Of a stretch of DNA of 64,000 nucleotides, positions 1 through 64,000 are shown one piece after another (positions within the stretch are counted from its first letter, which is position 1; each line of letters opens with the position of its first letter). The notes beneath the pieces are model-generated. The model was not told where the DNA came from. It worked only from the letters and a program-made list of their open reading frames with translations, and did no database searches. Location: NCBI GenBank assembly GCA_021793405.1, contig JAJYSV010000005.1, positions 62,001 to 126,000 on the forward strand. The letters are read 5' to 3'. This DNA is from Acidobacteriota bacterium. GTDB taxonomy: Bacteria; Acidobacteriota; Terriglobia; Terriglobales; Acidobacteriaceae. Both the position numbers and the translations under genes were made by a program.

Positions 1-185
1 TGCGTCTCAAGAAGCAGACGAACACACCAGAGCGATTCCAGTATAAATTTTGAGCAACCGCACAGCAATCGGAATCGGTTGCGCAACTTGCCAGGACCTG
101 GCGGATAGTCAAACGGCCCAGTTTGGGAATGTTCTCAACGCGAGCTCCTTTGCTTCGCCTAGGACAACAATGCCCGGATCTGGAA

Positions 186-3100
186 TCATCCCAGCATCGC
201 CTGCACCACTTGCGGTGCGCTGCGGAGCGCCGCATCCAGCTGGCTGGCATCCTTGCCGCCGGCCTCGGCCATGTCAGGTCGTCCACCGCCGGAGCCGCCG
301 ACCATCTGCGCCAGTTGCGCGACAATTTTGCCGGCCTGCACGCGGCTGGTCAGATCCTTCGTAACGCCAACAATCAGAGCCACTTTGCCGTCCTCTTGTA
401 CTCCGCCCAGCACCACGATGCCGGAGCCTAATTTTCCGCGCAGGTTGTCCACCAGCGTGCGTACCTGTCCGCGATCGAGCGCGTCGACACGCTGTGCCAG
501 CACTTTGACGCCGGAGACTTCGACCGCTTCCGCCGCCGCATTGCTCACCCGGCCGGCAGCCGATTTCATCCGCGTTTCGTCCAGTTCGCGACGCAGCCGC
601 TTCAGTTCTTCTTCCTGCGCGGTCAATTTGTTCCGCAGCGCATCTGCGGGAGTGCGGTTGTCCGCTTTGCCTGCCACCTGTTCGGCCACCTTGGCCACGG
701 CAAAGCCGCGGCGGAATTCCTCCAGCGCGCCGGTTCCCGTGACTGCTTCAATGCGGCGCACGCCGGAGGACACGCTATTTTCGCCCAGCAATTTCACCAG
801 GCCGATTTCGCCGGTCGCCGCAGCGTGGGTACCGCCGCAAAGTTCGGTGGAGAAATCGCCGATCTTCACCACGCGCACCTTGTCGCCGTATTTTTCGCCG
901 AACAGGGCCATGGCGTGATATTCATTCACCGCGACATCGATGGGGACATCCTCCAGCGTGACCACTTGCGTGTTGACGAGAACGTTTTTGTTGATCAGGT
1001 CTTCGATGTCCTGCAACTCTTCGTCGGCGACGGCGGTGAAGTGGGAAAAGTCGAAGCGAAGATGTTGCGGATCGTTCAGCGAGCCTGCCTGTTTCACGTG
1101 CGTGCCCAGGATTTCGCGCAGCGCCGCGTGCAGCAAGTGAGTCGCGGTGTGGTTGCGCACGGTGGCGGAGCGGAAGGCAGGATCGACGATGGTGTTGAGC
1201 TTGTCGCCGAGAGCGATGGTTTGCTTGGCGATGATTTTGTGCGCGAAGATACCCTGCACCGGCTTGGTACAGCCCAGCACATCGGCCACCACCACGTTGC
1301 CGTCTTCCGAATAGAGCCAGCCATGGTCGCCGACCTGACCGCCGGAGTCGGCATAGAAGCTAGTGTGATCGAGGACCACTTCCGCGCTCTCGCCCGCCTT
1401 CACTTCCTGCGTGCCGAGGCCGTCTTTCACCAGCGCCAGTACTTCGCAACCGGTGGAGATGAGCTGGCGGTAACCGTCGAAGATGGTCTTCGGCAACTCG
1501 CGATAGGCCGGGCTGGCCGTCGCTATCGATCCGCCTTTCCAGGACGCGCGAGCGCGAGCCTGTTCTTCCGCGCGGGCCCTTTCAAAACCTTCCATGTCGA
1601 AGGCGATGCCTGCGTCACGCGCTGCATCGACCATAAAGTCGAGCGGCAGTCCGTAGGTTTCGTACAGGTGGAAAGCAGTCTTACCTCGGAAAACACGTCC
1701 CGCTTCCAATTTTGGGCGAAGATCTTGCCAAAGGATTGGTCCAAGGGTCTTACCGTAGAACTGCGTGAACCAATCCAGTAGCTGTTCAAGTGACGGAGTT
1801 TCGTACTCAGCCATTTTGCTCTGAATGAACTTGCTAACGCCAGGCTTGTCCTTCTCGACTTCATGCAGCGCCTGAAGAATGCGTGATTGGCTTATGCGCT
1901 GTTCGATTTTTAATGCATCTTCCATTTCCGAGAGGGCAAGGGAAAGCACGCGTGCAAACTGCTGCTCTTCTGCCAGCACTACTTTCGACACGCGGTCTGC
2001 GCTGTCCTTCAGTTCCGGATAGGCATTCTGCATGTCATCGCGGACGGCGTAGACCATTTGATACATGAAGGGCTTTTCCTGGCCGAGTAATCGGCCGTGC
2101 CGAATGCCGCGACGGAGAATTTTGCGCAGGACATAGCCGCGTCCTTCGTTTGCAGGAAGCACGCCATCGGAAATAAGAAAGGTCGCTGCGCGCGCGTGAT
2201 CGGCGATGATGCGGAGGCTGGCGTTGTTGACCAGTGCATCGATTCCCGCAGGGGCTGAAGCCCTGCCTTTTTTGGGAGACTCTTTGGCACGACTGAAGTC
2301 GTGCCCTGATACAGTGCTCGTGTCCGAATCACTACGACTGAAGTCGTGCCCTGATACAGTGCTCGTGTCCGAATCACTACGACTGAAGTCGTGCCCAGAT
2401 ACAGTGCCATTGTCCGATGGATTCGCGAGGCCGGTGAGTTTTGCGGCTTCTCTAATCAGCGGCATGAATAAGTCGGTCTCGAAATTTGACAACTTGCCTT
2501 GCAGCACTGCGGCGATGCGTTCGAGGCCTGCGCCGGTATCGACGCAGGGTTTGGGCAGTGGTGTCAGGACGTATCCGGTTACCTCTAGTTTTTCAAACGG
2601 CTTGTTTAGTTCAAATTCATTTGAGAAAGTCTCTCGATACTTGAGGCTGCGGTCGAACTGCATGAAGACCAGATTCCAGATTTCGACATAGCGGGCGTCG
2701 TCTTCACCGAAGGGTAAATCTTTGTCCGGTGTCTCAGAGGCGGCCTGACCCATGTCGTAATAGATTTCGCTGCAGGGGCCGCAGGGGCCAGTGTCGCCCA
2801 TCTGCCAGAAATTGTCCTTCATGCCCATCTCGAAAATGCGGTCTTTCTCGACGCCGACGTCGAGCCAGAACTGGTAGGCCTCGTCATCGCGGGCGACACC
2901 CTTTTCGCCCTTGAAGATGGTCACGTAGAGCTTGTCCTTCGGCAGGCCGAACCACTGGTCGGAGGTCACCAGCTCCCAAGCGTAGGCGATGGCGTCGCGC
3001 TTGAAGTAGTCGCCAAAGCTGAAGTTGCCGAGCATCTCGAAAAAAGTATGGTGACGGCGGGTGAAGCCGACATTTTCCAGATCGTTGTGCTTGCCGCCGG

Positions 3101-3326
3101 CGCGGACGCATTTCTGCGCGGTGGTCGCGCGCGAGTAGGGCCGCTTTTCCAGGCCGAGAAAAACATCCTTGAACTGGTTCATGCCGGCGTTGGTGAATAG
3201 CAGTGTGGGATCGTTGTGCGGGACCAGGGAAGAGGAGTGGACGCGGGTGTGCCCTTTGCTTTCAAAGAACTCAAGGAACATCTCGCGGATTGCAGCACCG
3301 GACTTGAATTTGGGCGAACTTTGCAT
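186..3326 (-). CDS. alaS: Alanyl-tRNA synthetase with repeat-derived insertions
   Basis: Charges tRNA-Ala with alanine in the cytosol. The N-terminal class II core is clear ([17 protein letters not shown], then [11 protein letters not shown]), followed by the tRNA-recognition region ([18 protein letters not shown]), the editing domain with its zinc ligands HTATH (about residues 726-730) and CGGTH (about 830-834), and a C-Ala tail with [16 protein letters not shown] chose the ATG at 3326 because alignment to known AlaRS begins a few residues later; in-frame GTG and ATG codons upstream would add up to 15 residues. The 1046-residue product is well above the usual ~875. The excess is a repeat-derived insert (about residues 307-363), an insert of about 70 residues (473-543), and a smaller one near residues 226-253. 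All motifs remain in one frame, so it is presumably functional. recX lies upstream in the same direction. Confidence 0.96.
2238..2408. repeat. In-frame palindromic repeat cluster inside alaS
   Basis: A 45-bp unit starting ACGACTGAAGTCGTGCC repeats at 2289-2333 and 2334-2378, with a third partial copy from 2379. Each contains a hairpin core (arms CACGACT and AGTCGTG around a GA loop); the first copy extends to a 9-bp stem at 2286-2305. A second palindrome, GCAGGGGCTGAAGCCCTGCC at 2248-2267, has the same GA loop. Since 45 is a multiple of 3, alaS stays open and gains a 15-residue repeat containing SGHDFSR. The architecture resembles dispersed intergenic palindromes that I recall from Terriglobia genomes; genome-wide copy number cannot be judged from this window. 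Confidence 0.85.
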
Positions 3327-3450
3327 ACCCTTTGAGTTTAGCAATGCCGACCTTCCCATATCTCCCCGCACCCAACGCGGGTAGATATTGGGCAGCCGGG
3401 CGCCACTTCAGTCAGGATGACAATGCTTTGCCTCGCTGCCCTCGACCTCT

Positions 3451-3476
3451 GGATTCTTCGCTCCGCTCAGAATGAC
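3451..3476. repeat. Probable dispersed intergenic repeat
   Basis: GGATTCTTCGCTCCGCTCAG, continuing to AATGAC, lies between alaS and recX. ATTCT and AGAAT at the ends are complementary. From memory, near-identical elements are scattered through intergenic regions of acidobacteria and other soil bacteria. There is only one clear copy in this window, so repeat status rests on that recollection. Confidence 0.4.
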
Positions 3477-3516
3477 TCGCTTCATTTTTTGGGAATGAGA
3501 TATTGCTGGAACCGCG

Positions 3517-4092
3517 CTATTCCGGCGCGTCCAGATCGATTTCGGCCACAGCTTCGAGCGATGTCTCCTCTACCTTCCAGTCTTTCAACAGGGCGAAGAT
3601 GGTGCCGATGGAGAACCCGGCGCGCACCATGGAGCGAACGATGCGGGCGGTTTCCTTTTCATTCGTGGGCTTGCGCAGGCGTTTCCGCTCGATGTAGCGG
3701 CGGGCCAGCTCGGGCTCCGGCAATTCCGCGTAGGCGGCGTCCAGGGTTTTGCCGATGATGTCGCCATGGACGCCCCGCTGGATCAGGTCCTGTTGTACGC
3801 GACGGCGCCCAAAGCGTTCATTTTCTGTGCGCATCCGGGTGTAGTCGACGGCATAGCGAGTGTCGTCCAGATAGCGGTGCTCTTTCAGCCGGATCAGGAC
3901 CGCATCCACCTTGGCATCACCAGATTCCTCGGGTTCCACGCGTCTGCGCAACAATCGTTTGAGCTCCGCGACAGTGCGCATCTTGCTGCCGAGACTGCGC
4001 ACGGCGTACTCGTACAGCGCGGCAGCATCGAGCGGCTCTCGCTGCCGCGGTCCAGCTTGTTTTGACCGATTGGATCTGCCGCCAAACGCCAT
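3517..4092 (-). CDS. recX: Regulatory protein RecX
   Basis: Binds the RecA filament and limits RecA recombinase and coprotease activity. The 191-residue product shows RecX three-helix repeats: an early AALYEYAVRSLGSKMRT block, then LIRLKEHRYLDDTRYAVDY and RFGRRRVQQDLIQRGV, the most recognisable family signatures, and a C-terminal repeat. A GGAGG sequence lies 6 nt before the ATG at 4092, so I prefer this start over an upstream in-frame ATG at 4158 that would add 22 unconserved residues. It is transcribed toward alaS, about 190 bp away, with a dispersed repeat between. recA itself is not in the window. Confidence 0.9.
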   Translation of the reverse strand: MAFGGRSNRSKQAGPRQREPLDAAALYEYAVRSLGSKMRTVAELKRLLRRRVEPEESGDAKVDAVLIRLKEHRYLDDTRYAVDYTRMRTENERFGRRRVQQDLIQRGVHGDIIGKTLDAAYAELPEPELARRYIERKRLRKPTNEKETARIVRSMVRAGFSIGTIFALLKDWKVEETSLEAVAEIDLDAPE

Positions 4093-4321
4093 CGAGCCCT
4101 CCTGCCCGCATCCTACTCTGACTGGCAACACTGCTGAGATGGAAATATTGTGGAGCAAGGGTAGGAAAGAGGCGCCTTCCGGCCAACTATTGACTACTGA
4201 TACACCTTGGTAACCCGGCTGGAACGGAAAGCATCTATTGGTACGGTGGCTGTCGTCTATGTTGGATACTGTAAGGCGCGGCGGTCACCTTGCTAACCAC
4301 GCCGAGGTCAGTTGTGATTCT

Positions 4322-5398
4322 ATGCATTCCTCTACTGCAAAACTTTACGAGGCCAAGCGGTCCAAATTGCTTTTGACTGGGACAAGTCTGCGTGCTTTTG
4401 GGGGATCGTTCACGATTCTAAGCTTCATTCTTGTATGCATCTTGATGGGAATGGGGATGCCTGCGCTGGCCCAGCCCCGACCGCAATCTCCAACCCCCGA
4501 GCTCAACGGGGCGCAAGGATTTACCCCGGCGCCGCTCGACTCCGGCTTTGGTCCGCTCGACACATCGCGACCGGTCGGCATCAAGCCGCAACAGATCATC
4601 GACCGTTTCGCCGCCAAGGAAAGCCAATTCAAGCGCGCTCTCGACGACTACACCTATCGCCGCACCGTCAAGCTCGACACACTCGATGACAATGGCAGCA
4701 TTGACGGAGAATATCTCCAGGTCGATGACATTGTGTTCAACACCTCCGGCCGCAAGCAGGAAAGGGTCGTGTACGCGCCGGACAATACGCTGACCCGCGC
4801 CGCCCTGAGCCCGGCGGATTTCGATGACATTGAGCATCGGCTTCCGTTTACACTTACCACGGAAGATGTCGGCCAGTACCAGCTGACCTACGTTGGCAAA
4901 CAGCGGGTTGACCAAGCGGGGACGTATGTTTTTGATGTGGCTCCCAAGCACATGGAGAAGAATCAGCGTTATTTTGAAGGGCGCATCTGGGTCGACGCCA
5001 CGGACTTTCAGATCATTGTGACGAATGGAAAGAACATCCCCGATGACACCCGGATGGGCCAGGAAGATCTTTCTATCCCGTTCACCACGTATCGCCAGCA
5101 GATCGACGGGAAATACTGGTTTCCGGTCTATACCAAGGCGGAAGGCATCCTGCACTTTCAGGACTGCAAGAAATGCCTGCCCAACGACCTGCATCTGAGA
5201 GAAATCGTCAAGTACGGAGAGTACAAACGCTTTGGCTCCAGCATTCGGATCGTGTACGAAGGATTGGATCGCCCGGGCGATGTATCGCAATCCACGCCGC
5301 TGCCGAGCCCGTTGAGCGGGCCGCAAAGCGTCAACGTACCGGCTGACAGCTCAATCGCCGAGACCAGCTCCACCCCGGAGACTGCAACGAAGGATTAG
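4322..5398 (+). CDS. Secreted LolA-like (outer-membrane lipoprotein-sorting type) protein
   Basis: The function is not established. After a long basic N-terminus, a hydrophobic stretch (FTILSFILVCILMGMGMPALA) looks like a signal peptide with cleavage before QPRP, so the protein is probably periplasmic. The body resembles the LolA-like fold of acidobacterial proteins annotated as outer membrane lipoprotein-sorting proteins: DYTYRRTVKLDTLDDNG, then a KQERVVYAPDNTL strand pair, PKHMEKNQRYFEGRIWVDA and ISIPFTTYRQQIDGKYWFP-like text (seen here as LSIPFTTYRQQ). Two cysteines sit in DCKKCLPND near the C-terminus and may form a disulfide. The tail is Pro/Ser-rich. The start is uncertain: ATG at 4259 and TTG at 4238 are also in frame. 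It converges with ppa. Confidence 0.7.
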   Translation: MHSSTAKLYEAKRSKLLLTGTSLRAFGGSFTILSFILVCILMGMGMPALAQPRPQSPTPELNGAQGFTPAPLDSGFGPLDTSRPVGIKPQQIIDRFAAKESQFKRALDDYTYRRTVKLDTLDDNGSIDGEYLQVDDIVFNTSGRKQERVVYAPDNTLTRAALSPADFDDIEHRLPFTLTTEDVGQYQLTYVGKQRVDQAGTYVFDVAPKHMEKNQRYFEGRIWVDATDFQIIVTNGKNIPDDTRMGQEDLSIPFTTYRQQIDGKYWFPVYTKAEGILHFQDCKKCLPNDLHLREIVKYGEYKRFGSSIRIVYEGLDRPGDVSQSTPLPSPLSGPQSVNVPADSSIAETSSTPETATKD

Positions 5399-5446
5399 TG
5401 CAGCGGATTTTCAGCGACCGGCAATCCATCCCATGTGAGACAGCAG

Positions 5447-6025
5447 CTATCGTGGCACCAGGACGGTTTTCTTCGCTTCCTCTTCCACAGCCTGTTTCGC
5501 AGCCCTGGCGTCCTCGTAGCGCTGCATGGAGGCGGTGATCGCTTCCCGTGCTCGCGAAGCGTCGTGCCAGCCCTTCACCTCGACGCGCTTTCCTTCCAGA
5601 TCTTTATAAATTGCAAAAAAGTGCGTAATCTCGCGCAGCATATGCGGATAAATCTCGGTGTAATTCCAAACATCGGCGTAACGGGGATTGCTGCGGCCCA
5701 CGGACAGCACCTTCTCATCCGGAACCCCCTGGTCCAGCATGAGCAGCAGACCAATGGGACGAACCGCCATCACGCATCCGGAGAAACTGGGCGAATCGAC
5801 TAGCACCAGCACGTCCAGTGGATCGCCGTCCTCGCTCAGCGTGCTGGGGATGAATCCGTAGTCTCCCGGATAATGCACCGGTGAATGTAAATTGCGGTCC
5901 AGCCGGAAGACGTGGAGTTTCTTGTCGTATTCGTACTTGTTCACACCCTCATACGGAATCTCAATCACCGCATTGATTACTTCCGGAGCTTTTTCTCCAG
6001 CGGGAAGTTCCAGATAATTCGTCAT
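5447..6025 (-). CDS. ppa: Inorganic pyrophosphatase (family I)
   Basis: Hydrolyses pyrophosphate to two phosphates in the cytosol and so pulls biosynthetic reactions forward. The 192-residue length fits family I. Visible signatures are NAVIEIPYEGVNKYEYDK near the N-terminus, HYPGDYGFIPSTL, the metal-binding signature EDGDPLDVLVL (about residues 65-75), and a C-terminal KGWHDASRAREAI block. An AAGGA site lies about 7 nt before the ATG. It converges with the secreted LolA-like gene and is divergent from purS, with about 65 bp between the two start codons. Confidence 0.95.
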   Translation of the reverse strand: MTNYLELPAGEKAPEVINAVIEIPYEGVNKYEYDKKLHVFRLDRNLHSPVHYPGDYGFIPSTLSEDGDPLDVLVLVDSPSFSGCVMAVRPIGLLLMLDQGVPDEKVLSVGRSNPRYADVWNYTEIYPHMLREITHFFAIYKDLEGKRVEVKGWHDASRAREAITASMQRYEDARAAKQAVEEEAKKTVLVPR

Positions 6026-6090
6026 CCATTTTTCCTTGTTGTCAATTGCCTGTGGGAAATCGGCGGGCCATCTACGTATAATCAGCTACG

Positions 6091-6336
6091 ATGAAGGCCC
6101 ATGTCTATGTGATGCTTCGCAAGACCGTGCTGGACCCCCAGGGGCAGACCATCCACGGAGCTCTTCGAAAGATGCAATATCGCGGCGTTGAAGATGTCCG
6201 CCAGGGCAAGTATTTCCTGCTCACGCTCGACGATTCACTGGCGTTGCCGGAGGCGCAGCGAGAAGTGGAGCGCATTGCCCGGGAAGTGCTCGTGAACCCC
6301 GTGATTGAAGAGTACACTTACCGGCTGGAACCGTGA
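6091..6336 (+). CDS. purS: Phosphoribosylformylglycinamidine synthase subunit PurS
   Basis: Small subunit of the three-part FGAM synthase (PurL-PurQ-PurS) of purine synthesis, which helps transfer ammonia from PurQ to PurL. The 81-residue product matches the family in length and pattern: AHVYVMLRKTVLDPQGQTI at the N-terminus, GVEDVRQGKYF in the middle, VERIAREVLVNPVIEEYTY at the end. purQ and purL are not in the window, which is a little unusual because purS and purQ are often adjacent. The next gene downstream is glmS, 174 bp away, another glutamine amidotransferase-type enzyme. Confidence 0.93.
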   Translation: MKAHVYVMLRKTVLDPQGQTIHGALRKMQYRGVEDVRQGKYFLLTLDDSLALPEAQREVERIAREVLVNPVIEEYTYRLEP

Positions 6337-6510
6337 GCGGCAATTTTTTTTGCCAATGGTCGCACGGATCACCGGCGCGGTGACGTGTCGAAACTCGCGG
6401 ATATTCCAGAAAACATTGCAGCCCAAATCGGCAAATGGGATACCTCTGACCGACAATCGTAACGAGTCTACGGATTCAAAAAGCAAACTCCTACGTACAA
6501 TGAGGAAACT

Positions 6511-8391
6511 ATGTGCGGCATTGTCGGGTATGTGGGCAGCAAAGATCCTGTACCGGTCATTCTCGAGGGGCTTCGACGACTGGAATATCGCGGCTATGAC
6601 TCCGCCGGGATCGCCGTTGCCGGTGGTCCCAACGGTCTGGAGCTGCGCCGCGCGCCGGGAAAACTGAAAAATCTGGAAGAAGTATTGCGCCAGCAGCCGG
6701 TGCATGGAACCTACGGCATTGGCCATACGCGATGGGCCACGCATGGCCGCCCAACCGAGGAAAATGCGCATCCGCACCGCGACTGCACCGGGAGACTGGT
6801 GGTGGTGCATAACGGCATAGTCGAAAATTATCTGGAACTGAAGCATGTGCTGGCGGCGCAGGGTCACAAGTTTGTGACGGAAACGGACACAGAAATCATC
6901 GCGCACCTGATTGAATCGGAACTGACGACAGGGGAAAAAGCCGGTCATTCCATTCCACTGGAGGAGGCGGTGCGCCGCGCCGTTCGTCACCTGACGGGAG
7001 CTTTCGCCATCGGCGTACTTTCCGCCGACTTTCCGCAAAGGATCGTCGCGGCGCGCAGCGGACCGCCAGCGGTTGTCGGCCTGGGAGAGGGCGAATACTT
7101 CATGGCTTCCGACGTTCCCGGAATCCTGCACCACACGCGCAAGCTCTATTTTCTAGCGGACGGCGACATGGCCATCCTGACACCCGATGGCGTCACGCTG
7201 ACGGACTTCGACGGCAATCCCGTAGAGCGAAAAGTACAGAACATTCTGTGGGACCCGATCCAGGCGGAAAAGGGCGGCTACAAGCACTTCATGCTGAAAG
7301 AGATTTTTGAGCAGGGAAGAGCGGTCCGCGATACCACCTTGGGAAGAGTTTCTTTCGATACCGGCAAAGTTTTTCTGGACGAAATGCAGATTCCAGAATC
7401 TGAATTTCGCGCGGCGACAAAAATCAATATCGCCGCCTGCGGTACCAGCTGGCACGCGGGCCTGGTTGGCAAATATATGATCGAGCGGCTGGCGCGAATG
7501 CCCGTCGAAGTGGACTATGCCAGCGAGTATCGCTATCGCGATCCCATTGCCGATCCCAAGGCGATCGGTCTGCTGATCACACAGTCCGGTGAGACCGCCG
7601 ACACCATTGCCGCCCAACGTGAAATTGCGTCGAAGGGTTCGAAGACGCTCGCCATCTGCAATGTTGTGGGCGCCATGATTGCGCGCGAAGCGAATGGCTC
7701 CATCTACACCCACGCGGGACCGGAGATCGGCGTCGCATCCACCAAAGCATTCACCGCGCAGCTCACCGCGCTGTTTATTCTGGCTCTTTATCTGGCGCAG
7801 CAGCGTGGAACCGTCGATGCGGCAGAGAGTCTGACGCTGGTCGAAGAGTTGACGCGCATCCCCAATAAAATTAGCGATCTTTTGAAGCAATGCGCTGCGC
7901 CTTGCGAATCCCTGGCGAAAATATATTCCAACGCCAGCGACTTCTTGTTCCTGGGTCGCGGCATTCACTATCCCATTGCGCTGGAAGGCGCGCTGAAACT
8001 CAAGGAGATTTCTTACATCCATGCCGAGGGTTATCCGGCGGGTGAAATGAAGCATGGGCCGAATGCGTTGATCGACGGAACCTTGCCCGTCGTGGTGCTG
8101 GCGACAAGAGATGCCCACGATCCCACATCGAGGCTGCGCTATGAAAAGACGCTTTCCAATATTCAGGAGGTTACCGCGCGGTCCGGACAGGTGATCGCCG
8201 TGGCGGTCGAAGGCGATCAGGAAATCGGGCAATTTGTCGATCACGTCGTGTACATTCCGCCTGCTCCAGAACTGCTCCTTCCTATTATTGAAGTGATTCC
8301 GCTGCAATTGCTGGCGTATTACATCGCCGTGCGCCGCGGCTGCGACGTGGACCAGCCGCGCAACCTAGCGAAATCTGTGACTGTGGAATAA
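6511..8391 (+). CDS. glmS: Glutamine-fructose-6-phosphate aminotransferase (isomerizing)
   Basis: Makes glucosamine 6-phosphate from fructose 6-phosphate and glutamine, the first step toward UDP-GlcNAc for peptidoglycan and LPS. The product begins MCGIVGYVG, so Cys2 becomes the N-terminal nucleophile of the class II amidotransferase domain. [19 protein letters not shown] and [10 protein letters not shown] follow. Two SIS domains come after residue 300 ([31 protein letters not shown] with sugar-phosphate-binding serines), and the C-terminus ends [13 protein letters not shown], the family hallmark. The 626 residues are slightly more than the usual ~610. No glmS ribozyme was recognised in the 174-bp leader. 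Confidence 0.97.
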
Positions 8392-8479
8392 TTGCGGCGA
8401 CCGTAGTTGGGTGGAACACGTCGATTTCGTCGTTTCCGTTCATCTACCCGGAAATGCCTGATCCTGGAGGAAAAATGAA

Positions 8480-10099
8480 ATGCAGAAGTTAGCAGCAACG
8501 TCTTTGGCGGTGTTGCTTGTGGTGGGTCAATTTGCTATTCCTGCAGTGTCCAACGCACAGCAAAGTGGTGCCGCGACCGCGACGCCGATCAAGCATCTGG
8601 TCGTTATTTTCGACGAGAACATCTCCTTCGACCACTATTTTGGGACGTATCCGCATGCCTTGAATCCCAAGGGAGAGCCCCGCTTTGTCGCTGTGCCCGA
8701 TACCCCGACCGTGAATGGATATACAGATGCGCTGCTGCGCCGCAATCCAAACTTTCTGAACGCTTCCGGCAATGGCGCTCAGGCGGTGAATCCTTTCCGG
8801 CTGGATCGCTCACAAGCCGCGACCGCCGACCAGGACCACGGTTATACGCCGGAACAGGAGGCCTTCCATGCCGGATTGATGGATTCCTTCCCGGAATACA
8901 CCGGTAGACGCGGCTCGCCCATAAGGAGCCACGCGAATGGCCTGGTGATGGGCTATTTCGACGGCAACACCGTGACCGCCCTTTGGAATTATGCGCAGTA
9001 CTATGCGCTGAATGACAATTCCTTCAATACGAATTTTGGACCCTCCACGCCGGGTGCAATCAATTTGATCTCCGGCCAGACCAACGGTGTCTCGGATGAG
9101 ATCAATGCGGGCGGAAAAGTGATTGATGGCGGGAACGGAACACGCACACTCATTAGCGATCCCGATCCGATTGGCGATGTATGCTCCACCACGACCGGCG
9201 CGTTAGTTCAGTTCAGCGGACAAAATATTGGCAATCTGCTGAACCACGCTGGAATCACCTGGGGCTGGTTTGAGGGCGGTTTCGATCTGAGCAAAACTGA
9301 CCCGAATGGGACTACGGGTTGCGCCCGCTCGCATACCTCCGATATCACGAAGGTGAGGTCGCGTGATTATTCTCCACACCACGAACCATTCCAGTACTAT
9401 CTTTCGACCGCCAATCCAAAACATCTTCGGCCGACCTCCACACAGATGATTGGGCACGTCGGCGATGCGGCCAACCATCAGTATGACATCGATGACTTTT
9501 ATGCAGCCGTACGCGCGGGCAATATGCCGGCAGTCAGTTTTTTGAAGGCGCCCGCGTATCAGGATGCTCACGCCGGAAACTCCGACCCGATCGATGAGCA
9601 GGCGTTTGTTGTCCACGTCATGGATTTTCTGCAAGATCAGCCGCAGTGGAGTTCGACCGCGGTCATCATCGCCTACGATGATTCCGACGGCTGGTATGAC
9701 CACCAGATGGGTCCAATCGTGAACCAGTCGACAACTCCTTCCGACATGCTGACTGGCAATGGGCAATGCGGAGCGGGAACAGACAACGCGCTGGCTGGAC
9801 CGAAGACGCCACATGCTCAAGGGCGATGCGGGTATGGGCCGCGTCTTCCAATGCTGGTCATTTCACCCTATGCACGGCGAAATTTTGTCGATCACGCATT
9901 GACCGATCAAACCTCCGTCATCCGGTTTGTGGAGGATAACTGGCTGGGTGGTCAGCGCATCGGGGCTGGCTCGTTTGACGCTATCGCCGGGCCGTTGAAC
10001 GGCATGTTCAATTTCACCCAGCCTCCTCGCCGTGACGTATTGATCTTGAATCCGTCCAGCGGAGAGGTAGAGACAAGTGCACGGCGGAATCACCCCTAA
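8480..10099 (+). CDS. Secreted phosphoesterase, phospholipase C / acid phosphatase family
   Basis: A predicted exported phosphoesterase of the PF04185 family, which includes bacterial phospholipase C and AcpA-type acid phosphatases. Residues 1-26 form a Sec signal peptide (LAVLLVVGQFAIPAVSNA, cleavage before QQSG). The nucleophile region is visible as HLVVIFDENISFDHYFG, and later metal-site text includes SHTSD, AYDDSDGWYDHQM and PRLPMLVISPYARRNFVDH. A GGAGG 9 nt upstream sets the ATG at 8480; an ATG five bases earlier is out of frame. It is followed 45 bp later by the multicopper oxidase, probably cotranscribed. The substrate (phospholipid or other phosphoester) cannot be told from sequence. 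Confidence 0.88.
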   Translation: MQKLAATSLAVLLVVGQFAIPAVSNAQQSGAATATPIKHLVVIFDENISFDHYFGTYPHALNPKGEPRFVAVPDTPTVNGYTDALLRRNPNFLNASGNGAQAVNPFRLDRSQAATADQDHGYTPEQEAFHAGLMDSFPEYTGRRGSPIRSHANGLVMGYFDGNTVTALWNYAQYYALNDNSFNTNFGPSTPGAINLISGQTNGVSDEINAGGKVIDGGNGTRTLISDPDPIGDVCSTTTGALVQFSGQNIGNLLNHAGITWGWFEGGFDLSKTDPNGTTGCARSHTSDITKVRSRDYSPHHEPFQYYLSTANPKHLRPTSTQMIGHVGDAANHQYDIDDFYAAVRAGNMPAVSFLKAPAYQDAHAGNSDPIDEQAFVVHVMDFLQDQPQWSSTAVIIAYDDSDGWYDHQMGPIVNQSTTPSDMLTGNGQCGAGTDNALAGPKTPHAQGRCGYGPRLPMLVISPYARRNFVDHALTDQTSVIRFVEDNWLGGQRIGAGSFDAIAGPLNGMFNFTQPPRRDVLILNPSSGEVETSARRNHP

Positions 10100-10144
10100 T
10101 TTCTTGGGCTCCAATGCAGCTGCACAACGGGAAGGCACACCACT

Positions 10145-11740
10145 CTGATTACACGGCGCAATTTCCTGAAGGGCAGCAGTTTCACGCTCGCAGGCGTGGC
10201 CTTGAAGACGCAGCACAGGGAGGCCCAGGTCGCGCCATTGCTTGATCCCAGTACACTGGCTCCTTTTGTGGATCCGGTGGTGATTCCGCAAATTGCAGTG
10301 CCATCCGGAACGCTTCCCGATCCGGAGGATACTAGCGCGCGGATTCCGCGCTATGACATTGACATCCACGAAGCCCGCGTGAAAGTCCATCGTGATCTGC
10401 CCGCCACGCGCATGTGGACGTTGGGAGGTGCGTTCCCCGGCGTGACACTGGAAACGAAAAGTGGTCATGCGATGCAGGTGAACTGGAAAAACAATCTTCC
10501 CTCTCATCATTTCTTGCCGATTGATCATACCCTCCACGGCGCAGGAAAGAGCGTGCCCGAGGGGCGAAGCGTCATTCATCTGCATGGTGGCCGAACGCCC
10601 GCGGCGAGCGACGGCTATCCCGAGGATTGGGTGGTACCCGGCAAGACGCAGACATGTTTCTATCCGGCGCGGCAGGACGCGGCATTGCTTTTTTGTCACG
10701 ACCACTCGATGGGGATTAACCGGCTGAATATTTATGCCGGGATGCAGGGTTTTTTCATCGTCCGGGATGATGTGGAGGAGCGGCTCAACCTGCCCAAAGG
10801 GAAGTATGAAGTTCCGTTGCTGATCTGCGATCGCCTATTGCGGACGGATGGCCAGCTGTACTATCCGGTCTCGCCCGATCCCGCGTCGCCATGGGTCCCG
10901 GAGGTCTTTGGCAACGCAATTCTGGTGAACGGAAAGCTGCTGCCGTATCTGGATGTCGAACCGCGCAAGTACCGCTTCCGCCTGATGAATGGATCGAATG
11001 GCCGCTTCTATCGCTTTTCGCTGGAGAACAAGGCGGCTTTTCACCAGATCGCTTCCGACCAGGGCTTGCTGGCCGCGCCGGTTGCTCGGACGCGATTGCC
11101 GCTGGCACCTGCGGAACGCGCCGATATCATCATCGACTTCAGCCAGATGAAAGGTGAGAAAGTGGAGCTGCGCAGCGATGCATTTTCCATCCTGCAGTTT
11201 CATGTGGGTCGTGTACCTGTGCAAGACGAAAGCAGTCTGCCATCGGTGCTCCATCCGATCCCGCGCTTGCAGGAAAGCGAAGCGGTCCGGACCCGGCGGT
11301 TGACGCTCGACGAGAACCTGGACCCCGAAGATCGCTCAATGGGAATGCTGCTGAACAATACTCCGTGGCACATGCCCATTACCGAAAAGCCTGTGCTGAA
11401 TACGACCGAGATTTGGGAACTGATCAACCTGACGGAGGATTCGCATCCCATCCATCTGCACCTGGTGCGCTTTCAAATTCTGGATCGGCGACCCTTCGAT
11501 ACCTTTAACTATTTTTCAAACAACACGGTGCGCTATACCGGCCCGGCAGTTCCTCCCGATCCCGGCGAGTTGGGATGGAAAGATACGGCGCGCACCGATC
11601 CCGGTATGGTGACGCGCATCATCGTTCCATTTCAGGGCTATGCCGGCCGCTATGTGTGGCATTGTCACATTTTGGAGCATGAAGACAATGAAATGATGCG
11701 ACCCTTTGAGGTGCTGCCTGCCGCTGGCGGTCCGATTTAG
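10145..11740 (+). CDS. CotA-like multicopper oxidase with Tat signal
   Basis: A three-domain copper oxidase of the CotA/bilirubin-oxidase type that couples one-electron oxidation of phenols or metals to reduction of O2. All four copper-ligand motifs are present: VIHLHGG, FCHDHSMG, HPIHLH and HCHILEHEDNEMM, the last with a Met axial ligand. The first in-frame ordinary start (GTG at 10196) falls inside a clear twin-arginine signal encoded just upstream (ITRRNFLKGSSFTLAGVAL). No ATG, GTG or TTG lies in frame between the stop at 10097 and that signal. CTG at 10145, 9 nt after GGGAAGG, or ATT at 10148 are the only candidates, so the start is uncertain. Protein and context suggest export in folded form. 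Confidence 0.88.
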   Translation: MITRRNFLKGSSFTLAGVALKTQHREAQVAPLLDPSTLAPFVDPVVIPQIAVPSGTLPDPEDTSARIPRYDIDIHEARVKVHRDLPATRMWTLGGAFPGVTLETKSGHAMQVNWKNNLPSHHFLPIDHTLHGAGKSVPEGRSVIHLHGGRTPAASDGYPEDWVVPGKTQTCFYPARQDAALLFCHDHSMGINRLNIYAGMQGFFIVRDDVEERLNLPKGKYEVPLLICDRLLRTDGQLYYPVSPDPASPWVPEVFGNAILVNGKLLPYLDVEPRKYRFRLMNGSNGRFYRFSLENKAAFHQIASDQGLLAAPVARTRLPLAPAERADIIIDFSQMKGEKVELRSDAFSILQFHVGRVPVQDESSLPSVLHPIPRLQESEAVRTRRLTLDENLDPEDRSMGMLLNNTPWHMPITEKPVLNTTEIWELINLTEDSHPIHLHLVRFQILDRRPFDTFNYFSNNTVRYTGPAVPPDPGELGWKDTARTDPGMVTRIIVPFQGYAGRYVWHCHILEHEDNEMMRPFEVLPAAGGPI

Positions 11741-11830
11741 ATGCATCGGGTTCTCTCCGGCCATCGTCTTCTTCACGCACTAACAACGGTCTCCGCATCC
11801 GCCATGCGGTAAACTGGTAGGGAGATCAGG

Positions 11831-13744
11831 ATGGTTCCCGCAGTCTGCGAGGACCTGCGCTGTTGGCTTGCTACCGGCATCACCCAGCCTATCTACATAC
11901 CAGGACAGGAAATTTCATTTATCGTGTCGTCCGTCATCCGTAATATCGCCATCATTGCCCACGTCGATCACGGCAAGACCACTCTTGTCGATGCCATGCT
12001 CCGTCAAAGCGGTACCTTCCGCTCCAATGAGGCCGTCGCGGAACGCGTCATGGACTCAAACGATCTGGAGCGTGAACGCGGCATCACGATTCTGGCGAAG
12101 AACACTGCCATCGTTTTCCACGACGCTAAGATCAACATTGTGGATACACCCGGCCACGCCGATTTTGGCGGCGAGGTGGAGCGCGCGCTGAAGATGGTGG
12201 ACGGAGTGATGTTGCTGGTCGACGCCAGTGAAGGCCCGTTGCCGCAGACCCGTTATGTGTTGTCGAAGGCGCTGGAAGCGAAACTGCCTCCCATCCTCGT
12301 TATCAATAAAATCGATCGCCCGGATGCGCGCCCGCAGGAAGTATTGAACGAGGTGTATGACCTGTTCATCGATCTCGATGCAGGCGAAGATCAGCTGGAT
12401 TTTCCCGTGCTCTACACCAATGCCAAGCTCGGCACCGCGTCCACGGACGCAAAAGTTCCCGGCATCAATCTGCAGCCGCTGTTTGAAAGCATCGTGTCCA
12501 CCATTCCACCGGCCACGGGAGATCCAGAGGGACCGCTACAAATCCTGGTCACGAATCTCGATTATTCCGACTATCTTGGGCGGCTGGCGATTGCGCGCGT
12601 CTTTAACGGCACGCTGCACACCGGCGACGAGGTGGCTATTTCCAAGCGCGATGGATCGCTGGAAAAGACGAAGATCACCAAGCTCTTCAGCTTCTCTGGA
12701 CTCAAGCGCGTCGATATTGAGCAAACGACCCTGGGCGATATCGTCGCGGTTGCCGGCGTCAGTGGCATCACAATTGGCGAAACCATCACCAGCCTGGAAA
12801 CGCCGACACCGTTGCCGACCATTTCCATTGATGAACCGACCATTGCGATGCAGTTTTTCGTCAACAATTCTCCGTTTGCGGGTCGAGAAGGGCAATACGT
12901 CACCTCCCGCAATTTGCGCGAGCGCCTGGAAAAAGAGCTGCTGACAAATGTATCGATTCGAGTGGAAGATGCGGGCAACGCCGACAACTTCAAAGTTCTG
13001 GGACGTGGCGAACTGCAGCTTGCAATTTTGATTGAAATGATGCGCCGCGAAGGATTTGAACTGATGGTCGGGCGCCCGGAAATCGTGACCCGAGTCGTCG
13101 ATGGAAAATTGATGGAGCCAGTCGAATTGCTGACAGTAGACATTCCGGAAAATTTCGTTGGCGTCGTGATGGAGCGCTTGGGACCGCGCAAGGCCGAGAT
13201 GGTGAAGATGCATAACCACGGCTATGGGCGCGTTCGGCTGGAGTTTCGCATTCCCAGCCGCGGCCTGATTGGACTGCGCAGTGAAATGCTTACGGAAACG
13301 CGCGGCACCATTGTCATGAACTCCTTGTTCGACGGCTATATGCCGCATCAGGGAGACATTCCTCAGCGAACGACGGGCGCCTTGATCGCCGATCGCGCCG
13401 GAACAACGACGACCTACGCGCTTGACGGATTGCAGGAGCGCGGTGTTCTGTTCCTTGGGCCGGGTAATGAAGTGTATGAGGGGATTATCGTCGGCGAGCA
13501 CTCGCGCGATAACGATCTGGACGTGAATGCGGTCCGCGAGAAGAAGCTGACGAACATGCGAGCCTCTTCCGCCGACGATGCAATCCGGCTGGTGCCCTTC
13601 AAGCCGCAAAATCTGGAGCAGGCAATTGAGTTTATCAATGAAGATGAATTGGTGGAGGTCACGCCGAAGAGTCTGCGCCTGCGCAAGAAGATTTTGCAGG
13701 CCAATCGCCGGCCCAAGCGGAATGCCGTGCCTGCCTCCGTCTAA
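11831..13744 (+). CDS. typA: Ribosome-associated GTPase TypA/BipA
   Basis: Translational GTPase related to EF-G that associates with ribosomes under stress or cold and affects 50S assembly. The G-domain motifs are intact: AHVDHGKTT (G1), RGITI (G2), DTPGHADF (G3), NKIDRPDAR (G4). EF-G-like domains follow, and the BipA-specific C-terminal part includes GERGV-type [13 protein letters not shown] and [14 protein letters not shown]. The ATG at 11831 has a good GGAG 6 nt upstream but adds 31 residues before the family's usual beginning; a GTG at 11924 would give [15 protein letters not shown] and the normal ~606 residues. I kept the long form because of its ribosome binding site, but the GTG start fits the family better. 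Confidence 0.94.
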
Positions 13745-13793
13745 AATCGAGAAACGTCGCTTTGCCAACTTGGCTGGCTGGGTCAATTGAAGA

Positions 13794-14129
13794 ATGTCTC
13801 AACAACAGGACTTGTTTCCATCTGAATCTTTACAATCCGAGCCATCCACGTTGCCCCAGCCGCCAGACCGCTCGAACCTGTCCGCTCCCCTATGGCTGCA
13901 ACGGCTGTCCATCGTCATCCTGGTCGTATTTTGCTTCTACGTGGGCCTGCTTGTATTTCTGCTGCCATGGACCCGGTACTGGAACGAGAATCACTTTTTG
14001 CTGACCTTCTCCCCCTTCGGACGGCTAATGTCTGCCGGCTTCGCGCGTGGGCTCGTTTCCGGCCTGGGTTTGCTGGACATATGGATTGGCGTGTCTGAGA
14101 TCATCCACTACAACGAGTCTCGACCTTGA
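13794..14129 (+). CDS. Small conserved-type membrane protein
   Basis: I do not recognise a function. The 111-residue product has a polar Gln/Ser/Pro-rich N-terminus (residues 1-35), one strong membrane segment (LSIVILVVFCFYVGLLVFLLP, written here in part as LSIVILVVFCFYVGLLVF), a short WTRYWNENHFLL loop, and a second weaker hydrophobic segment (GFARGLVSGLGLLDIWIGV). It starts 49 bp after typA and ends 52 bp before the LOG-family gene in the same direction, so the three may be cotranscribed. Confidence 0.6.
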   Translation: MSQQQDLFPSESLQSEPSTLPQPPDRSNLSAPLWLQRLSIVILVVFCFYVGLLVFLLPWTRYWNENHFLLTFSPFGRLMSAGFARGLVSGLGLLDIWIGVSEIIHYNESRP

Positions 14130-14181
14130 TCTGGACCCAATCTTTCGCCGCCAGCGCCCTACTTACCAAACGAGGCCATCG

Positions 14182-15138
14182 ATGACCAACAACAATCTGC
14201 CAGTGCTTTCCTATGAGGACACCTCCTTTGTCAACAGCCCCGACGGCCGCATTTTGCGCATCCTCGCGGAATACATTAAGCCGCTGGCGCATTTTCGCCG
14301 GGAAAGGATTCAGGACACGGTTGTGTTCTTTGGGTCCGCGCGTTTTCGCGCGCTGGATGAAGCATCTCGCAGTCTGGAATTGCTGGATGCCTCCGGCTCG
14401 CTGAAACCAGCTGCAATCGAAGAGCAGCCAGCCACGCCGGAAGAACTGGCCAGCGGAGACGTCAGCCAACTGCGCCGCGCCCGCGCCGAAGCCGCGGTGG
14501 AGATGGCCCGGTATTACGAAGATGCGCGCAAGCTCGCGTATCTGCTCACCGAATGGTCCATGACCCTGCGATCCAGGCGCCATCGCTTTGTGGTCACATC
14601 CGGAGGAGGCCCCGGAATCATGGAGGCGGCCAACCGCGGAGCCAGCGAGGCCGGCGGCAAAACCATTGGCCTCAACATACGGCTGCCGTTTGAGCAGGCG
14701 CCCAATCCCTATGTCTCACCGTCGCTCAGCCTGGAATTTCATTACTTCTTCATGCGCAAATTCTGGTTCGCCTATCTGGCCAAGGCCCTGGTCGTGTTTC
14801 CCGGAGGATTCGGCACTCTCGACGAAATGTTCGAATTGCTTACGCTGACGCAGACCCGCAAGCTCGCCAAGGAAATGACGATTGTCGTCTATGGGCCGCA
14901 GTATTGGAACGAGATCATCAACCTGGACGCGTTGGTGCAAAAGGGAACCATCGCTCCCGACGATTTGAATCTGCTCCATTTTGCGGACACTCCGGAGGAT
15001 GCCTTTGCCATCCTGAAAAATTCGCTGTCACTCCATCACCTGAAGGAGATAAAACCGGAAACGGGCGCCGCGGGGGAGCCGTTCGACGAGGAATCGGAGA
15101 TGTCCTTGCGCCCGGAAATCACGAAAACCAGACGGTAG
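14182..15138 (+). CDS. LOG-family (TIGR00730-type) Rossmann-fold protein
   Basis: The family contains cytokinin riboside 5'-monophosphate phosphoribohydrolases (LOG) and proteins long misnamed lysine decarboxylases; they cleave nucleoside monophosphates to base and ribose phosphate. The two signature motifs are present: SGGGPGIMEAANRGA and FPGGFGTLDEMFELL (PGGxGTxxE). The N-terminal extension, about 100 residues before the fold with VVFFGSARF split by an insert, is typical of the longer bacterial group. The ATG at 14182 is preceded by GAGG 6 nt upstream; a longer in-frame reading from 14047 overlaps the membrane-protein gene and is not supported. The substrate is unknown; the phosphoribohydrolase role is inferred from the motifs. 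Confidence 0.85.
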   Translation: MTNNNLPVLSYEDTSFVNSPDGRILRILAEYIKPLAHFRRERIQDTVVFFGSARFRALDEASRSLELLDASGSLKPAAIEEQPATPEELASGDVSQLRRARAEAAVEMARYYEDARKLAYLLTEWSMTLRSRRHRFVVTSGGGPGIMEAANRGASEAGGKTIGLNIRLPFEQAPNPYVSPSLSLEFHYFFMRKFWFAYLAKALVVFPGGFGTLDEMFELLTLTQTRKLAKEMTIVVYGPQYWNEIINLDALVQKGTIAPDDLNLLHFADTPEDAFAILKNSLSLHHLKEIKPETGAAGEPFDEESEMSLRPEITKTRR

Positions 15139-15281
15139 GACCGTGGAGAAATATGCTCGGAGTGTGGCCTGAGACCGGTCCGTGCACCGACTGAATTAAA
15201 AAGCATCGCTCGACAGAAGTGTCGAATCTTCTTAGTCATCATTGTCAGCCATCACCGTAACTTGTCTTAGAGGAGATCAAC

Positions 15282-15785
15282 ATGGAAATAAGCCAGATGC
15301 TGTTACCGGAATTCGAGTTTGAGATGAAGAAGACCCGCGCCATTCTGGAACGCGTGCCGGAAGGGAAGCAGGAGTATAAGCCGCATGAAAAGTCGATGCC
15401 CATGGGCAAGCTCGCGGCGCACACGGCACGGCTACCGGAATTTGCGAAGTATATTGTCGAACTGCCCGGAATGGAAGTGACGGAGCAAAAACACCCGCCC
15501 CTTGTCATGGAGTCGCGGCAGCAGTTGCTGGCCGACTTCGATTCAGCGGCGCAGCAGGCGCGCGCGGCCATAATGGGCACCAGCGACGAGGACTGGCAGA
15601 AAAAGTGGAAGTTCACATTCAAGGGTAAACCGATCATGGACGAGTCACGCTGGCTGACCTATCGCGGGTTGTTCCTGAACCACCTGGTCCATCATCGCGC
15701 GCAGCTGGGAGTGTATTTGCGGCTGAATGATGTGCCGCTGCCGGGGACGTATGGTCCTTCGGCAGACGACACGATGGGCTTTTAG
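15282..15785 (+). CDS. DinB-family protein
   Basis: A 167-residue DinB/YfiT-type four-helix protein. Members bind a divalent metal through three histidines and include thiol transferases, but most have no known reaction. Candidate ligands are visible: LAAHTARLPEF in the second helix and LNHLVHHRAQLGVYLR in the fourth. The tail VPLPGTYGPSADDTMGF is the usual end of this subgroup. AGGAG lies 7 nt before the ATG. The preceding 143-bp gap contains only a weak 5-bp hairpin (15208-15221). It converges with the toroid glycosidase-like gene. Confidence 0.85.
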   Translation: MEISQMLLPEFEFEMKKTRAILERVPEGKQEYKPHEKSMPMGKLAAHTARLPEFAKYIVELPGMEVTEQKHPPLVMESRQQLLADFDSAAQQARAAIMGTSDEDWQKKWKFTFKGKPIMDESRWLTYRGLFLNHLVHHRAQLGVYLRLNDVPLPGTYGPSADDTMGF

Positions 15786-15815
15786 ATCGATTCCGGAGAT
15801 TACTCGCGCGGCTTT

Positions 15816-18359
15816 TTAGCTCACCTGAAGTACGAGCTGTTTCCTGTCCTGCAATTCTTCTCGTTTGAAGTGAATCGCATTGCCGGAAAGCGTGCCCGAC
15901 GAGGTGTGCCGCAGCGGCTCGCCGTCGGGCGGATGAATGTGAATCAGCAGGTCGCCGGAAAAACTGGAGTCGAAATCAATCTGAACTTCCCACGACCGAT
16001 CGCTGTGAGCGATGGTTGACCAGCCGAGGCGGCCAAAGCGAGTCGGACAGTTGCCTACCCGGATGCGCTCTCCGGCTGCGAACCAATGCTTTGGCGCAGC
16101 TTTTTGCAGATGGCACGCATCGGCGTTGCTCTCCTCATAGCAAAGCAGCCAGCGCAGGCCCATGGTGGGCTGCAGGACACTATTCACCACCGCCGACCAG
16201 GCATAGGCCCCGCCTTGCATGGGCGTTCCGCCTGGGATCCACGCATCTTCCGGAGAGTAGCGATTGCCGGAATCCGCCGCATAGCAGGTCAGCGCGTACA
16301 GTGTCAGCAAAAAAGGCCGGTAGTCTTCCTGCCGGATGCGGACGGCGAGCGTGCCATGCGCCATAAAGTTGGACGTGCGCTCAACGGCGCCGTCGGTGTG
16401 CAATCCCATGATCTGCATACCTGCCAACTCGCGGTGGCGCAGATGCCCCAGGTCCAGCACTTCATTTCCCCAGTCCGCCGTGAACCAATCCATCATGAAG
16501 CGATGATTCTCATAGCTACCAAGTGCGCGTGGATCATGATGCGTGTCGTCCGGCGTAAAGGGTGTGATCCCGGATTTCTTCATCTCCGGTGAGCACATGG
16601 AAAGTGTGGCGTCGAGCGAGCGTTGGATCAGGCCGCGCATCTCCTCGGCAATGGCCGCATAGCGGTCCCCGAGTACCTGGCAGTCGGCGCGGTTGTGCTC
16701 TCTTGCCACCCGATGCAGGCAGCGCGCATGTTCGACCAGCCCTCGCCAGGTCCAGGTGGCATTCTGGAAAAAATACGGATGCGACTGTGGGAAATCGTTC
16801 TGGGGATCGCCCAGATCCGCCTCGGGAGATCCCCAGATTAAACCGTGACGCGGATTCTCGGGCGGGAAATTCCGTTTGCTGTATTCGTATCGGGCCAGCA
16901 CGTAGGCCAACATGCGCTCCAGGATAGGCAGGCGGGCGGAAAACGAAGTCAAATCGCCGGTATAGTCATACGCTCGCGCGGAGTTTGCAAGGAATACACC
17001 GGCGTTTAGAGGTGCCTCGACTTGGTCCTGCGTGTTGTAAAGGAAGTTACCGTCGGGAAGAATGTAGTGGTCCAGGTAGAACTGGAAGTAGGACTCGACT
17101 TCGGGTGTCAGATTCCACAATTGCTGAGCCCACACAAATTCGTAATGCGCTACGGGGAACAACGCGTGGCTACGCTCTGGAATTTTGGTGTACGCTCCTT
17201 CGCCGATCTGGTAGGTCGGCCTGAGGCCGCGATAACTTGCGCGCGAAAGCGTGATTCCGGCGCGCGCGGCGTTCAGCAGCCACTCATCGGGAATTTCAAC
17301 TGGCATGGACGTTTCATAGAAGTCGTGCCAATGATTCCAGATGCCTGCCAGTGCGGCGTAGAACTCCGCGGCAGATCCGTTGATATATCGATCGCTTTCA
17401 TGGCTTGCCGCTTCCGCCGGATTGTCTTCGTCCGCTGCAACTGTGTAGCGAACACGACCCATCAGTTTGCCATCCTCGCCCGGAGTGACAAGGACAATGC
17501 ATTCATAGCCAGCTTTATACCGCGGATTCCAGACGCCAACATCGGCCACTGGAAGATAGCCGGCGAGCAGTGTGCGCTTGCTGTACCCCGGGACATACTC
17601 GTATAGCTGCGGATTGTCCTCTGGCAATCTCGCCGTAGGGTCGAAGATTCTTCCCACCGTGTCGGGCGCCCACGCGGTTTCATCGCTCGCACGCCATTCA
17701 CGGCTTTTTCCGGCAGGATCCAAGAACACGGATTTCAGCGGGCCAGCCTGTTCATTGCCGGCAAAGGTCCATCCTATGTATTCCTCTCCAAGTGCCGCGA
17801 CATTTTCATACGACGGGTCCTCATCGGAATGGAGGATGAAGTTTCCCGGCACATCCGGCCCGGGAACAAAGCGCGGCGTTCTCTCCAGGCGAACACCTCC
17901 GGTGGTATTCGTTTGCCGCGGACGAACACTGGCCAAATTGCCGATTATCTTTGGGATGTTCGCAATCACACCGCGCTCTTTTGTCACAAAGGCAATCGTT
18001 CCACGATGCGTAACGTGCTTTTCAAAGACGGCTGTGTCCGCGCCATTGAAGTTGGAAACTGCAAGCAGTTTCCAGCCGTCTGCGGATTCTCCCACCTGCA
18101 GCAGACGCTGTCCTCTTCCAGCGGCAAGCGAGACTCCCTGGCGGGTGATGTCCGCGACGATCGGCGGGGAGGCAAGGGCTGCCTGTTCGCCGGGAAGGAA
18201 GAGACTGTATTCGTTCTGAATCCGTCCCGGTTTGTAGTCGAATTTTTCGGGCCGGGTCGCTGCCAGTGCCTGGGCGAATGGAGAAAGCCGGCTAAATTCC
18301 AACACTCCGGCTGCACTGAGTCCCTGCAGAAATTTGCGGCGGTCGCAATCGAGCGTCAA
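15816..18359 (-). CDS. Tat-exported six-hairpin glycosidase-like protein
   Basis: An 847-residue exported protein with a twin-arginine signal at the N-terminus (CDRRKFLQGLSAAGVLEF). The first ~370 residues look like a beta-sandwich domain; the centre (about 400-760) has the regularly spaced aromatic and helical text of an (alpha/alpha)6 toroid, for example ALFPVAHYEFVWAQQLWNL, YLDHYILPDGNFLYNTQ and HGLIWGSPEADLGDPQNDF; a small C-terminal beta domain follows. This is the architecture of GH15/63/116-type and related six-hairpin glycosidases, but I cannot assign a family or name the catalytic acids. The TTG at 18359 has GAGA 6 nt upstream and places the Tat motif at the N-terminus; the ATG at 18485 would bury it 47 residues in. 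Confidence 0.7.
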   Translation of the reverse strand: MTLDCDRRKFLQGLSAAGVLEFSRLSPFAQALAATRPEKFDYKPGRIQNEYSLFLPGEQAALASPPIVADITRQGVSLAAGRGQRLLQVGESADGWKLLAVSNFNGADTAVFEKHVTHRGTIAFVTKERGVIANIPKIIGNLASVRPRQTNTTGGVRLERTPRFVPGPDVPGNFILHSDEDPSYENVAALGEEYIGWTFAGNEQAGPLKSVFLDPAGKSREWRASDETAWAPDTVGRIFDPTARLPEDNPQLYEYVPGYSKRTLLAGYLPVADVGVWNPRYKAGYECIVLVTPGEDGKLMGRVRYTVAADEDNPAEAASHESDRYINGSAAEFYAALAGIWNHWHDFYETSMPVEIPDEWLLNAARAGITLSRASYRGLRPTYQIGEGAYTKIPERSHALFPVAHYEFVWAQQLWNLTPEVESYFQFYLDHYILPDGNFLYNTQDQVEAPLNAGVFLANSARAYDYTGDLTSFSARLPILERMLAYVLARYEYSKRNFPPENPRHGLIWGSPEADLGDPQNDFPQSHPYFFQNATWTWRGLVEHARCLHRVAREHNRADCQVLGDRYAAIAEEMRGLIQRSLDATLSMCSPEMKKSGITPFTPDDTHHDPRALGSYENHRFMMDWFTADWGNEVLDLGHLRHRELAGMQIMGLHTDGAVERTSNFMAHGTLAVRIRQEDYRPFLLTLYALTCYAADSGNRYSPEDAWIPGGTPMQGGAYAWSAVVNSVLQPTMGLRWLLCYEESNADACHLQKAAPKHWFAAGERIRVGNCPTRFGRLGWSTIAHSDRSWEVQIDFDSSFSGDLLIHIHPPDGEPLRHTSSGTLSGNAIHFKREELQDRKQLVLQVS

Positions 18360-18574
18360 TCCTGATCTCTTTTCTTGCACCCAATCTGGAGGCGCGCCGC
18401 CGATTCTTTTCCAGAGTGGAATATTGCCCACGGACAAGAAACAGCGGAGTACTTGCAGGTTTTGGTTGCGGAAGCAGAGTACCATGGTTGCGTGCTAGGA
18501 GGCGGCGTCTCAGACTGACGCACATATGTAGCACGCGGGCAGTGCTTTCCTGACTCTAAATCGGCCTGGTATGG

Positions 18575-18617
18575 GAACGACCTGAGACCCGCATTTGCAG
18601 CGGGTCTCAGGTCGTTC
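18575..18617 (-). terminator. Strong hairpin after the metallothionein gene
   Basis: A perfect 18-bp inverted repeat (left arm GAACGACCTGAGACCCGC, 7-nt loop ATTTGCA) starts 33 nt beyond the metallothionein stop in its direction of transcription. No run of T follows, so intrinsic termination is not certain; RNA stabilisation is the other option. Confidence 0.5.
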
Positions 18618-18649
18618 GTCTAAACAGCACGGCATCGATCTGCCTGCTG

Positions 18650-18808
18650 CTAAGCTTTTAAAGCTTCGCCTTTGCAAGCAGGATGATTGCATTGGCACGT
18701 CAGCTCCGTCATTTTCTTCGAATCCCTGCATCGGTCGCTGCAGTAATCTTTGCCATCCGTTGTCATGCAGTTACAGCCGGAATGTTTGCATTGCTTTGGC
18801 TGATTCAT
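18650..18808 (-). CDS. Bacterial metallothionein
   Basis: A 52-residue protein that should bind zinc, cadmium or copper through cysteine thiolates in the cytosol. It has eight cysteines and two candidate ligand histidines: KQCKHSGCNCMTTDGKDYCS near the N-terminus, then a CRDS segment, then CQCNHPAC near the C-terminus. The order CxHxxCxC, YCSxxC, CxCxHxxC is that of the SmtA/BmtA-type prokaryotic metallothionein fold. An AAGAGGTG site lies about 6 nt before the ATG at 18808. It is divergent from the BON-domain gene, with about 230 bp between; no metal-sensor (SmtB/ArsR) gene is nearby. A strong hairpin follows. It is too short for many gene finders. Confidence 0.85.
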   Translation of the reverse strand: MNQPKQCKHSGCNCMTTDGKDYCSDRCRDSKKMTELTCQCNHPACKGEALKA

Positions 18809-19038
18809 ATCGTCACCTCTTGTGCAAATCGTTCGATCGCAAACGCTCCATCAGCCCGGGGGTAAACGGAGTGCTTTGATTATTAGGATGAGTTCCGAGG
18901 AGTCGACGCAACGCTTTTTCCAAAATTTACTTTTCCACGTCTTTTGCTGCTCTATGGGTCGGTGAACCTCGCACCGCGAAAGCAACATACATTCCATTTT
19001 CTTCAACTAATTACATGTTAGTGCGATAGGAGAAATAA

Positions 19039-19614
19039 ATGAAAATTCGAAGTATCGGCAATAGCAGAATAATAGTCAAGGCTTGTATGATTGCGAGTCT
19101 GGCGGGCGGATTGATGATCGCGGGCTGCCATAAAAGCCCTGCCTATCCGGATTCGAAGGATGCGGTCAACAACTCGCTGACCCAGAACAATCTCGGCGCC
19201 ATCCACGTTGCGCAGGATCGCGACAAGGGTGTCATCACGCTGACCGGAACCGTCCCAGCAGAGGATCAGAAGAGTCAGGCGGAAACGATCGCCAGGCAGG
19301 CGGCGCCGAATTACACCATCGCAGACGAAATTGCAGTGGTACCGCCGGACAACGCCAGCGCAACCAAGGCAGCCAATTCCGATACAGACGACGCAATCGA
19401 GGACAACTTCAAAGCGGAACTCAAGAAGCATCGCAATCTGAACGATCAGGACATTTCAGTAAAGTCGAAAAATGGCGCGGTAGTCTTGTCGGGGAGCGTC
19501 AAGACGGCAGCCCAGAAGCGTGAAGCCGAAAAACTGGCCAAGCATATCCCCAACGTCCAGCAGGTCGTGAACGAAATTGAGGTGAAGCGGGGCAAGCATT
19601 CCACCGCTAACTAA
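19039..19614 (+). CDS. Two-BON-domain lipoprotein
   Basis: A predicted periplasmic lipoprotein of 191 residues. The N-terminus is a basic stretch plus hydrophobic core ending in a lipobox (MIAGC, Cys at about residue 29). Two BON domains follow: residues ~40-100 (DAVNNSLTQNNL, GVITLTGTVPAEDQKSQAE) and ~120-185 (NLNDQDISVKSKNGAVVLSG, AEKLAKHIPNVQQVVNEIEV). BON domains bind phospholipid membranes and occur in OsmY/DolP-type envelope-maintenance proteins. AGGAG is present just upstream of the start. It converges with the methyltransferase gene across a long hairpin. Confidence 0.88.
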   Translation: MKIRSIGNSRIIVKACMIASLAGGLMIAGCHKSPAYPDSKDAVNNSLTQNNLGAIHVAQDRDKGVITLTGTVPAEDQKSQAETIARQAAPNYTIADEIAVVPPDNASATKAANSDTDDAIEDNFKAELKKHRNLNDQDISVKSKNGAVVLSGSVKTAAQKREAEKLAKHIPNVQQVVNEIEVKRGKHSTAN

Positions 19615-19637
19615 TTGAGCATTCGCCGCCTCCCTCT

Positions 19638-19686
19638 AGAACATGCAAAAGCGAACCGGGTGTGAAGGCTCGCTTTTGCATGTTCT
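19638..19686. terminator. Long hairpin between convergent genes
   Basis: A perfect 17-bp inverted repeat (left arm AGAACATGCAAAAGCGA) with a 15-nt loop lies 23 bp after the BON gene and 61 bp before the end of the converging methyltransferase gene. The right arm carries four T in a row within the stem. The position fits a bidirectional terminator. Confidence 0.6.
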
Positions 19687-19747
19687 GGCGACTGCTGCTT
19701 CCGTGCTGCCGAAGTTCTTGGGTCTGAGTTTTCGCTTTCCGGCGCCA

Positions 19748-20452
19748 TTACTCCGCTTGCATTTCCTGTTTCCAGGCAATCGCGCCCAGTCGATAGAGGT
19801 AGCCGCGCTCCAGCTCAAATTTGCAGCCGGTCTCCCGCAACAATTCCTGCATTTCCGCATGGGTATAGGCCTGCCGCACGGAAGTTGGTCCATCGTGACG
19901 GGATAGTTTGCTGGGGTCCATGAATCTGTACAGGTGGGACAGAAAATAGTTCATGCGTTTTCTTTCCACGTCATTGACGAGCACGGCGACGCGAGCGACG
20001 CGCAAAGCCTCCCGCAGAAACGCACGCGCCTGTTCCACGCTCAGATGGTGGAAAAACAGGCAGCAGGAAACCACATCCACACTGTTGTCCGCCAGCGGTA
20101 TGGCCAGCGCATCGCCGGTCATCAAATTGGGCGCCTGCAAATCTTTGTGCCAATTGCACATCTTTGGCAGGTGCTGGGCACAGCGATCCAGCAGCGAGAT
20201 TTCCAGCGAAATATCTTTCTTCCTCAACATCAGGGACGCAGCCTGCAACACGTCCGCATACCCCGATGCCACCTCCAGCACCTGCAGCTTCTTTCCCTGG
20301 AAATGGGAGGACACGCGCTGAAACAACCGCTTGTGCATCCTGTGTCCGCCATACAGAAGGTTTACCCGGCCGATGGCCCCCAGCGCGCAGGCAACATCCG
20401 CGTCGGACCAGCCGTCGCAGTCCAGCAGTTCCTGCTTTTCGATCCGTTCCAT
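19748..20452 (-). CDS. Class I SAM-dependent methyltransferase
   Basis: A 234-residue Rossmann-fold methyltransferase. Motif I appears as VLEVASGYADVL (about residues 58-69), followed by an acidic strand end in ISLLDRCAQHLP, the motif with MTGDALAIPLADNSVDVVSC, and a post-motif FHHLSVEQARAFLREALRVA. The later block VLVNDVERKRMNYFLSHLYR resembles methyltransferases that I recall beside type III polyketide synthase genes in other bacteria, but no such partner is present here. The substrate is unknown. It is divergent from the large secreted protein gene at 20585. Confidence 0.82.
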   Translation of the reverse strand: MERIEKQELLDCDGWSDADVACALGAIGRVNLLYGGHRMHKRLFQRVSSHFQGKKLQVLEVASGYADVLQAASLMLRKKDISLEISLLDRCAQHLPKMCNWHKDLQAPNLMTGDALAIPLADNSVDVVSCCLFFHHLSVEQARAFLREALRVARVAVLVNDVERKRMNYFLSHLYRFMDPSKLSRHDGPTSVRQAYTHAEMQELLRETGCKFELERGYLYRLGAIAWKQEMQAE

Positions 20453-20584
20453 TCCGCCGACTCCACAATATTTGGATGCGCCTCTGCCATCATCGCAGAA
20501 CTATTCCCGAATGGTACAGATTTTGTAGTGCCGAACTCGATTCAGCGGGATGAAGGATTGACGGTACTTCCATAGAATGGAAGT

Positions 20585-23038
20585 ATGAAATGGCGATCAT
20601 CGCTTGAGGTTGGAATTTCCGTCTTTGGGTTGCTTTGCGTGGCTTCGTCTTTCGCTTTCGCCGCAACCACCGCTCCGTTTGATCTTCCTGGCCCGCGGCT
20701 GGAGATAAAGATCACCCGCGCTGGCGCCAGCCTGCCCATTTCCGAAGTACCAAACCTACAGGCCGGAGACAAGATTTGGCTCCATCCAGACATGCCTGCC
20801 AACGAATCGGTCCATTATCTGTTGATTCCCGTCTTTTTGCGAGGTCCCTTGAATCCGCCGCCAGACGGCTGGTTCACCAAGGTGGAAACCTGGCGGCCAC
20901 AGGTGCAGAAGGAGGGCGTCAATGTGGAAGTCCCGAAGGGAGCGCTGGAAGCCTTGATCTTCTGGGCCCCGGACACGGGCGGCGGTTTCACGACGGTACG
21001 AACAGCGGTACGGGCTCGGCCCGGAGTGTTTGTGCGCGCGGCCCAGGATCTCTATGCCGCGGACCTTACCCGCTCGCGGCTCGATACCTATGTCGATGCG
21101 GTCAAGAAAATTTCCGCCGCCGATCCGACCCGCCTCGAAGCGCGCGCGAAACTCCTTGCCCAGACCCTCTATCTCAAAATCAATATCGCTTGTTTCGAGC
21201 TGCCGACAGAGCAACAAGAATCCTGCCTGATAAACGATCCGGACAACGTCGTGTTGAACGATGCCCAAAGCCAGTCAATGGTGGCCGCGCTTACTTCCGG
21301 AGCAGCCAGCGACATGATCAACCAGTTGAGCTCATCCTCGGCCGCGGGCGGTGGCGCGTATAGTCCCTACGTCGGCGCGGTGGTCGACATGGTGCGCATC
21401 ATGGGAAGTTTGCATACAGCCCAATATGCCTATATCCCTGCCCTGTCGATCATCGACGACGACGCCATGGATATGAAGTTGAGCACCCCTCCCTCCTTCA
21501 GTAATCCCAAGTCCGTGATGGTCGCGAGCCTGCCCCCTGTCGCAGCCGTCCATTTTCCGCTGTTGCGCGCGGTGCGTCCGGAGGAATTGCTCTGCCTCGA
21601 ACGGCCCTCGCTGGTGCTTTCCGTCGAAGGGGCGCCGCTAGTCTTTTCCACGGGCTACGCCCATGATCTCTCGCTGCACGTGAAGGACTCTGCCGGTCGC
21701 TTTCTCGAACTCCCCGCCACTGCCGATGCCGAGCGCGGCGGCTTTGTGGTGGACGCGCGCGCCTTGCAGGCCACGCCCGTCACAGGTAGCGTGACAGGCC
21801 AATTGCGTGGCGACTGGGGTTTTGATTCCTGGGATGGTCCTGACTTTGCCTTCACCAACTCGCGGCCCCAGGATTGGACCTTCGTGGCGCCGGAGACCAA
21901 CGCCGTCACCGCCGCGGACAAAATCACGCTGCACTTGGAGGCTGACAGCGTCGTCTGCGTGAAAAGCGTCAGCGTCACCACGCCCGGGGGCGCGGTGGTC
22001 AAGGCCCATTGGGAGCGGACTCCTCCCAGGCTCATGCAGGTTGACCTGCCCACCAGCAATTCTTCCCAAGGCCTCTATACCCTCTCGGTCGCGGAATATG
22101 GCCAGAGCAAGCCAGACAAGATCCCCGTGCGTGTCTACCCACCGTCTGCTGTCGTCAGTGGATTGATCCTCCACGCCGGTGATGACGCAGGAGAACTGAC
22201 AGGAAGCCATTTGCAGGAAGTGGTGTCCGTGGAACTGGCGGGAATCATCTTCCACGCCGGAACTCTGCAGCACATCGGCACGGAAGAGACACTGCATCTC
22301 AAGACCGCGACCAATCTCGCCGAAACCAAAACACTGGTTGCAGGGGCTGCGGTGGTGGCTCACGTCCACTTGAAGGATGGCCGTGTTCTCGACATTCCGG
22401 TCACCATCGCGCCCTCCCGTCCGCGGGTCCAGATCCTTGGCAAGAGCATCGCGCTCAGTCCCACCGGCAACGCCGCATTCATTCATATGGGCAATGACAA
22501 CGACCTGCCGCAATACGGCCGGCTCACCTTTTTCCTGAAATCGCTAGCTCCCGATCAATTTCCGCGCGATGAAAAAATTGATGTGGCTGCCGTGGACGGC
22601 GGCTTCGACACCACGCTCAGCCTCGCCCAGAATACGTTGATGTTGCAGGACTCACAGACCGTGCTGGCCATGCTCGATCCGGCCAAGGCTTTCGGGGGGT
22701 CCGCCTTCGGTCCGCTGCGCTTCCGTCCGATCACCGCCGAAGGTGTCCCAGGCGATTGGCAGCCGCTGGCCAACCTGGTGCGCCTGCCATCGCTGAAACA
22801 GGTGGAATGCCCTTCCGACCCGCTGCAACCCTGCACATTGACCGGCGACGACCTGTTCATGATCGATTCCATCGCATCGACGAAGGAGTTTGCTCATCCG
22901 ACCGCGGTGCCGTTGGGATTTGCGGGTAACACGTTGACCGTCCCCCGGCCGAATGGGACCACTCTCTATCTGAAACTGCGGGATGATCCCTCGACTGTCG
23001 ATCTCGTTTCGCTGCCTGTGGTTCCGGGCCCCGACTGA
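20585..23038 (+). CDS. Large secreted protein of unknown function
   Basis: I do not recognise this 817-residue protein. Residues 1-26 are a Sec signal peptide (ISVFGLLCVASSFAFA). The first third is mixed (an N-terminal beta domain with APFDLPGPRLEIKITRAGAS, then a helical section with VDAVKKISAADPTRLEARAK and four cysteines in pairs). The remainder is beta-rich with repeated Ig-like text (DKITLHLEADSVVCVKSVSV; TLSVAEYGQSKPDKIPVRVY), suggesting several Ig-like or similar sandwich domains on the cell surface or in the periplasm. Its stop codon overlaps the first codon of a truncated ADOP permease remnant in another frame, so the original 3' end may have been altered by recombination. Confidence 0.65.
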   Translation: MKWRSSLEVGISVFGLLCVASSFAFAATTAPFDLPGPRLEIKITRAGASLPISEVPNLQAGDKIWLHPDMPANESVHYLLIPVFLRGPLNPPPDGWFTKVETWRPQVQKEGVNVEVPKGALEALIFWAPDTGGGFTTVRTAVRARPGVFVRAAQDLYAADLTRSRLDTYVDAVKKISAADPTRLEARAKLLAQTLYLKINIACFELPTEQQESCLINDPDNVVLNDAQSQSMVAALTSGAASDMINQLSSSSAAGGGAYSPYVGAVVDMVRIMGSLHTAQYAYIPALSIIDDDAMDMKLSTPPSFSNPKSVMVASLPPVAAVHFPLLRAVRPEELLCLERPSLVLSVEGAPLVFSTGYAHDLSLHVKDSAGRFLELPATADAERGGFVVDARALQATPVTGSVTGQLRGDWGFDSWDGPDFAFTNSRPQDWTFVAPETNAVTAADKITLHLEADSVVCVKSVSVTTPGGAVVKAHWERTPPRLMQVDLPTSNSSQGLYTLSVAEYGQSKPDKIPVRVYPPSAVVSGLILHAGDDAGELTGSHLQEVVSVELAGIIFHAGTLQHIGTEETLHLKTATNLAETKTLVAGAAVVAHVHLKDGRVLDIPVTIAPSRPRVQILGKSIALSPTGNAAFIHMGNDNDLPQYGRLTFFLKSLAPDQFPRDEKIDVAAVDGGFDTTLSLAQNTLMLQDSQTVLAMLDPAKAFGGSAFGPLRFRPITAEGVPGDWQPLANLVRLPSLKQVECPSDPLQPCTLTGDDLFMIDSIASTKEFAHPTAVPLGFAGNTLTVPRPNGTTLYLKLRDDPSTVDLVSLPVVPGPD

Positions 23039-23427
23039 AATATTTTCCCGGCCAGGACGCCGTCGGCCAGAGGATCGCCGATGACGAGGGAGGGCTTCCG
23101 TCCACGTGGGAAACTATCGGCGTGATGGACGATGTGCGCGAGTACCCGCGCGATGTCGACACCTGGCCTGCGGAGTATTTGCCACTGAACCAGACGCGGG
23201 ACCACTCGTTCAGTCTGGCGGTGCGCACATGGCAGGAAGCGGGCACGGTGCTGCCGGTGCTGGTGAACCCATTGCATCAGATCGATCCGAGCCTGGGAGT
23301 ATCCGACGAAGCGACCATGAACGAGAAGATTGACGGCACGCAGGCAGCCATGCTGCACTGCTTTTCAGCGTGGCTGGTGGGCGGATTCGCGGGGATGGCG
23401 CTGGTGCTGGGTGTGGTGGGCTTATGG
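23038..23427 (+). pseudogene. Remnant of an ADOP/MacB-type permease
   Basis: A frame open from about 23038 encodes a mid-to-late section of an acidobacterial duplicated orphan permease: KYFPGQDAVGQRI, then IGVMDDVREYPRDVDTWPAE, YLPLNQTRDHSFSLAVRTWQ, DPSLGVSDEATMNEKIDGTQ and a membrane segment (LVGGFAGMALVLGVVGLW). In intact ADOP proteins this block is followed by a long membrane C-terminus and preceded by about 650 residues; here similarity ends after GLW at about 23427 and there is no start. It is a fragment of roughly 130 residues left by deletion or recombination. No other part of the gene is in the window. Confidence 0.75.
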
Positions 23428-23550
23428 AGTAATTGCGAGCTAAGTAGTCCGGCGACCGAACACTACTGTTGCTTTCTGCGGGCGCAAACCCTCGAATCGT
23501 ACACCGACGCGGGGAGACATGGCGAATCGACGAGCAGAACACTACCCCGT

Positions 23551-23817
23551 CTAATTCACAGATTCGTTGGGCGACTGCATGGGAACGACGGACTGCGGGG
23601 GCGGGATCAGTCCAATCATCGACATAAGGGAGAATGTCAATTGTGCCGCGCCCTGAAATTTCCATTCGCAACGATCGAACGTCGCGTTCACTACGTCAAA
23701 CGGGCCGCCTGAATAAAAGATGACGCACTCCCGCAAGACGCAGTTCACCAGCCAGGTTTCCTCCAGCACGATCACCTTGTTGGCGAGCGTCATTCCTTCA
23801 TACTTCGTCATCGGCAT
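23551..23817 (-). CDS. Small conserved-type hypothetical protein
   Basis: An 88-residue protein. The family looks familiar to me only as a hypothetical (YEGMTLANKVIVLEETW, CVLRECVIFYSGGPFDVVNA, DRCEWKFQGAAQLTFSLM); the alternation of short hydrophobic and Cys/Asn positions is like a short right-handed beta-helix of pentapeptide type. No signal peptide. GAGGGAA lies 5 nt before the ATG. It runs in the same direction as phhB, 51 bp downstream, and could share its transcript. Confidence 0.65.
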   Translation of the reverse strand: MPMTKYEGMTLANKVIVLEETWLVNCVLRECVIFYSGGPFDVVNATFDRCEWKFQGAAQLTFSLMSMIGLIPPPQSVVPMQSPNESVN

Positions 23818-23868
23818 AGAGTTCCCTCAATCGTCCGGACATTCCATCCTCGCCGTGGCGAGGTAGGT

Positions 23869-24153
23869 TTATTCGCGGTGCAGCTTGCCGATTTCTCCGG
23901 CCATCGAAACATCGCGACCAGTCACGCCGCCGGAGTCATGCGAGACCAGCGACACGCGCACTTTGTTGTAGCGGATATCGATATCGGGATGATGATTCGC
24001 TTTTTCCGCCGCCAGCGCCAGCCGCACGACAAAAGCGAAGGCCGCGGCAAAATCCGCAAAGGTGTACTCGTGTACCAATGCGCCCGCCTCATACTTCCAT
24101 CCTGGAAGAGTCGGCAACTTCTCCTGGATTTCTGTTTCCGATAGCTTCGCCAT
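23869..24153 (-). CDS. phhB: 4a-hydroxytetrahydrobiopterin dehydratase
   Basis: Pterin-4a-carbinolamine dehydratase: dehydrates 4a-hydroxytetrahydropterin, recycling the cofactor of aromatic amino acid hydroxylases; a moonlighting transcription cofactor in some organisms. The 94 residues fit the family, with the active-site pair in EKANHHPDIDIRYNKVRVSL and the ending SHDSGGVTGRDVSMAGEI. No phenylalanine hydroxylase gene is in the window. Confidence 0.92.
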   Translation of the reverse strand: MAKLSETEIQEKLPTLPGWKYEAGALVHEYTFADFAAAFAFVVRLALAAEKANHHPDIDIRYNKVRVSLVSHDSGGVTGRDVSMAGEIGKLHRE

Positions 24154-24264
24154 GGTCTAAATTCCATCCTCTACTGTGGAGTCAAAGCCTCATGACCCAT
24201 TCTCGTCGCCTGGATGCAGACTTGGCAAAAGAAGCGGGTGTGGAACCCCTGGCGTAAGACCGGT

Positions 24265-25464
24265 TTATTTTACTTGGCCGAAGGTGTAGCTGAATGGGGA
24301 GAAGGCAGCGCCATCGCGCATGATGCCCTCGCGCAGGTCCTGCCAGATGGGATCCGGCGTGGCCACAAAGACATCGACGATGGAAGGATCGAACTGGGCG
24401 CCGGCGCACCGAAGGATTTCCTTGCGCGCGGCCTCCATGGTATTGGCCTTGCGGTACGGACGGTTCGAGGTGATCGCGTCGAATGTGTCGGCGATGGCGA
24501 AGATACGCGCTCCAATGTGGATTTGCTCCCCACGCAGCCCGCGCGGATAGCCGGAGCCGTCGAAGTGCTCCTGGTGGGAGTAGACGATCTCGGCGGCTTC
24601 CTGCAGATAGGGGATCTTGCGGATCATCTGATATCCCCGCTCGCAATGCGTGCGCATGATGATCTGCTCCTCGGGCGTCAGCTTGGCCGGCTTGCGCAGG
24701 ATGGCGTCCGGGATTGCCATCTTACCGATATCATGCAGGAAGGCACCGCGTCCGACGACCCGAAGTTCCGCCTCGCGCAGCCCCACCGCCCGGCCCAGTG
24801 CGAGCGTGTAGGCGGTCACGCGCTTCGAATGGCCTTCGGTTTCCGCGTCTTTCAAGTCCAGCGCATGGCCCAGCGCCTCCAGCGTCACGTCATAGGAGCT
24901 TTCCAACTGCTGCATGTTGTGCTCCAGCATTTCGGTCCGCGCCGTGATCAGTTGTTCCAGATGATGCCGGAACAATTCGTTTTGCGCGCGCAACCGTTGA
25001 TATTCCAGCGTTCTGCGGACCGCGGCCAGAAGCTGTTCCGCGGAGAAAGGCCGGGCGATAAAATCGTACGCGCCCAATTGCAACGCCTGCAGCGCCTGCG
25101 GCACCTGGTCGGGATGCGCCAACACCAGAACTGGGATCTCCGCACGGTCGGAGTTCCACTCGATTCCCAGTTGGTCCAACAGCGGATCCGTCAGTTGCTT
25201 CAGCCACAGGAAGAGCTGTTTATCATGCGAGCCAGTATCGAGCAGAATCAAATCGATTCGTAAGTTGGAACCTGAATTGGATGTCAGGTGTTTCATCGCC
25301 TTGCCGGGCGAATTGAAAGCGAGCACGGGCAGACCCTGAGCCTGCAACATCTGGGTGACCGTCTCGGCGGTGGCGCGGTCGTCCGTGAACAAAAGAATCT
25401 GCCCCGCGGCAGGGGGCGACGAAGAGGAGCGCTCGGTAGCGATTGCTGAAGTTTCCAGAGTCAT
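24265..25464 (-). CDS. Response regulator with HD-GYP phosphodiesterase domain
   Basis: A predicted cyclic-di-GMP phosphodiesterase. The N-terminal receiver domain (about residues 20-155) has the acidic pair D28-D29 and a phosphoacceptor candidate D76 in DLILLD, but the conserved Lys before the last cis-Pro is Arg (IARPF, R138). A coiled-coil linker (about 155-195) leads to the HD-GYP domain: LHDIGKMAIP (HD at 244-245), HQEHFDGSGYPRGL (GYP at 305-307). I chose the ATG at 25464 since the receiver fold begins soon after; an upstream in-frame start at 25614 would add 50 unstructured residues. No histidine kinase is adjacent. It is divergent from the ECF-like sigma factor gene. Confidence 0.9.
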   Translation of the reverse strand: MTLETSAIATERSSSSPPAAGQILLFTDDRATAETVTQMLQAQGLPVLAFNSPGKAMKHLTSNSGSNLRIDLILLDTGSHDKQLFLWLKQLTDPLLDQLGIEWNSDRAEIPVLVLAHPDQVPQALQALQLGAYDFIARPFSAEQLLAAVRRTLEYQRLRAQNELFRHHLEQLITARTEMLEHNMQQLESSYDVTLEALGHALDLKDAETEGHSKRVTAYTLALGRAVGLREAELRVVGRGAFLHDIGKMAIPDAILRKPAKLTPEEQIIMRTHCERGYQMIRKIPYLQEAAEIVYSHQEHFDGSGYPRGLRGEQIHIGARIFAIADTFDAITSNRPYRKANTMEAARKEILRCAGAQFDPSIVDVFVATPDPIWQDLREGIMRDGAAFSPFSYTFGQVK

Positions 25465-25861
25465 TGGAATTTCTAAAAGAAATTTACCTTCTCCGCTACC
25501 CAGCTTCCAGAAAAATCGTGTCAGCGGTATGTAAAAACCGCCGACATCAGGGTAAAAGCCACGTGGATACATTCCGCCCAATTTGTCGCGCTTCGGCATC
25601 GATGTGGCACACATTTGCCAAAGGGTGGCATCAGCGTTCCACTTTCCGGGGTGGGGGATTGAGTGCTTTTTGGACTTCCATAGCTGATTGATGTTATCGA
25701 ATCATTCGGTTCACTCCAGCGCCAAACTAAAGTGCTGCTACTTGAGGCCCTACCGAGTGTATGCGAGAAATCCGAGCTGAGCCAAGTGGCCCCCGGCTTG
25801 CATATCTTTCAGCCAAGAGATGCCTATATTTTCCGACACCACGTCAAGGAACTCTGCCGGA
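25465..25861. other. Intergenic region between HD-GYP and sigma-factor genes
   Basis: About 400 bp between divergent genes. I see no convincing small gene, tRNA or terminator. It must carry both promoters, but no hexamer pair stands out clearly enough to annotate. Confidence 0.5.
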
Positions 25862-26419
25862 ATGATGGTACAGCGAGCCGCGACTATTTCCCAGTCTATT
25901 ATCGTCAAGGTAGCCCATTGCTATAACATCTCCGACGAACAGCGAGATGTTTATGAGAGTCACCGTCATCATATTTTCTCGGTTGCCTATTATATGACGG
26001 GAGATGAGCGGGAAGCGGAAAGCATCCTTGAGTCGACGTTTATTCAATCGTTTGCAAAGCAGTCGAAGCCTTCCATCGCAATGCTGGACGAGGCGTTGAT
26101 GAGTGAGCTGTACCGGCGCTTGTCGCTGGATCCAGTGCCGGCCGTATCCGCGGGAGGACAGCGGCTGAATGGCAGAAATGTTCGACGCACGGATATGGAA
26201 GAGGCGCTGTGGGAATTGCCGCTGCGGGAACGGTTATGCTTCCTGATGCGAGACGTCGAAGGCTATGAACCCAGCCGGATCGCAGGATTGCTGGCAACGT
26301 CCGAGGCTGACATCCGATGCACAGTCCTCTCCGCTCGGCTACGGATGCGCAGCCTGTTGGCCGAACAGCACTCCACGGAAGAGCGTTGGACGGAACAACG
26401 CTTCTCCATGGACGCCTGA
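25862..26419 (+). CDS. ECF-type RNA polymerase sigma factor-like protein
   Basis: A 185-residue protein with a sigma-70 region 2-like block (EQRDVYESHRHHIFSVAYYM, then TGDEREAESILESTFIQSFA) and a region 4-like helix-turn-helix block (MEEALWELPLRERLCFLMRD, VEGYEPSRIAGLLATSEADI). These match ECF sigma factors, which redirect RNA polymerase to stress or envelope promoters. The DNA-recognition helix is somewhat divergent (SEADIRCTVLSARLRMRSLL in place of the usual TVKSRLxRA). No anti-sigma factor is adjacent. Starts at 25820, 25862 and 25865 are possible; AAGGA lies about 10 nt before 25862. Confidence 0.75.
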   Translation: MMVQRAATISQSIIVKVAHCYNISDEQRDVYESHRHHIFSVAYYMTGDEREAESILESTFIQSFAKQSKPSIAMLDEALMSELYRRLSLDPVPAVSAGGQRLNGRNVRRTDMEEALWELPLRERLCFLMRDVEGYEPSRIAGLLATSEADIRCTVLSARLRMRSLLAEQHSTEERWTEQRFSMDA

Positions 26420-26514
26420 CCCATCCCCTTTCGCAGTTTCATTCGGTTCTGCGATTCCTTTCCTCGATCTCTCGCAATGAACGGCTCGGGAGCGGATCTT
26501 TGTGGCGCAACCGA

Positions 26515-28431
26515 CTATTTCTTTCCGCGCTGGTCGGGAGCAGGCGCATTGCTCGCTGCGGCGTCCGCACCATAGACGAGGAAGGGCGCATCTTCTCCGT
26601 AATTGTGCTCAATCCCCGGTCCTTTTAGCGTTAACACTACAGCATATTTCCCATTCTTCAGCTTGAGTTTTGGATCGCCCAGTTGAAATGCAGTGGTGGC
26701 GACAAAACTTCCATCCTCCGCAGTCAGCCAGTGGATTGGCTCTTCCGCCAACTTGGAGCCTGCCTCGTCGAAAAGCAGAAAGCTCCCCTGCCAGTCCTTG
26801 GAGGGACGGCCTGCAAATTTGCCCACCGGGGTAATGCGAACCAGCGTCCAGACTATGTCCTGCGGAGAAAAGAAATGGCTGGGATTGAGCTGCACATCGC
26901 AGTTGCCTGCCCTGAGATAATCGACCGGGCGGGGCTTACCGGCGATTGAGGGCTGCTCGGGCGAGAACACGCATGATTTGCCGACAACCAGCGAACTAAT
27001 TCTGACAGTTTCATGGGGGTTTGTGGGAACGACTGTGAAAGCAGTGGAGACCCCAGCCGTTATTTTCCCCGCTTCGTCCGCAGCAGCCACATTCAGTCGA
27101 TAGGCTCCCGGGGCCACGTCCACGGCGGTATTCCACACCGGTTCTGGGGAAGTCCAAGCCAGGCGGCCGACGACAGTCGTCAACGTATATCCAATGCTGG
27201 TTTGCCGCAACTGCTGCGCCATCTCGAGATGAGGAGGGGGTGGAGTGTCTTTGGTCCAAAACAACCCGGTGCTGATTAGTTGCGTTCCGGTCTTGCCGTC
27301 GGGATGGGGAAAGTACTCCATCTGGGTGGCGAGTTGGAGCGGCGCGGATGGATCGGAAGGCGGAAAATCAAGAGCTTTCCGCAGAGCGGGAGAGCCTTTG
27401 GCGAGCTCCTGCAGTTGGGCCAGGTCGGGCGCTATGTAATAGGACCGGGCATTCACAATCATGCCCCGTCGTCCCGGCGTAAGCGAAACGGCATGGGCCT
27501 GCCCATCCATCTGCTTTAGGTCGAGGTGGATATCTATATCGTAGGCGGACATGCCATCCTGCTGAATCTCACTGAGGGTATCGGCGGCAAAATTGGAGAT
27601 CCAGCCTTCCAGATGATTGTCCCTGGTCAGCAGCATCCATGGGCCAAAGCCAAGCGTGTAGTAGAAGGGAAACAATCCCCGCAGCCGGCCGATTTCCTGA
27701 AAGCTATCCGCGGCATAAATCACGGCGCCGGCGCTGCGGGCGGCAAACGCGACATCGTGGGCTTCAAAATTTTCATAGACCACTGTGGCGCCATCAAAAA
27801 CCATCTCATGAAAGATATCTCCCAGCGACATGACAACGCGACGGCCTGGGAGATCGCGCATATTGGCAATGGCGAGTGAAGCTGTCAGGCGCCAGCTATC
27901 GAGGTCTGTATCGGCAGGATTTTCGCTGCGAATCCTCTCCAGTTCGGAAATTACGGTGGTCATGTCGCGTGTGTAAGGAGTCTGGTCGCCGCCATCATCC
28001 AGGATGGAAATGTTCCAGCCCAACTCCGGCTTCGCTTTCAAACTGGCGATTGCATCGTTGATCGCATCGACGCGGTACTGCGGTCCGTCAAACGGAAGGA
28101 TTATGAGCAGGTTGAGAAAATTTTCCCCAGTTTTCGGGCTGACGGTTTGGTCCCATGGGCGGGAAAGCTGAAAGCTGTGCGGCTTGCCATCGACATCCAA
28201 GGTTATATCGGAGGCTTTCAAATCTTTGACGAGTGATATATTGCTGAGGCTGAAGACGTTGATGGGGATGTGCACCGTCTGCGCCTGTTGAATGAACTGC
28301 GGCAACAGCGGCTGAGGGGTGGCGGTCTGGGCATATCCCTGGCCACAGAATAGCCCCGCGGCGATTACTCCGCTGGCCATCCAAGCGAACAGCGCTGTCC
28401 AGTGCTGCCCATGCTTACGTGTCACGCGCAC
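26515..28431 (-). CDS. VWFA-related acidobacterial protein, copy 1
   Basis: A 638-residue exported protein of the acidobacterial VWFA-related family (TIGR03436 type). A signal peptide lies at about residues 14-35. The N-terminal beta segment (VKDLKASDITLDVDGKPHSF) precedes a von Willebrand A-like domain (LLIILPFDGPQYRVDAINDA, WNISILDDGG, LPGRRVVMSLGDIFHEMVFD, GAVIYAADS). The strict MIDAS sequence DxSxS is not obvious. A C-terminal beta-rich half with HFFSPQDIVWTLVRITPVGK follows. Function unknown; likely a cell-surface or periplasmic adhesion or assembly factor by family inference. It has a paralogue immediately upstream in the same direction and starts with GTG. Confidence 0.82.
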   Translation of the reverse strand: MRVTRKHGQHWTALFAWMASGVIAAGLFCGQGYAQTATPQPLLPQFIQQAQTVHIPINVFSLSNISLVKDLKASDITLDVDGKPHSFQLSRPWDQTVSPKTGENFLNLLIILPFDGPQYRVDAINDAIASLKAKPELGWNISILDDGGDQTPYTRDMTTVISELERIRSENPADTDLDSWRLTASLAIANMRDLPGRRVVMSLGDIFHEMVFDGATVVYENFEAHDVAFAARSAGAVIYAADSFQEIGRLRGLFPFYYTLGFGPWMLLTRDNHLEGWISNFAADTLSEIQQDGMSAYDIDIHLDLKQMDGQAHAVSLTPGRRGMIVNARSYYIAPDLAQLQELAKGSPALRKALDFPPSDPSAPLQLATQMEYFPHPDGKTGTQLISTGLFWTKDTPPPPHLEMAQQLRQTSIGYTLTTVVGRLAWTSPEPVWNTAVDVAPGAYRLNVAAADEAGKITAGVSTAFTVVPTNPHETVRISSLVVGKSCVFSPEQPSIAGKPRPVDYLRAGNCDVQLNPSHFFSPQDIVWTLVRITPVGKFAGRPSKDWQGSFLLFDEAGSKLAEEPIHWLTAEDGSFVATTAFQLGDPKLKLKNGKYAVVLTLKGPGIEHNYGEDAPFLVYGADAAASNAPAPDQRGKK

Positions 28432-28481
28432 AGTCTCTCAATGCCTCACGCTATCGCCAGCCCTTTGTCTTCCAGGAGCTC

Positions 28482-28548
28482 ATTCTATGAAAGCGGCACA
28501 GTTTCAAATTTATACAATCGCCGACCTTTTCGTGCAGGTCATCATCCC
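28482..28548 (-). promoter_or_regulatory. Conserved upstream element of VWFA copy 1
   Basis: A stretch of about 65 bp beginning roughly 50 bp upstream of the GTG at 28431 is clearly similar to the region upstream of the second copy (30715-30780). In the direction of the VWFA genes both contain an AAAGGTCGG core, a TGTGC block and TTTCAT near the proximal end. Conservation outside the coding region suggests a shared promoter or regulator site kept after duplication, or simply the edge of the duplicated unit. Confidence 0.45.
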
Positions 28549-28703
28549 TCAGTTAGATGTTCGTGTCGGCAGAAAGTAATCGAATGATTGAAGGAATTGT
28601 CGCTAATACTGATCCAAAGCAGTTTTTTCGCACACGGATTACCGAGATTGGAAGTATAGAGGTTCGCCGGAGAAGGGCACCTCTCTCTCTTTGAAAATCC
28701 GGC

Positions 28704-30656
28704 CTACGGGTGTCCGAGTTGAGGAGACGAAGCTTCCGCGCTTCCATTCGCGCCGTAAAGGAGGAAAGGCGCATCCTCCTCGTAATCGGGCTCAATGCCG
28801 GGGCCCTTCAGTTTCAACAGAACCGCATAGGCTCCATTCACCAATTTCAGCTTGGGATTGTCGAGTGAAAACGCTGTGGTACCGACCAGGCTACCATCGC
28901 TTGCGGACAGCCAGCGGATTGGCACTTCCGCGAGCTTGGAGCCTCGAATGTTGACCAGGAGGAAGCTGCCTTTCCATTCCTTGGAGGGATGGCCCGTCAG
29001 CTTGCCGACGGGGGTGATGCGAACCAGTGTCCAGACTATGTCCTGTGGAGAAAAGAAATGGCTGGGATCGAGCTGCAAAGTGCAGTTGCCTGCGCGAAGA
29101 TAATCGATGGCCTGCGGTTGAGCTCCGGTTTCAGGCCGGGGCGAGAATACGCACGCTTTGCCGATGACTAGTGAACTGATCCGGACACCTTCATCGCGGT
29201 CGGGGGGAGCAACGGTGAAGCTCGTGGTTAATCCAGCCGTGATTTTTCCGGTTACGGCGGCGGCGGCCACTCGTAGTTTGTATGTTCCCGGAAGTACCTC
29301 CATGGCCGTATTCCACGTTGGTCCGGCGAACGACCACTCCATTCGACCGACGAGGGTGCCTATCATGAACCCGGTGTTGATCTGCTCCAATTGCTGCGCC
29401 ATCTCGAGCTGAGGAGGGGGCGGAGTGTCTTTGGTCCAAAACAGCCCGGTGCTGATGAGTTGTGTGCCCGTCTTGCCATCGGGATGGGGGAAGTATTCAA
29501 GTTGCGTGGCGAGTTGGAGCGGCGCGGAGACATCCGATGGCGGATGTTGCAGAGCCTGCCGCACGGACTCCGAAACTCTGGAGAGATCCTGCAGTTGGGC
29601 GAGGCTGGGCGCGATGTAATAGGCTGGGGCATCCACCATAGCGTTTTGCCGCTGCGTTGTCACAGACAGGAGATGCGGCAGTCCATCCATCTGCTTCGGC
29701 TCCAGATTCAGATCCATATCGTACGCGGCCATGCCGTCGCCGCGGATCTTCTGAATGGTGTCGGACACAGGACTAGTAAGCCAGCCAGCCAGCTGCTCTG
29801 TTTGCGAGAGCAGCATCCAGGGGCCAGACCCTACGGTGGAGTAATGCGGATACACCAGCCGAACGATATTGATTTCGTGGGAGCTTTCGGCTGCATAGAT
29901 CACAGCGCCAACATTGCGGGCCGCCGTGGACACATCGGTCGCTTCAAAATTGTCGTAGACGGGGTTCCCTCCTTGATACATCACTTCGTGGAAGATATCT
30001 CCGAGCGACAGGACGACACGGCGTCCCGGCAGATCGCGCATGCTCGCAATGGCCAGGATAGCGGTGCTGCGCCAGGTTGCGAGATCGGTAGGGGCGGGCC
30101 TTTGTGCGCCGATCTTTTCCAGTTCGGTGATGACCCGTGGCAGTTGGCGCGTATATGCGGTCTGATTGCCGCTGTCATCGAGGATGGAGATGTTCCATCC
30201 GGACGGGGGTGTTGTTTTCAGAGCTACAACCGCCTCGTTGATGGCATCGTTTCGATCCAGTGGCGAAGCCAGAGGGACGATGATGAGCAGGTTTGGCCGG
30301 TCCTCGGTTGGAGTCGGGGAGGTATCGGTAATCCCACCGACTGGCCGGTCCACCGGAGCGGCCGCGGGGCTGACTGTGCGCTGCCATGGGCGCGAAAGCT
30401 GGAAAGTGCGCGGCTTGCCATCCACGGTCAGGCTGAGGTCGGATGGCTGCAGATCCGCGATGGGCGAGCCATCTGAATGGCTGAAAACATGGATTGGCAG
30501 ATGGAGGGTCTGCGCCTGTTGGACCAACTGCGAGGCTGCTTCGGAAGACGGACCGGCCTGGGCCGCTGCTTCCAAGTTGAGCAATCCTGCGACGATCATG
30601 CAGCTAGAGAGGGCAACCGAAGACGTTGTCCATCTGCGCCGGATTTTTCCAGTCAC
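28704..30656 (-). CDS. VWFA-related acidobacterial protein, copy 2
   Basis: A 650-residue paralogue of the preceding gene with the same layout: signal peptide (about residues 14-33), SDGSPIADLQPSDLSLTVDG, an A-like domain (LLIIVPLASPLDRNDAINEA, WNISILDDSGNQTAYTRQLP, LPGRRVVLSLGDIFHEVMYQ), and the C-terminal beta half with HFFSPQDIVWTLVRITPVGK identical to copy 1. Long stretches are identical, especially around QLEYFPHPDGKTGTQLISTG, while a proline-rich linker near residues 95-120 (ITDTSPTPTEDRP) is specific to this copy. GTG start with GGGAG 7 nt upstream. The pair arose by tandem duplication; role unknown. Confidence 0.82.
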   Translation of the reverse strand: MTGKIRRRWTTSSVALSSCMIVAGLLNLEAAAQAGPSSEAASQLVQQAQTLHLPIHVFSHSDGSPIADLQPSDLSLTVDGKPRTFQLSRPWQRTVSPAAAPVDRPVGGITDTSPTPTEDRPNLLIIVPLASPLDRNDAINEAVVALKTTPPSGWNISILDDSGNQTAYTRQLPRVITELEKIGAQRPAPTDLATWRSTAILAIASMRDLPGRRVVLSLGDIFHEVMYQGGNPVYDNFEATDVSTAARNVGAVIYAAESSHEINIVRLVYPHYSTVGSGPWMLLSQTEQLAGWLTSPVSDTIQKIRGDGMAAYDMDLNLEPKQMDGLPHLLSVTTQRQNAMVDAPAYYIAPSLAQLQDLSRVSESVRQALQHPPSDVSAPLQLATQLEYFPHPDGKTGTQLISTGLFWTKDTPPPPQLEMAQQLEQINTGFMIGTLVGRMEWSFAGPTWNTAMEVLPGTYKLRVAAAAVTGKITAGLTTSFTVAPPDRDEGVRISSLVIGKACVFSPRPETGAQPQAIDYLRAGNCTLQLDPSHFFSPQDIVWTLVRITPVGKLTGHPSKEWKGSFLLVNIRGSKLAEVPIRWLSASDGSLVGTTAFSLDNPKLKLVNGAYAVLLKLKGPGIEPDYEEDAPFLLYGANGSAEASSPQLGHP

Positions 30657-30714
30657 TCAATACTCCCTGGAAGATTCTACGCTGTCGGCGTGTTAGGACC
30701 TGTCGAGCCGATTG

Positions 30715-30780
30715 ATTCCATGAAATCCGCACACCTTCAGATTCCCACCATCACCGACCTTTCAGTGTAGGCCGTCGCTC
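30715..30780 (-). promoter_or_regulatory. Conserved upstream element of VWFA copy 2
   Basis: Counterpart of the element at 28482-28548, located about 60 bp upstream of the GTG at 30656 and inside the divergent region shared with the oligopeptidase gene. Shared features are the AAAGGTCGG core, TGTGC and TTTCAT blocks in the same order and spacing. Confidence 0.45.
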
Positions 30781-30790
30781 ACTATATTGG

Positions 30791-32935
30791 ATGTACATGC
30801 GACCGATGACGAAATTGACCCCGCCTGTTGCCCGTAAAGATTCGCGCACACTGCCGCTCCATGGCCATGTTTTGCGGGACGATTATGCCTGGCTGCGCCA
30901 GAAAGAAAGTCCCGAGACGTTGGAATATTTGGCAGCGGAGAATGCCTACACCGCCGCGGTGATGGAGCCGCTGCAGCCGTTGATCGACACGCTGTATGCG
31001 GAGATGCTGAGCCACATTCAGCAGACGGATGTTTCGGTGCCGTATCGCGACGGCCGGTTCGACTACTACGCCCGGACCGTCGAAGGGAAACAGTATCCCA
31101 TCTATTGCCGCGTTCCGGCGGAGGCGGGTTCGGCCTCGCGCTCGGTTCCTCCCTTAGAGGGATTTGCGGATGAAGAAGTGCTGCTGGATGTGAATCGGCT
31201 GGCGGAAGGTCAGGCGTTCATGTCGATTGGCGCGTCGGTGGTCAGCGATGACGGAAACTGGCTGGCATACACGACAGATAACACTGGCTTTCGCCAGTAC
31301 ACGTTGCACGTGAAGAATCTTGTAACGGGAGAAACGCTGGAATCTCTGGCGGAACGCGTAGGATCTGTAACTTGGGCGGCCGATGATCGCACGCTGTTCT
31401 ACAGCGTGGAGGATGAGGAGACCAAGCGCCCCTATCAGGTAGTTCGTCGCACGCTCGATGAAGTCGGGCGTAGTTTTTCTGCGGCTGAACCGGTATGGGA
31501 GGATGCGGATGAACGGTTCAACGTTGGGGTGGGACGTACGCGAGATGGGCAATTCCTAATTATCGAAGCGGCTAGCCACACGACGAGTGAGCAATGGTTC
31601 TTAGCTGCGAACGATCCCACGGGCACGCTGCGATGCATCGAGCGCAGGCGCGACAATATTGAGTATTCTGCCGACCATCGCGATGGAGTTTTCTTCATCC
31701 GCGTGAACGATACCGGGCGAAACTTTCGGTTAGTCACAGCGAAGGTCGAACAATGTGGGCGTGAATACTGGCAGGAGATTTTGCCACATCGCGATGACGT
31801 GATGCTGGAAGATGTGGACCTGTTCCGTAATTTCTTTGTGGCGTGCGAACGGCTCCAGGGACTGCCGCGTCTGCGGATTCATGACTTGACGGGGCAAGGA
31901 AATTTGGCGGAGCAGGCCAGACAAACTCCGCGCGAAATCTCGTTTCCCGAGCCGACCTACACAGCGACGCCTGGAACCAATCGCGAATTCGACGTGAAGA
32001 GTTACCGGTATGGATATACGTCGCTGGTCACGCCGGGTTCTGTATTTCAGTACGACCTGGCGACCAGCGAAAGCATTCTGCTAAAGCAGGTGGAAGTTCC
32101 TGGCGGCTTCGACGGGAGCCTATATTCGTCGGAGCGCATTTTTGCGACGGCGGCGGATGGAGTGAGAGTTCCGATCTCCCTGGTCTATCGGCGCGATCAC
32201 TTCGAGCGCGGGAAGAATCCATTGTATGTGTACGCCTATGGTTCCTATGGATATTCCCTGCCCATTGGGTTCAACTCGAACCGGCTGAGCCTGCTCGACC
32301 GTGGAGTGGTGCTGGCGTATGCGCATATTCGCGGCGGCGGCGAGATGGGGAAGCCGTGGCACGATGCCGGACGCATGATGGAAAAGCTGAATACGTTCAC
32401 CGACTTTATCTCGGCGACGGAGCATCTGGTTGCGGCTGGATATGGCGGGAAGGACCGCGTGGGGATTGAAGGCGGCAGCGCGGGCGGCCTGCTGATGGGC
32501 GCCGTTGCGAACATGCGGCCCGATCTATTCAAGGTAGTGCTGTCGCACGTTCCATTTGTCGATGTGATGAATACGATGCTGGATGCCTCCTTGCCGTTGA
32601 CGGTAGCCGAATATGAGGAGTGGGGGAACCCCAACGATGACGTGGCGTTCCGGTACATGCTCGCGTATTCTCCGTATGACAATGTTGTGGCGAAGGAGTA
32701 TCCCACGATGCTGGTAAAGACGTCGCTACACGACAGCCAGGTCATGTATTGGGAGCCGGCGAAGTATGTTGCGAAGTTGCGCAGCGTGAAAACGGATGAC
32801 AATCTGCTCCTGCTGCACACCAACATGCAGGCAGGTCACGGCGGCGCGTCCGGCCGCTATGACTACTTGAAGGAAATCGCGTTCGACTACGCATTCCTGC
32901 TGTGGCATCTGGGCGTGGAGAAGACCAAGGACTAA
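30791..32935 (+). CDS. Oligopeptidase B-type S9 serine peptidase
   Basis: A 714-residue prolyl-oligopeptidase-family enzyme, most like oligopeptidase B (ptrB), which cleaves short peptides after basic residues. The seven-blade propeller occupies roughly residues 70-420. The alpha/beta-hydrolase domain carries Ser563 in EGGSAGG, Asp648 in LHDSQV and His683 in AGHGG. The N-terminal PPVARKDSRTLPLHGHVLRD and DDYAWLRQKES text is family-typical. No signal peptide, so cytosolic. Its stop at 32935 almost touches the stop of the converging ABC exporter (32937). Confidence 0.93.
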   Translation: MYMRPMTKLTPPVARKDSRTLPLHGHVLRDDYAWLRQKESPETLEYLAAENAYTAAVMEPLQPLIDTLYAEMLSHIQQTDVSVPYRDGRFDYYARTVEGKQYPIYCRVPAEAGSASRSVPPLEGFADEEVLLDVNRLAEGQAFMSIGASVVSDDGNWLAYTTDNTGFRQYTLHVKNLVTGETLESLAERVGSVTWAADDRTLFYSVEDEETKRPYQVVRRTLDEVGRSFSAAEPVWEDADERFNVGVGRTRDGQFLIIEAASHTTSEQWFLAANDPTGTLRCIERRRDNIEYSADHRDGVFFIRVNDTGRNFRLVTAKVEQCGREYWQEILPHRDDVMLEDVDLFRNFFVACERLQGLPRLRIHDLTGQGNLAEQARQTPREISFPEPTYTATPGTNREFDVKSYRYGYTSLVTPGSVFQYDLATSESILLKQVEVPGGFDGSLYSSERIFATAADGVRVPISLVYRRDHFERGKNPLYVYAYGSYGYSLPIGFNSNRLSLLDRGVVLAYAHIRGGGEMGKPWHDAGRMMEKLNTFTDFISATEHLVAAGYGGKDRVGIEGGSAGGLLMGAVANMRPDLFKVVLSHVPFVDVMNTMLDASLPLTVAEYEEWGNPNDDVAFRYMLAYSPYDNVVAKEYPTMLVKTSLHDSQVMYWEPAKYVAKLRSVKTDDNLLLLHTNMQAGHGGASGRYDYLKEIAFDYAFLLWHLGVEKTKD

Positions 32936-32936
32936 C

Positions 32937-34886
<1,950 letters not shown>

Positions 34887-34897
34887 AGATCCTTTCT

Positions 34898-35275
34898 TTA
34901 CGTTCGAGCTCGCCGCGCCAAGATAAAGGAGCGAACGCACATCAGCACAAACACCAGGCAAATGGCCGCCATGGCAAACTCTTCTTTGACTGCGGCGGGG
35001 TGCAGCATCACGGCTCCGCGGGCGGAGGCGATGAATTCCGAAGCGGCGCGCCAGCCGGGGAAGATCACCCCGATGAGGCCAATGGTAACGGCGATATGCA
35101 TGAAGAGCATGCGACGTTTGCTGTTCTCAGTTTTTGCCAGTAGGCCGAAAACGCCGAGAAGAATACCAAAGTATGCCGGGATCAGCGCGGTCGGCGCGTG
35201 GCTACCGGTCGCAATAAAAACCGCCACGCCTAAAATGATGAGAACCACCGCAGTAACCAGCGTAAATTTCGCCAT
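34898..35275 (-). CDS. Four-helix membrane protein of unknown function
   Basis: A 125-residue protein with four hydrophobic segments (VTAVVLIILGVAVFIATG; IPAYFGILLGVFGLLA; IAVTIGLIGVIFPG; AAICLVFVLMCVRSFILA) and short loops, ending in a basic tail ARRART. I recognise the pattern only as a conserved hypothetical integral membrane protein. AGGAG is 9 nt before the ATG. Tight spacing to the ABC exporter (11 bp) suggests one operon and perhaps a shared role in envelope transport. Confidence 0.7.
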   Translation of the reverse strand: MAKFTLVTAVVLIILGVAVFIATGSHAPTALIPAYFGILLGVFGLLAKTENSKRRMLFMHIAVTIGLIGVIFPGWRAASEFIASARGAVMLHPAAVKEEFAMAAICLVFVLMCVRSFILARRART

Positions 35276-35399
35276 AGGTTCAATCTCCTCTAATAATGTT
35301 TCATTCCGCTCTTTCCAGCATAGCCTGATGGTGCCAGAAGCGATCTTTTCATCGGAAACAGATCGCGGGGACGGAGGAAAGCCGCCATCGCAGCGCGCT

Positions 35400-35927
35400 T
35401 CAGGTCCTAGGCCGAAGCTGCAAAGGAGTAGATGAGACTGCTTGCAATGCGCTCAGAATTTCCTCGACCATGGCAGAAATCGTTTGTGTGATGGAAATCT
35501 GAATGGCGTCATGCGGCGGTTCCAGCGTTGCCAACTGACTCGGTAGCAGAGACTCCGGCATGAAGTGGTCGCGACGGGCTTCCATGCGCTCCTGAATCAC
35601 CGAGGCTGGCCCGGTCAGAAAGACAAACTGTACAGAACCTTCGGGGGTAGCTTCTGTCAGCGTGCTGCGATAGGACTCCTTCAACGCCGAGCAGGTCACG
35701 ATGCCATTGACGCCGTCTCTTAGCCATTGAACAATCTGGTCGTGAATCGCTTGCAGCCACGGTCTGCGATCTTCGTCTGTCAACGGGATGCCGGCATGCA
35801 TCTTGGCGCGGTTGGCAGGCGAATGGAAATCGTCGGCATCGCCAAATGGCCAGCCGGTTCGGAGCGCGAGAGCCTGGCCTACTGTGGTCTTACCCGACCC
35901 GGCCACTCCCATGATCACCACCACCAT
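35400..35927 (-). CDS. gntK: Gluconokinase
   Basis: Phosphorylates D-gluconate to 6-phosphogluconate for the pentose phosphate or Entner-Doudoroff route. The 175-residue product has the P-loop GVAGSGKTT, the GntK signature FGDADDFHSPANRAKMHAGI, PLTDEDRRPWL, CSALKESYR and RRDHFMPESLL. Start at the ATG at 35927, with an AAGGA about 10 nt upstream inside the end of the SCO gene. Only 2 bp separate it from the SCO1-like gene upstream, so it is probably the last gene of that transcript, although its metabolic role differs. Confidence 0.93.
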   Translation of the reverse strand: MVVVIMGVAGSGKTTVGQALALRTGWPFGDADDFHSPANRAKMHAGIPLTDEDRRPWLQAIHDQIVQWLRDGVNGIVTCSALKESYRSTLTEATPEGSVQFVFLTGPASVIQERMEARRDHFMPESLLPSQLATLEPPHDAIQISITQTISAMVEEILSALQAVSSTPLQLRPRT

Positions 35928-35929
35928 GC

Positions 35930-36874
35930 TTATTTTTCCTTGGCGAGAATCTGCTGCACGTCTTGCAATATTTGCTGCGGCGTCCAGGTGTTCGTCGGAT
36001 ACCAGGCGCGAATCTTTCCATCCGGTCCCACAACGGCGGTGGAGAGCGAATGGTTCTGCACCGTACCACTGCCCGAAGTAACGCCGACATCGAACCACTG
36101 CAATACAGATGCAAGGTGCGCCTGAGAAGGTGCGGCAAAATCCCAGTGTTGGAATATTTCTTTCGTATTTCGGTCAGCATACGTGCCGCCATAGCTACGT
36201 AATACTGCGGGAGTGTCGTATTTGGGATCAAAGCTGATGCTGAGGAGATGAGTTTTCGCGTAGAGCTTTGGATCCTTGGCCAGCATTTGATCCAGCTGGG
36301 CAAAATTGCGGCTCATCCGCAGGCAGTATTCGGGAAACGGGCAGCGCGTGTAGATAAATGTAAGGACCAACACTTTGCCGCGGAATTGATGCAATGAAAT
36401 TTCGCGGTTGCTTTGGTTGCGAAGCTTAAAATCCGGCACGACGTCGCCTGGTTGCGGCACGTGATACCGTACCCGCGGCAGGACATTCAAATTGGCTTGC
36501 TGGATGATAACGACCTGACTGAGAACCGCACCCTGCCCCGTGATCTGTAATTGGGCCGTGATCTTGTCGCCGGGGTGCAGTTCGGAGGCAACGGAAGGGT
36601 CCTGCAAGGTGTAGGCCATGGTCATGGCTTCCATGAAGCCGGGGATTTCTTCCGTATCCAGCGCAATCACGCCATCTTTCTGGTCTACCGAAATCACTCT
36701 CCCGCGGACGGCATACTGCTTCTGCGAGGAGGCGGGCGAACCACCTACCGCGCCTTGCTTCGAGCTGGTATGACAACCGCACAAGCTGATGAAGAGACAG
36801 CCAAACGCCATGGCTAGCCATCCGGCAGACCCTGGGCGTCGCGTGGCGTGCTTCAATCTTCTTGCCAGGACCAT
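35930..36874 (-). CDS. CusF-like/SCO1 fusion lipoprotein
   Basis: A 314-residue predicted copper-handling lipoprotein (lipobox ISLCGC). Residues ~45-120 form a CusF-like copper-binding domain: RGRVISVDQKDGVIALDTEE, then IPGFMEAMTMAY with the Met pair typical of that fold. Residues ~150-310 form a SCO1/SenC thioredoxin-like domain with TRCPFPEYC (cysteines spaced by five residues, not the usual three) and the conserved His in QNHSLSTAVVGPDGK. SCO proteins deliver copper to cytochrome oxidase CuA. The ATG at 36874 has AAGGAG 6 nt upstream. It lies 10 bp downstream of the TonB receptor gene, so both are in one operon. Confidence 0.9.
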   Translation of the reverse strand: MVLARRLKHATRRPGSAGWLAMAFGCLFISLCGCHTSSKQGAVGGSPASSQKQYAVRGRVISVDQKDGVIALDTEEIPGFMEAMTMAYTLQDPSVASELHPGDKITAQLQITGQGAVLSQVVIIQQANLNVLPRVRYHVPQPGDVVPDFKLRNQSNREISLHQFRGKVLVLTFIYTRCPFPEYCLRMSRNFAQLDQMLAKDPKLYAKTHLLSISFDPKYDTPAVLRSYGGTYADRNTKEIFQHWDFAAPSQAHLASVLQWFDVGVTSGSGTVQNHSLSTAVVGPDGKIRAWYPTNTWTPQQILQDVQQILAKEK

Positions 36875-36884
36875 CGACATCTCC

Positions 36885-39230
36885 TTATTTGCGAAACAGG
36901 CTGCCGTAGCTGAAATGGTAGCGCACCTCGCCGTAGAACTGGCGCGGGGCGTTGTAATGAAAGCCGCCAAAGGTGAGGCTGTTGTCCAGCAGTACACGAT
37001 GGTTGGTAACATTCGTGGCGTTGATGGCGACCGTGGTATTTTTGCGAAACGTTTTTCCCAGCGAAAGGCTGAGATTGGTGTCGTGCGGCAGATATTCACC
37101 TGGATACGGCGAGTTGGGATCGCCATAGTCTCCGTTCGTAAAACCCGAGCCGTAGTAGAAATTGAACGAGGCGTAAGCGTTGTCTGGGAGAGTTGCATTC
37201 ATGCCGACGTTGAGGGTGTTTCTCTGGTCATGATCGAGCGGAACGTAGTTGAAACCGGAGTCGCACTGGGGGGCCGTAATGGGGACGCAAACCAGCCCGC
37301 CGGTTATAGCGCCGCGCTGCTGTGCCAGTTGGTTCGAATAGGCAAGATGGGCCTGGCCGAAGCGCCACAGCGTTGGCGAGTTGAGGGTAAGTTCCCACCC
37401 CTGGATGAGCGCTCCGTCGATCGTGACGGGGAAGAAAATATTGGACTCACCGACGTTCGAGTGGTCGAGAAAATTGTTGGCGCGTGTTTCGAAGTTATCC
37501 GCATCCAGGAGCCAGCCGCGGAACGGTATCTGCACCCCGAATTGATGCTCCTCGTCCCGTTCGCCATGTAAAGGAAGAAACGCTGTATTGTTGCTGTGCG
37601 CATAATTCAGCAGCGGCCCGGATGCGGTGAGTAGCGGCGGCGGTTGATAGTAGCGGCCGTAGAACGCGCGGAACACCCAGTCGATTTTTGGGATCTGGAT
37701 GGCGATTCCAAAGCGCGGATCGTTTTCGATCTCCGTAATGGCGGAGGTGAATTGCGATGCGCGCAGCCCGGCGATGAGAGTGAGCCAGTTCGTCGCTTTG
37801 AAATTGTCCGAGACGTACTCTTCGGTAATGCCACCGATGGCGGTGCTGCAGATCGGGAAAGCCAAAGGGTTGTAACCGGGGCTAGTTGGATCCTGGCACG
37901 GGACATTTGGGTCTTGGCCCGGATCGAATACTCCAAACTTGTAGCTGTCATGCTGGCCAAAAGAATAGAACCCAGTTACCAGCGTGTTCCTGGCGATTTG
38001 CGTTGTCAGGGAAGCCTGCAGGCCGGCGTAGTTGGAGGCCCGATCGGAGACGGTTGCCACGGGAGTTTCGTTCGGGCGGGGAGTGTAGTTGGCGCTGTTG
38101 TAGTGGTAGTACGGCGATAGCTGCAGAAAGGTAGTGGGGCTGAAGGTATGCACCCAGGAAAAGACGGAAAATCCGTCGCGCTCATGCTGGCTATCGCGCA
38201 GGCCGCTGGAGTTGTACTGTTGGTTTTCGTAATCGTTCGGGTCGGGATCATAGGGAACCTGAAAATAGTCCGTGCGCAATTGTGAGACCAGCCGCAACTG
38301 GTCGCGCGGCGTCCGGTTGTAGACGAAGGAAGAAAATCCGCCGTATCCGTTGGCGGCATCATGATACGGCTGCGAGATGGGCGGCATCAGTCCGTAATTG
38401 GTACGGTTTCCATTCAGGCTGGCATAGTACGCGAACTTCTCCGTATGGCTGCCAAAGTTGAGCTGATCGTTGGTCTGGTAGTAGCTCCCCGCGCTCAGAA
38501 CAAGCTCGGCCTCATTATTGCGTTCAAAGCCAGTCCGTGGAGACACGTCGAACATGCCGTAGGTGCGGTCGCCGACGTCCGCGTTATAACTGCCCCGCTC
38601 CACTTCGAGGTTGCCGATGTCTTTGGGGTCGATTTGCGGCCCCAGATTGTCCGCGATGTTGGTGTTGGGAATTTCCACGCCATCGATCTCCCAACTCACC
38701 TGATGGCCGCCGCGCATATGCAACATGTCATGCACCATGTAGGCGCCGGGCACATAGTCGGTAATCATGGCAAGGCTGTCGGTGAGGTCTGCGCCCGGCG
38801 TGTGGGCGATGTCGCGGCGGCTGATGAGGGTGGTAGGGGTGACCGAGTTTCCATTCACAACATTCGATTGCGCGGTGACGTGGACTGACTGCTGGATGCT
38901 GCCAACATGCAAAGGGAAGTGAAGGATGGGAGAGTTGTCAGCAAACACCGTGATGGTCTGTTGCAGCAGATCGAAGCCGGAACTGGAAATCGAAACCGTG
39001 TAGTTGCCTAAAGGCAGAGTTGGAAATGAAAAATAGCCGTTCTGGTCGGTGTGGGCTGTCTGAGTAAATTGTGAGTCGGCGGCGTGAATCGTGACCTGCG
39101 CATTCGCGATTGGGCGATGCTGTGGATCGTGCACAATGCCCTGCAATTCGCCGAATACAGTTGCATGCGCATGCAGACTGTATAGCGAAAGTAAGACAAC
39201 AAGAAAAGCGGTAGCCAGATATTTATTCAT
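36885..39230 (-). CDS. TonB-dependent outer-membrane receptor
   Basis: A 781-residue outer-membrane receptor: signal peptide (LATAFLVVLLSLYSLHAHA), a carboxypeptidase-regulatory-like domain (GELQGIVHDPQHRPIANAQV) typical of acidobacterial receptors, a plug domain (about 120-230; SLAMITDYVPGAYMVHDMLH, MRGGHQVSWEIDGVEIPNTN) and a 22-strand-type barrel ending in YHFSYGSLFRK. Context with a SCO1/CusF lipoprotein and a small Cys/His protein suggests copper or a copper chelate as cargo; that is inference only. No TonB-ExbBD genes are in the window. Confidence 0.9.
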   Translation of the reverse strand: MNKYLATAFLVVLLSLYSLHAHATVFGELQGIVHDPQHRPIANAQVTIHAADSQFTQTAHTDQNGYFSFPTLPLGNYTVSISSSGFDLLQQTITVFADNSPILHFPLHVGSIQQSVHVTAQSNVVNGNSVTPTTLISRRDIAHTPGADLTDSLAMITDYVPGAYMVHDMLHMRGGHQVSWEIDGVEIPNTNIADNLGPQIDPKDIGNLEVERGSYNADVGDRTYGMFDVSPRTGFERNNEAELVLSAGSYYQTNDQLNFGSHTEKFAYYASLNGNRTNYGLMPPISQPYHDAANGYGGFSSFVYNRTPRDQLRLVSQLRTDYFQVPYDPDPNDYENQQYNSSGLRDSQHERDGFSVFSWVHTFSPTTFLQLSPYYHYNSANYTPRPNETPVATVSDRASNYAGLQASLTTQIARNTLVTGFYSFGQHDSYKFGVFDPGQDPNVPCQDPTSPGYNPLAFPICSTAIGGITEEYVSDNFKATNWLTLIAGLRASQFTSAITEIENDPRFGIAIQIPKIDWVFRAFYGRYYQPPPLLTASGPLLNYAHSNNTAFLPLHGERDEEHQFGVQIPFRGWLLDADNFETRANNFLDHSNVGESNIFFPVTIDGALIQGWELTLNSPTLWRFGQAHLAYSNQLAQQRGAITGGLVCVPITAPQCDSGFNYVPLDHDQRNTLNVGMNATLPDNAYASFNFYYGSGFTNGDYGDPNSPYPGEYLPHDTNLSLSLGKTFRKNTTVAINATNVTNHRVLLDNSLTFGGFHYNAPRQFYGEVRYHFSYGSLFRK

Positions 39231-39390
39231 GAGTTGCCGTAATCACTTCTCCGCACAAGACAACGTGGCCGTGGGCATGTGCGGTTCCACAACACTTGTG
39301 GAGAAGCGTTGTGCCAGGACAATAGCGGACAAGTTCCGGGTGCGTCAGGACGTCGGCAGCCAGATCAGAATTCTTTTGAAGGAGATGGAT

Positions 39391-39765
39391 TTAGAGGACT
39401 AGGACTGGAGGGGCGCGCGTGGAGTGCAGCCGAGCGAAGCGAACGAAGGGGAACGCTGGGGCGGCAACGACGATAGCCTCCACCATAGCGGGTCGAGATG
39501 CAGACTGAAGCGACGAACCGGCGCCAGCCACCAGTGCGGGAATTGCAGTCACCTTCCAGAATGGGCACGGAGATGGGGCGAAGAAATGCTGCGTGCCGGA
39601 CTCGGTCATCGCCATCATCATTGCCTGCAACATCATGCAATGATGGGCTCCGTTCCGGCGGCAGCAGGCGGGCAGACTGGCATCCGCTTGGGCGCTGGCG
39701 AAAATGGGCTGCAACGGCAACAGAGCCGTCAATAGCAGCAGAATCGATGCGGACCGGCGCTTCAT
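39391..39765 (-). CDS. Small secreted Cys/His/Met-rich protein
   Basis: A 124-residue exported protein. Residues 1-25 are a signal peptide (ASILLLLTALLPLQPIFA). The mature start carries LPACCRRNGAHHCMMLQAMM, a dense group of Cys, His and Met that could bind copper(I). I recall this CCRRxGxHHC pattern from acidobacterial hypothetical proteins near copper or TonB genes, without an assigned function. It lies 160 bp upstream of the TonB receptor in the same direction, so probably belongs to the same cluster. No clear ribosome binding site; divergent from addB. Confidence 0.6.
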   Translation of the reverse strand: MKRRSASILLLLTALLPLQPIFASAQADASLPACCRRNGAHHCMMLQAMMMAMTESGTQHFFAPSPCPFWKVTAIPALVAGAGSSLQSASRPAMVEAIVVAAPAFPFVRFARLHSTRAPPVLVL

Positions 39766-39835
39766 TGCAGAAGCATACCATCTGGCGGACCGCTTAAGTG
39801 AGTGGTGCTGGGCTGCTGGGTCGTATAACGTGGAA

Positions 39836-42691
39836 ATGTCTTCACTCAATGTGGGGACCACCTGGACTGAGATGCAGACCCAACAAGAGTTATTACAGGC
39901 ATTGAGGCAGAACATCGACGGCGCGGTCGCGATCACCAGTACCGTGCGTGCCGCGCGCGCGTTGCGGCAACAGTACAACCAGGAGCAGCAGGCTAGTGGG
40001 AACCATGGCTGGCGGTCGCCACAGATTCTGGCCTGGGAGCCGTGGCTGGGCACGCTGTGGGATGCCGCAATCCTATGCGGGGCCGAGTCGCGCGTGCCGC
40101 TTACGGGCGTGCAGGAGACTGAGCTTTGGCGGCAAGTATTGGAGCGGGATGAAGTTGCCGCGCGGACATTGTCGATTGCCGGTCTGGCCGAGCAGGCGCA
40201 GCAAGCATGGGAAGCCATGCAGCAATATCGAATCCCTCTGCAGGATTTGCGGAGTGATAGCAGTATGGATGCGCAGGCCTTTTCCCGGTGGGCGACGGAG
40301 ATGGGGAAACTCTGCCGGCGATCTTCTTTCCTGTCGTCCTCGTTGATTGAAACCACACTTGCGACGGTGGTTCGTTCGGGCAAGATTCGATTGCCGGAAA
40401 CAATCTTTCTGATCGGATTCGACCGGACGACGCCATCGCAAAATCTTCTGATTGAGGCTCTTCGCGCTTATGGCTGCCGCGTGCTGCAGGCTGAGTTTGA
40501 ACAGACAACAAGTGAGGCAGTTCGCGCGCCTGCAATTGTTTATGCGCACACGCTGGAAGAAGAGATTGAGGCGGCGGCGCGCTGGATACGTGCAACTCTT
40601 TTTGAAAATCGAAACCAGCGAATTGGCGTCATCGTTCCGGCGCTCGAGGAAATGCGCGATCGGGTCGATGCAACATTTCGGCGGATACTGGCGCCTTCCT
40701 CCATGGACGTCCACACTTCAAGCGCGCGATTGCCGTATGAGTTTTCCTTGGGCACTGCCATGCATCACATGCAGCCGATTCGCACAGCGCTGAAGCTGTT
40801 GCAATGGTTGGCGGAGGCGATGCCGGCGGAGGAAATTTCCTGGCTGTTGGTGCATGGAGGGTTCAGCACCGGGTCCGCGGACGCTCGCGCGATGCTGGAT
40901 AAAAACTTACGCGACCGCGACTATCAGTTGGGAGGTCCCGTCTCTTTCATCGCGTTCCGACAATGGTTGTCGCAAGCTGGGAACAAGGAAGATGTCGCGT
41001 TTCTGCGGCGAACCATCGAGCGCGTTTCTGTGGCTGCAAACCGCCAAGACTTGGACAGAAGCCGCTCCTTTGCCGATTGGCGCGAATGCATCGAAGAACT
41101 GCTGGCCGCCGCCGACTGGCATCTGCTGACGGCGACCGACAGCGCGGAGTATCAACTGCTGCGACGATGGAATGTGCTTCTGAACGACCTTTCATCCCTC
41201 AACGCGGTCGCGGGTCCAGTGACGTTTTCTGCGGCGATGGAAAGGCTGAGAACTCTGGCCGCGACCATGCTTTTCATTCTGGAGACGCAGAATGCTCCGG
41301 TACAGATTCTCGGCGCTTCCGAGTCGGCGGGGCTTTTGTTCGACCAAATCTGGTGGATGAATGCGCACGCGAGCAGCTGGCCGCCCCGCGGACATGCACA
41401 GCCTTTCCTTCCATGGAGCGTGCAGCGCGCAGCCCATATGCCCTACGCCGATCCAGAGCAAGACTATGGATTTGCGTTGCGCGTGACGAAGAGGATTCTC
41501 AACTCCGCGAAGAATGCTGTTGTCAGTTTTGCGCTCCAGGAAAGCGATCCGACGACGGCTAGCGCGCATGTTCCTAGCCCAGAGATTGCCGTATCACCAT
41601 TGGTCCGGGACCTCTTGCCGTATGCATCCCTGATTGCGGTTGCAGAGTTTTTGCCGCACCAGAATCAAGTGGAGAGAGGTGGAGGTTCTGGAGCGCTGGA
41701 ATCGGTAGATGAAGAGTCCGCGGTTTCATTCCAGCCAGACCGGGTGCGCGGCGGCGTCACTTTTCTAAAACAGCAAGCAGCCTGCCCGTTTCGCGCATTC
41801 GCGGAGTTTCGCCTGGGCACCGAACCACTGGCCGAGCCTGAGAACGGACTGTCCGCCGCCGCACAGGGAACTATTATGCACGAAGTCCTGCAGAACTTTT
41901 GGTGCGAGATGCAGTCGCGGCAGAGATTGCTCGAGCATACGGACGAGCAGCTTCGCCACGTTTTGGGGGGGCACATTCGCAACGCTTTGCGAAGATTTCT
42001 CGAGCATTCCGATGAGCCATGGCAAAGATCGCTGCTTGAGATTGAGGCTGACCGCGTGGAAGAACGGCTGCTGACATGGCTGGCAATGGAAAAGCAGCGC
42101 GCGGAGTTTACCGTGCTGAAGACGGAAGACACGGTGGTCGCCGCACACTTGGGCGGCATCGAACTGAGCTGCCGTATCGACAGATTCGACGCAGTGGCGC
42201 ACGGCATTGTCTTGATGGATTACAAGACGGGGGTTGTGAAGGCCAATGCATGCGACGGCGACCGTCCCGACGAGCCGCAGCTTCCGGCCTACGCAGTTTT
42301 GCGGCAACCACCCGCGCCGGAAAACAATCCGCTGGTGGGAATCGCCTTTGCTGGGCTGCACGCGAGGAACGTTGGATTCACAGTGGTCGGCTCTCTTCCA
42401 GGAATTTTCCCGGCCTCTCCTGGAACGGCGAAAAACAAACGCGCCAGCTTGTCAGCGAAAGAAATGGAACAGCAGCAGGCAGAGTGGAACGGGACGCTGA
42501 CGCGGCTGGCGGAAGATTTTCGACTCGGCACAGCTGTGGTTGACCCGAAGCATGGAAGCGAGACCTGCAAATATTGTGCGCAGGCTTTGCTGTGCCGGAT
42601 TGGCGAGACGGGAGATACGGCTGAAAACGTCGAGGACGACGGCGGGGGCGATTTTTCCGCTGCAGACGACTTGCAAGGGTCGGAGCCATGA
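39836..42691 (+). CDS. addB: AddB-like nuclease/helicase subunit
   Basis: A 951-residue partner of AddA in double-strand break resection, the Gram-negative and Gram-positive equivalent of RecBCD. The N-terminal ~600 residues are a degenerate helicase fold ([35 protein letters not shown]). The C-terminal PD-(D/E)XK nuclease shows [18 protein letters not shown] and VLMDYKTG, and cysteines typical of the AddB iron-sulfur site: [13 protein letters not shown] before the nuclease and [10 protein letters not shown] after it. Starts at 39836 and 39872 are both possible; I took the upstream ATG. It overlaps addA by 4 bp (ATGA), so the two are translationally coupled. Confidence 0.87.
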
Positions 42692-45600
42692 GTAGCGTGC
42701 ACAGATTTCCCTCCATTGAAGATCGAGACTCGTTGCCAGTGCATCGCGAGGCCTCCGCGCGTGAAGACGCGTGGGACGTCGAGCAGTCCTGGATTGTGGA
42801 CGCGCCCGCCGGCTCCGGCAAGACAGAGTTATTGATGCAGCGTTTTCTACGATTGCTGGCGCGCGTGGAGCAGCCGGAAGAAGTGCTGGCCATTACCTTC
42901 ACCCGGAAGGCTGCCGCGGAGATGCGGGACCGAATTCTGGAATCGCTACGGGACGCGCAGCGCGCCGCGCCGCTCGATTCTGATGCTGCGCACAAACTGC
43001 AAACTCGAAAGTTTGCCCTGGAGGCGCTCGAAACAAACGCGAAACTTGGATGGAATCTGGTTCGCCAGCCGCACCGATTGAATATTCGCACCATCGATTC
43101 TTTGTGCAGCGAAATTACGAATCGTCTTCCGGTGCTTTCACGGCTGGGTGCGGAGATGCGCCCGGTGGACGATGCTTCCGATGTCTACGTCGCCGCAGCA
43201 CAGGCGGCACTGGAGGAGGTAGGGGGAAGCGATGTCCGCTTGCGAGCGGCGGTACGGAGCCTGCTGCTGCATTTGGACAACCGAATGGAAACGGCCGTGG
43301 GGCTGCTGGCGGACATGCTAAGCAGTCGCGATCAATGGGGACGTGATTTTCCCATCGACCGGGAACGTTCCGACAAGGAACTGGATATGATCATCCGGGA
43401 AAAATTTGAAGCGCCGCTACGACAGTCTTGCGACGAAACATTGCAACTTGCTTTTCAATTCCTGCCTGAGAAAAACTGGGAGCAAATCTTCGATCTTGCG
43501 CGATTCGCCGGCGGGAAACTGGATTCTTCTGGAATCAAGAATATCTTTGGCGACGTGCTCCACACTTTCGGCGTTCCACCGTGCAATCACCAGCAGCTTG
43601 CCGCATGGAAGGCGGCCGCGCGATTGCTACTAACAAACGAATGCTGTTTGAGAAAGCCACGGGGGGTCAGCATTCAACTTGGGTTCGAGGCAAAGCAGCC
43701 GCGTACGTTGGAATTCAAAGCTTTGCTTGATTCTTTGCAGGGAGAAGAGCGACTGGTTCGAGCGCTGGGCAAAGTAATCGGGCTGCCGCCAGCTTGCTAT
43801 ACGGAGCAGCAGAGGATAATTTTGCGGTCGAGTTTTCTGTTGCTGCGGCGCGCGCTGGCGCATTTGAAATTTGCGTTCGCACAGACCGGCAGTTCGGACT
43901 TCGTGGAAATTTCCATGGCCGCCAATCAAGCGCTCGACGATGAACCGGACTCATTGGCACTGGCATTCGGCACTGCGATTCAGCATTTGCTGGTGGATGA
44001 AATGCAGGACACTTCGATCACGCAGTTTGAAATGCTCAGCAAGCTGGTGCGGGGATGGGATGGGCACAGCCAGACGGTGTTTCTCGTCGGCGATCCCAAG
44101 CAGTCCATCTATCGTTTTCGCCATGTCGAGGTGGAACTGTTTGCGCGCGCGCGCCGTGAGGGGCTGGGCGGCGTCCGTCTGAAACCGCTTCGTCTGCACA
44201 GCAATTTTCGTTCTCAAGCGAGCCTGGTGCGCCAGACGAACGAGGCTTTCGCGCGGATCTTTGAAAACGAAGCGGAAGAAGACGCCATTGGGTTTGAGCC
44301 GTCCGAAGCGACGCATCGGGAGGAGGAAACAGAGCGGTTGTTCTGGCATCCGCATGTGCAGCGGGCGCAGAACGCGAGTGAGGATGCAAGCGCGCAAGAC
44401 GAAGAAGATCCAGGAGCAGTAGAGGCGCGCAAGGTCTGTGAAGCCATCGAACGTCATCGAATGCAGACGGCTTCTGGAGAAAGACGGCCGAGTATAGCCA
44501 TTCTGGTGCGCGCCAGGAGCCATGTTGCTCCGATCCTGAAAGAAATGCGCGCGCGTGGCATTCCGTACCGCGCGGTTGAAATGGATACATTGCCGGATCG
44601 CCAACCCATCCTGGACGTGCTGGCCATTGCGCGCAGTCTGTTGCATTCGGCGGACCGCGTGGCATGGCTCGCAGTCTTGCGTGCGCCGTGGTGCGGGCTG
44701 ACATTGAAGGACCTGCTTGCATTGTGTGGCAATGACGATTCGCAGTGGAACCGCAAAACGGTTATGGAGCTGTTTCGGCAACGTACTTCACTGCTGAGCG
44801 CGGATGGAAGGAGGCGGGCGGATCGCGCTTTGCGAGCGATGGAAGCGGCTCGGGAACAGTCTCTGAGGGAACGCTTTTCGACGCTGGTCGAGCGGATTTG
44901 GCATACGCTGGGAGGGCCGCACTGCATTCCGGAACAAGAACTGCCCGTGATTCATGAATTTTTCCGAATGCTGGACAAGCTGGAAAACGAAAATGGTTGG
45001 CCGACGGCTGCGCAGTTGGAAGAGAGAATCGGGGATCTATATGCGCCACCGGCGGCAACTGAGGATTCTCCGGTTGAGGTGCTCACTCTATACAAGGCCA
45101 AGGGGCTGGAATGGGATGTCGTGTTGCTGCCAGGTCTGCATCGTTCTTCGCGGAGAAATGCTCCGCGACTTGCGGAGTGGATGGAGCAGATATCGCGCCG
45201 CGAAGGGAATGCAGGCTCCGATGCCGTCAGCCGAGTATTTCTGGCGCCCATCAAGCATGTTGCCGAGGAGAAGGAAGCCATCGGCGACTGGATCCGCATC
45301 GCCCGCAGTGAATCTGACCGGGCGGAACTGAAGCGCCTGTTGTATGTGGGCTGTACGCGGGCACGGCTGGAGGTGCACATGTTCGCACAATGCCGGGAGG
45401 TAAAAAACGGCGAGCTCGGCAAGGCACGCGTGCAGACACTACTGCACACGGCATGGCCGGTTGCAGAGGCGATTTTCGCGCAACATGCCAGCACGACGTT
45501 ATCCGGCCACATCGCCGCCAGGAAGAATGTAGAAATGCCGTCTGTGCCGCCATTTCCATCGGCTCGGCCCGGGAGCGAATTGCCGGGTCGCTTGGAATCC

Positions 45601-46401
45601 ATCGCTGCGGGAAGAGCGGCAGTCGAATCCCATCCGATGATTCGGCTCAAGAATTTTCAGCGTCTTCGCGGCGATTGGCAGGCACCTCCGGCGCTCGCCG
45701 ACGTTCCAATGGCGCCGTCGCTCGCGTGGCATTCAGACATCGGCGAAGATGGCAGCGACGAGGAACGTCCAGCTTTCAATCGTCCACAAGGATCGTGGCG
45801 GGCGCGTGTCTTCGGAACAGTGTTGCACGCATTTCTGGAGCCATTGGCAACCATCCTGGCACAACACACGGAGTCGGATGCCGTTACGCAGGCGATCAAT
45901 CAACTAGCCCAGCCGATCCGACTGCAACTACTGAGCAGCGGTCATTCACCGATCGAGGCTGGCAAAGAAGCGACTCGTATTTTGGCTTCCTTGCAAAGCG
46001 TGGCGCGCGACGAGAATGGACGCTGGATCCTTGCGCCCCATTCAAGTCCCATAGCAGCCCAAGGAGTTTCTTCTTCCGGCCGCGGCTTCGAAGTTCCGTT
46101 GACAGCGCTCAGCCGAAATGCCATGCGATCCGTCCGCGTCGATCGCATGTTTGTTGCCGGCGAATCTCCCATGGCTGCGGGTGAAAAAGCCCTGTGGATT
46201 GTGGATTTCAAAACTGCTTCGTACGGACTGGCCCACGTCGAGGAATTTTTTATCGAAGAACGGAAACAGTATGCCGAGCAGATGCAACTGTATGGCGACA
46301 TTGCCCGGGCGGCGTATCCGGGTGATCGGGTAGTCCGGCTGGGCCTCTATTATCCCCTGTTGTCGCGCTTCCTGTGGTGGCCCCACGAATCCGTTCCCTG
46401 A
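42688..46401 (+). CDS. addA: AddA-like UvrD-family helicase-nuclease
   Basis: A 1237-residue superfamily 1 helicase fused to a nuclease. Visible helicase motifs: Walker [16 protein letters not shown] (about residues 38-52), [14 protein letters not shown] (Ia), [10 protein letters not shown] (motif II), [12 protein letters not shown] (III), a UvrD C-terminal block [20 protein letters not shown] (V) and [15 protein letters not shown] (VI). The C-terminal PD-(D/E)XK nuclease begins with [12 protein letters not shown] and ends with LWIVDFKTA. With AddB it unwinds and degrades DNA ends before RecA loading. 4-bp overlap with addB. No Chi recognition can be read from sequence. Confidence 0.93.
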
Positions 46402-46424
46402 AGGATCGCGAACCTGGCGTGCGA

Positions 46425-46667
46425 TCAAGGATGCAATGTCTCAGGCTGGATCGTCGCCTGCTCCATGATGGCCCGCTCAATGGTGGCGTTGATCTCCGCA
46501 CCCAGCAGCATGATGTCTTCGCGGGTATCCAGTCCAGAAGAAATACCTGTGCCGATCTTCCCCACCGGACCATGTTCGACGAGGTCCCCGTTTCTGCGAT
46601 TGTTCGGTCGATAGGCTCTACCATGGCCATCCAGTGAGATGCCGATATTGGCTGCCCCAAATCTGGT
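46425..46667 (-). pseudogene. Gene fragment, possibly C-terminus of a YihY-like protein
   Basis: An 81-codon open frame without a start codon until near its middle ends in GLDTREDIMLLGAEINATIE followed by RAIMEQATIQPE. The LLGAEINA text resembles the C-terminal end of YihY/BrkB-type membrane proteins (typically LLGAEINAE), but the preceding residues are polar and not membrane-like. It occupies the 384-bp gap between addA and the GH3 gene. It could be a recombined gene scrap or coincidence; the rest of the gap (46668-46785) shows nothing recognisable. Confidence 0.22.
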
Positions 46668-46785
46668 TCAGCACAAAATGACTTGCTTGCAAAGGTCGCC
46701 GGTCCGTCATCCCAAATGCTCTCGCGACAGCATTGCGATTCGCAGTAACAGGACCTTCAAGCCGCTCGGATCCGGGGCCGGAATT

Positions 46786-48846
46786 CTAGTGAAATTCTAC
46801 GGATCCATGCAGCAAAATATTCGCGGAAGAAGAGCCAGCCATCAAGGAATAGATGCCCGGTTGAATACGCCATGCGTGGTCCATCTCCGACCAATATGAG
46901 AAAGCCCGTGCGTTGAGCGTCATCGCAACCGCTTCAGACTGGCCCGGTTGGAGCATTACCCTTCGAAATCCTTTGAGTTGTTCGGGGGGTTCATTGCCCT
47001 CGTCAATAGGTGGGAAGCCCACATAGAGTTGGGCGACCTCCGCTCCCGGATACGTTCCGACATTCTTCACGCGAAATCGCAGCGTGACCACGTGCGTGGA
47101 TGAATCCACATGAGCGATAGCGAAGTCGGAATAGGCAAAGGTGGTGTAGGAGAGACCGAAGCCGAAAGGGAAAAGTGGCCTCACGTTATGCGTCTGGTAC
47201 CACCGGTAGCCAACCTGGATGCCTTCAGTGTAGTGGACGATTGTTCCATCACCCGGATATTGCATGGAATTGTTGGCGAGTGTGTCCTGTACACGCCGGG
47301 GGAAGGTGACGGGCAGCTTGCCGGATGGATCGACAGTTCCAAACAAAATATCGGCCAGCACATTCCCATCTTCCTCACCTGGATACCAAGTTTCCAGGAC
47401 CGCGGGAACGTTTTGCAGCCATGGCATCAGCACCGCCGAGCCAGTTTGCAGCACCACGACGGTTCGTGGATTTGCGTGGGCGATGGCCGTGATGAGGTCA
47501 TCCTGATGACCGGGCAATGTGAGCGACTGATCCTGCCCCTCTGTGTCCTGATCGCCGACTACCACGATCGCCACTGCTGCTTTGGCTGCGGCATCCGCGG
47601 CGGCGGGAATGTCCGATCCATCCAGAACGGTTAATTTAGCCTGATCCGGAAGATGAGCGCGGATGCCATCCTCCGGCTGTATGGAATAGAAAGGGATTAC
47701 AAGGGAGCTGCCGCCGCCCCCGGTCAGGGTTCGCACCGCATAGGGTCCGATAAGTGCTACGGAATGGAGCGAACGATAATCCAGCGGAAGAAGATGGTTT
47801 TGGTTGCGGAGGAGAACCGCTCCCTCCTCGGCAATGGAACGAGCTACAGCGCCATCGGCCAGGACAGGGATTGCCTGCATCGATCGGCGCTTTCCAAACA
47901 TTCCAAATTGCATCATCGTGGCATAGCGGCGAATCAGTTTGTCGTCGATCAGGGAAGAGGGGACTGTTCCGGATTGGACAGCCTGCTGAAGCTGGGCGGA
48001 GAAATATTTTCCGGTGGGCATCTCGAGATCGAGGCCAGCCAGCGCGCTGGGGATCGTGCTGTGAACTGCTCCAAAATCTGAAATGACAAAGCCTTCGAAG
48101 TGCCAGTCATCCTTGAGGACGTCTGTCAAAAGAAATTTGTTGGCGCAATTGAATTCTCCATTCACGCGCGGGTATGCGCACATCACCGATGCAACATGTC
48201 CATCCTTCACTGCGGCCCTGAAGGCCGGCATGTAGATCTCCCGCAATGCGCGAGCGCCAACAATTTCATTGATGCTGCCGCGATCCGTCTCCTGATTGTT
48301 CGCGACATAGTGCTTTACATTTGCCATGACGCCACTGGACTGAATGCCGATAATATTGGCGACGGCAAGGCGGGATGCCAGAAATGGATCTTCTCCATAG
48401 GCTTCAAAGACACGACCAGATTGAGGGACCCTCGCGATATTCACGTCTGGAGCTTCCAGCAGGTCTGACCCAAGATCGCTAGCTTCCGACCCGGCAACTT
48501 CTCCATATTTGCGGGCAGCATTTGTATCCCAACTGGCGGCCAAGGCAATCGGCGCAGGCAGAGCGGTAGCGCGCAGCTGTGGGCTGCTTCCCCCGGGACC
48601 TGCGCCTGCGGGACCGTTCGTCATGGTGAGCGACGGAATACCAAGCCTCGAAACCCCGGGCACAAAACGGTAGTGATGTTCATCGCGGACGCCGTGGAGC
48701 TGGCTTATCTTTTCGGGCAATGTCATTCGTTGCACGATAGCCCGGACCTTGGCTTCCGCCTGCTTCGTGCTGAGGGTCTGCGCTCGAGAGCCGACTGCCG
48801 CTAACAGAAGCAGAGCCGTCCTCGTGCCGATTCGCGAAATCTTCAA
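46786..48846 (-). CDS. Exported GH3 glycoside hydrolase (beta-glucosidase type)
   Basis: A 686-residue family 3 glycosidase. Signal peptide at residues 1-22 (ALLLLAAVGSRA). The catalytic TIM barrel has NGPAGAGPGG, the KHY motif at 178-180, and the nucleophile Asp257 in VISDFGAVHS (Phe where many family members have Trp). The alpha/beta sandwich carries the acid/base region near residues 400-480 (GDQDTEGQDQSLTLPGHQDD), and a fibronectin III-like domain ends the protein (FGFGLSYTTFAYSDF; GAEVAQLYVGFP). Likely releases glucose or xylose from the ends of oligosaccharides in the periplasm. It precedes a sugar catabolic cluster but is on the other strand. Confidence 0.93.
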   Translation of the reverse strand: MKISRIGTRTALLLLAAVGSRAQTLSTKQAEAKVRAIVQRMTLPEKISQLHGVRDEHHYRFVPGVSRLGIPSLTMTNGPAGAGPGGSSPQLRATALPAPIALAASWDTNAARKYGEVAGSEASDLGSDLLEAPDVNIARVPQSGRVFEAYGEDPFLASRLAVANIIGIQSSGVMANVKHYVANNQETDRGSINEIVGARALREIYMPAFRAAVKDGHVASVMCAYPRVNGEFNCANKFLLTDVLKDDWHFEGFVISDFGAVHSTIPSALAGLDLEMPTGKYFSAQLQQAVQSGTVPSSLIDDKLIRRYATMMQFGMFGKRRSMQAIPVLADGAVARSIAEEGAVLLRNQNHLLPLDYRSLHSVALIGPYAVRTLTGGGGSSLVIPFYSIQPEDGIRAHLPDQAKLTVLDGSDIPAAADAAAKAAVAIVVVGDQDTEGQDQSLTLPGHQDDLITAIAHANPRTVVVLQTGSAVLMPWLQNVPAVLETWYPGEEDGNVLADILFGTVDPSGKLPVTFPRRVQDTLANNSMQYPGDGTIVHYTEGIQVGYRWYQTHNVRPLFPFGFGLSYTTFAYSDFAIAHVDSSTHVVTLRFRVKNVGTYPGAEVAQLYVGFPPIDEGNEPPEQLKGFRRVMLQPGQSEAVAMTLNARAFSYWSEMDHAWRIQPGIYSLMAGSSSANILLHGSVEFH

Positions 48847-49157
48847 GGGTTAAATCTCCATTGCCTGCAAGTTATCGCGGGATTGTCCGCAAAAAGATCA
48901 TGATCAGCGACTCAGTTCAGAGGAACGCAATGCGGTTGTTCCCACCGACGGAGCCAGTGCGCAGTGGAACCGTCGTGAAGCGCGCCCAAATTACGTAAGA
49001 CACTGTCCTATTATTTCACCTGGAGGATTCATGCAATCACGTGAGAGGGCGGCACTGGAAACAGAAGTGTCTTGCGGCTTGGCTCGCAAAGGTAAGGCAA
49101 GCTAATGGACGAACATGTTTCTTATTAGGGTGAGCCGACGCGCGAGAAAAGCTGGAC
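48847..49157. other. Gap upstream of GH3 with a short leader-like reading frame
   Basis: A 311-bp region. It contains a 24-codon reading frame at 49031-49105 (starting MQSRERAALE) preceded by GGAGG 6 nt upstream. Nothing else stands out. The frame may be the 5' stub of a lost gene, since the RraA fragment follows. Confidence 0.4.
49031..49105 (+). CDS. 24-codon frame with strong ribosome binding site
   Basis: Encodes MQSRERAALETEVSCGLARK and four more residues. The GGAGG site at ideal spacing is better than that of several full genes here. The peptide has no recognisable motif and may be the start of a truncated gene (perhaps the one that left the RraA C-terminus downstream), a leader peptide or chance. 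Confidence 0.25.
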   Translation: MQSRERAALETEVSCGLARKGKAS

Positions 49158-49346
49158 ATGCTGGACGAGGTACGCCCTGGATACTTGCGTTATATTGCGG
49201 TGTTCGGAACGGTAGTTTATCCAGGCGATTTGATCCATGCGGACCAACATGGAGCGGGTGTTATTCCGCAAGCGGTCGCTCGGGAAGTGATCAACGCCAC
49301 TCAAGAAATTGAGCGTGATGAAAAAGTGATGATTGGGTTATGTTAA
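49158..49346 (+). pseudogene. C-terminal fragment of an RraA-family protein
   Basis: The 62-residue frame reads like the end of an RraA/HMG-aldolase-family protein: VFGTVVYPGDLIHADQHGAG, VIPQAVAREVINATQEIERD, ending EKVMIGLC. In intact members (about 220 residues) the PGDLxxAD motif sits after a complete alpha/beta/beta domain with the GxxxxRD active site; that part is absent. Family members often sit in sugar-acid operons, which fits the neighbouring genes. The upstream frame stays open for a few codons (AREKLD) without a ribosome binding site. Confidence 0.7.
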
Positions 49347-49418
49347 GTCGGACACGTTTTTCAATTTCGGAACTCGACAAATTGATTTCTCCGGAATACT
49401 AGCACTGCTGGGAGCTAC

Positions 49419-50234
49419 CTATCCGGCGATCGCGGAAGTTCGGCCTGCAGGTTTCCGGTTCTCGTGCCGGCCGGCGACGATGACCTGGACTCCAGATTCC
49501 CGCAGAACGTTGATGTATGTCTGATCGGTGCCGGAATCCGTCACCAGGGTGTGGATGTCTGTGGACGGCCCGACATAGGCGAACCCTTGGTTGCCGAATT
49601 TGCTGTGGTCGGCCAATCCGATCCGTTCCTTGGCAATTTTTGTAATCTGTTTTTTGATCGAAGCTTCCCCTTGACTCGCCGTCGAAATGCCGTAGTCCGG
49701 GTCGATCGCGCTGATGCCAAGAACAGCCTTGTCCACTCGAATTTCAGTGAGCGATCGCTGCGCCCACAACCCGGAAAGATAGAAGATATCGCGCTGCAGG
49801 TCGCCACCCGTGCACATGACGTTGATATGTGCGGCGCGCTGCAGCTGGCAGACGATCAAAGGTGAGTTGGTAACCACGGTGAGGCGGTTCCGCTGCAGCA
49901 GGTGCGCGGCCAGTTCGTACACCGTGGTGCTGCCTTCCAGAAAAACTGTATCGCCGTCGAGAATCAATTTCGCAGCCGCTTCGGCGATCCACTGCTTCTG
50001 TTCCAGATTGGTCCGCCCAAGCGCCTCATACGACGGCTGGAAGTTGGTGCTGGTCGTCTTGGAAACGGCTCCTCCATGGGAGCGGACCAGCAGGCCTTCT
50101 TCTTCCAGTGCCGCCAGATCTCTGCGGATCGTCGCCGCGGTCACGCCAAGCGTCGTTTTGAGCTCGGTCGCGCTCACCGTGCGCTGCCGGGCCAGTACTT
50201 CACAGATTCGGAAACGCCGTTCCTCAGCGAGCAT
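49419..50234 (-). CDS. DeoR-family transcriptional repressor
   Basis: A 271-residue sugar-responsive repressor. The N-terminal winged helix-turn-helix has the DeoR signature RQRTVSATELKTTLGVTAAT followed by IRRDLAALEEEGLLVRSHGG. The C-terminal sugar-phosphate-sensing domain (DeoRC) carries FLEGSTTVYELAAHL, the TNSPLI turn, GGDLQRDIFYLSG and DKAVLGISAIDPDYGISTAS. The ligand is expected to be a phosphorylated intermediate. It is divergent from the aldolase operon; GAGGGCCAGGAC precedes the ATG at 50234, and three direct repeats lie 22-50 bp upstream, so it probably represses itself and the operon. Confidence 0.92.
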   Translation of the reverse strand: MLAEERRFRICEVLARQRTVSATELKTTLGVTAATIRRDLAALEEEGLLVRSHGGAVSKTTSTNFQPSYEALGRTNLEQKQWIAEAAAKLILDGDTVFLEGSTTVYELAAHLLQRNRLTVVTNSPLIVCQLQRAAHINVMCTGGDLQRDIFYLSGLWAQRSLTEIRVDKAVLGISAIDPDYGISTASQGEASIKKQITKIAKERIGLADHSKFGNQGFAYVGPSTDIHTLVTDSGTDQTYINVLRESGVQVIVAGRHENRKPAGRTSAIAG

Positions 50235-50255
50235 GTCCTGGCCCTCTATCTATCT

Positions 50256-50284
50256 ATATGTCCCATAATATGTCCTATATGTCC
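50256..50284. promoter_or_regulatory. Triple direct repeat, likely DeoR-type operator
   Basis: ATATGTCC occurs three times at 50256-50263, 50268-50275 and 50277-50284, spaced by 12 and 9 bp (start to start), all on one strand, immediately upstream of the repressor start at 50234. A related GCATGTCC covers the start codon itself. Placement suggests an operator or cooperative binding site for the adjacent DeoR-family protein. Binding is inferred. Confidence 0.5.
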
Positions 50285-50406
50285 CACCGCGATGCTGGTC
50301 GCCTCGCTGTCGATCATAACGATTCTGAGCATAGCAGCTATGCCTGATTTCCGCAGATATCGCTCCTCAAAGCGATCAGAAAAGAATAATAATGAACATA
50401 AAGCAT

Positions 50407-50436
50407 TGACATTCGAACCATTTTCTCGATAGTTTA
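50407..50436 (+). promoter_or_regulatory. Candidate sigma-70 promoter of the sugar operon
   Basis: A perfect -35 TTGACA (50407-50412) is followed after 18 bp by TAGTTT (or after 17 bp by ATAGTT). The transcript would start about 40 bp before the TTG of the aldolase gene at 50486. The region is AT-rich relative to its surroundings. No experimental support. Confidence 0.45.
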
Positions 50437-50485
50437 TGAAAGATGCAACCATGTTTGCATAGAAACGATAAGCTAGGGGGAATTC

Positions 50486-51298
50486 TTGGGAGACGTTGGA
50501 AAGACAATTCGCCTCAATCGAATTTTGCGCGGGCCGGGACGCGGTTCCCTGGTGGTCGCGTTCGATCACGCGCTTGTCTTGGGGCCAATTCCCGGGACGG
50601 AAAATCCAATTCAGCAAATTAGACAATTTGCCGATGCCAGTGTGGATGGAATTCTGCTCAACCTGGGCCTGCTGCGCCACTGCGCGGAATCGCTGAGCCC
50701 CGGCAGAACGCCAGGGATTATTGCGCGGATTGATTGGACGACGGTGTGGAACTCCCTGTCGGAAGGTGCAGGCGGAGTGCTTCGAAGCTGCATGTTGGCG
50801 ACGCCGGAAGAAGCGCTTCGTCACGGAGCCGATGCGGTGCTGACATACATGGTTGTAGGTACAGGCGATGCCGACTTCGAAGCCAAGGAGGTTGAGCGCA
50901 ATGCTCGTGTTGCCCGCGAGTGTGAACAGATCGGAATTCCGCTGATTGTGGAGACGCTGGCGCGAGGTAAAGGGGTGGAAAACCCGGGCGATTCCAAGTG
51001 GTTGAAGCTCCACACGCGCATGGCTGCGGAGTTGGGAGCCGACGTGATCAAGACCGATTATGCGGGGAGCGTAGAGGTGATGCGATCGGTTGTTGAGGAG
51101 TGTCCGATTCCAATTTTGGTGCTTGGCGGAAGCAGGAATGAGGCCGCCCTGGATGTGGTGCGCGGTGTGGTAGAGTCTGGGGCCGCAGGTGTTTTCTTTG
51201 GCCGCAATGTTTTCCAGGCTGACGACATGCTGGCATTTTTGCGGAAGGCGCGTGCAGTATTGGATCATGCTGACGCGAGGGTGCTAGCCCAATCATGA
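50486..51298 (+). CDS. DhnA/LsrF-type class I aldolase
   Basis: A 270-residue TIM-barrel aldolase of the DeoC/LacD/DhnA superfamily, which includes archaeal class I fructose-bisphosphate aldolase and LsrF. AFDHAL (about 25-30) is the phosphate-side signature, and Lys189 in ADVIKTDYAGS fits the Schiff-base lysine. PILVLGGSRNEAAL near the end is the phosphate-binding loop. Start is TTG at 50486 with GGGGG 6 nt upstream. It is the first gene of the operon and overlaps the next gene by 4 bp (ATGA). In this context it would split a ketose phosphate made by the isomerase and kinase; the true substrate is unknown. Confidence 0.88.
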   Translation: MGDVGKTIRLNRILRGPGRGSLVVAFDHALVLGPIPGTENPIQQIRQFADASVDGILLNLGLLRHCAESLSPGRTPGIIARIDWTTVWNSLSEGAGGVLRSCMLATPEEALRHGADAVLTYMVVGTGDADFEAKEVERNARVARECEQIGIPLIVETLARGKGVENPGDSKWLKLHTRMAAELGADVIKTDYAGSVEVMRSVVEECPIPILVLGGSRNEAALDVVRGVVESGAAGVFFGRNVFQADDMLAFLRKARAVLDHADARVLAQS

Positions 51299-52482
51299 CC
51301 ACGATCAAGAGTGAGCCAATCAACAGATTCGAGCGCGTGGACGACCTGCTGGATGGGCGTCCTGGATTTCGTCTTACGGGCGAGTGGGGGCACCTCTCCA
51401 TGCTCGAAGGCGGCGGCCACATTTGCGAGTTGATTTCGAATCGTCATCCAGGCATCAATCCTCTGTGGAAGCCGACCTGGTTGACGATGGACCCCTACCG
51501 GTATGACATAACCAGGGATGCTGCAACGTATGGTCCGCTGCCGGACGGGCGGTTGCTCGCCGGGATTGCAGGACATAGTCTTAGCTTTGATTTTTTTGGC
51601 CCGCCCTCTGCCGACGAAATTGCCGCCGGACAAAGCACGCATGGCGAGGCTCCAGTTTTGAAGTGGAGCGTGTCCGCCCCGCTGGAGCCAAGCGTACCGA
51701 CGGCCGAATGCAGATTGTCGCTGCCGGAAGCAAAAATAGAATTTTCGCGCAAGCTCTCGATCGATCTACATTCTCCCGTGGTGTACATCGAGGAATCCGC
51801 TACAAACCTGATGAGTCTGGATCGTCCCATCTCCTGGAATGAGCACGTCACGCTTGGGCCTCCGTTTCTGGAATGTGGAACGACCATCGTCGACATGCCT
51901 GCGACCAAATGCAGAGTTTCTTCGGAGAGTTTTAGCAGCCGTATGTTGGTGCAACCGAATGCCGACTTTGAATGGCCCATGGCGCCGGGGATGGATGGCA
52001 GTCCACACGATTTGCGAACGATGCCGGACAAAATTTACTCGCAATACACGGCTCAACTGCTCGATCCGCAGGTAGAGTTCGGGTATGTCGCTGCGGCGAA
52101 TCCTGGACTGCAGCTACTGATTCTTTATGTATTCCGTCGCGCGGATTTTCCATGGGTGGGGAACTGGGAAGAGCGTTTCGCGCGATCCCATTCTCCCTGG
52201 AAGGAACGAGCTTTCTGCAGAGGCTTGGAATTCAGCACTACACCGTTCGCAATTCCCAGACGAGAAACGATATCGCAAGGCAATCTGTTCGATGAACCTA
52301 CCTATTGCTGGCTGCCGGCAAAGGCAACGGTCAGCCTTCGCTATATGGCCCTTCTAGTCGATGTGCCGACGGACTTTCAGGGCGTCGACCATGTGACGGT
52401 GGCAGACAATGAAGTTCGCATTGTCGAGAGAAAAGCAGGGCGAACCTTTTCGTCCCCGGCGAGTGCATTTTTACAAAAATAA
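51295..52482 (+). CDS. Aldose-1-epimerase-like (mutarotase-fold) protein
   Basis: A 395-residue protein with the beta-sandwich text of the galactose mutarotase superfamily: GGHICELISNRHPGINPLWK, SLPEAKIEFSRKLSIDLHSP, ISWNEHVTLGPPFLECGTTI and a late YCWLPAKATVSLRYMALLV. Closest in my memory to DUF4432-like hypothetical sugar-binding proteins. The classic mutarotase active-site His-His-Glu trio is not clearly recognisable. In this operon a mutarotase would supply the right anomer to the isomerase; that role is inferred from position. Overlaps the aldolase gene by 4 bp, and ends 48 bp before the kinase gene. Confidence 0.7.
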   Translation: MTTIKSEPINRFERVDDLLDGRPGFRLTGEWGHLSMLEGGGHICELISNRHPGINPLWKPTWLTMDPYRYDITRDAATYGPLPDGRLLAGIAGHSLSFDFFGPPSADEIAAGQSTHGEAPVLKWSVSAPLEPSVPTAECRLSLPEAKIEFSRKLSIDLHSPVVYIEESATNLMSLDRPISWNEHVTLGPPFLECGTTIVDMPATKCRVSSESFSSRMLVQPNADFEWPMAPGMDGSPHDLRTMPDKIYSQYTAQLLDPQVEFGYVAAANPGLQLLILYVFRRADFPWVGNWEERFARSHSPWKERAFCRGLEFSTTPFAIPRRETISQGNLFDEPTYCWLPAKATVSLRYMALLVDVPTDFQGVDHVTVADNEVRIVERKAGRTFSSPASAFLQK

Positions 52483-52530
52483 GAACGTCCACGCGCTTGG
52501 CGAGTGATGGATGATCGTTAGGACAGCTGC

Positions 52531-54054
52531 ATGAACCTGCTCGCGATTGATATAGGATCGAGCCGTTGCAAGGGAGTGTTGTTCTCTTCCTCAGGCGAGA
52601 CCTTGGCACACTGCACTCAATCGTACGCGCCAGAGTTCCCCCGGCCATCGTTTGCGGAAATGAATCCTGAGACTTTTCTGGATGCCGTAACTGCAGTGTC
52701 GCGGTCGATCTGCGGTTCCCAACGCGAGGGCACGGTCGAGGCTGTATGCCTTAGCTCCCACGGGGAAACACTGATCCCTGTGAATTCCGCTCGCGTGCCT
52801 CTGCGCACAGCAATTTTGAATATTGACACACGCGCGTCCGACGAAGCTGAGTGGTGCGAACAGCAGATGGGCCGTAAGCATCTATTTGAACTGACCGGTC
52901 ATACTTCTCACACCATGTATCCCGTTCCTAAGTTGCTATGGTTGCGCAAGCATGAACCGGAATTGTTTCAGGCTGGGTGTCGATTTCTCGGCGTCATTAG
53001 CTATATCTTTTTGCGACTTGGACTTCCACCGTATATTGACTACTCGCTCGCCTCCAGGTTCATGGCCTTCGATATCCGCAAGAAATGCTGGTCGGATGAG
53101 GTTTTGTCTCTTCTTGACATGGAGAAGGACTCTTTTCCTGTCTCCGTCCCTGCTGGAACAATCGCCGGAAAATTATCTCTCGAAGCTGCCCGACAGCTTG
53201 GACTGAGCGCGGGTACCTTGATGATTGTTGGTGGGCACGATCAGGCATGTGGTGCCGTGGGAGTGGGCGCAATTACTTCTAAAAAAGTCTTCGACTCGAT
53301 GGGAACGTATGAGAGTATTGCGGCGACTTCCGATAAACCCCAGATCAGTGAGGAAGCCCTGGCCTATAGCCTGAATACGTATTGCCACGTCATTCCGGAC
53401 AAATACATTACGCTTGCGTATTTTCCATCTGGCATCATGATCCAGTGGTTTTCCGATCTTCTTCATCCCTTAAATGCAGATGGGTTATCAAGTGCAGCTG
53501 AAGAGGCAAATTTTTCTGCGCTCGAGTCACTCGCGCCGGAACAGGCAAGCGGCTTGCTGGTGGTGTCGCACCTGATCGGAACTTGCAATCCCGATTTCAA
53601 TCCGAACGCGCGCGGCGCAATCCTGGGACTTACAGCAAGTTCGCATCGCGGTGATATCTACAAAGGAATCCTCGAAGGAATAGCGTGCGAACTCTCCAGT
53701 ATGACCGGGATTTTCGAGCGGACATTGGGCCCCTTCAAGGACATTTATGCGACCGGAGGAGGGACACGATCCCAGCTTGGCATGCGGTTGCGGTCCGCGA
53801 CGACCGAGCGAACGTTCCACTTAATGAGCTGTCCGGAATCTGTGTGCCTTGGTGGCGCAATACTTACCAGCGTAGCTGTTGGACGGTATCCAACCATCTG
53901 TGAGGCTGTGAAGCAAATGGTTCGAGAGGAGAAGAGCTTTGAGCCGGATCGTGCCCTTACGCGCGCTTACCTTCCGATAAAGAAGCAGTATGTCGAGTTG
54001 AATTCTCTGTTGAGAAAATTTGAAAAGTGCACAACAGCCCCGCAACTGACTTAG
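52531..54054 (+). CDS. FGGY-family carbohydrate kinase
   Basis: A 507-residue sugar kinase of the glycerol/xylulose/fuculose kinase family. Phosphate-1 motif LLAIDIGSSRCKGVLF at the N-terminus, the FGGY signature region around SHGETLIPVNSARVPLRTAI, and the second-domain ATP site with GGHDQACGAVGVG and ATGGGTRSQLGMRL. No signal peptide. The pairing with an isomerase and an aldolase suggests phosphorylation of a ketose such as a 6-deoxyhexulose or pentulose. Ends 10 bp before the isomerase gene. Confidence 0.9.
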   Translation: MNLLAIDIGSSRCKGVLFSSSGETLAHCTQSYAPEFPRPSFAEMNPETFLDAVTAVSRSICGSQREGTVEAVCLSSHGETLIPVNSARVPLRTAILNIDTRASDEAEWCEQQMGRKHLFELTGHTSHTMYPVPKLLWLRKHEPELFQAGCRFLGVISYIFLRLGLPPYIDYSLASRFMAFDIRKKCWSDEVLSLLDMEKDSFPVSVPAGTIAGKLSLEAARQLGLSAGTLMIVGGHDQACGAVGVGAITSKKVFDSMGTYESIAATSDKPQISEEALAYSLNTYCHVIPDKYITLAYFPSGIMIQWFSDLLHPLNADGLSSAAEEANFSALESLAPEQASGLLVVSHLIGTCNPDFNPNARGAILGLTASSHRGDIYKGILEGIACELSSMTGIFERTLGPFKDIYATGGGTRSQLGMRLRSATTERTFHLMSCPESVCLGGAILTSVAVGRYPTICEAVKQMVREEKSFEPDRALTRAYLPIKKQYVELNSLLRKFEKCTTAPQLT

Positions 54055-54064
54055 GAGTAAATGC

Positions 54065-55447
54065 GTGATTCAACCAACCATCGGTTTTATTGTTTACGGT
54101 GTTCATAAGGATGGCTTGTTAGATCCCATGGGCAAGCCATTCATTGATGAGTCGATACTTGCCGCGGCAAAACGGCAGCTCATCGCCGCGGGGCTTCAGT
54201 TAGTCGAGCACCCAGTGGTTGTGGCGACCAAGGAAGAGGCGAAAGCTGCGCTACGCCAGATGAAGCACGATGAGAAGGTCGATGCGGTCATCCTGTTCTC
54301 TGGAACATGGGTTTGGGCGGCGAACATGGTTGGCGCCATCCGAGAGTATGCCGCGACCGGCAAGAGCGTGTTGGTATGGACTCATCCCGGCTCACAGGGT
54401 TGGAGGCCGGTGGGCGGTCTCGTCCTGCACGGTGGGTTGCTTGAGATTGGAGTGCCGCACAAGTTTGTATACGGAGAGGCTGAAGACAGCGAAACCATTG
54501 CGGGTATTGTTAGTTTTGCACAAGCAGCGCATTTAAAGAGCATGCTGAACCTGTCCACGATGGGTGTGTTTGGCGGCAGGGGCATGGGTCAGACCTGCGG
54601 AGCGGCTGATCCGTCGCAGTGGATGCGAATGTTTGGAGTCGACATTGATTCTCGTGACACCACGGAAGTAATGCGGACCGCCGAGCAAATATCGCCGGAA
54701 GAAATCAAGCAACTCGAACCTCGGTTGCAGCAACTCTTCGGTTCTGTTCCGTCGGAGAATATGGTCAATGAGCGCTCCATTCGTCTCTACCTGGCGCTGA
54801 AACAGATTGTCGAACGCGAGAAATTCGATTTCTATACGATTCAATCGTTCCCTGGGCTGGCGGATGACTACTCTGCCACATGCTTTGCGCAAAGCATGAT
54901 GTTGGAGGACGGTTATGGTACCTCCACACTGGGAGATTTCAACACGGCCCTTACAGTTTTTCTGCTGACAAAGCTGAGTAATGAGCGTGTCTACTACGGC
55001 GATCTTCAGCATATTGATAAAAAAACGAATGAGATAAAAATTATTGGGGATGGCGCATGTCCGCCGTCGCTCGCCGGCAAGCTAGGACCTGCTGGATTTG
55101 CCGAACATGGCATTCCTACCGAAGGAGGGGCTGGCGGGCTCTCCGTCAAGTTGGTTTGCAAGGAGGGCGAGGGAGTGTTGGCGCGACTGGGCCGCGTGAA
55201 CGGAGAGTTCACCATGGTACTCGTGCGTGCCAGCATCTTTGAACCGTCGCAGGATCAGTTACCACGGCGGCTCCAGGAGTGCAACATACCATTCTGGCCG
55301 CATGGTTTTGTAACTGCTCATTGCGACATCGAAGCTCTCCTTCAAAACTGGACGAATGAATACGCATGCCTTGGCTATGGGAAACATCTCTATGCGGCGA
55401 TGGCCGACTTCTGCGACCTAACCGGCATCCGAACTATTTTGCTGTGA
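54065..55447 (+). CDS. L-fucose/L-arabinose isomerase-family protein
   Basis: A 460-residue member of the fucose/arabinose isomerase superfamily (COG2407-like). Alternating Rossmann-like text at the N-terminus (DAVILFSGTWVWAANMVGAI) and the C-terminal barrel fit. In this family the metal ligands are normally a Glu and Asp within a CE.D motif and a His in NHH. Here the Asp is present (STLGDFNTALT) but the Glu is not obvious, and the end reads NEYACLGYG, so ligand identity is uncertain. GTG start with AGGAG 8 nt upstream. It would interconvert the aldose and ketose forms in the operon's pathway. Confidence 0.8.
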   Translation: MIQPTIGFIVYGVHKDGLLDPMGKPFIDESILAAAKRQLIAAGLQLVEHPVVVATKEEAKAALRQMKHDEKVDAVILFSGTWVWAANMVGAIREYAATGKSVLVWTHPGSQGWRPVGGLVLHGGLLEIGVPHKFVYGEAEDSETIAGIVSFAQAAHLKSMLNLSTMGVFGGRGMGQTCGAADPSQWMRMFGVDIDSRDTTEVMRTAEQISPEEIKQLEPRLQQLFGSVPSENMVNERSIRLYLALKQIVEREKFDFYTIQSFPGLADDYSATCFAQSMMLEDGYGTSTLGDFNTALTVFLLTKLSNERVYYGDLQHIDKKTNEIKIIGDGACPPSLAGKLGPAGFAEHGIPTEGGAGGLSVKLVCKEGEGVLARLGRVNGEFTMVLVRASIFEPSQDQLPRRLQECNIPFWPHGFVTAHCDIEALLQNWTNEYACLGYGKHLYAAMADFCDLTGIRTILL

Positions 55448-55482
55448 TCTACAACCGAGCCATGTTGGCTGAAGGAGTGAGT

Positions 55483-56976
55483 ATGAGCGCAACCATCTCG
55501 TCAGTGCAAATGGAAGCACCCGTCGTCGATTTTCTCAAGGCGCCTAAGAAACTGCTCATCGATGGTACGTGGGTGGAAGCTGCTTCGGGGAAGACGTTTG
55601 GAACCTACAATCCGGCGACAGGGGAAGCATTGGCAACAGTCGCAGAGGGAGACGCGGAAGACATCGATCGCGCAGTCAAGGCTGCTCGCCGTGCGTTCGA
55701 CAGTGGGCCGTGGTCGCGCATGACGCCATCGAACCGGGGCCAATTAATCTGGAGATTGGCCGACTTACTGGAGCAACATTTGGACGAGTTTGCGCAGATC
55801 GAAACGCTGGACAATGGCAAACCGTTCTCGGTGGCACGTGTTGCCGATGTTCCACTTGCAGTAGATCTTTTTCGATATATGGCCGGCTGGGCGACCAAGG
55901 TTACCGGTGAGACGATTCCGCTTTCGACGGGTGGTCATTTCGGATACACGCTACGCGAGCCGGTCGGAGTGGTGGGGCAAATCATTCCGTGGAACTTTCC
56001 GCTGCTGATGGCAGCCTGGAAGCTGGGTCCCGCACTGGCCACGGGGTGCACAGTCGTCTTGAAGCCGGCAGAGCAAACTCCGCTGAGCGCATTGCGCCTG
56101 GGCGAGTTGATCATGGAAGCTGGATTTCCGGGAGGGGTCGTCAACATTGTGCCAGGATTCGGAGAAACCGCAGGAGCTGCACTGGCGGCCCATCCGAATG
56201 TGGACAAGATCGCGTTTACCGGTTCGACGGAAGTAGGGAAGCTGATCGTACAGGCGGCATCGGGCAATCTGAAAAAGGTGTCGTTGGAACTGGGTGGGAA
56301 GTCTCCGAACATTGTATTCCGCGATGCGGACATCGATGCGGCGATTGCCGGCAGCGCTCGCGCAATCTTCTTCAATCATGGTCAGTGTTGTACCGCGGGC
56401 TCGCGGTTGCTAATCGAGCAGTCCATATTCGACCAGGTCGTGGAGGGCGTGGCGGCAGAGGCAAAGAAGATCAAAGTGGGGCCGGGACTCAGCCCGGATA
56501 CCGACATGGGTCCCCTGGTATCCGAAGAGCAATTAAGCCGCGTGTGTGGCTATCTGGAATCTGGTTTTGCAGAAGGCGCGCGAGCAGCCGCGGGCGGGAA
56601 AAAGGTGAATGGTCCCGGCTATTTTGTACAGCCCACCGTTCTGACGGACACAAATCCTAACATGAAAGTTTGCAGGGAAGAGATCTTCGGACCGGTGCTG
56701 GTGGCGATTCCATTTCGCGATCCGGAAGAAGTGTTGTCCACTGCGAATAACTCCATCTATGGGTTGGCCGCTGGAATCTGGACGCGCGACGTGGGGAAAG
56801 CGCACTTGCTGGCTTCAAGATTGCGAGCGGGTACCGTATGGATCAATTGCTACAACGTGTTCGATGCGGCGCTTCCGTTTGGCGGATACAAGCAATCGGG
56901 ATGGGGCAGGGAGATGGGCCGCGAGGTCCTGGATCTGTACACACAGGTGAAATCTGTGTGCGTGGCAATCAACTAG
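55483..56976 (+). CDS. Aldehyde dehydrogenase (NAD(P)+-dependent)
   Basis: A 497-residue ALDH. Visible: NAD-binding IIPWNFPLLMAAWKLGPALA, KPAEQTP, the GSTEVG turn, Glu269 in LELGGKSPN, and catalytic Cys303 in NHGQCCTAGSR; the end has NCYNVFDAALPFGGYKQSG. ATG at 55483 has AGGAG 6 nt upstream. It is the last gene of the operon, 35 bp after the isomerase, and would oxidise the aldehyde left after aldol cleavage (for example lactaldehyde or glycolaldehyde), as AldA does in fucose breakdown. An in-frame start at 55366 would overlap the isomerase gene by 82 bp; I rejected it. Confidence 0.94.
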   Translation: MSATISSVQMEAPVVDFLKAPKKLLIDGTWVEAASGKTFGTYNPATGEALATVAEGDAEDIDRAVKAARRAFDSGPWSRMTPSNRGQLIWRLADLLEQHLDEFAQIETLDNGKPFSVARVADVPLAVDLFRYMAGWATKVTGETIPLSTGGHFGYTLREPVGVVGQIIPWNFPLLMAAWKLGPALATGCTVVLKPAEQTPLSALRLGELIMEAGFPGGVVNIVPGFGETAGAALAAHPNVDKIAFTGSTEVGKLIVQAASGNLKKVSLELGGKSPNIVFRDADIDAAIAGSARAIFFNHGQCCTAGSRLLIEQSIFDQVVEGVAAEAKKIKVGPGLSPDTDMGPLVSEEQLSRVCGYLESGFAEGARAAAGGKKVNGPGYFVQPTVLTDTNPNMKVCREEIFGPVLVAIPFRDPEEVLSTANNSIYGLAAGIWTRDVGKAHLLASRLRAGTVWINCYNVFDAALPFGGYKQSGWGREMGREVLDLYTQVKSVCVAIN

Positions 56977-56989
56977 GTGTAAGTCATAG

Positions 56990-57280
56990 GGCGAAGATGG
57001 ATTTCCTACGCTCGTCGCGAAGACTTCGATGATGGGCGTGTGGAATCTTCTCGCAGTTTCGGGAAAGTTCAACTCGCTGGAATACAACCTTGGAGTGCTC
57101 ACGAACGACGGCAGGGTGAAGCCACAGGGAAAAATGTTCCGGCAACTGCCCGATGCCTATCGAGGGAAACCAGTCACGTTTCCAACCCGACTTATTGCGC
57201 TGCCTCCGGTCGATCGCACCTTCGATACGGCCTGGCAGTGGATGCTGGATTGGATGGGTTGGAAACCAAAGGCTACATAG
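56990..57280 (+). pseudogene. Truncated protein C-terminus, possibly of a glycosidase
   Basis: An open frame without a good start, encoding GEDGFPTLVAKTSMMGVWNL, then LAVSGKFNSLEYNLGVLTND, GRVKPQGKMFRQLPDAYRGK and DTAWQWMLDWMGWKPKA. The middle (NLGVLTNDGRVKPQGKMFR) resembles the end of a TIM-barrel glycosidase where a final helix follows the last strand, but I cannot assign a family. It follows the ALDH gene directly and looks like a leftover of a lost gene. The rest of the 489-bp gap (57281-57465) shows nothing. Confidence 0.45.
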
Positions 57281-57465
57281 GTTCAGTGGCATCGAGTCCC
57301 GTAGGAAGCTCGGCGGCATACCGAGAGATAGATGTCGCAGGTTCGACTGCTTCTGCAGTGCTTCAGTGAAACAATGGTCTGGTAGGATTTTCTGATGGCG
57401 GTGTTACGTCATCTTGGTGTGGCGTTCAGTGGTCGACAGATCTCACATGACATTGGAGAGCAATT

Positions 57466-58266
57466 TTGAAAAGACGACAGTTTCTGACTTCTTCCCTGGC
57501 TGCATCGGCCTTCGCTTTGGGTGCCAAAACTTTCGAGGCAGAATCAACCTCCTCCGGAACGCCACGCGAATACTACGAGCTGCGTCAGTACCATCTGCGG
57601 ACAGGACCACAAACGAAGCTGACGAATGATTATGTATCGGACGCCCTGATACCGGCACTCAATCGGCTTGGGATTTCTCCTGTAGGAGCGTTCAACCTGA
57701 CCCTGGGTCCAGAGACTCCAACGTTATATCTCCTTCTTCCCAGTCCTAAGCTTGAAACGCTGGTTACAGCCGAACTACATCTGGCGCAGGATGAAAGCTT
57801 CTTAAAGACTGCCGATTCCTTCTGGAATGCGCCGGCCACCGCACCGGCATATTCCCGGATGGAAAGTTCGCTTCTGATTGCTTTCGAGGGCCAGCCAAAG
57901 CTGACTGTTCCCCCGGTGACTGCGGACCATGGCAAGCGAATCTTTCAACTACGCACCTATGAAAGCCCCAGCAACCAGGCGCACATACGCAAGGTGGAAA
58001 TGTTTCACAGCGGTGAGTTTGCCTGCTTTCAAAGAGCTGGTTTCTGGCCGGTGTTTTACGGCGATGCTCTGATTGCTCCGCGCCTGCCTAAGCTGACCTA
58101 CATGCTCAGTTATCCAGATTTGGGAGAGATGAATGCCAAATGGGCCGCCTTCGGCGCCGATCCCGAATGGAAGAAACTCACCAACTCGCCGAGATTCAAT
58201 TACGAAGCTATCGTCAGCAACATCACGAACCTGATACTCAGCCCCACCTCCTACTCTCAGATTTAG
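57466..58266 (+). CDS. Tat-exported NIPSNAP-family protein
   Basis: A 266-residue protein with a Tat signal (MKRRQFLTSSLAASAFALGA) and two ferredoxin-like NIPSNAP domains, around EYYELRQYHLRTGPQTKLT and RIFQLRTYESPSNQAHIRKV, each with the family's RxY motif. NIPSNAP domains are small-molecule binding or oligomerisation folds; bacterial two-domain exported forms are common in acidobacteria and planctomycetes, without a known reaction. TTG start at 57466 with GGAGAG about 6 nt upstream. It lies next to the sugar-degradation operon in the same direction. Confidence 0.82.
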   Translation: MKRRQFLTSSLAASAFALGAKTFEAESTSSGTPREYYELRQYHLRTGPQTKLTNDYVSDALIPALNRLGISPVGAFNLTLGPETPTLYLLLPSPKLETLVTAELHLAQDESFLKTADSFWNAPATAPAYSRMESSLLIAFEGQPKLTVPPVTADHGKRIFQLRTYESPSNQAHIRKVEMFHSGEFACFQRAGFWPVFYGDALIAPRLPKLTYMLSYPDLGEMNAKWAAFGADPEWKKLTNSPRFNYEAIVSNITNLILSPTSYSQI

Positions 58267-58321
58267 CTGTTGGTAGTGTGGGTTTTCCGCTGATCACAAC
58301 GAAGTTCTTGCTGCATGTAGA

Positions 58322-58390
58322 TGGGGGACGCGGAAGGAATCGAACCTTCAGCCTGTGGTCTACCCCCATCGCTTAGGCCCGTCAGCAGCT
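58322..58390 (-). other. tmRNA/tRNA 3'-end-like remnant
   Basis: Reading the minus strand, the segment ends GAAGGTTCGATTCCTTC (a perfect T-arm: 5-bp stem and TTCGATT loop) followed by CGCGTCCCCCA, i.e. an acceptor-like arm with terminal CCA. Upstream comes CTAAGCGATGGGGGTAGACC, which resembles the last pseudoknot/linker before the T-arm in many tmRNAs. No complete cloverleaf or 5' half can be made from the flanking DNA, so the gene is not intact. Such 3' ends are the usual attachment sites of integrases, so this may be an old att site. Confidence 0.45.
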
Positions 58391-58475
58391 TTGACAATTT
58401 CTGCCCAAATTTATCTGCGGATGGAGGATATAAAGCGGAGATTGACCGAGTACGCATGGGAGTCCTACAATCCTG

Positions 58476-61400
58476 ATGCTGAGAGGATCAGCTTTGTTTT
58501 CAGCGTCAAAGCGCAGGAGTGAATTCAAATTGGCGACTGACTATCCGAGTGCCGCGAGTCCAAAAAAGGTAGTTCGAGCTAAGCCAAGTCATTATGCTTG
58601 GGCGCCGTCGCTGTGTCTTACAGTGGCTATCCTGGGGACCGCAGTTGGCTGTCGCGACAGGCGGCCGCGTACGATGACAGGTCAAAGTGCGCAGCATCTT
58701 GATTTCAACCAGGATGTGCAGCCGATTCTGGCCAGTAACTGCTTCAGTTGTCATGGACCAGACCCGGAGATGCGCAAGGCTGGCCTGCGGCTGGATCTGG
58801 AAGAATCGGCGTTCAAAAAGCGACCGGGGCACCCCGACGCGATTGTGCCCGGGCACCCGGAGCGTAGCGAACTCATCAAGCGGATCGAGTCAAAGGACCC
58901 TCACTATCTGATGCCGCAGTCGCCACAAGGCGAGGCGAAGCCGATGAAACCCGCTGATATAGCAATCCTCAAAGAGTGGGTGAAGGAAGGTGCGGTCTAT
59001 CGTCCGCACTGGGCGTTCGAAAAACCTGTCAAGCCGCCGCTGCCGACTTTCGTTGAGAACAATGGCTGGGCGAAGACGCCGATCGATATGTTTGTCCTCG
59101 CTCGTATGCAGAAAGAGGGTTTGCATCCCTCCCCGGAAGCGGACAAGGACACATTGATCCGGCGCGTGACGCTCGACCTGACCGGCTTACTGCCTACGCC
59201 AGCGGAGGTCACCGCGTTTGCAAACGATACGTCGCCACAGGCATATGAGCACGTGGTGGACAGGCTGCTCGCAAGTCAGAGTTATGGAGAAGCGCGGGCG
59301 CGCTACTGGATGGATTACGCGCGTTACGCCGACACCTACGGACTTCACTACGACAACAGTCGGGACATCTGGCCTTATCGCGACTATGTGATTCGGTCGT
59401 TCAACAGCAATAAGAGGTTCGATCAGTTTGCCATGGAGCAGATCGCCGGAGACCTTCTCCCGGCCAAAAATCTGGACCCATTGATCGCGAGCGGATACGT
59501 GCGCCTGGGCGTGAGCAGCAACGAAGGCGGAACCATTCCCGAGGAACTGCGCGTCAACATAGCGCGGGAGCGCACCGAGGCCTACGGTGCCACCTTCATG
59601 GGCCTTACCGTGGGTTGCGCCGTTTGTCACGATCACAAATACGATCCGACCACGCAGAAGGACTTCTATGCGTTGAGCGCCTTCTTCAACAATATCGACG
59701 AAGAGCCGTTCAATGGAGACCGGCCGGTTTGGACGCCAGTTGCCAGAATCCCCACGCAGCGGGATGTGGATGCGTACAACCGGGTGCTGGCGAAGCGATC
59801 CGACCTTGCCAGCCAACTGAATACAGCGCGGTTGCAGGAACGCACCCTGGTACGGAGGTGGTTGGCGTCTGGACAGAATCCGCCCATACCTGTCTCGTCC
59901 GATAAGCTCCTGCTTCGCCTGCGCCTGGATGAAGGCGGAGGCGAGGTGCTGAGGAACAGCGCGCCGAATGCGCACCCGTCGAGCTTTCCCATCGGCAAAT
60001 CGAAACCGCAATGGGGCGAGACGACCTGGCTCTGGCCTGACTTCCGCATCGATGCCAGCACCCACGTGATGCTGGGGCAGACCGGCGATGAGGATTGGAA
60101 CCAGGCGTTCTCCCTGGGTGGATGGTTCATGTTGCGCGCCGCGCCGAACTACACAGTGGAGAGCACTTCAGGCGCCCTGATATCGAAGATGGATACGACC
60201 GAGCACAACCGGGGCTGGGATCTCTCGGTCGAGAAGGGAATCCTTAGTGTCGATCTGGTAAATGAAGAACCCAAGGAGAAGACGAAGCCCAAGAAATCAG
60301 GAGCGAAGAAGGGAATCCTGCCGAAGGAGCCATTCTATTATCCAACCCCCACCGATCTGACAGCCAAGGACCTGGCGCCCAACAAGCCACCGCCCAAGAA
60401 GACTGCCGCGAAAAAAGAAGTTGCCAGGAAGGAGGACTCCAAGAAGTCAGCCGCCATGGCGGTGAAGGATACGACACCGCTGGTGGCCATCAAGGTTTCG
60501 ACGGTCGATCCTCTGCCTCTCGATGGCAAGTGGAAACACGTGTTCTTTACCTACGATGGATCGGGCAAAGCATCAGGAATCAAGATCTATGTGAATGGCA
60601 CGGCGGTACCGACCCGCGTAGTCTTCGATACGCTGCGTCAGTCGACGATACGGACGCAGGCTCCGATGCAGCTTGGATGGAGATATCCCGACGCGACTCC
60701 GGCGCAGGACACACGGTACCAGGACATCCGCATGTATGGGCGCGCGCTGAGTCCGGACGAAGCAAAACGGCTCCCCTTTGAAGACTATGTGGCGGAGATC
60801 GTGAGGAAGCCACAGGGTCAGTGGAATGAAGACCAGTGGCATACCATCAGCGAGTTCTATCTCAACGATGTGGACAGGAATTTTGAGGCGACTCAGAGCC
60901 AGATCAATCAGCTCGATGCACAACTCGTCAAGCTCTCGGAGGGAGGGCCGTTGACGCTTGTATCGTGGGAGAAGCCTTCGATTGCATACGCGGACGTGCT
61001 GACGCGGGGAGTGTACACGGCGCGAACCCAGAGGGTGGAGGCGAACACACCGCATTTTCTTCCGCCGTTGCCGGCGGGGGAACCTCACAACCGGTTGGCC
61101 TTGGCGAAGTGGACCGTCAGCCCGGAGAATCCGTTGACTGCGCGGGTGACGGTAAACCGGATGTGGTACGAGCTGTTCGGAACCGGGCTGGTGGAGACGA
61201 CGGAAGACTTCGGGATCATGGGACAGCGGCCTTCGGACCCCGAACTGCTGGACTGGCTGGCTGTTGAGTTCCGGCAGAGTGGATGGAACGTCAAGCATAT
61301 GTACAAGCTGATGGTGATGTCGGCAACTTACCGGCAGAGCGCAAAGTCGACGCCGGAGCAACTGGCGAAGGACCCGAAGAACCTGTTGCTGTCGCATGGG

Positions 61401-62036
61401 CCGCGGTTCCGCATGGATGCTGAAATGCTGCGGGATGTCGCGCTCGAGTCGGGCGGCCTGCTGGTGAATAAAATTGGCGGCCCAAGCGTGAAGCCGTACC
61501 AGCCTGCGAATGTGTGGGAGCAGGTGAGCATCGGGGGCAGCGACACATTAGTGTATGTACAGCAGCACGGCGATGCGCTCTACCGGCGCAGCATGTACAC
61601 GTACTGGAAGCGCATGGCGATGATGCCGGATATGGATGCGTTCGATGCACCGATGCGCGATGTGGCCTGCACGCGGCGACAGCGGACGGATACGCCGCTG
61701 CAGGCGCTGGTCACGATGAACGATGTACAGTGGGTTGAGGCGGCGCGGGCGCTGGCGCAGCGGGTGATCGAGCAGGGTGGGAGGCAGCCGGACCAGCGCA
61801 TCAAGTTGATGAGCGATATTCTGTTGTCGCACGATCCGCCACCCCAGATGGCCTCGGTGCTGGAGGGCTCGCTGGCGCAGATGGAAAAGCATTATGCGGC
61901 GGACCCCAAGTCGGCGCATGAACTGATTGAAGTGGGCGAAAAGAAGAGCGACGCCTCGATCCCGGCACCTAAGTTGGCGGCCTGGACGATGGTGGCAAGC
62001 GAGATGCTGAACCTGGATGAGACGGTGACGAAGTAG
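58476..62036 (+). CDS. PSD1 / planctomycete-type cytochrome c protein with LamG domain
   Basis: An 1186-residue exported multidomain protein. After a membrane/lipobox-like segment (LTVAILGTAVGC) comes a planctomycete-type cytochrome c domain with heme motif NCFSCH (about residues 85-95), a PSD-type DUF1549 domain (TPIDMFVLARMQKEGLHPSP; RVTLDLTGLLPTPAEVTAFA; MDYARYADTYGLHYDNSRDI), a LamG/concanavalin-like domain (about 480-760; LSLGGWFMLRAAPNYTVEST-like), and a DUF1553 domain at the end (NPLTARVTVNRMWYELFGTG; RQRTDTPLQALVTMNDVQWV). A Lys/Pro/Ala-rich low-complexity insertion (nt ~60264-60480) interrupts the LamG domain. First gene of a three-gene operon; role unknown, probably periplasmic redox or polymer-related. 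Confidence 0.9.
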   Translation: MLRGSALFSASKRRSEFKLATDYPSAASPKKVVRAKPSHYAWAPSLCLTVAILGTAVGCRDRRPRTMTGQSAQHLDFNQDVQPILASNCFSCHGPDPEMRKAGLRLDLEESAFKKRPGHPDAIVPGHPERSELIKRIESKDPHYLMPQSPQGEAKPMKPADIAILKEWVKEGAVYRPHWAFEKPVKPPLPTFVENNGWAKTPIDMFVLARMQKEGLHPSPEADKDTLIRRVTLDLTGLLPTPAEVTAFANDTSPQAYEHVVDRLLASQSYGEARARYWMDYARYADTYGLHYDNSRDIWPYRDYVIRSFNSNKRFDQFAMEQIAGDLLPAKNLDPLIASGYVRLGVSSNEGGTIPEELRVNIARERTEAYGATFMGLTVGCAVCHDHKYDPTTQKDFYALSAFFNNIDEEPFNGDRPVWTPVARIPTQRDVDAYNRVLAKRSDLASQLNTARLQERTLVRRWLASGQNPPIPVSSDKLLLRLRLDEGGGEVLRNSAPNAHPSSFPIGKSKPQWGETTWLWPDFRIDASTHVMLGQTGDEDWNQAFSLGGWFMLRAAPNYTVESTSGALISKMDTTEHNRGWDLSVEKGILSVDLVNEEPKEKTKPKKSGAKKGILPKEPFYYPTPTDLTAKDLAPNKPPPKKTAAKKEVARKEDSKKSAAMAVKDTTPLVAIKVSTVDPLPLDGKWKHVFFTYDGSGKASGIKIYVNGTAVPTRVVFDTLRQSTIRTQAPMQLGWRYPDATPAQDTRYQDIRMYGRALSPDEAKRLPFEDYVAEIVRKPQGQWNEDQWHTISEFYLNDVDRNFEATQSQINQLDAQLVKLSEGGPLTLVSWEKPSIAYADVLTRGVYTARTQRVEANTPHFLPPLPAGEPHNRLALAKWTVSPENPLTARVTVNRMWYELFGTGLVETTEDFGIMGQRPSDPELLDWLAVEFRQSGWNVKHMYKLMVMSATYRQSAKSTPEQLAKDPKNLLLSHGPRFRMDAEMLRDVALESGGLLVNKIGGPSVKPYQPANVWEQVSIGGSDTLVYVQQHGDALYRRSMYTYWKRMAMMPDMDAFDAPMRDVACTRRQRTDTPLQALVTMNDVQWVEAARALAQRVIEQGGRQPDQRIKLMSDILLSHDPPPQMASVLEGSLAQMEKHYAADPKSAHELIEVGEKKSDASIPAPKLAAWTMVASEMLNLDETVTK

Positions 62037-62050
62037 TTGAGGGAGGATTT

Positions 62051-63604
62051 ATGAAGCAACATCCACTTTGTACCGATACCGAGGATGTGCACAACGTAAT
62101 GGATTTGCCTATTCCGGCGGGGTTGAAGCAGGAGTGGGCGACACTACAGACGCGTCGCCGCTTTCTGGGACGAACGGGCAAGGTGCTGGGATGGGCAGCG
62201 CTGGCGAGTCTGCTGGGCGACCGCGGGGTGACGAGCGATGCGCATGCGGGGACTACACAGAGCCCGTCCGGGGCGCCGGCCGCAACGGATTTGAAGCTGC
62301 CGTATTTCGCTCCCAAAGCGAAGCGCGCAATTTACCTGTTCATGTCGGGCGGACCACCGCAGATCGACCTGCTGGATTACAAGCCGAATCTTAAGGCGCT
62401 ATATAACACCGATATTCCTGACTCGGTACGGGGAGCGCAGCAGTTGACCGGGATGACGGCGGGCCAGGCGCGGTTTCCGATTGCGCCATCGCACTGGGCG
62501 TTCAAGCAATATGGCAAGTCGGGGGCATGGGTGAGCGATCTGCTACCGAATACGGGGCGGATGGCCGATGACCTGACGATCATCAAGACGACAAACACGG
62601 ACGCGATCAACCACGAGCCGGCGATCATGCTGATGAATACGGGAAACATGAACGCCGGGAAGCCTTGCCTGGGTTCATGGCTTGCGTATGGTCTGGGAAG
62701 CATGAATGACAACCTGCCGACGTTTATGGTGATGCAGACGAAATTGAATGCGAAGGAGAACAACCAGCCGGTTTCATCGCGGCTGTGGAGCAGCGGATTT
62801 CTTTCGTCTGAGTATGCCGGGGTGGGATTGCGTTCCTCGGGCGATCCGGTGCTTTATCTGAGCGACCCGAATGGCGTAGACCGCGAGGTTCGCCGCAAAA
62901 TGCTGGATGCGGTGAACGCCATCAATCGGCAGACGTTTGAGGAACTGGGCGATCCGGAGACGAATTCGCGAATCTCCCAGTACGAAATGGCGTATCGAAT
63001 GCAGGCATCGGTGCCGGAGCTGGCCGACTTGAGCAAGGAGCCGCCGTCGACGTGGGCTCTCTACGGACCGGAGGCGAAGGAGCCGGGGACGTTTGCGTAT
63101 AACTGCCTGATGGCTCGGCGAATGGCGGAGCGAGGCGTTCGGTTTACGCAGGTGTACAAGCGCGGATGGGATGTACATGGCAATGTAACCGGGTTGCTCC
63201 CTATTCTTTGCCAGGAGACCGACCGCGGATGTTATGCGCTGGTGACCGACCTGAAGCAGCGAGGATTGCTGGACGATACGCTGGTGATCTGGGCGGGCGA
63301 GTTTGGACGCACGGTTTATAGCCAGGGCGGCCTAACGCCAGACAACTATGGGCGCGACCATCATCCGCGATGCTTTACAACGTGGATGGCGGGTGGCGGC
63401 GTGCAACCGGGAATCACCTATGGCGAAACCGACGAGTACAGCTATAACGTCGTGAAGGACTCGGTGCCGGTTCGGGATTTCAACGCGACGATCCTGCACT
63501 GTCTGGGCATCGACCATAACAAGTTGACGTACAAGGTCCAGGGACTCGATCAAAAGCTGACTGGAACAACACCCGCCAGTGTGGTGACCGGACTGCTCGC
63601 GTGA
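62051..63604 (+). CDS. DUF1501-family (Tat-exported) protein
   Basis: A 517-residue protein of the DUF1501 family, which has an alkaline-phosphatase/sulfatase-like fold and is the usual partner of PSD1 proteins in planctomycetes. A twin-arginine motif (TRRRFLGRTGKVLGWAALAS) sits at residues ~35-55. Family text: FAPKAKRAIYLFMSGGPPQI, DLLDYKPNLKALYNTDIPDS, INHEPAIMLMNTGNMNAGKP, VIWAGEFGRTVYSQGG and NYGRDHHPRCFTTWMAGG. Begins 15 bp after the PSD1 gene; its stop overlaps the GTG of the next gene. Confidence 0.93.
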   Translation: MKQHPLCTDTEDVHNVMDLPIPAGLKQEWATLQTRRRFLGRTGKVLGWAALASLLGDRGVTSDAHAGTTQSPSGAPAATDLKLPYFAPKAKRAIYLFMSGGPPQIDLLDYKPNLKALYNTDIPDSVRGAQQLTGMTAGQARFPIAPSHWAFKQYGKSGAWVSDLLPNTGRMADDLTIIKTTNTDAINHEPAIMLMNTGNMNAGKPCLGSWLAYGLGSMNDNLPTFMVMQTKLNAKENNQPVSSRLWSSGFLSSEYAGVGLRSSGDPVLYLSDPNGVDREVRRKMLDAVNAINRQTFEELGDPETNSRISQYEMAYRMQASVPELADLSKEPPSTWALYGPEAKEPGTFAYNCLMARRMAERGVRFTQVYKRGWDVHGNVTGLLPILCQETDRGCYALVTDLKQRGLLDDTLVIWAGEFGRTVYSQGGLTPDNYGRDHHPRCFTTWMAGGGVQPGITYGETDEYSYNVVKDSVPVRDFNATILHCLGIDHNKLTYKVQGLDQKLTGTTPASVVTGLLA

Positions 63605-64000
63605 AGACGGTTCAAATCGCAGCGTTGCTGGACGACAGGTTGCTTTCAAAGAGCAAGTCGACGCGAGTAGTGTGGACTGCCGCGTTTGCCATGAGCCTGG
63701 TATTGGTGCTGCTACCATGGTTCTTCAAACTGGATGGGAAGCCGCACAGAGACTGGCAGCAGTTTCTCGGGCGGTTTCATCCGCTCGTGGTACATGTTCC
63801 CATCGGGCTGATCGTGCTGGTTCCAGTCCTCGAGATTGCGGGAGCATGTCGACCGGCATTGCGCGAGGCAGCGGGATTTGTGCTGGGTCTGGGATTCATC
63901 TGCTGCCTTGGCGCATTAACGCTGGGATATCTGCTGGCTTACGGCAGTGGAGATGCGGGTCCCGGCGTGACGCGGCACATGTGGGGCGGGATTACGCTGA
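63601..64000 (+). CDS. DUF2231-like membrane protein, partial (runs off window)
   Basis: The first 133 residues of a gene continuing past the window edge. GTG start at 63601 overlaps the DUF1501 stop (GTGA). Hydrophobic segments: VVWTAAFAMSLVLVLLPWFF; VVHVPIGLIVLVPVLEIAGA; AGFVLGLGFICCLGALTLGY. The motif FLGRFHPLVVHVPIGLIVLV matches the DUF2231 heme-protein-like membrane family, whose His pair may bind heme. In similar operons the downstream part often carries a planctomycete cytochrome c domain and leucine-rich repeats; the window ends before that could be seen. Confidence 0.85.
   Translation, partial: MKTVQIAALLDDRLLSKSKSTRVVWTAAFAMSLVLVLLPWFFKLDGKPHRDWQQFLGRFHPLVVHVPIGLIVLVPVLEIAGACRPALREAAGFVLGLGFICCLGALTLGYLLAYGSGDAGPGVTRHMWGGITL

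Follow-up and report, generated by a model that had tools for sequence, protein, structure and literature searches.

A conserved DeoR-associated gene cassette encodes a putative isomerase–kinase–aldolase sugar pathway with exchanged aldolase classes

The window (the whole stretch of DNA that was analysed, 64,000 nucleotides from an Acidobacteriota bacterium) contains five forward-strand genes that the first-pass annotation had read as one operon, and all five are present in the order and on the strand claimed, with gaps of -4, 48, 10 and 35 bp between them. Next to a divergent, AgaR-like regulator of the DeoR family (49419..50234, reverse strand; DeoRC 151.7 bits) lie genes for a class I (Schiff-base) aldolase of the DhnA/DeoC-LacD type (50486..51298), a protein probably of the galactose-mutarotase fold (51295..52482), an FGGY sugar kinase (52531..54054), an arabinose/fucose-isomerase (AraA/FucI)-fold protein with a changed metal site (54065..55447) and an accessory aldehyde dehydrogenase (ALDH; 55483..56976; Aldedh 616 bits). 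Because dozens of genomes carry this gene set, we regard the operon as more than a chance arrangement. Its start had been set at 50256, but this position is intergenic, and coding begins at base 50486 with a TTG start preceded by AGGGGG. Judging from the ribosome-binding site and the sister genome, the most likely ALDH start is 55483 and not the in-frame ATG at 55366, which overlaps the isomerase gene. As had been noted, no dedicated transporter is encoded among the operon genes. In the part of the window's other genes that was scanned, a TonB plug domain was found in the gene at 36885-39230, 10 kb off.

The best NCBIfam model for the regulator is AgaR at 195.8 bits, below the cut-off of 260, followed by GlpR at 185, and the protein is 33.5% identical to E. 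coli AgaR; a DeoR match is present in 17 of the 28 acidobacterial loci of the genome scan described below. Upstream of the aldolase gene lies a possible sigma-70-like promoter (TTGACA-16-GATAGT, 50406..50433, forward strand, 10 of 12 matches). A sigma-70-type pattern, defined after some of the tested sequences had been seen, occurs 5' of the aldolase gene in 8 of the 21 regions compared, the window's among them, versus 0.17% of base shuffles, and a promoter-terminator scan of the whole region gave no excess (5 sites versus 5.1 in shuffles). Three ATGTCC repeats at 50258-50284 were considered as operators and dropped, because they are missing from the sister genome and occur as single copies, in either direction, in the upstream regions of 7 of 20 relatives.

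A genome scan with two short peptide patterns, which makes its 62 loci a lower bound, revealed the isomerase family at 55–95% identity in 61 of these loci, every one of them in a metagenome-assembled genome (MAG), in nine phyla: Acidobacteriota, Armatimonadota, Chloroflexota, Planctomycetota, Lentisphaerota, Spirochaetota, Bacteroidota, Calditrichota and Verrucomicrobiota. In a phylum sample of 396 genomes, 12 matched at E 1e-10, and an identity of 40% was reached in two genomes only, that of the window and G178, the latter with a contig-edge fragment (42% over 126 residues); a tblastn search for plasmid homologues returned no match. We assessed 28 of the 29 acidobacterial loci, the isomerase of L088 having been dropped by the length filter. 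An FGGY kinase lies near the isomerase in all 28 and in 22 of 32 loci from other phyla, and the order aldolase–kinase–isomerase on one strand is found in 22 of the 28; the operon reading thus withstands the refutation test set in the first-pass annotation, absence of the gene order from all other genomes. Among the 32 non-acidobacterial loci, an FGGY kinase is missing from 10 and an aldolase of any type sought from 18, in both cases partly owing to contig ends. No transporter or glycosidase common to all lineages was seen in the loci.

In the sister genome (G009), the cassette occupies another location. DNA identity of 89-90% spans 49344 to 55537, and the genes beyond are different; because identity thus stops just past the DeoR gene, the suggestion that the nearby GH3 enzyme supplies the sugar is not supported. 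An ALDH match was found in only 1 of 60 assessable loci (L029, 9 kb off and on the other strand), a cut ALDH copy in the sister genome being excluded from this count by the length filter. Because the ALDH itself is not conserved, the oxidation step, which had been included in the proposed route, is not a conserved part of it.

The window aldolase matches PF01791 (DeoC/LacD) at 116 bits (cut-off 23.8) and MJ0400 at E 4e-42, and falls below the cut-off of all NCBIfam models. Its Lys189 aligns with the MJ0400 lysine, which we take to be the Schiff-base residue. For conservation we used 22 rows, comprising the window and 21 others (L033 and L087 were too short, and L064 and L066 were left out as a divergent type); all 21 readable rows, the window's among them, retain Lys189, one row being gapped there, and K189 and the GGSR and FGRN phosphate loops are invariant or nearly so. 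The Tyr of the YPRG motif, which has an acid/base role in this family, is replaced by Leu158, the residue that aligns with the MJ0400 Tyr, in 21 of 21 readable rows. Because the DhnA family also includes a synthase and a thiolase (MJ0400, LsrF), family membership does not in itself imply formation of DHAP.

Class I aldolases are present in 23 of the 28 acidobacterial loci, whereas an unrelated class II (PF01116) aldolase is present in 13 of the 32 other loci, in line with the claim that a class I enzyme here stands where other lineages use class II. Every acidobacterial locus with at least 4 kb upstream of the isomerase has an aldolase (23 of 23; 22 class I and 1 class II). In L041, the class I enzyme lies downstream of the isomerase, and in L031 a KbaY-like class II aldolase lies 4 kb upstream with opposite-strand genes in between. 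L072 also has a KbaY-like class II aldolase and, with the 13 above, accounts for the non-acidobacterial loci with an aldolase; the isomerase tree puts L031 and L072 in the aldolase group 'none', and both are KbaY-like class II. The class II counterpart is FBA/KbaY-like PF01116 and not FucA-like PF00596. The more general statement that known routes use class II aldolases holds for FucA and RhaD and fails for sulfo-EMP, in which the class I enzyme YihT does the aldolase job (PMC9594981). Taken together, the sequence comparisons support that the cleavage step would be filled by an unrelated class II aldolase in other phyla, that is, by non-orthologous displacement.

The kinase scores above cut-off for FGGY_N (159.6 bits) and FGGY_C (71.9 bits) and below cut-off for XylB, FucK, LsrK and further models. 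It carries a GGHDQ motif and D237, presumably the catalytic residue, and the kinases of the loci form two groups that are about 30% alike. The mutarotase-like protein is possibly a distant DUF4432 relative (20.5 bits, below the cut-off of 32.5). Its AF2 model is of low confidence (mean pLDDT 66; Foldseek rmsd 6-10); with this model, the titles of 20 of the first 24 Foldseek rows name a mutarotase or an aldose/galactose epimerase (best E 2e-11).

The isomerase-like protein matches AraA_central at 25.4 bits (cut-off 24) and Fucose_iso_C at 17 bits, below the cut-off of 29.3. Its AF2 model (pLDDT 87) gave TM scores of 0.82 to 7chl_A (AraA) and 0.77 to 1fui_A, and structural Z scores of 34.4 to the best AraA row and 30.6 to 1fui_A; in this predicted structure, the protein has the AraA/FucI fold along its full length. 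In AraA and FucI, a metal-ligand Glu (E306 and E337, respectively) is regarded as essential for catalysis and in FucI is also thought to be the catalytic base; FucI D361 is the second acidic ligand and H528 the C-terminal His. Aligned by hhalign with E. coli AraA and with the SftI-like L089 protein, the isomerase has Leu289 at the position of this Glu, while the FucI alignment stopped short of Leu289 and the correspondence to the FucI Glu was set by eye. We counted conservation over 57 rows, i.e. the window and 56 of the 61 family members, leaving out L063, L076, L081, L087 and L088 (too short) and L089 (other family); the isomerase tree, of 59 rows, includes L089 and L063 and omits L076, L081, L087 and L088. 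Position 289 is Leu in 57 of 57 sequences, none of which has the AraA/FucI metal-ligand Glu; D291, D313, D329, H348 and E353 are each conserved in 57 of 57 and H413 in 56 of 57. D313 was aligned by hhalign to an Asp of the L089 protein, and D313 and H413 were matched to FucI by eye only. Thus, the earlier statement that the metal ligands are altered stands for one position. Because the Glu is replaced by Leu289 in all sequences counted and the AraA His350 position is Gly, the known isomerisation mechanism cannot be taken for granted.

Combining gene content, conservation, the predicted isomerase fold and the aldolase lysine, from which we infer every reaction, we suggest that the operon is probably a portable catabolic cassette under DeoR control, dedicated to a single aldose and acting via isomerase, kinase and aldolase steps. 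In this scheme, the mutarotase-like protein would equilibrate or open the sugar ring, the AraA/FucI-fold protein would convert the aldose to the ketose, the FGGY kinase would generate the ketose 1-phosphate, and the class I aldolase, via a Schiff base formed with Lys189, would split the latter into DHAP and an aldehyde. In the window genome, the ALDH may oxidise the released aldehyde, while in other phyla the unrelated class II aldolase would carry out the cleavage. Known members of the DhnA, FBA-like PF01116 and KbaY-like families mostly act on C1-phosphorylated ketoses, and the occurrence of aldolases from these three families therefore suggests a ketose 1-phosphate intermediate. Several observations speak against the scheme: Leu289 and the Gly at the His350 position of the isomerase, Leu158 of the aldolase and the other activities in the DhnA family, the non-acidobacterial loci lacking a kinase or an aldolase, the low similarity between the two kinase groups, and the lack of a transporter or glycosidase shared by every lineage.

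Hints at the substrate come from neighbouring genes. A secreted GH36-like glycosidase of the alpha-galactosidase type is encoded in 19 of the 28 acidobacterial loci and an AgaS-like protein in 8 of 28; KbaZ exceeds the TIGR02810 cut-off in L038 and L044, and L061 encodes a Melibiase-family protein. The AgaR-like regulator is a further hint. Another cluster of the window genome groups a similar GH36-Gfo/Idh pair with a PF02952 isomerase, an SSS symporter, a ribulokinase (NF003154, 538.7 bits; cut-off 428) and AraD (NF006047, 321.7; cut-off 257); the last two miss the equivalog models TIGR01234 (ribulokinase; 333 of 583 bits) and TIGR00760 (araD; 297.5 of 389). Judged by gene context in Acidobacteria, where a GH36-like glycosidase, AgaS and KbaZ occur as neighbours, the candidate sugar would be of galacto/arabino configuration. 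We consider the chances about even that the substrate belongs to this group, with D-galactose via tagatose 1-phosphate and L-arabinose via L-ribulose 1-phosphate as examples taken jointly; any single sugar is at best a tentative candidate.

We also considered that the isomerase-fold protein, with Leu in place of the Glu, could catalyse another reaction (epimerisation, a lyase step or the conversion of an altered sugar), making the operon a different kind of route. The conservation of Leu289 together with D291, D313, D329, H348, E353 and H413 describes a site that is changed and not decayed. Two kinds of neighbour also fit this reading, namely an amidohydrolase, found near the isomerase gene in 18 of the 32 non-acidobacterial loci and without a place in the proposed scheme, and the NagB-like and PfkB proteins of L056 and L085, which have no FGGY kinase. 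The full AraA/FucI fold of the predicted model counts against it, as do the sugar kinase and sugar-phosphate aldolases that often accompany the isomerase, and we consider it unlikely. An L-fucose (or D-arabinose) route with non-orthologous enzymes, in which L-fuculose 1-phosphate would give DHAP and L-lactaldehyde and the ALDH would oxidise the latter, is quite unlikely: the step order fits, an ALDH gene follows the isomerase gene in the window, PF07882 (FucI) is unmatched in the window genome and matched in two control genomes, and L035 encodes, on the strand opposite the isomerase and ~2 kb away from it, a FucP-like symporter (TIGR00885 411, over 280; NF007524 388, under 427), but the FucP-like match is confined to this locus, the ALDH is unconserved and the common acidobacterial glycosidase is of the alpha-galactosidase type.

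A sulfo-EMP-like sulfoquinovose operon would comprise an SftI/SqvD-type isomerase, an SF kinase, an SF-1-phosphate aldolase and an SLA dehydrogenase. SftI (NF048012) is indeed the best NCBIfam match of the isomerase, at 77.3 bits, but the cut-off is 700, and because an isomerase encoded beside ribulokinase and AraD genes scores 80.3 bits on the same model, the score is unspecific. YihV weakly matches PfkB-family ORFs of L033 and L053 (26-27%); among the locus ORFs at E 1e-10, YihQ matches L089 only, and YihR, YihS, YihT and YihU are unmatched. Moreover, the isomerase of L089, whose cluster is of the SQ type (YihQ 44%; SftI 372 bits, itself below cut-off), is just 22% alike. PMC9594981 describes a PF02952 isomerase and a PF01116 aldolase in sulfo-EMP2 and YihT as class I, a combination compatible with such an operon. 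Based on the SftI score, its lack of specificity, the divergence of L089 and the missing Yih matches, we rejected sulfoquinovose as substrate, which we regard as very improbable.

We conclude that the gene set represents an uncharacterised variant of the isomerase-kinase-aldolase pathway. A full-text literature search, with subscription papers mostly outside its coverage, gave no paper recognisably on this gene set among the matches listed, and we know of no characterised member. A bolder proposal, which we put forward as doubtful, is a previously undescribed, phylum-crossing sugar route of uncultured bacteria: the Glu-less proteins would be a new functional class in the AraA/FucI fold with a rebuilt metal site (Asp313, Asp329, His413 or others), the sugar would lie outside the range of known isomerases, and class I, FBA-like class II and KbaY-like class II aldolases would each have been recruited separately for the cleavage step. 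If the main reading as an isomerase-kinase-aldolase cassette holds, nine phyla would share a catabolic pathway that can be recognised by its genes and was seen in the scan only in MAGs; it would also be a natural experiment in non-orthologous displacement, with one isomerase family and three aldolase types, and a clean test of whether AraA/FucI catalysis can do without the ligand Glu.

Among known systems, E. coli FucI-FucK-FucA follows the same logic of isomerase, FGGY kinase and aldolase. FucK is 22% identical to the window kinase (E 4e-27) and FucI 19.5% to the window isomerase (E 0.006), but the window aldolase is class I, unlike FucA (PF00596), for which we found no meaningful match among the window proteins (E up to 1) or the locus ORFs (E up to 1e-10); FucU, FucO and FucP likewise have no meaningful match among the window proteins. 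With PF01116 as the class II counterpart, the first-pass reading of a fucose-type route with a single aldolase swap is not upheld. The AraA family has the full-length fold in common, as predicted, at 14-17% identity, and differs in having Glu306 where Leu289 stands here. The DhnA/LsrF/archaeal FBPA class I aldolases share PF01791, the MJ0400 lysine and the phosphate loops, and here Leu replaces the YPRG Tyr. In DUF4867 neighbourhoods (E. rectale), an uncharacterised PF02952 fucose-isomerase-family protein with an FGGY kinase has already been noted (PMC11968277); the mutarotase-type partner there is another one. Finally, sulfo-EMP and sulfo-EMP2 (YihSVT; SqvD-SqiK-SqiA) differ in having a PfkB or PfkA kinase in place of FGGY, and YihQ and YihU are unmatched in the 61 family loci; as in our loci, sulfo-EMP2 has a FucI-family isomerase, and lineages have exchanged aldolases of class I and class II (PMC9594981).

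In the window, whose genome is 4.6 Mb in size, positions 49419-56976 comprise one divergent DeoR-family gene and five plus-strand genes separated by gaps of -4, 48, 10, and 35 bp. Using Pfam, NCBIfam, and PDB sequences, we assigned the latter to a class I aldolase (50486-51298), a mutarotase-like protein (51295-52482), an FGGY kinase (52531-54054), an AraA/FucI-like protein (54065-55447; hereafter isomerase-like protein), and an ALDH (55483-56976). A TTGACA-16-GATAGT site lies ~50 bp 5' of the aldolase gene. Promoter-type sites in the whole upstream region are not in excess (5 versus 5.1 in shuffles); 5' of the aldolase gene, a promoter-type pattern, which was fixed after some of the sequences had been viewed, occurs in 8 of 21 regions (window counted) versus 0.17% of shuffles. 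Upstream, the GH3 enzyme (46786-48846) scored 470 bits with an arabinopyranosidase model and 469 bits with a beta-glucosidase model, both far under the cut-off of 1300. Downstream (57466-63604), a NIPSNAP gene is followed by a PSCyt1-DUF1549-DUF1553 protein and a DUF1501 protein, a pair typical of Planctomycetes.

Two peptide patterns, run against the genomes of 84,980 species, yielded 62 loci, all from records titled as MAGs; 61 fall in the family of the window's isomerase-like protein (55-95% identity), while L089 is a 22% relative. Gene content was determined by BLAST of locus ORFs for 28 assessable of 29 acidobacterial loci and for 32 loci from other phyla. An FGGY kinase is near the isomerase gene in all 28 acidobacterial loci, together with a class I aldolase (23/28), a mutarotase-like gene (20/28), a GH36-like glycosidase (19/28), a DeoR gene (17/28), an amino-acid-permease-like transporter (14/28), an AgaS-like SIS gene (8/28), and an ALDH (1/28). 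All 23 acidobacterial loci with at least 4 kb of upstream sequence contain an aldolase, of class I in 22 and KbaY-like class II in L031, where it lies 4 kb upstream with opposite-strand genes in between; in L041, the class I aldolase is downstream of the isomerase gene. The first-pass annotation had proposed an operon and called for a comparison of its gene order across genomes, and the same-strand order aldolase-kinase-isomerase in 22 of 28 acidobacterial loci (with the mutarotase-like gene after the aldolase in 16) supports a real and unusual operon, with corrections.

In the other phyla, the FGGY kinase is near the isomerase gene in 22 of 32 loci, and the aldolase is a class II FBA-like enzyme (PF01116) in 13, KbaY-like in one (L072), and divergent class I-like in two from Calditrichota (L064 and L066), both of which also have a class II enzyme. 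An Amidohydro_2-type amidohydrolase (e.g. L061:8908-9987 and L042:12685-13839) is present in 18 of these loci, DUF4432 in four, and a distinct ~300-aa protein, which had no match in Pfam or NCBIfam but looks mutarotase-like, in seven. In the isomerase tree, all 23 class-I-only rows lie on one side of a single branch (100/98) together with five rows without a called aldolase, including L031 and L089; the opposite side holds 31 rows from non-acidobacterial records. Based on these counts and this tree, we conclude that the aldolase family varies beside an unchanging isomerase and an FGGY kinase. Because the two kinase groups are only ~30% alike, the kinase may have been displaced too.

A NagB-like protein is near the isomerase gene in L030 (4359-6364), L041, L056, L057, L085, and L074 (Acidobacteria, Spirochaetes, and Bacteroidia), accompanied by a PfkB kinase in five of the six; BLAST of locus ORFs detected no FGGY kinase in L056 and L085. 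Possibly, these loci represent a second version of the pathway. The isolate name palsa_296 covers two isomerase copies (L033 and L041) with unlike neighbours.

Among 10 genomes of the genus, a high-identity isomerase is present in the window's own and in one sister genome (95%). Because the 89-90% DNA identity between the two is confined to 49344-55537 and the genes beyond are unlike, we infer that the cassette has relocated between them. Of the copies in named records, the closest (L028) comes from isolate WH2.bin123, an Acidobacteria MAG. Likeness to the window's ALDH ends after ~18 codons in the sister genome (85% complete), the best other ALDH of which is 59% alike. At the sister locus (L021, 13556-14194), the ALDH reading ends and transposase-like sequence, as judged by eye, continues to the contig end.

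The AF2 model of the isomerase-like protein (pLDDT 87) resembles L-arabinose isomerases along its entire length (TM 0.82; Z 34.4, rmsd 3.0, 436 residues) and FucI slightly less closely (1fui, Z 30.6). In hhalign comparisons, Leu289 aligns with the Glu that serves as a metal ligand in AraA, both against AraA of E. coli (probability 83.5) and against the L089 SftI-like protein (97.6); the alignment with FucI is weak (7.7) and stops short of this region. AraA His350 corresponds to Gly330 in the sequence alignment and the respective His of the SftI-like protein to Gly328 by hhalign, and these glycines flank Asp329. Leu289 is conserved in 57/57 sequences, bearing out the altered metal ligands noted in the first-pass annotation, as are Asp291, Asp313, Asp329, His348, and Glu353, with His413 in 56/57. 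Judged from this alignment, the site looks changed under strong selection rather than decayed.

In the aldolase, which reached the cut-off of no NCBIfam subfamily model, Lys189 aligns with the lysine of archaeal MJ0400 and, like the replacement of the Tyr in the MJ0400 YPRG motif by Leu158, is kept in 21/21 readable rows; Asp27, Gly214, Gly215, Arg217, Gly239, Arg240, and Asn241 are kept in 22/22. The mutarotase-like protein would, according to a low-confidence model, mutarotate the sugar, and the fold suggests that the isomerase-like protein may convert aldose to ketose; Leu289 weakens this suggestion, and the changed metal site is the main cause for caution about the reaction. The ketose would be phosphorylated at C1, as the aldolase families suggest, and then cleaved to DHAP and an aldehyde, as the aldolase family and Lys189 suggest. 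Because the DhnA family also includes a synthase and a thiolase, we hold this cleavage with reserve. The ALDH could oxidize the aldehyde, in the window's genome only.

The GH36-like glycosidase of the acidobacterial loci (E 1e-26 with TmGalA 1zy9), the AgaS-like proteins, the AgaR-like regulator, and KbaZ of L038 and L044 (above the cut-off of TIGR02810; in L044, the PfkB, AgaS-like, and KbaZ genes are consecutive) hint at a galacto- or arabino-configured sugar, whereas a FucP-like symporter in L035 is a hint against it. An L-arabinose-type module elsewhere in the window's genome (L098, G000:C66:37000-56000; 8772-18907) clusters a GH36-like glycosidase (51% similar to the L029 enzyme), a Gfo/Idh protein (81% similar to its L034 counterpart), a ribulokinase, a PF02952 isomerase, an SSS symporter, and AraD. 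Neither Pfam nor NCBIfam matches its isomerase to AraA, and by eye this enzyme apparently retains the Glu (CEVD motif). Comparable glycosidase pairs adjoin the cassette in L036, L039, and L053; the hints that such neighbours give are associations only. Sulfoquinovose is unsupported as substrate. The Bacillota MAG locus L089 (4449-13576) has a sulfoquinovose-type cluster with YihQ-like, SftI-like (372 bits, under the curated cut-off), transaldolase-like, and FSA-like genes and a split transketolase.

We conclude that the operon belongs to the isomerase-kinase-aldolase kind of pathway and that the variant is new; it would be of greater note if the isomerase-like protein works without the Glu.
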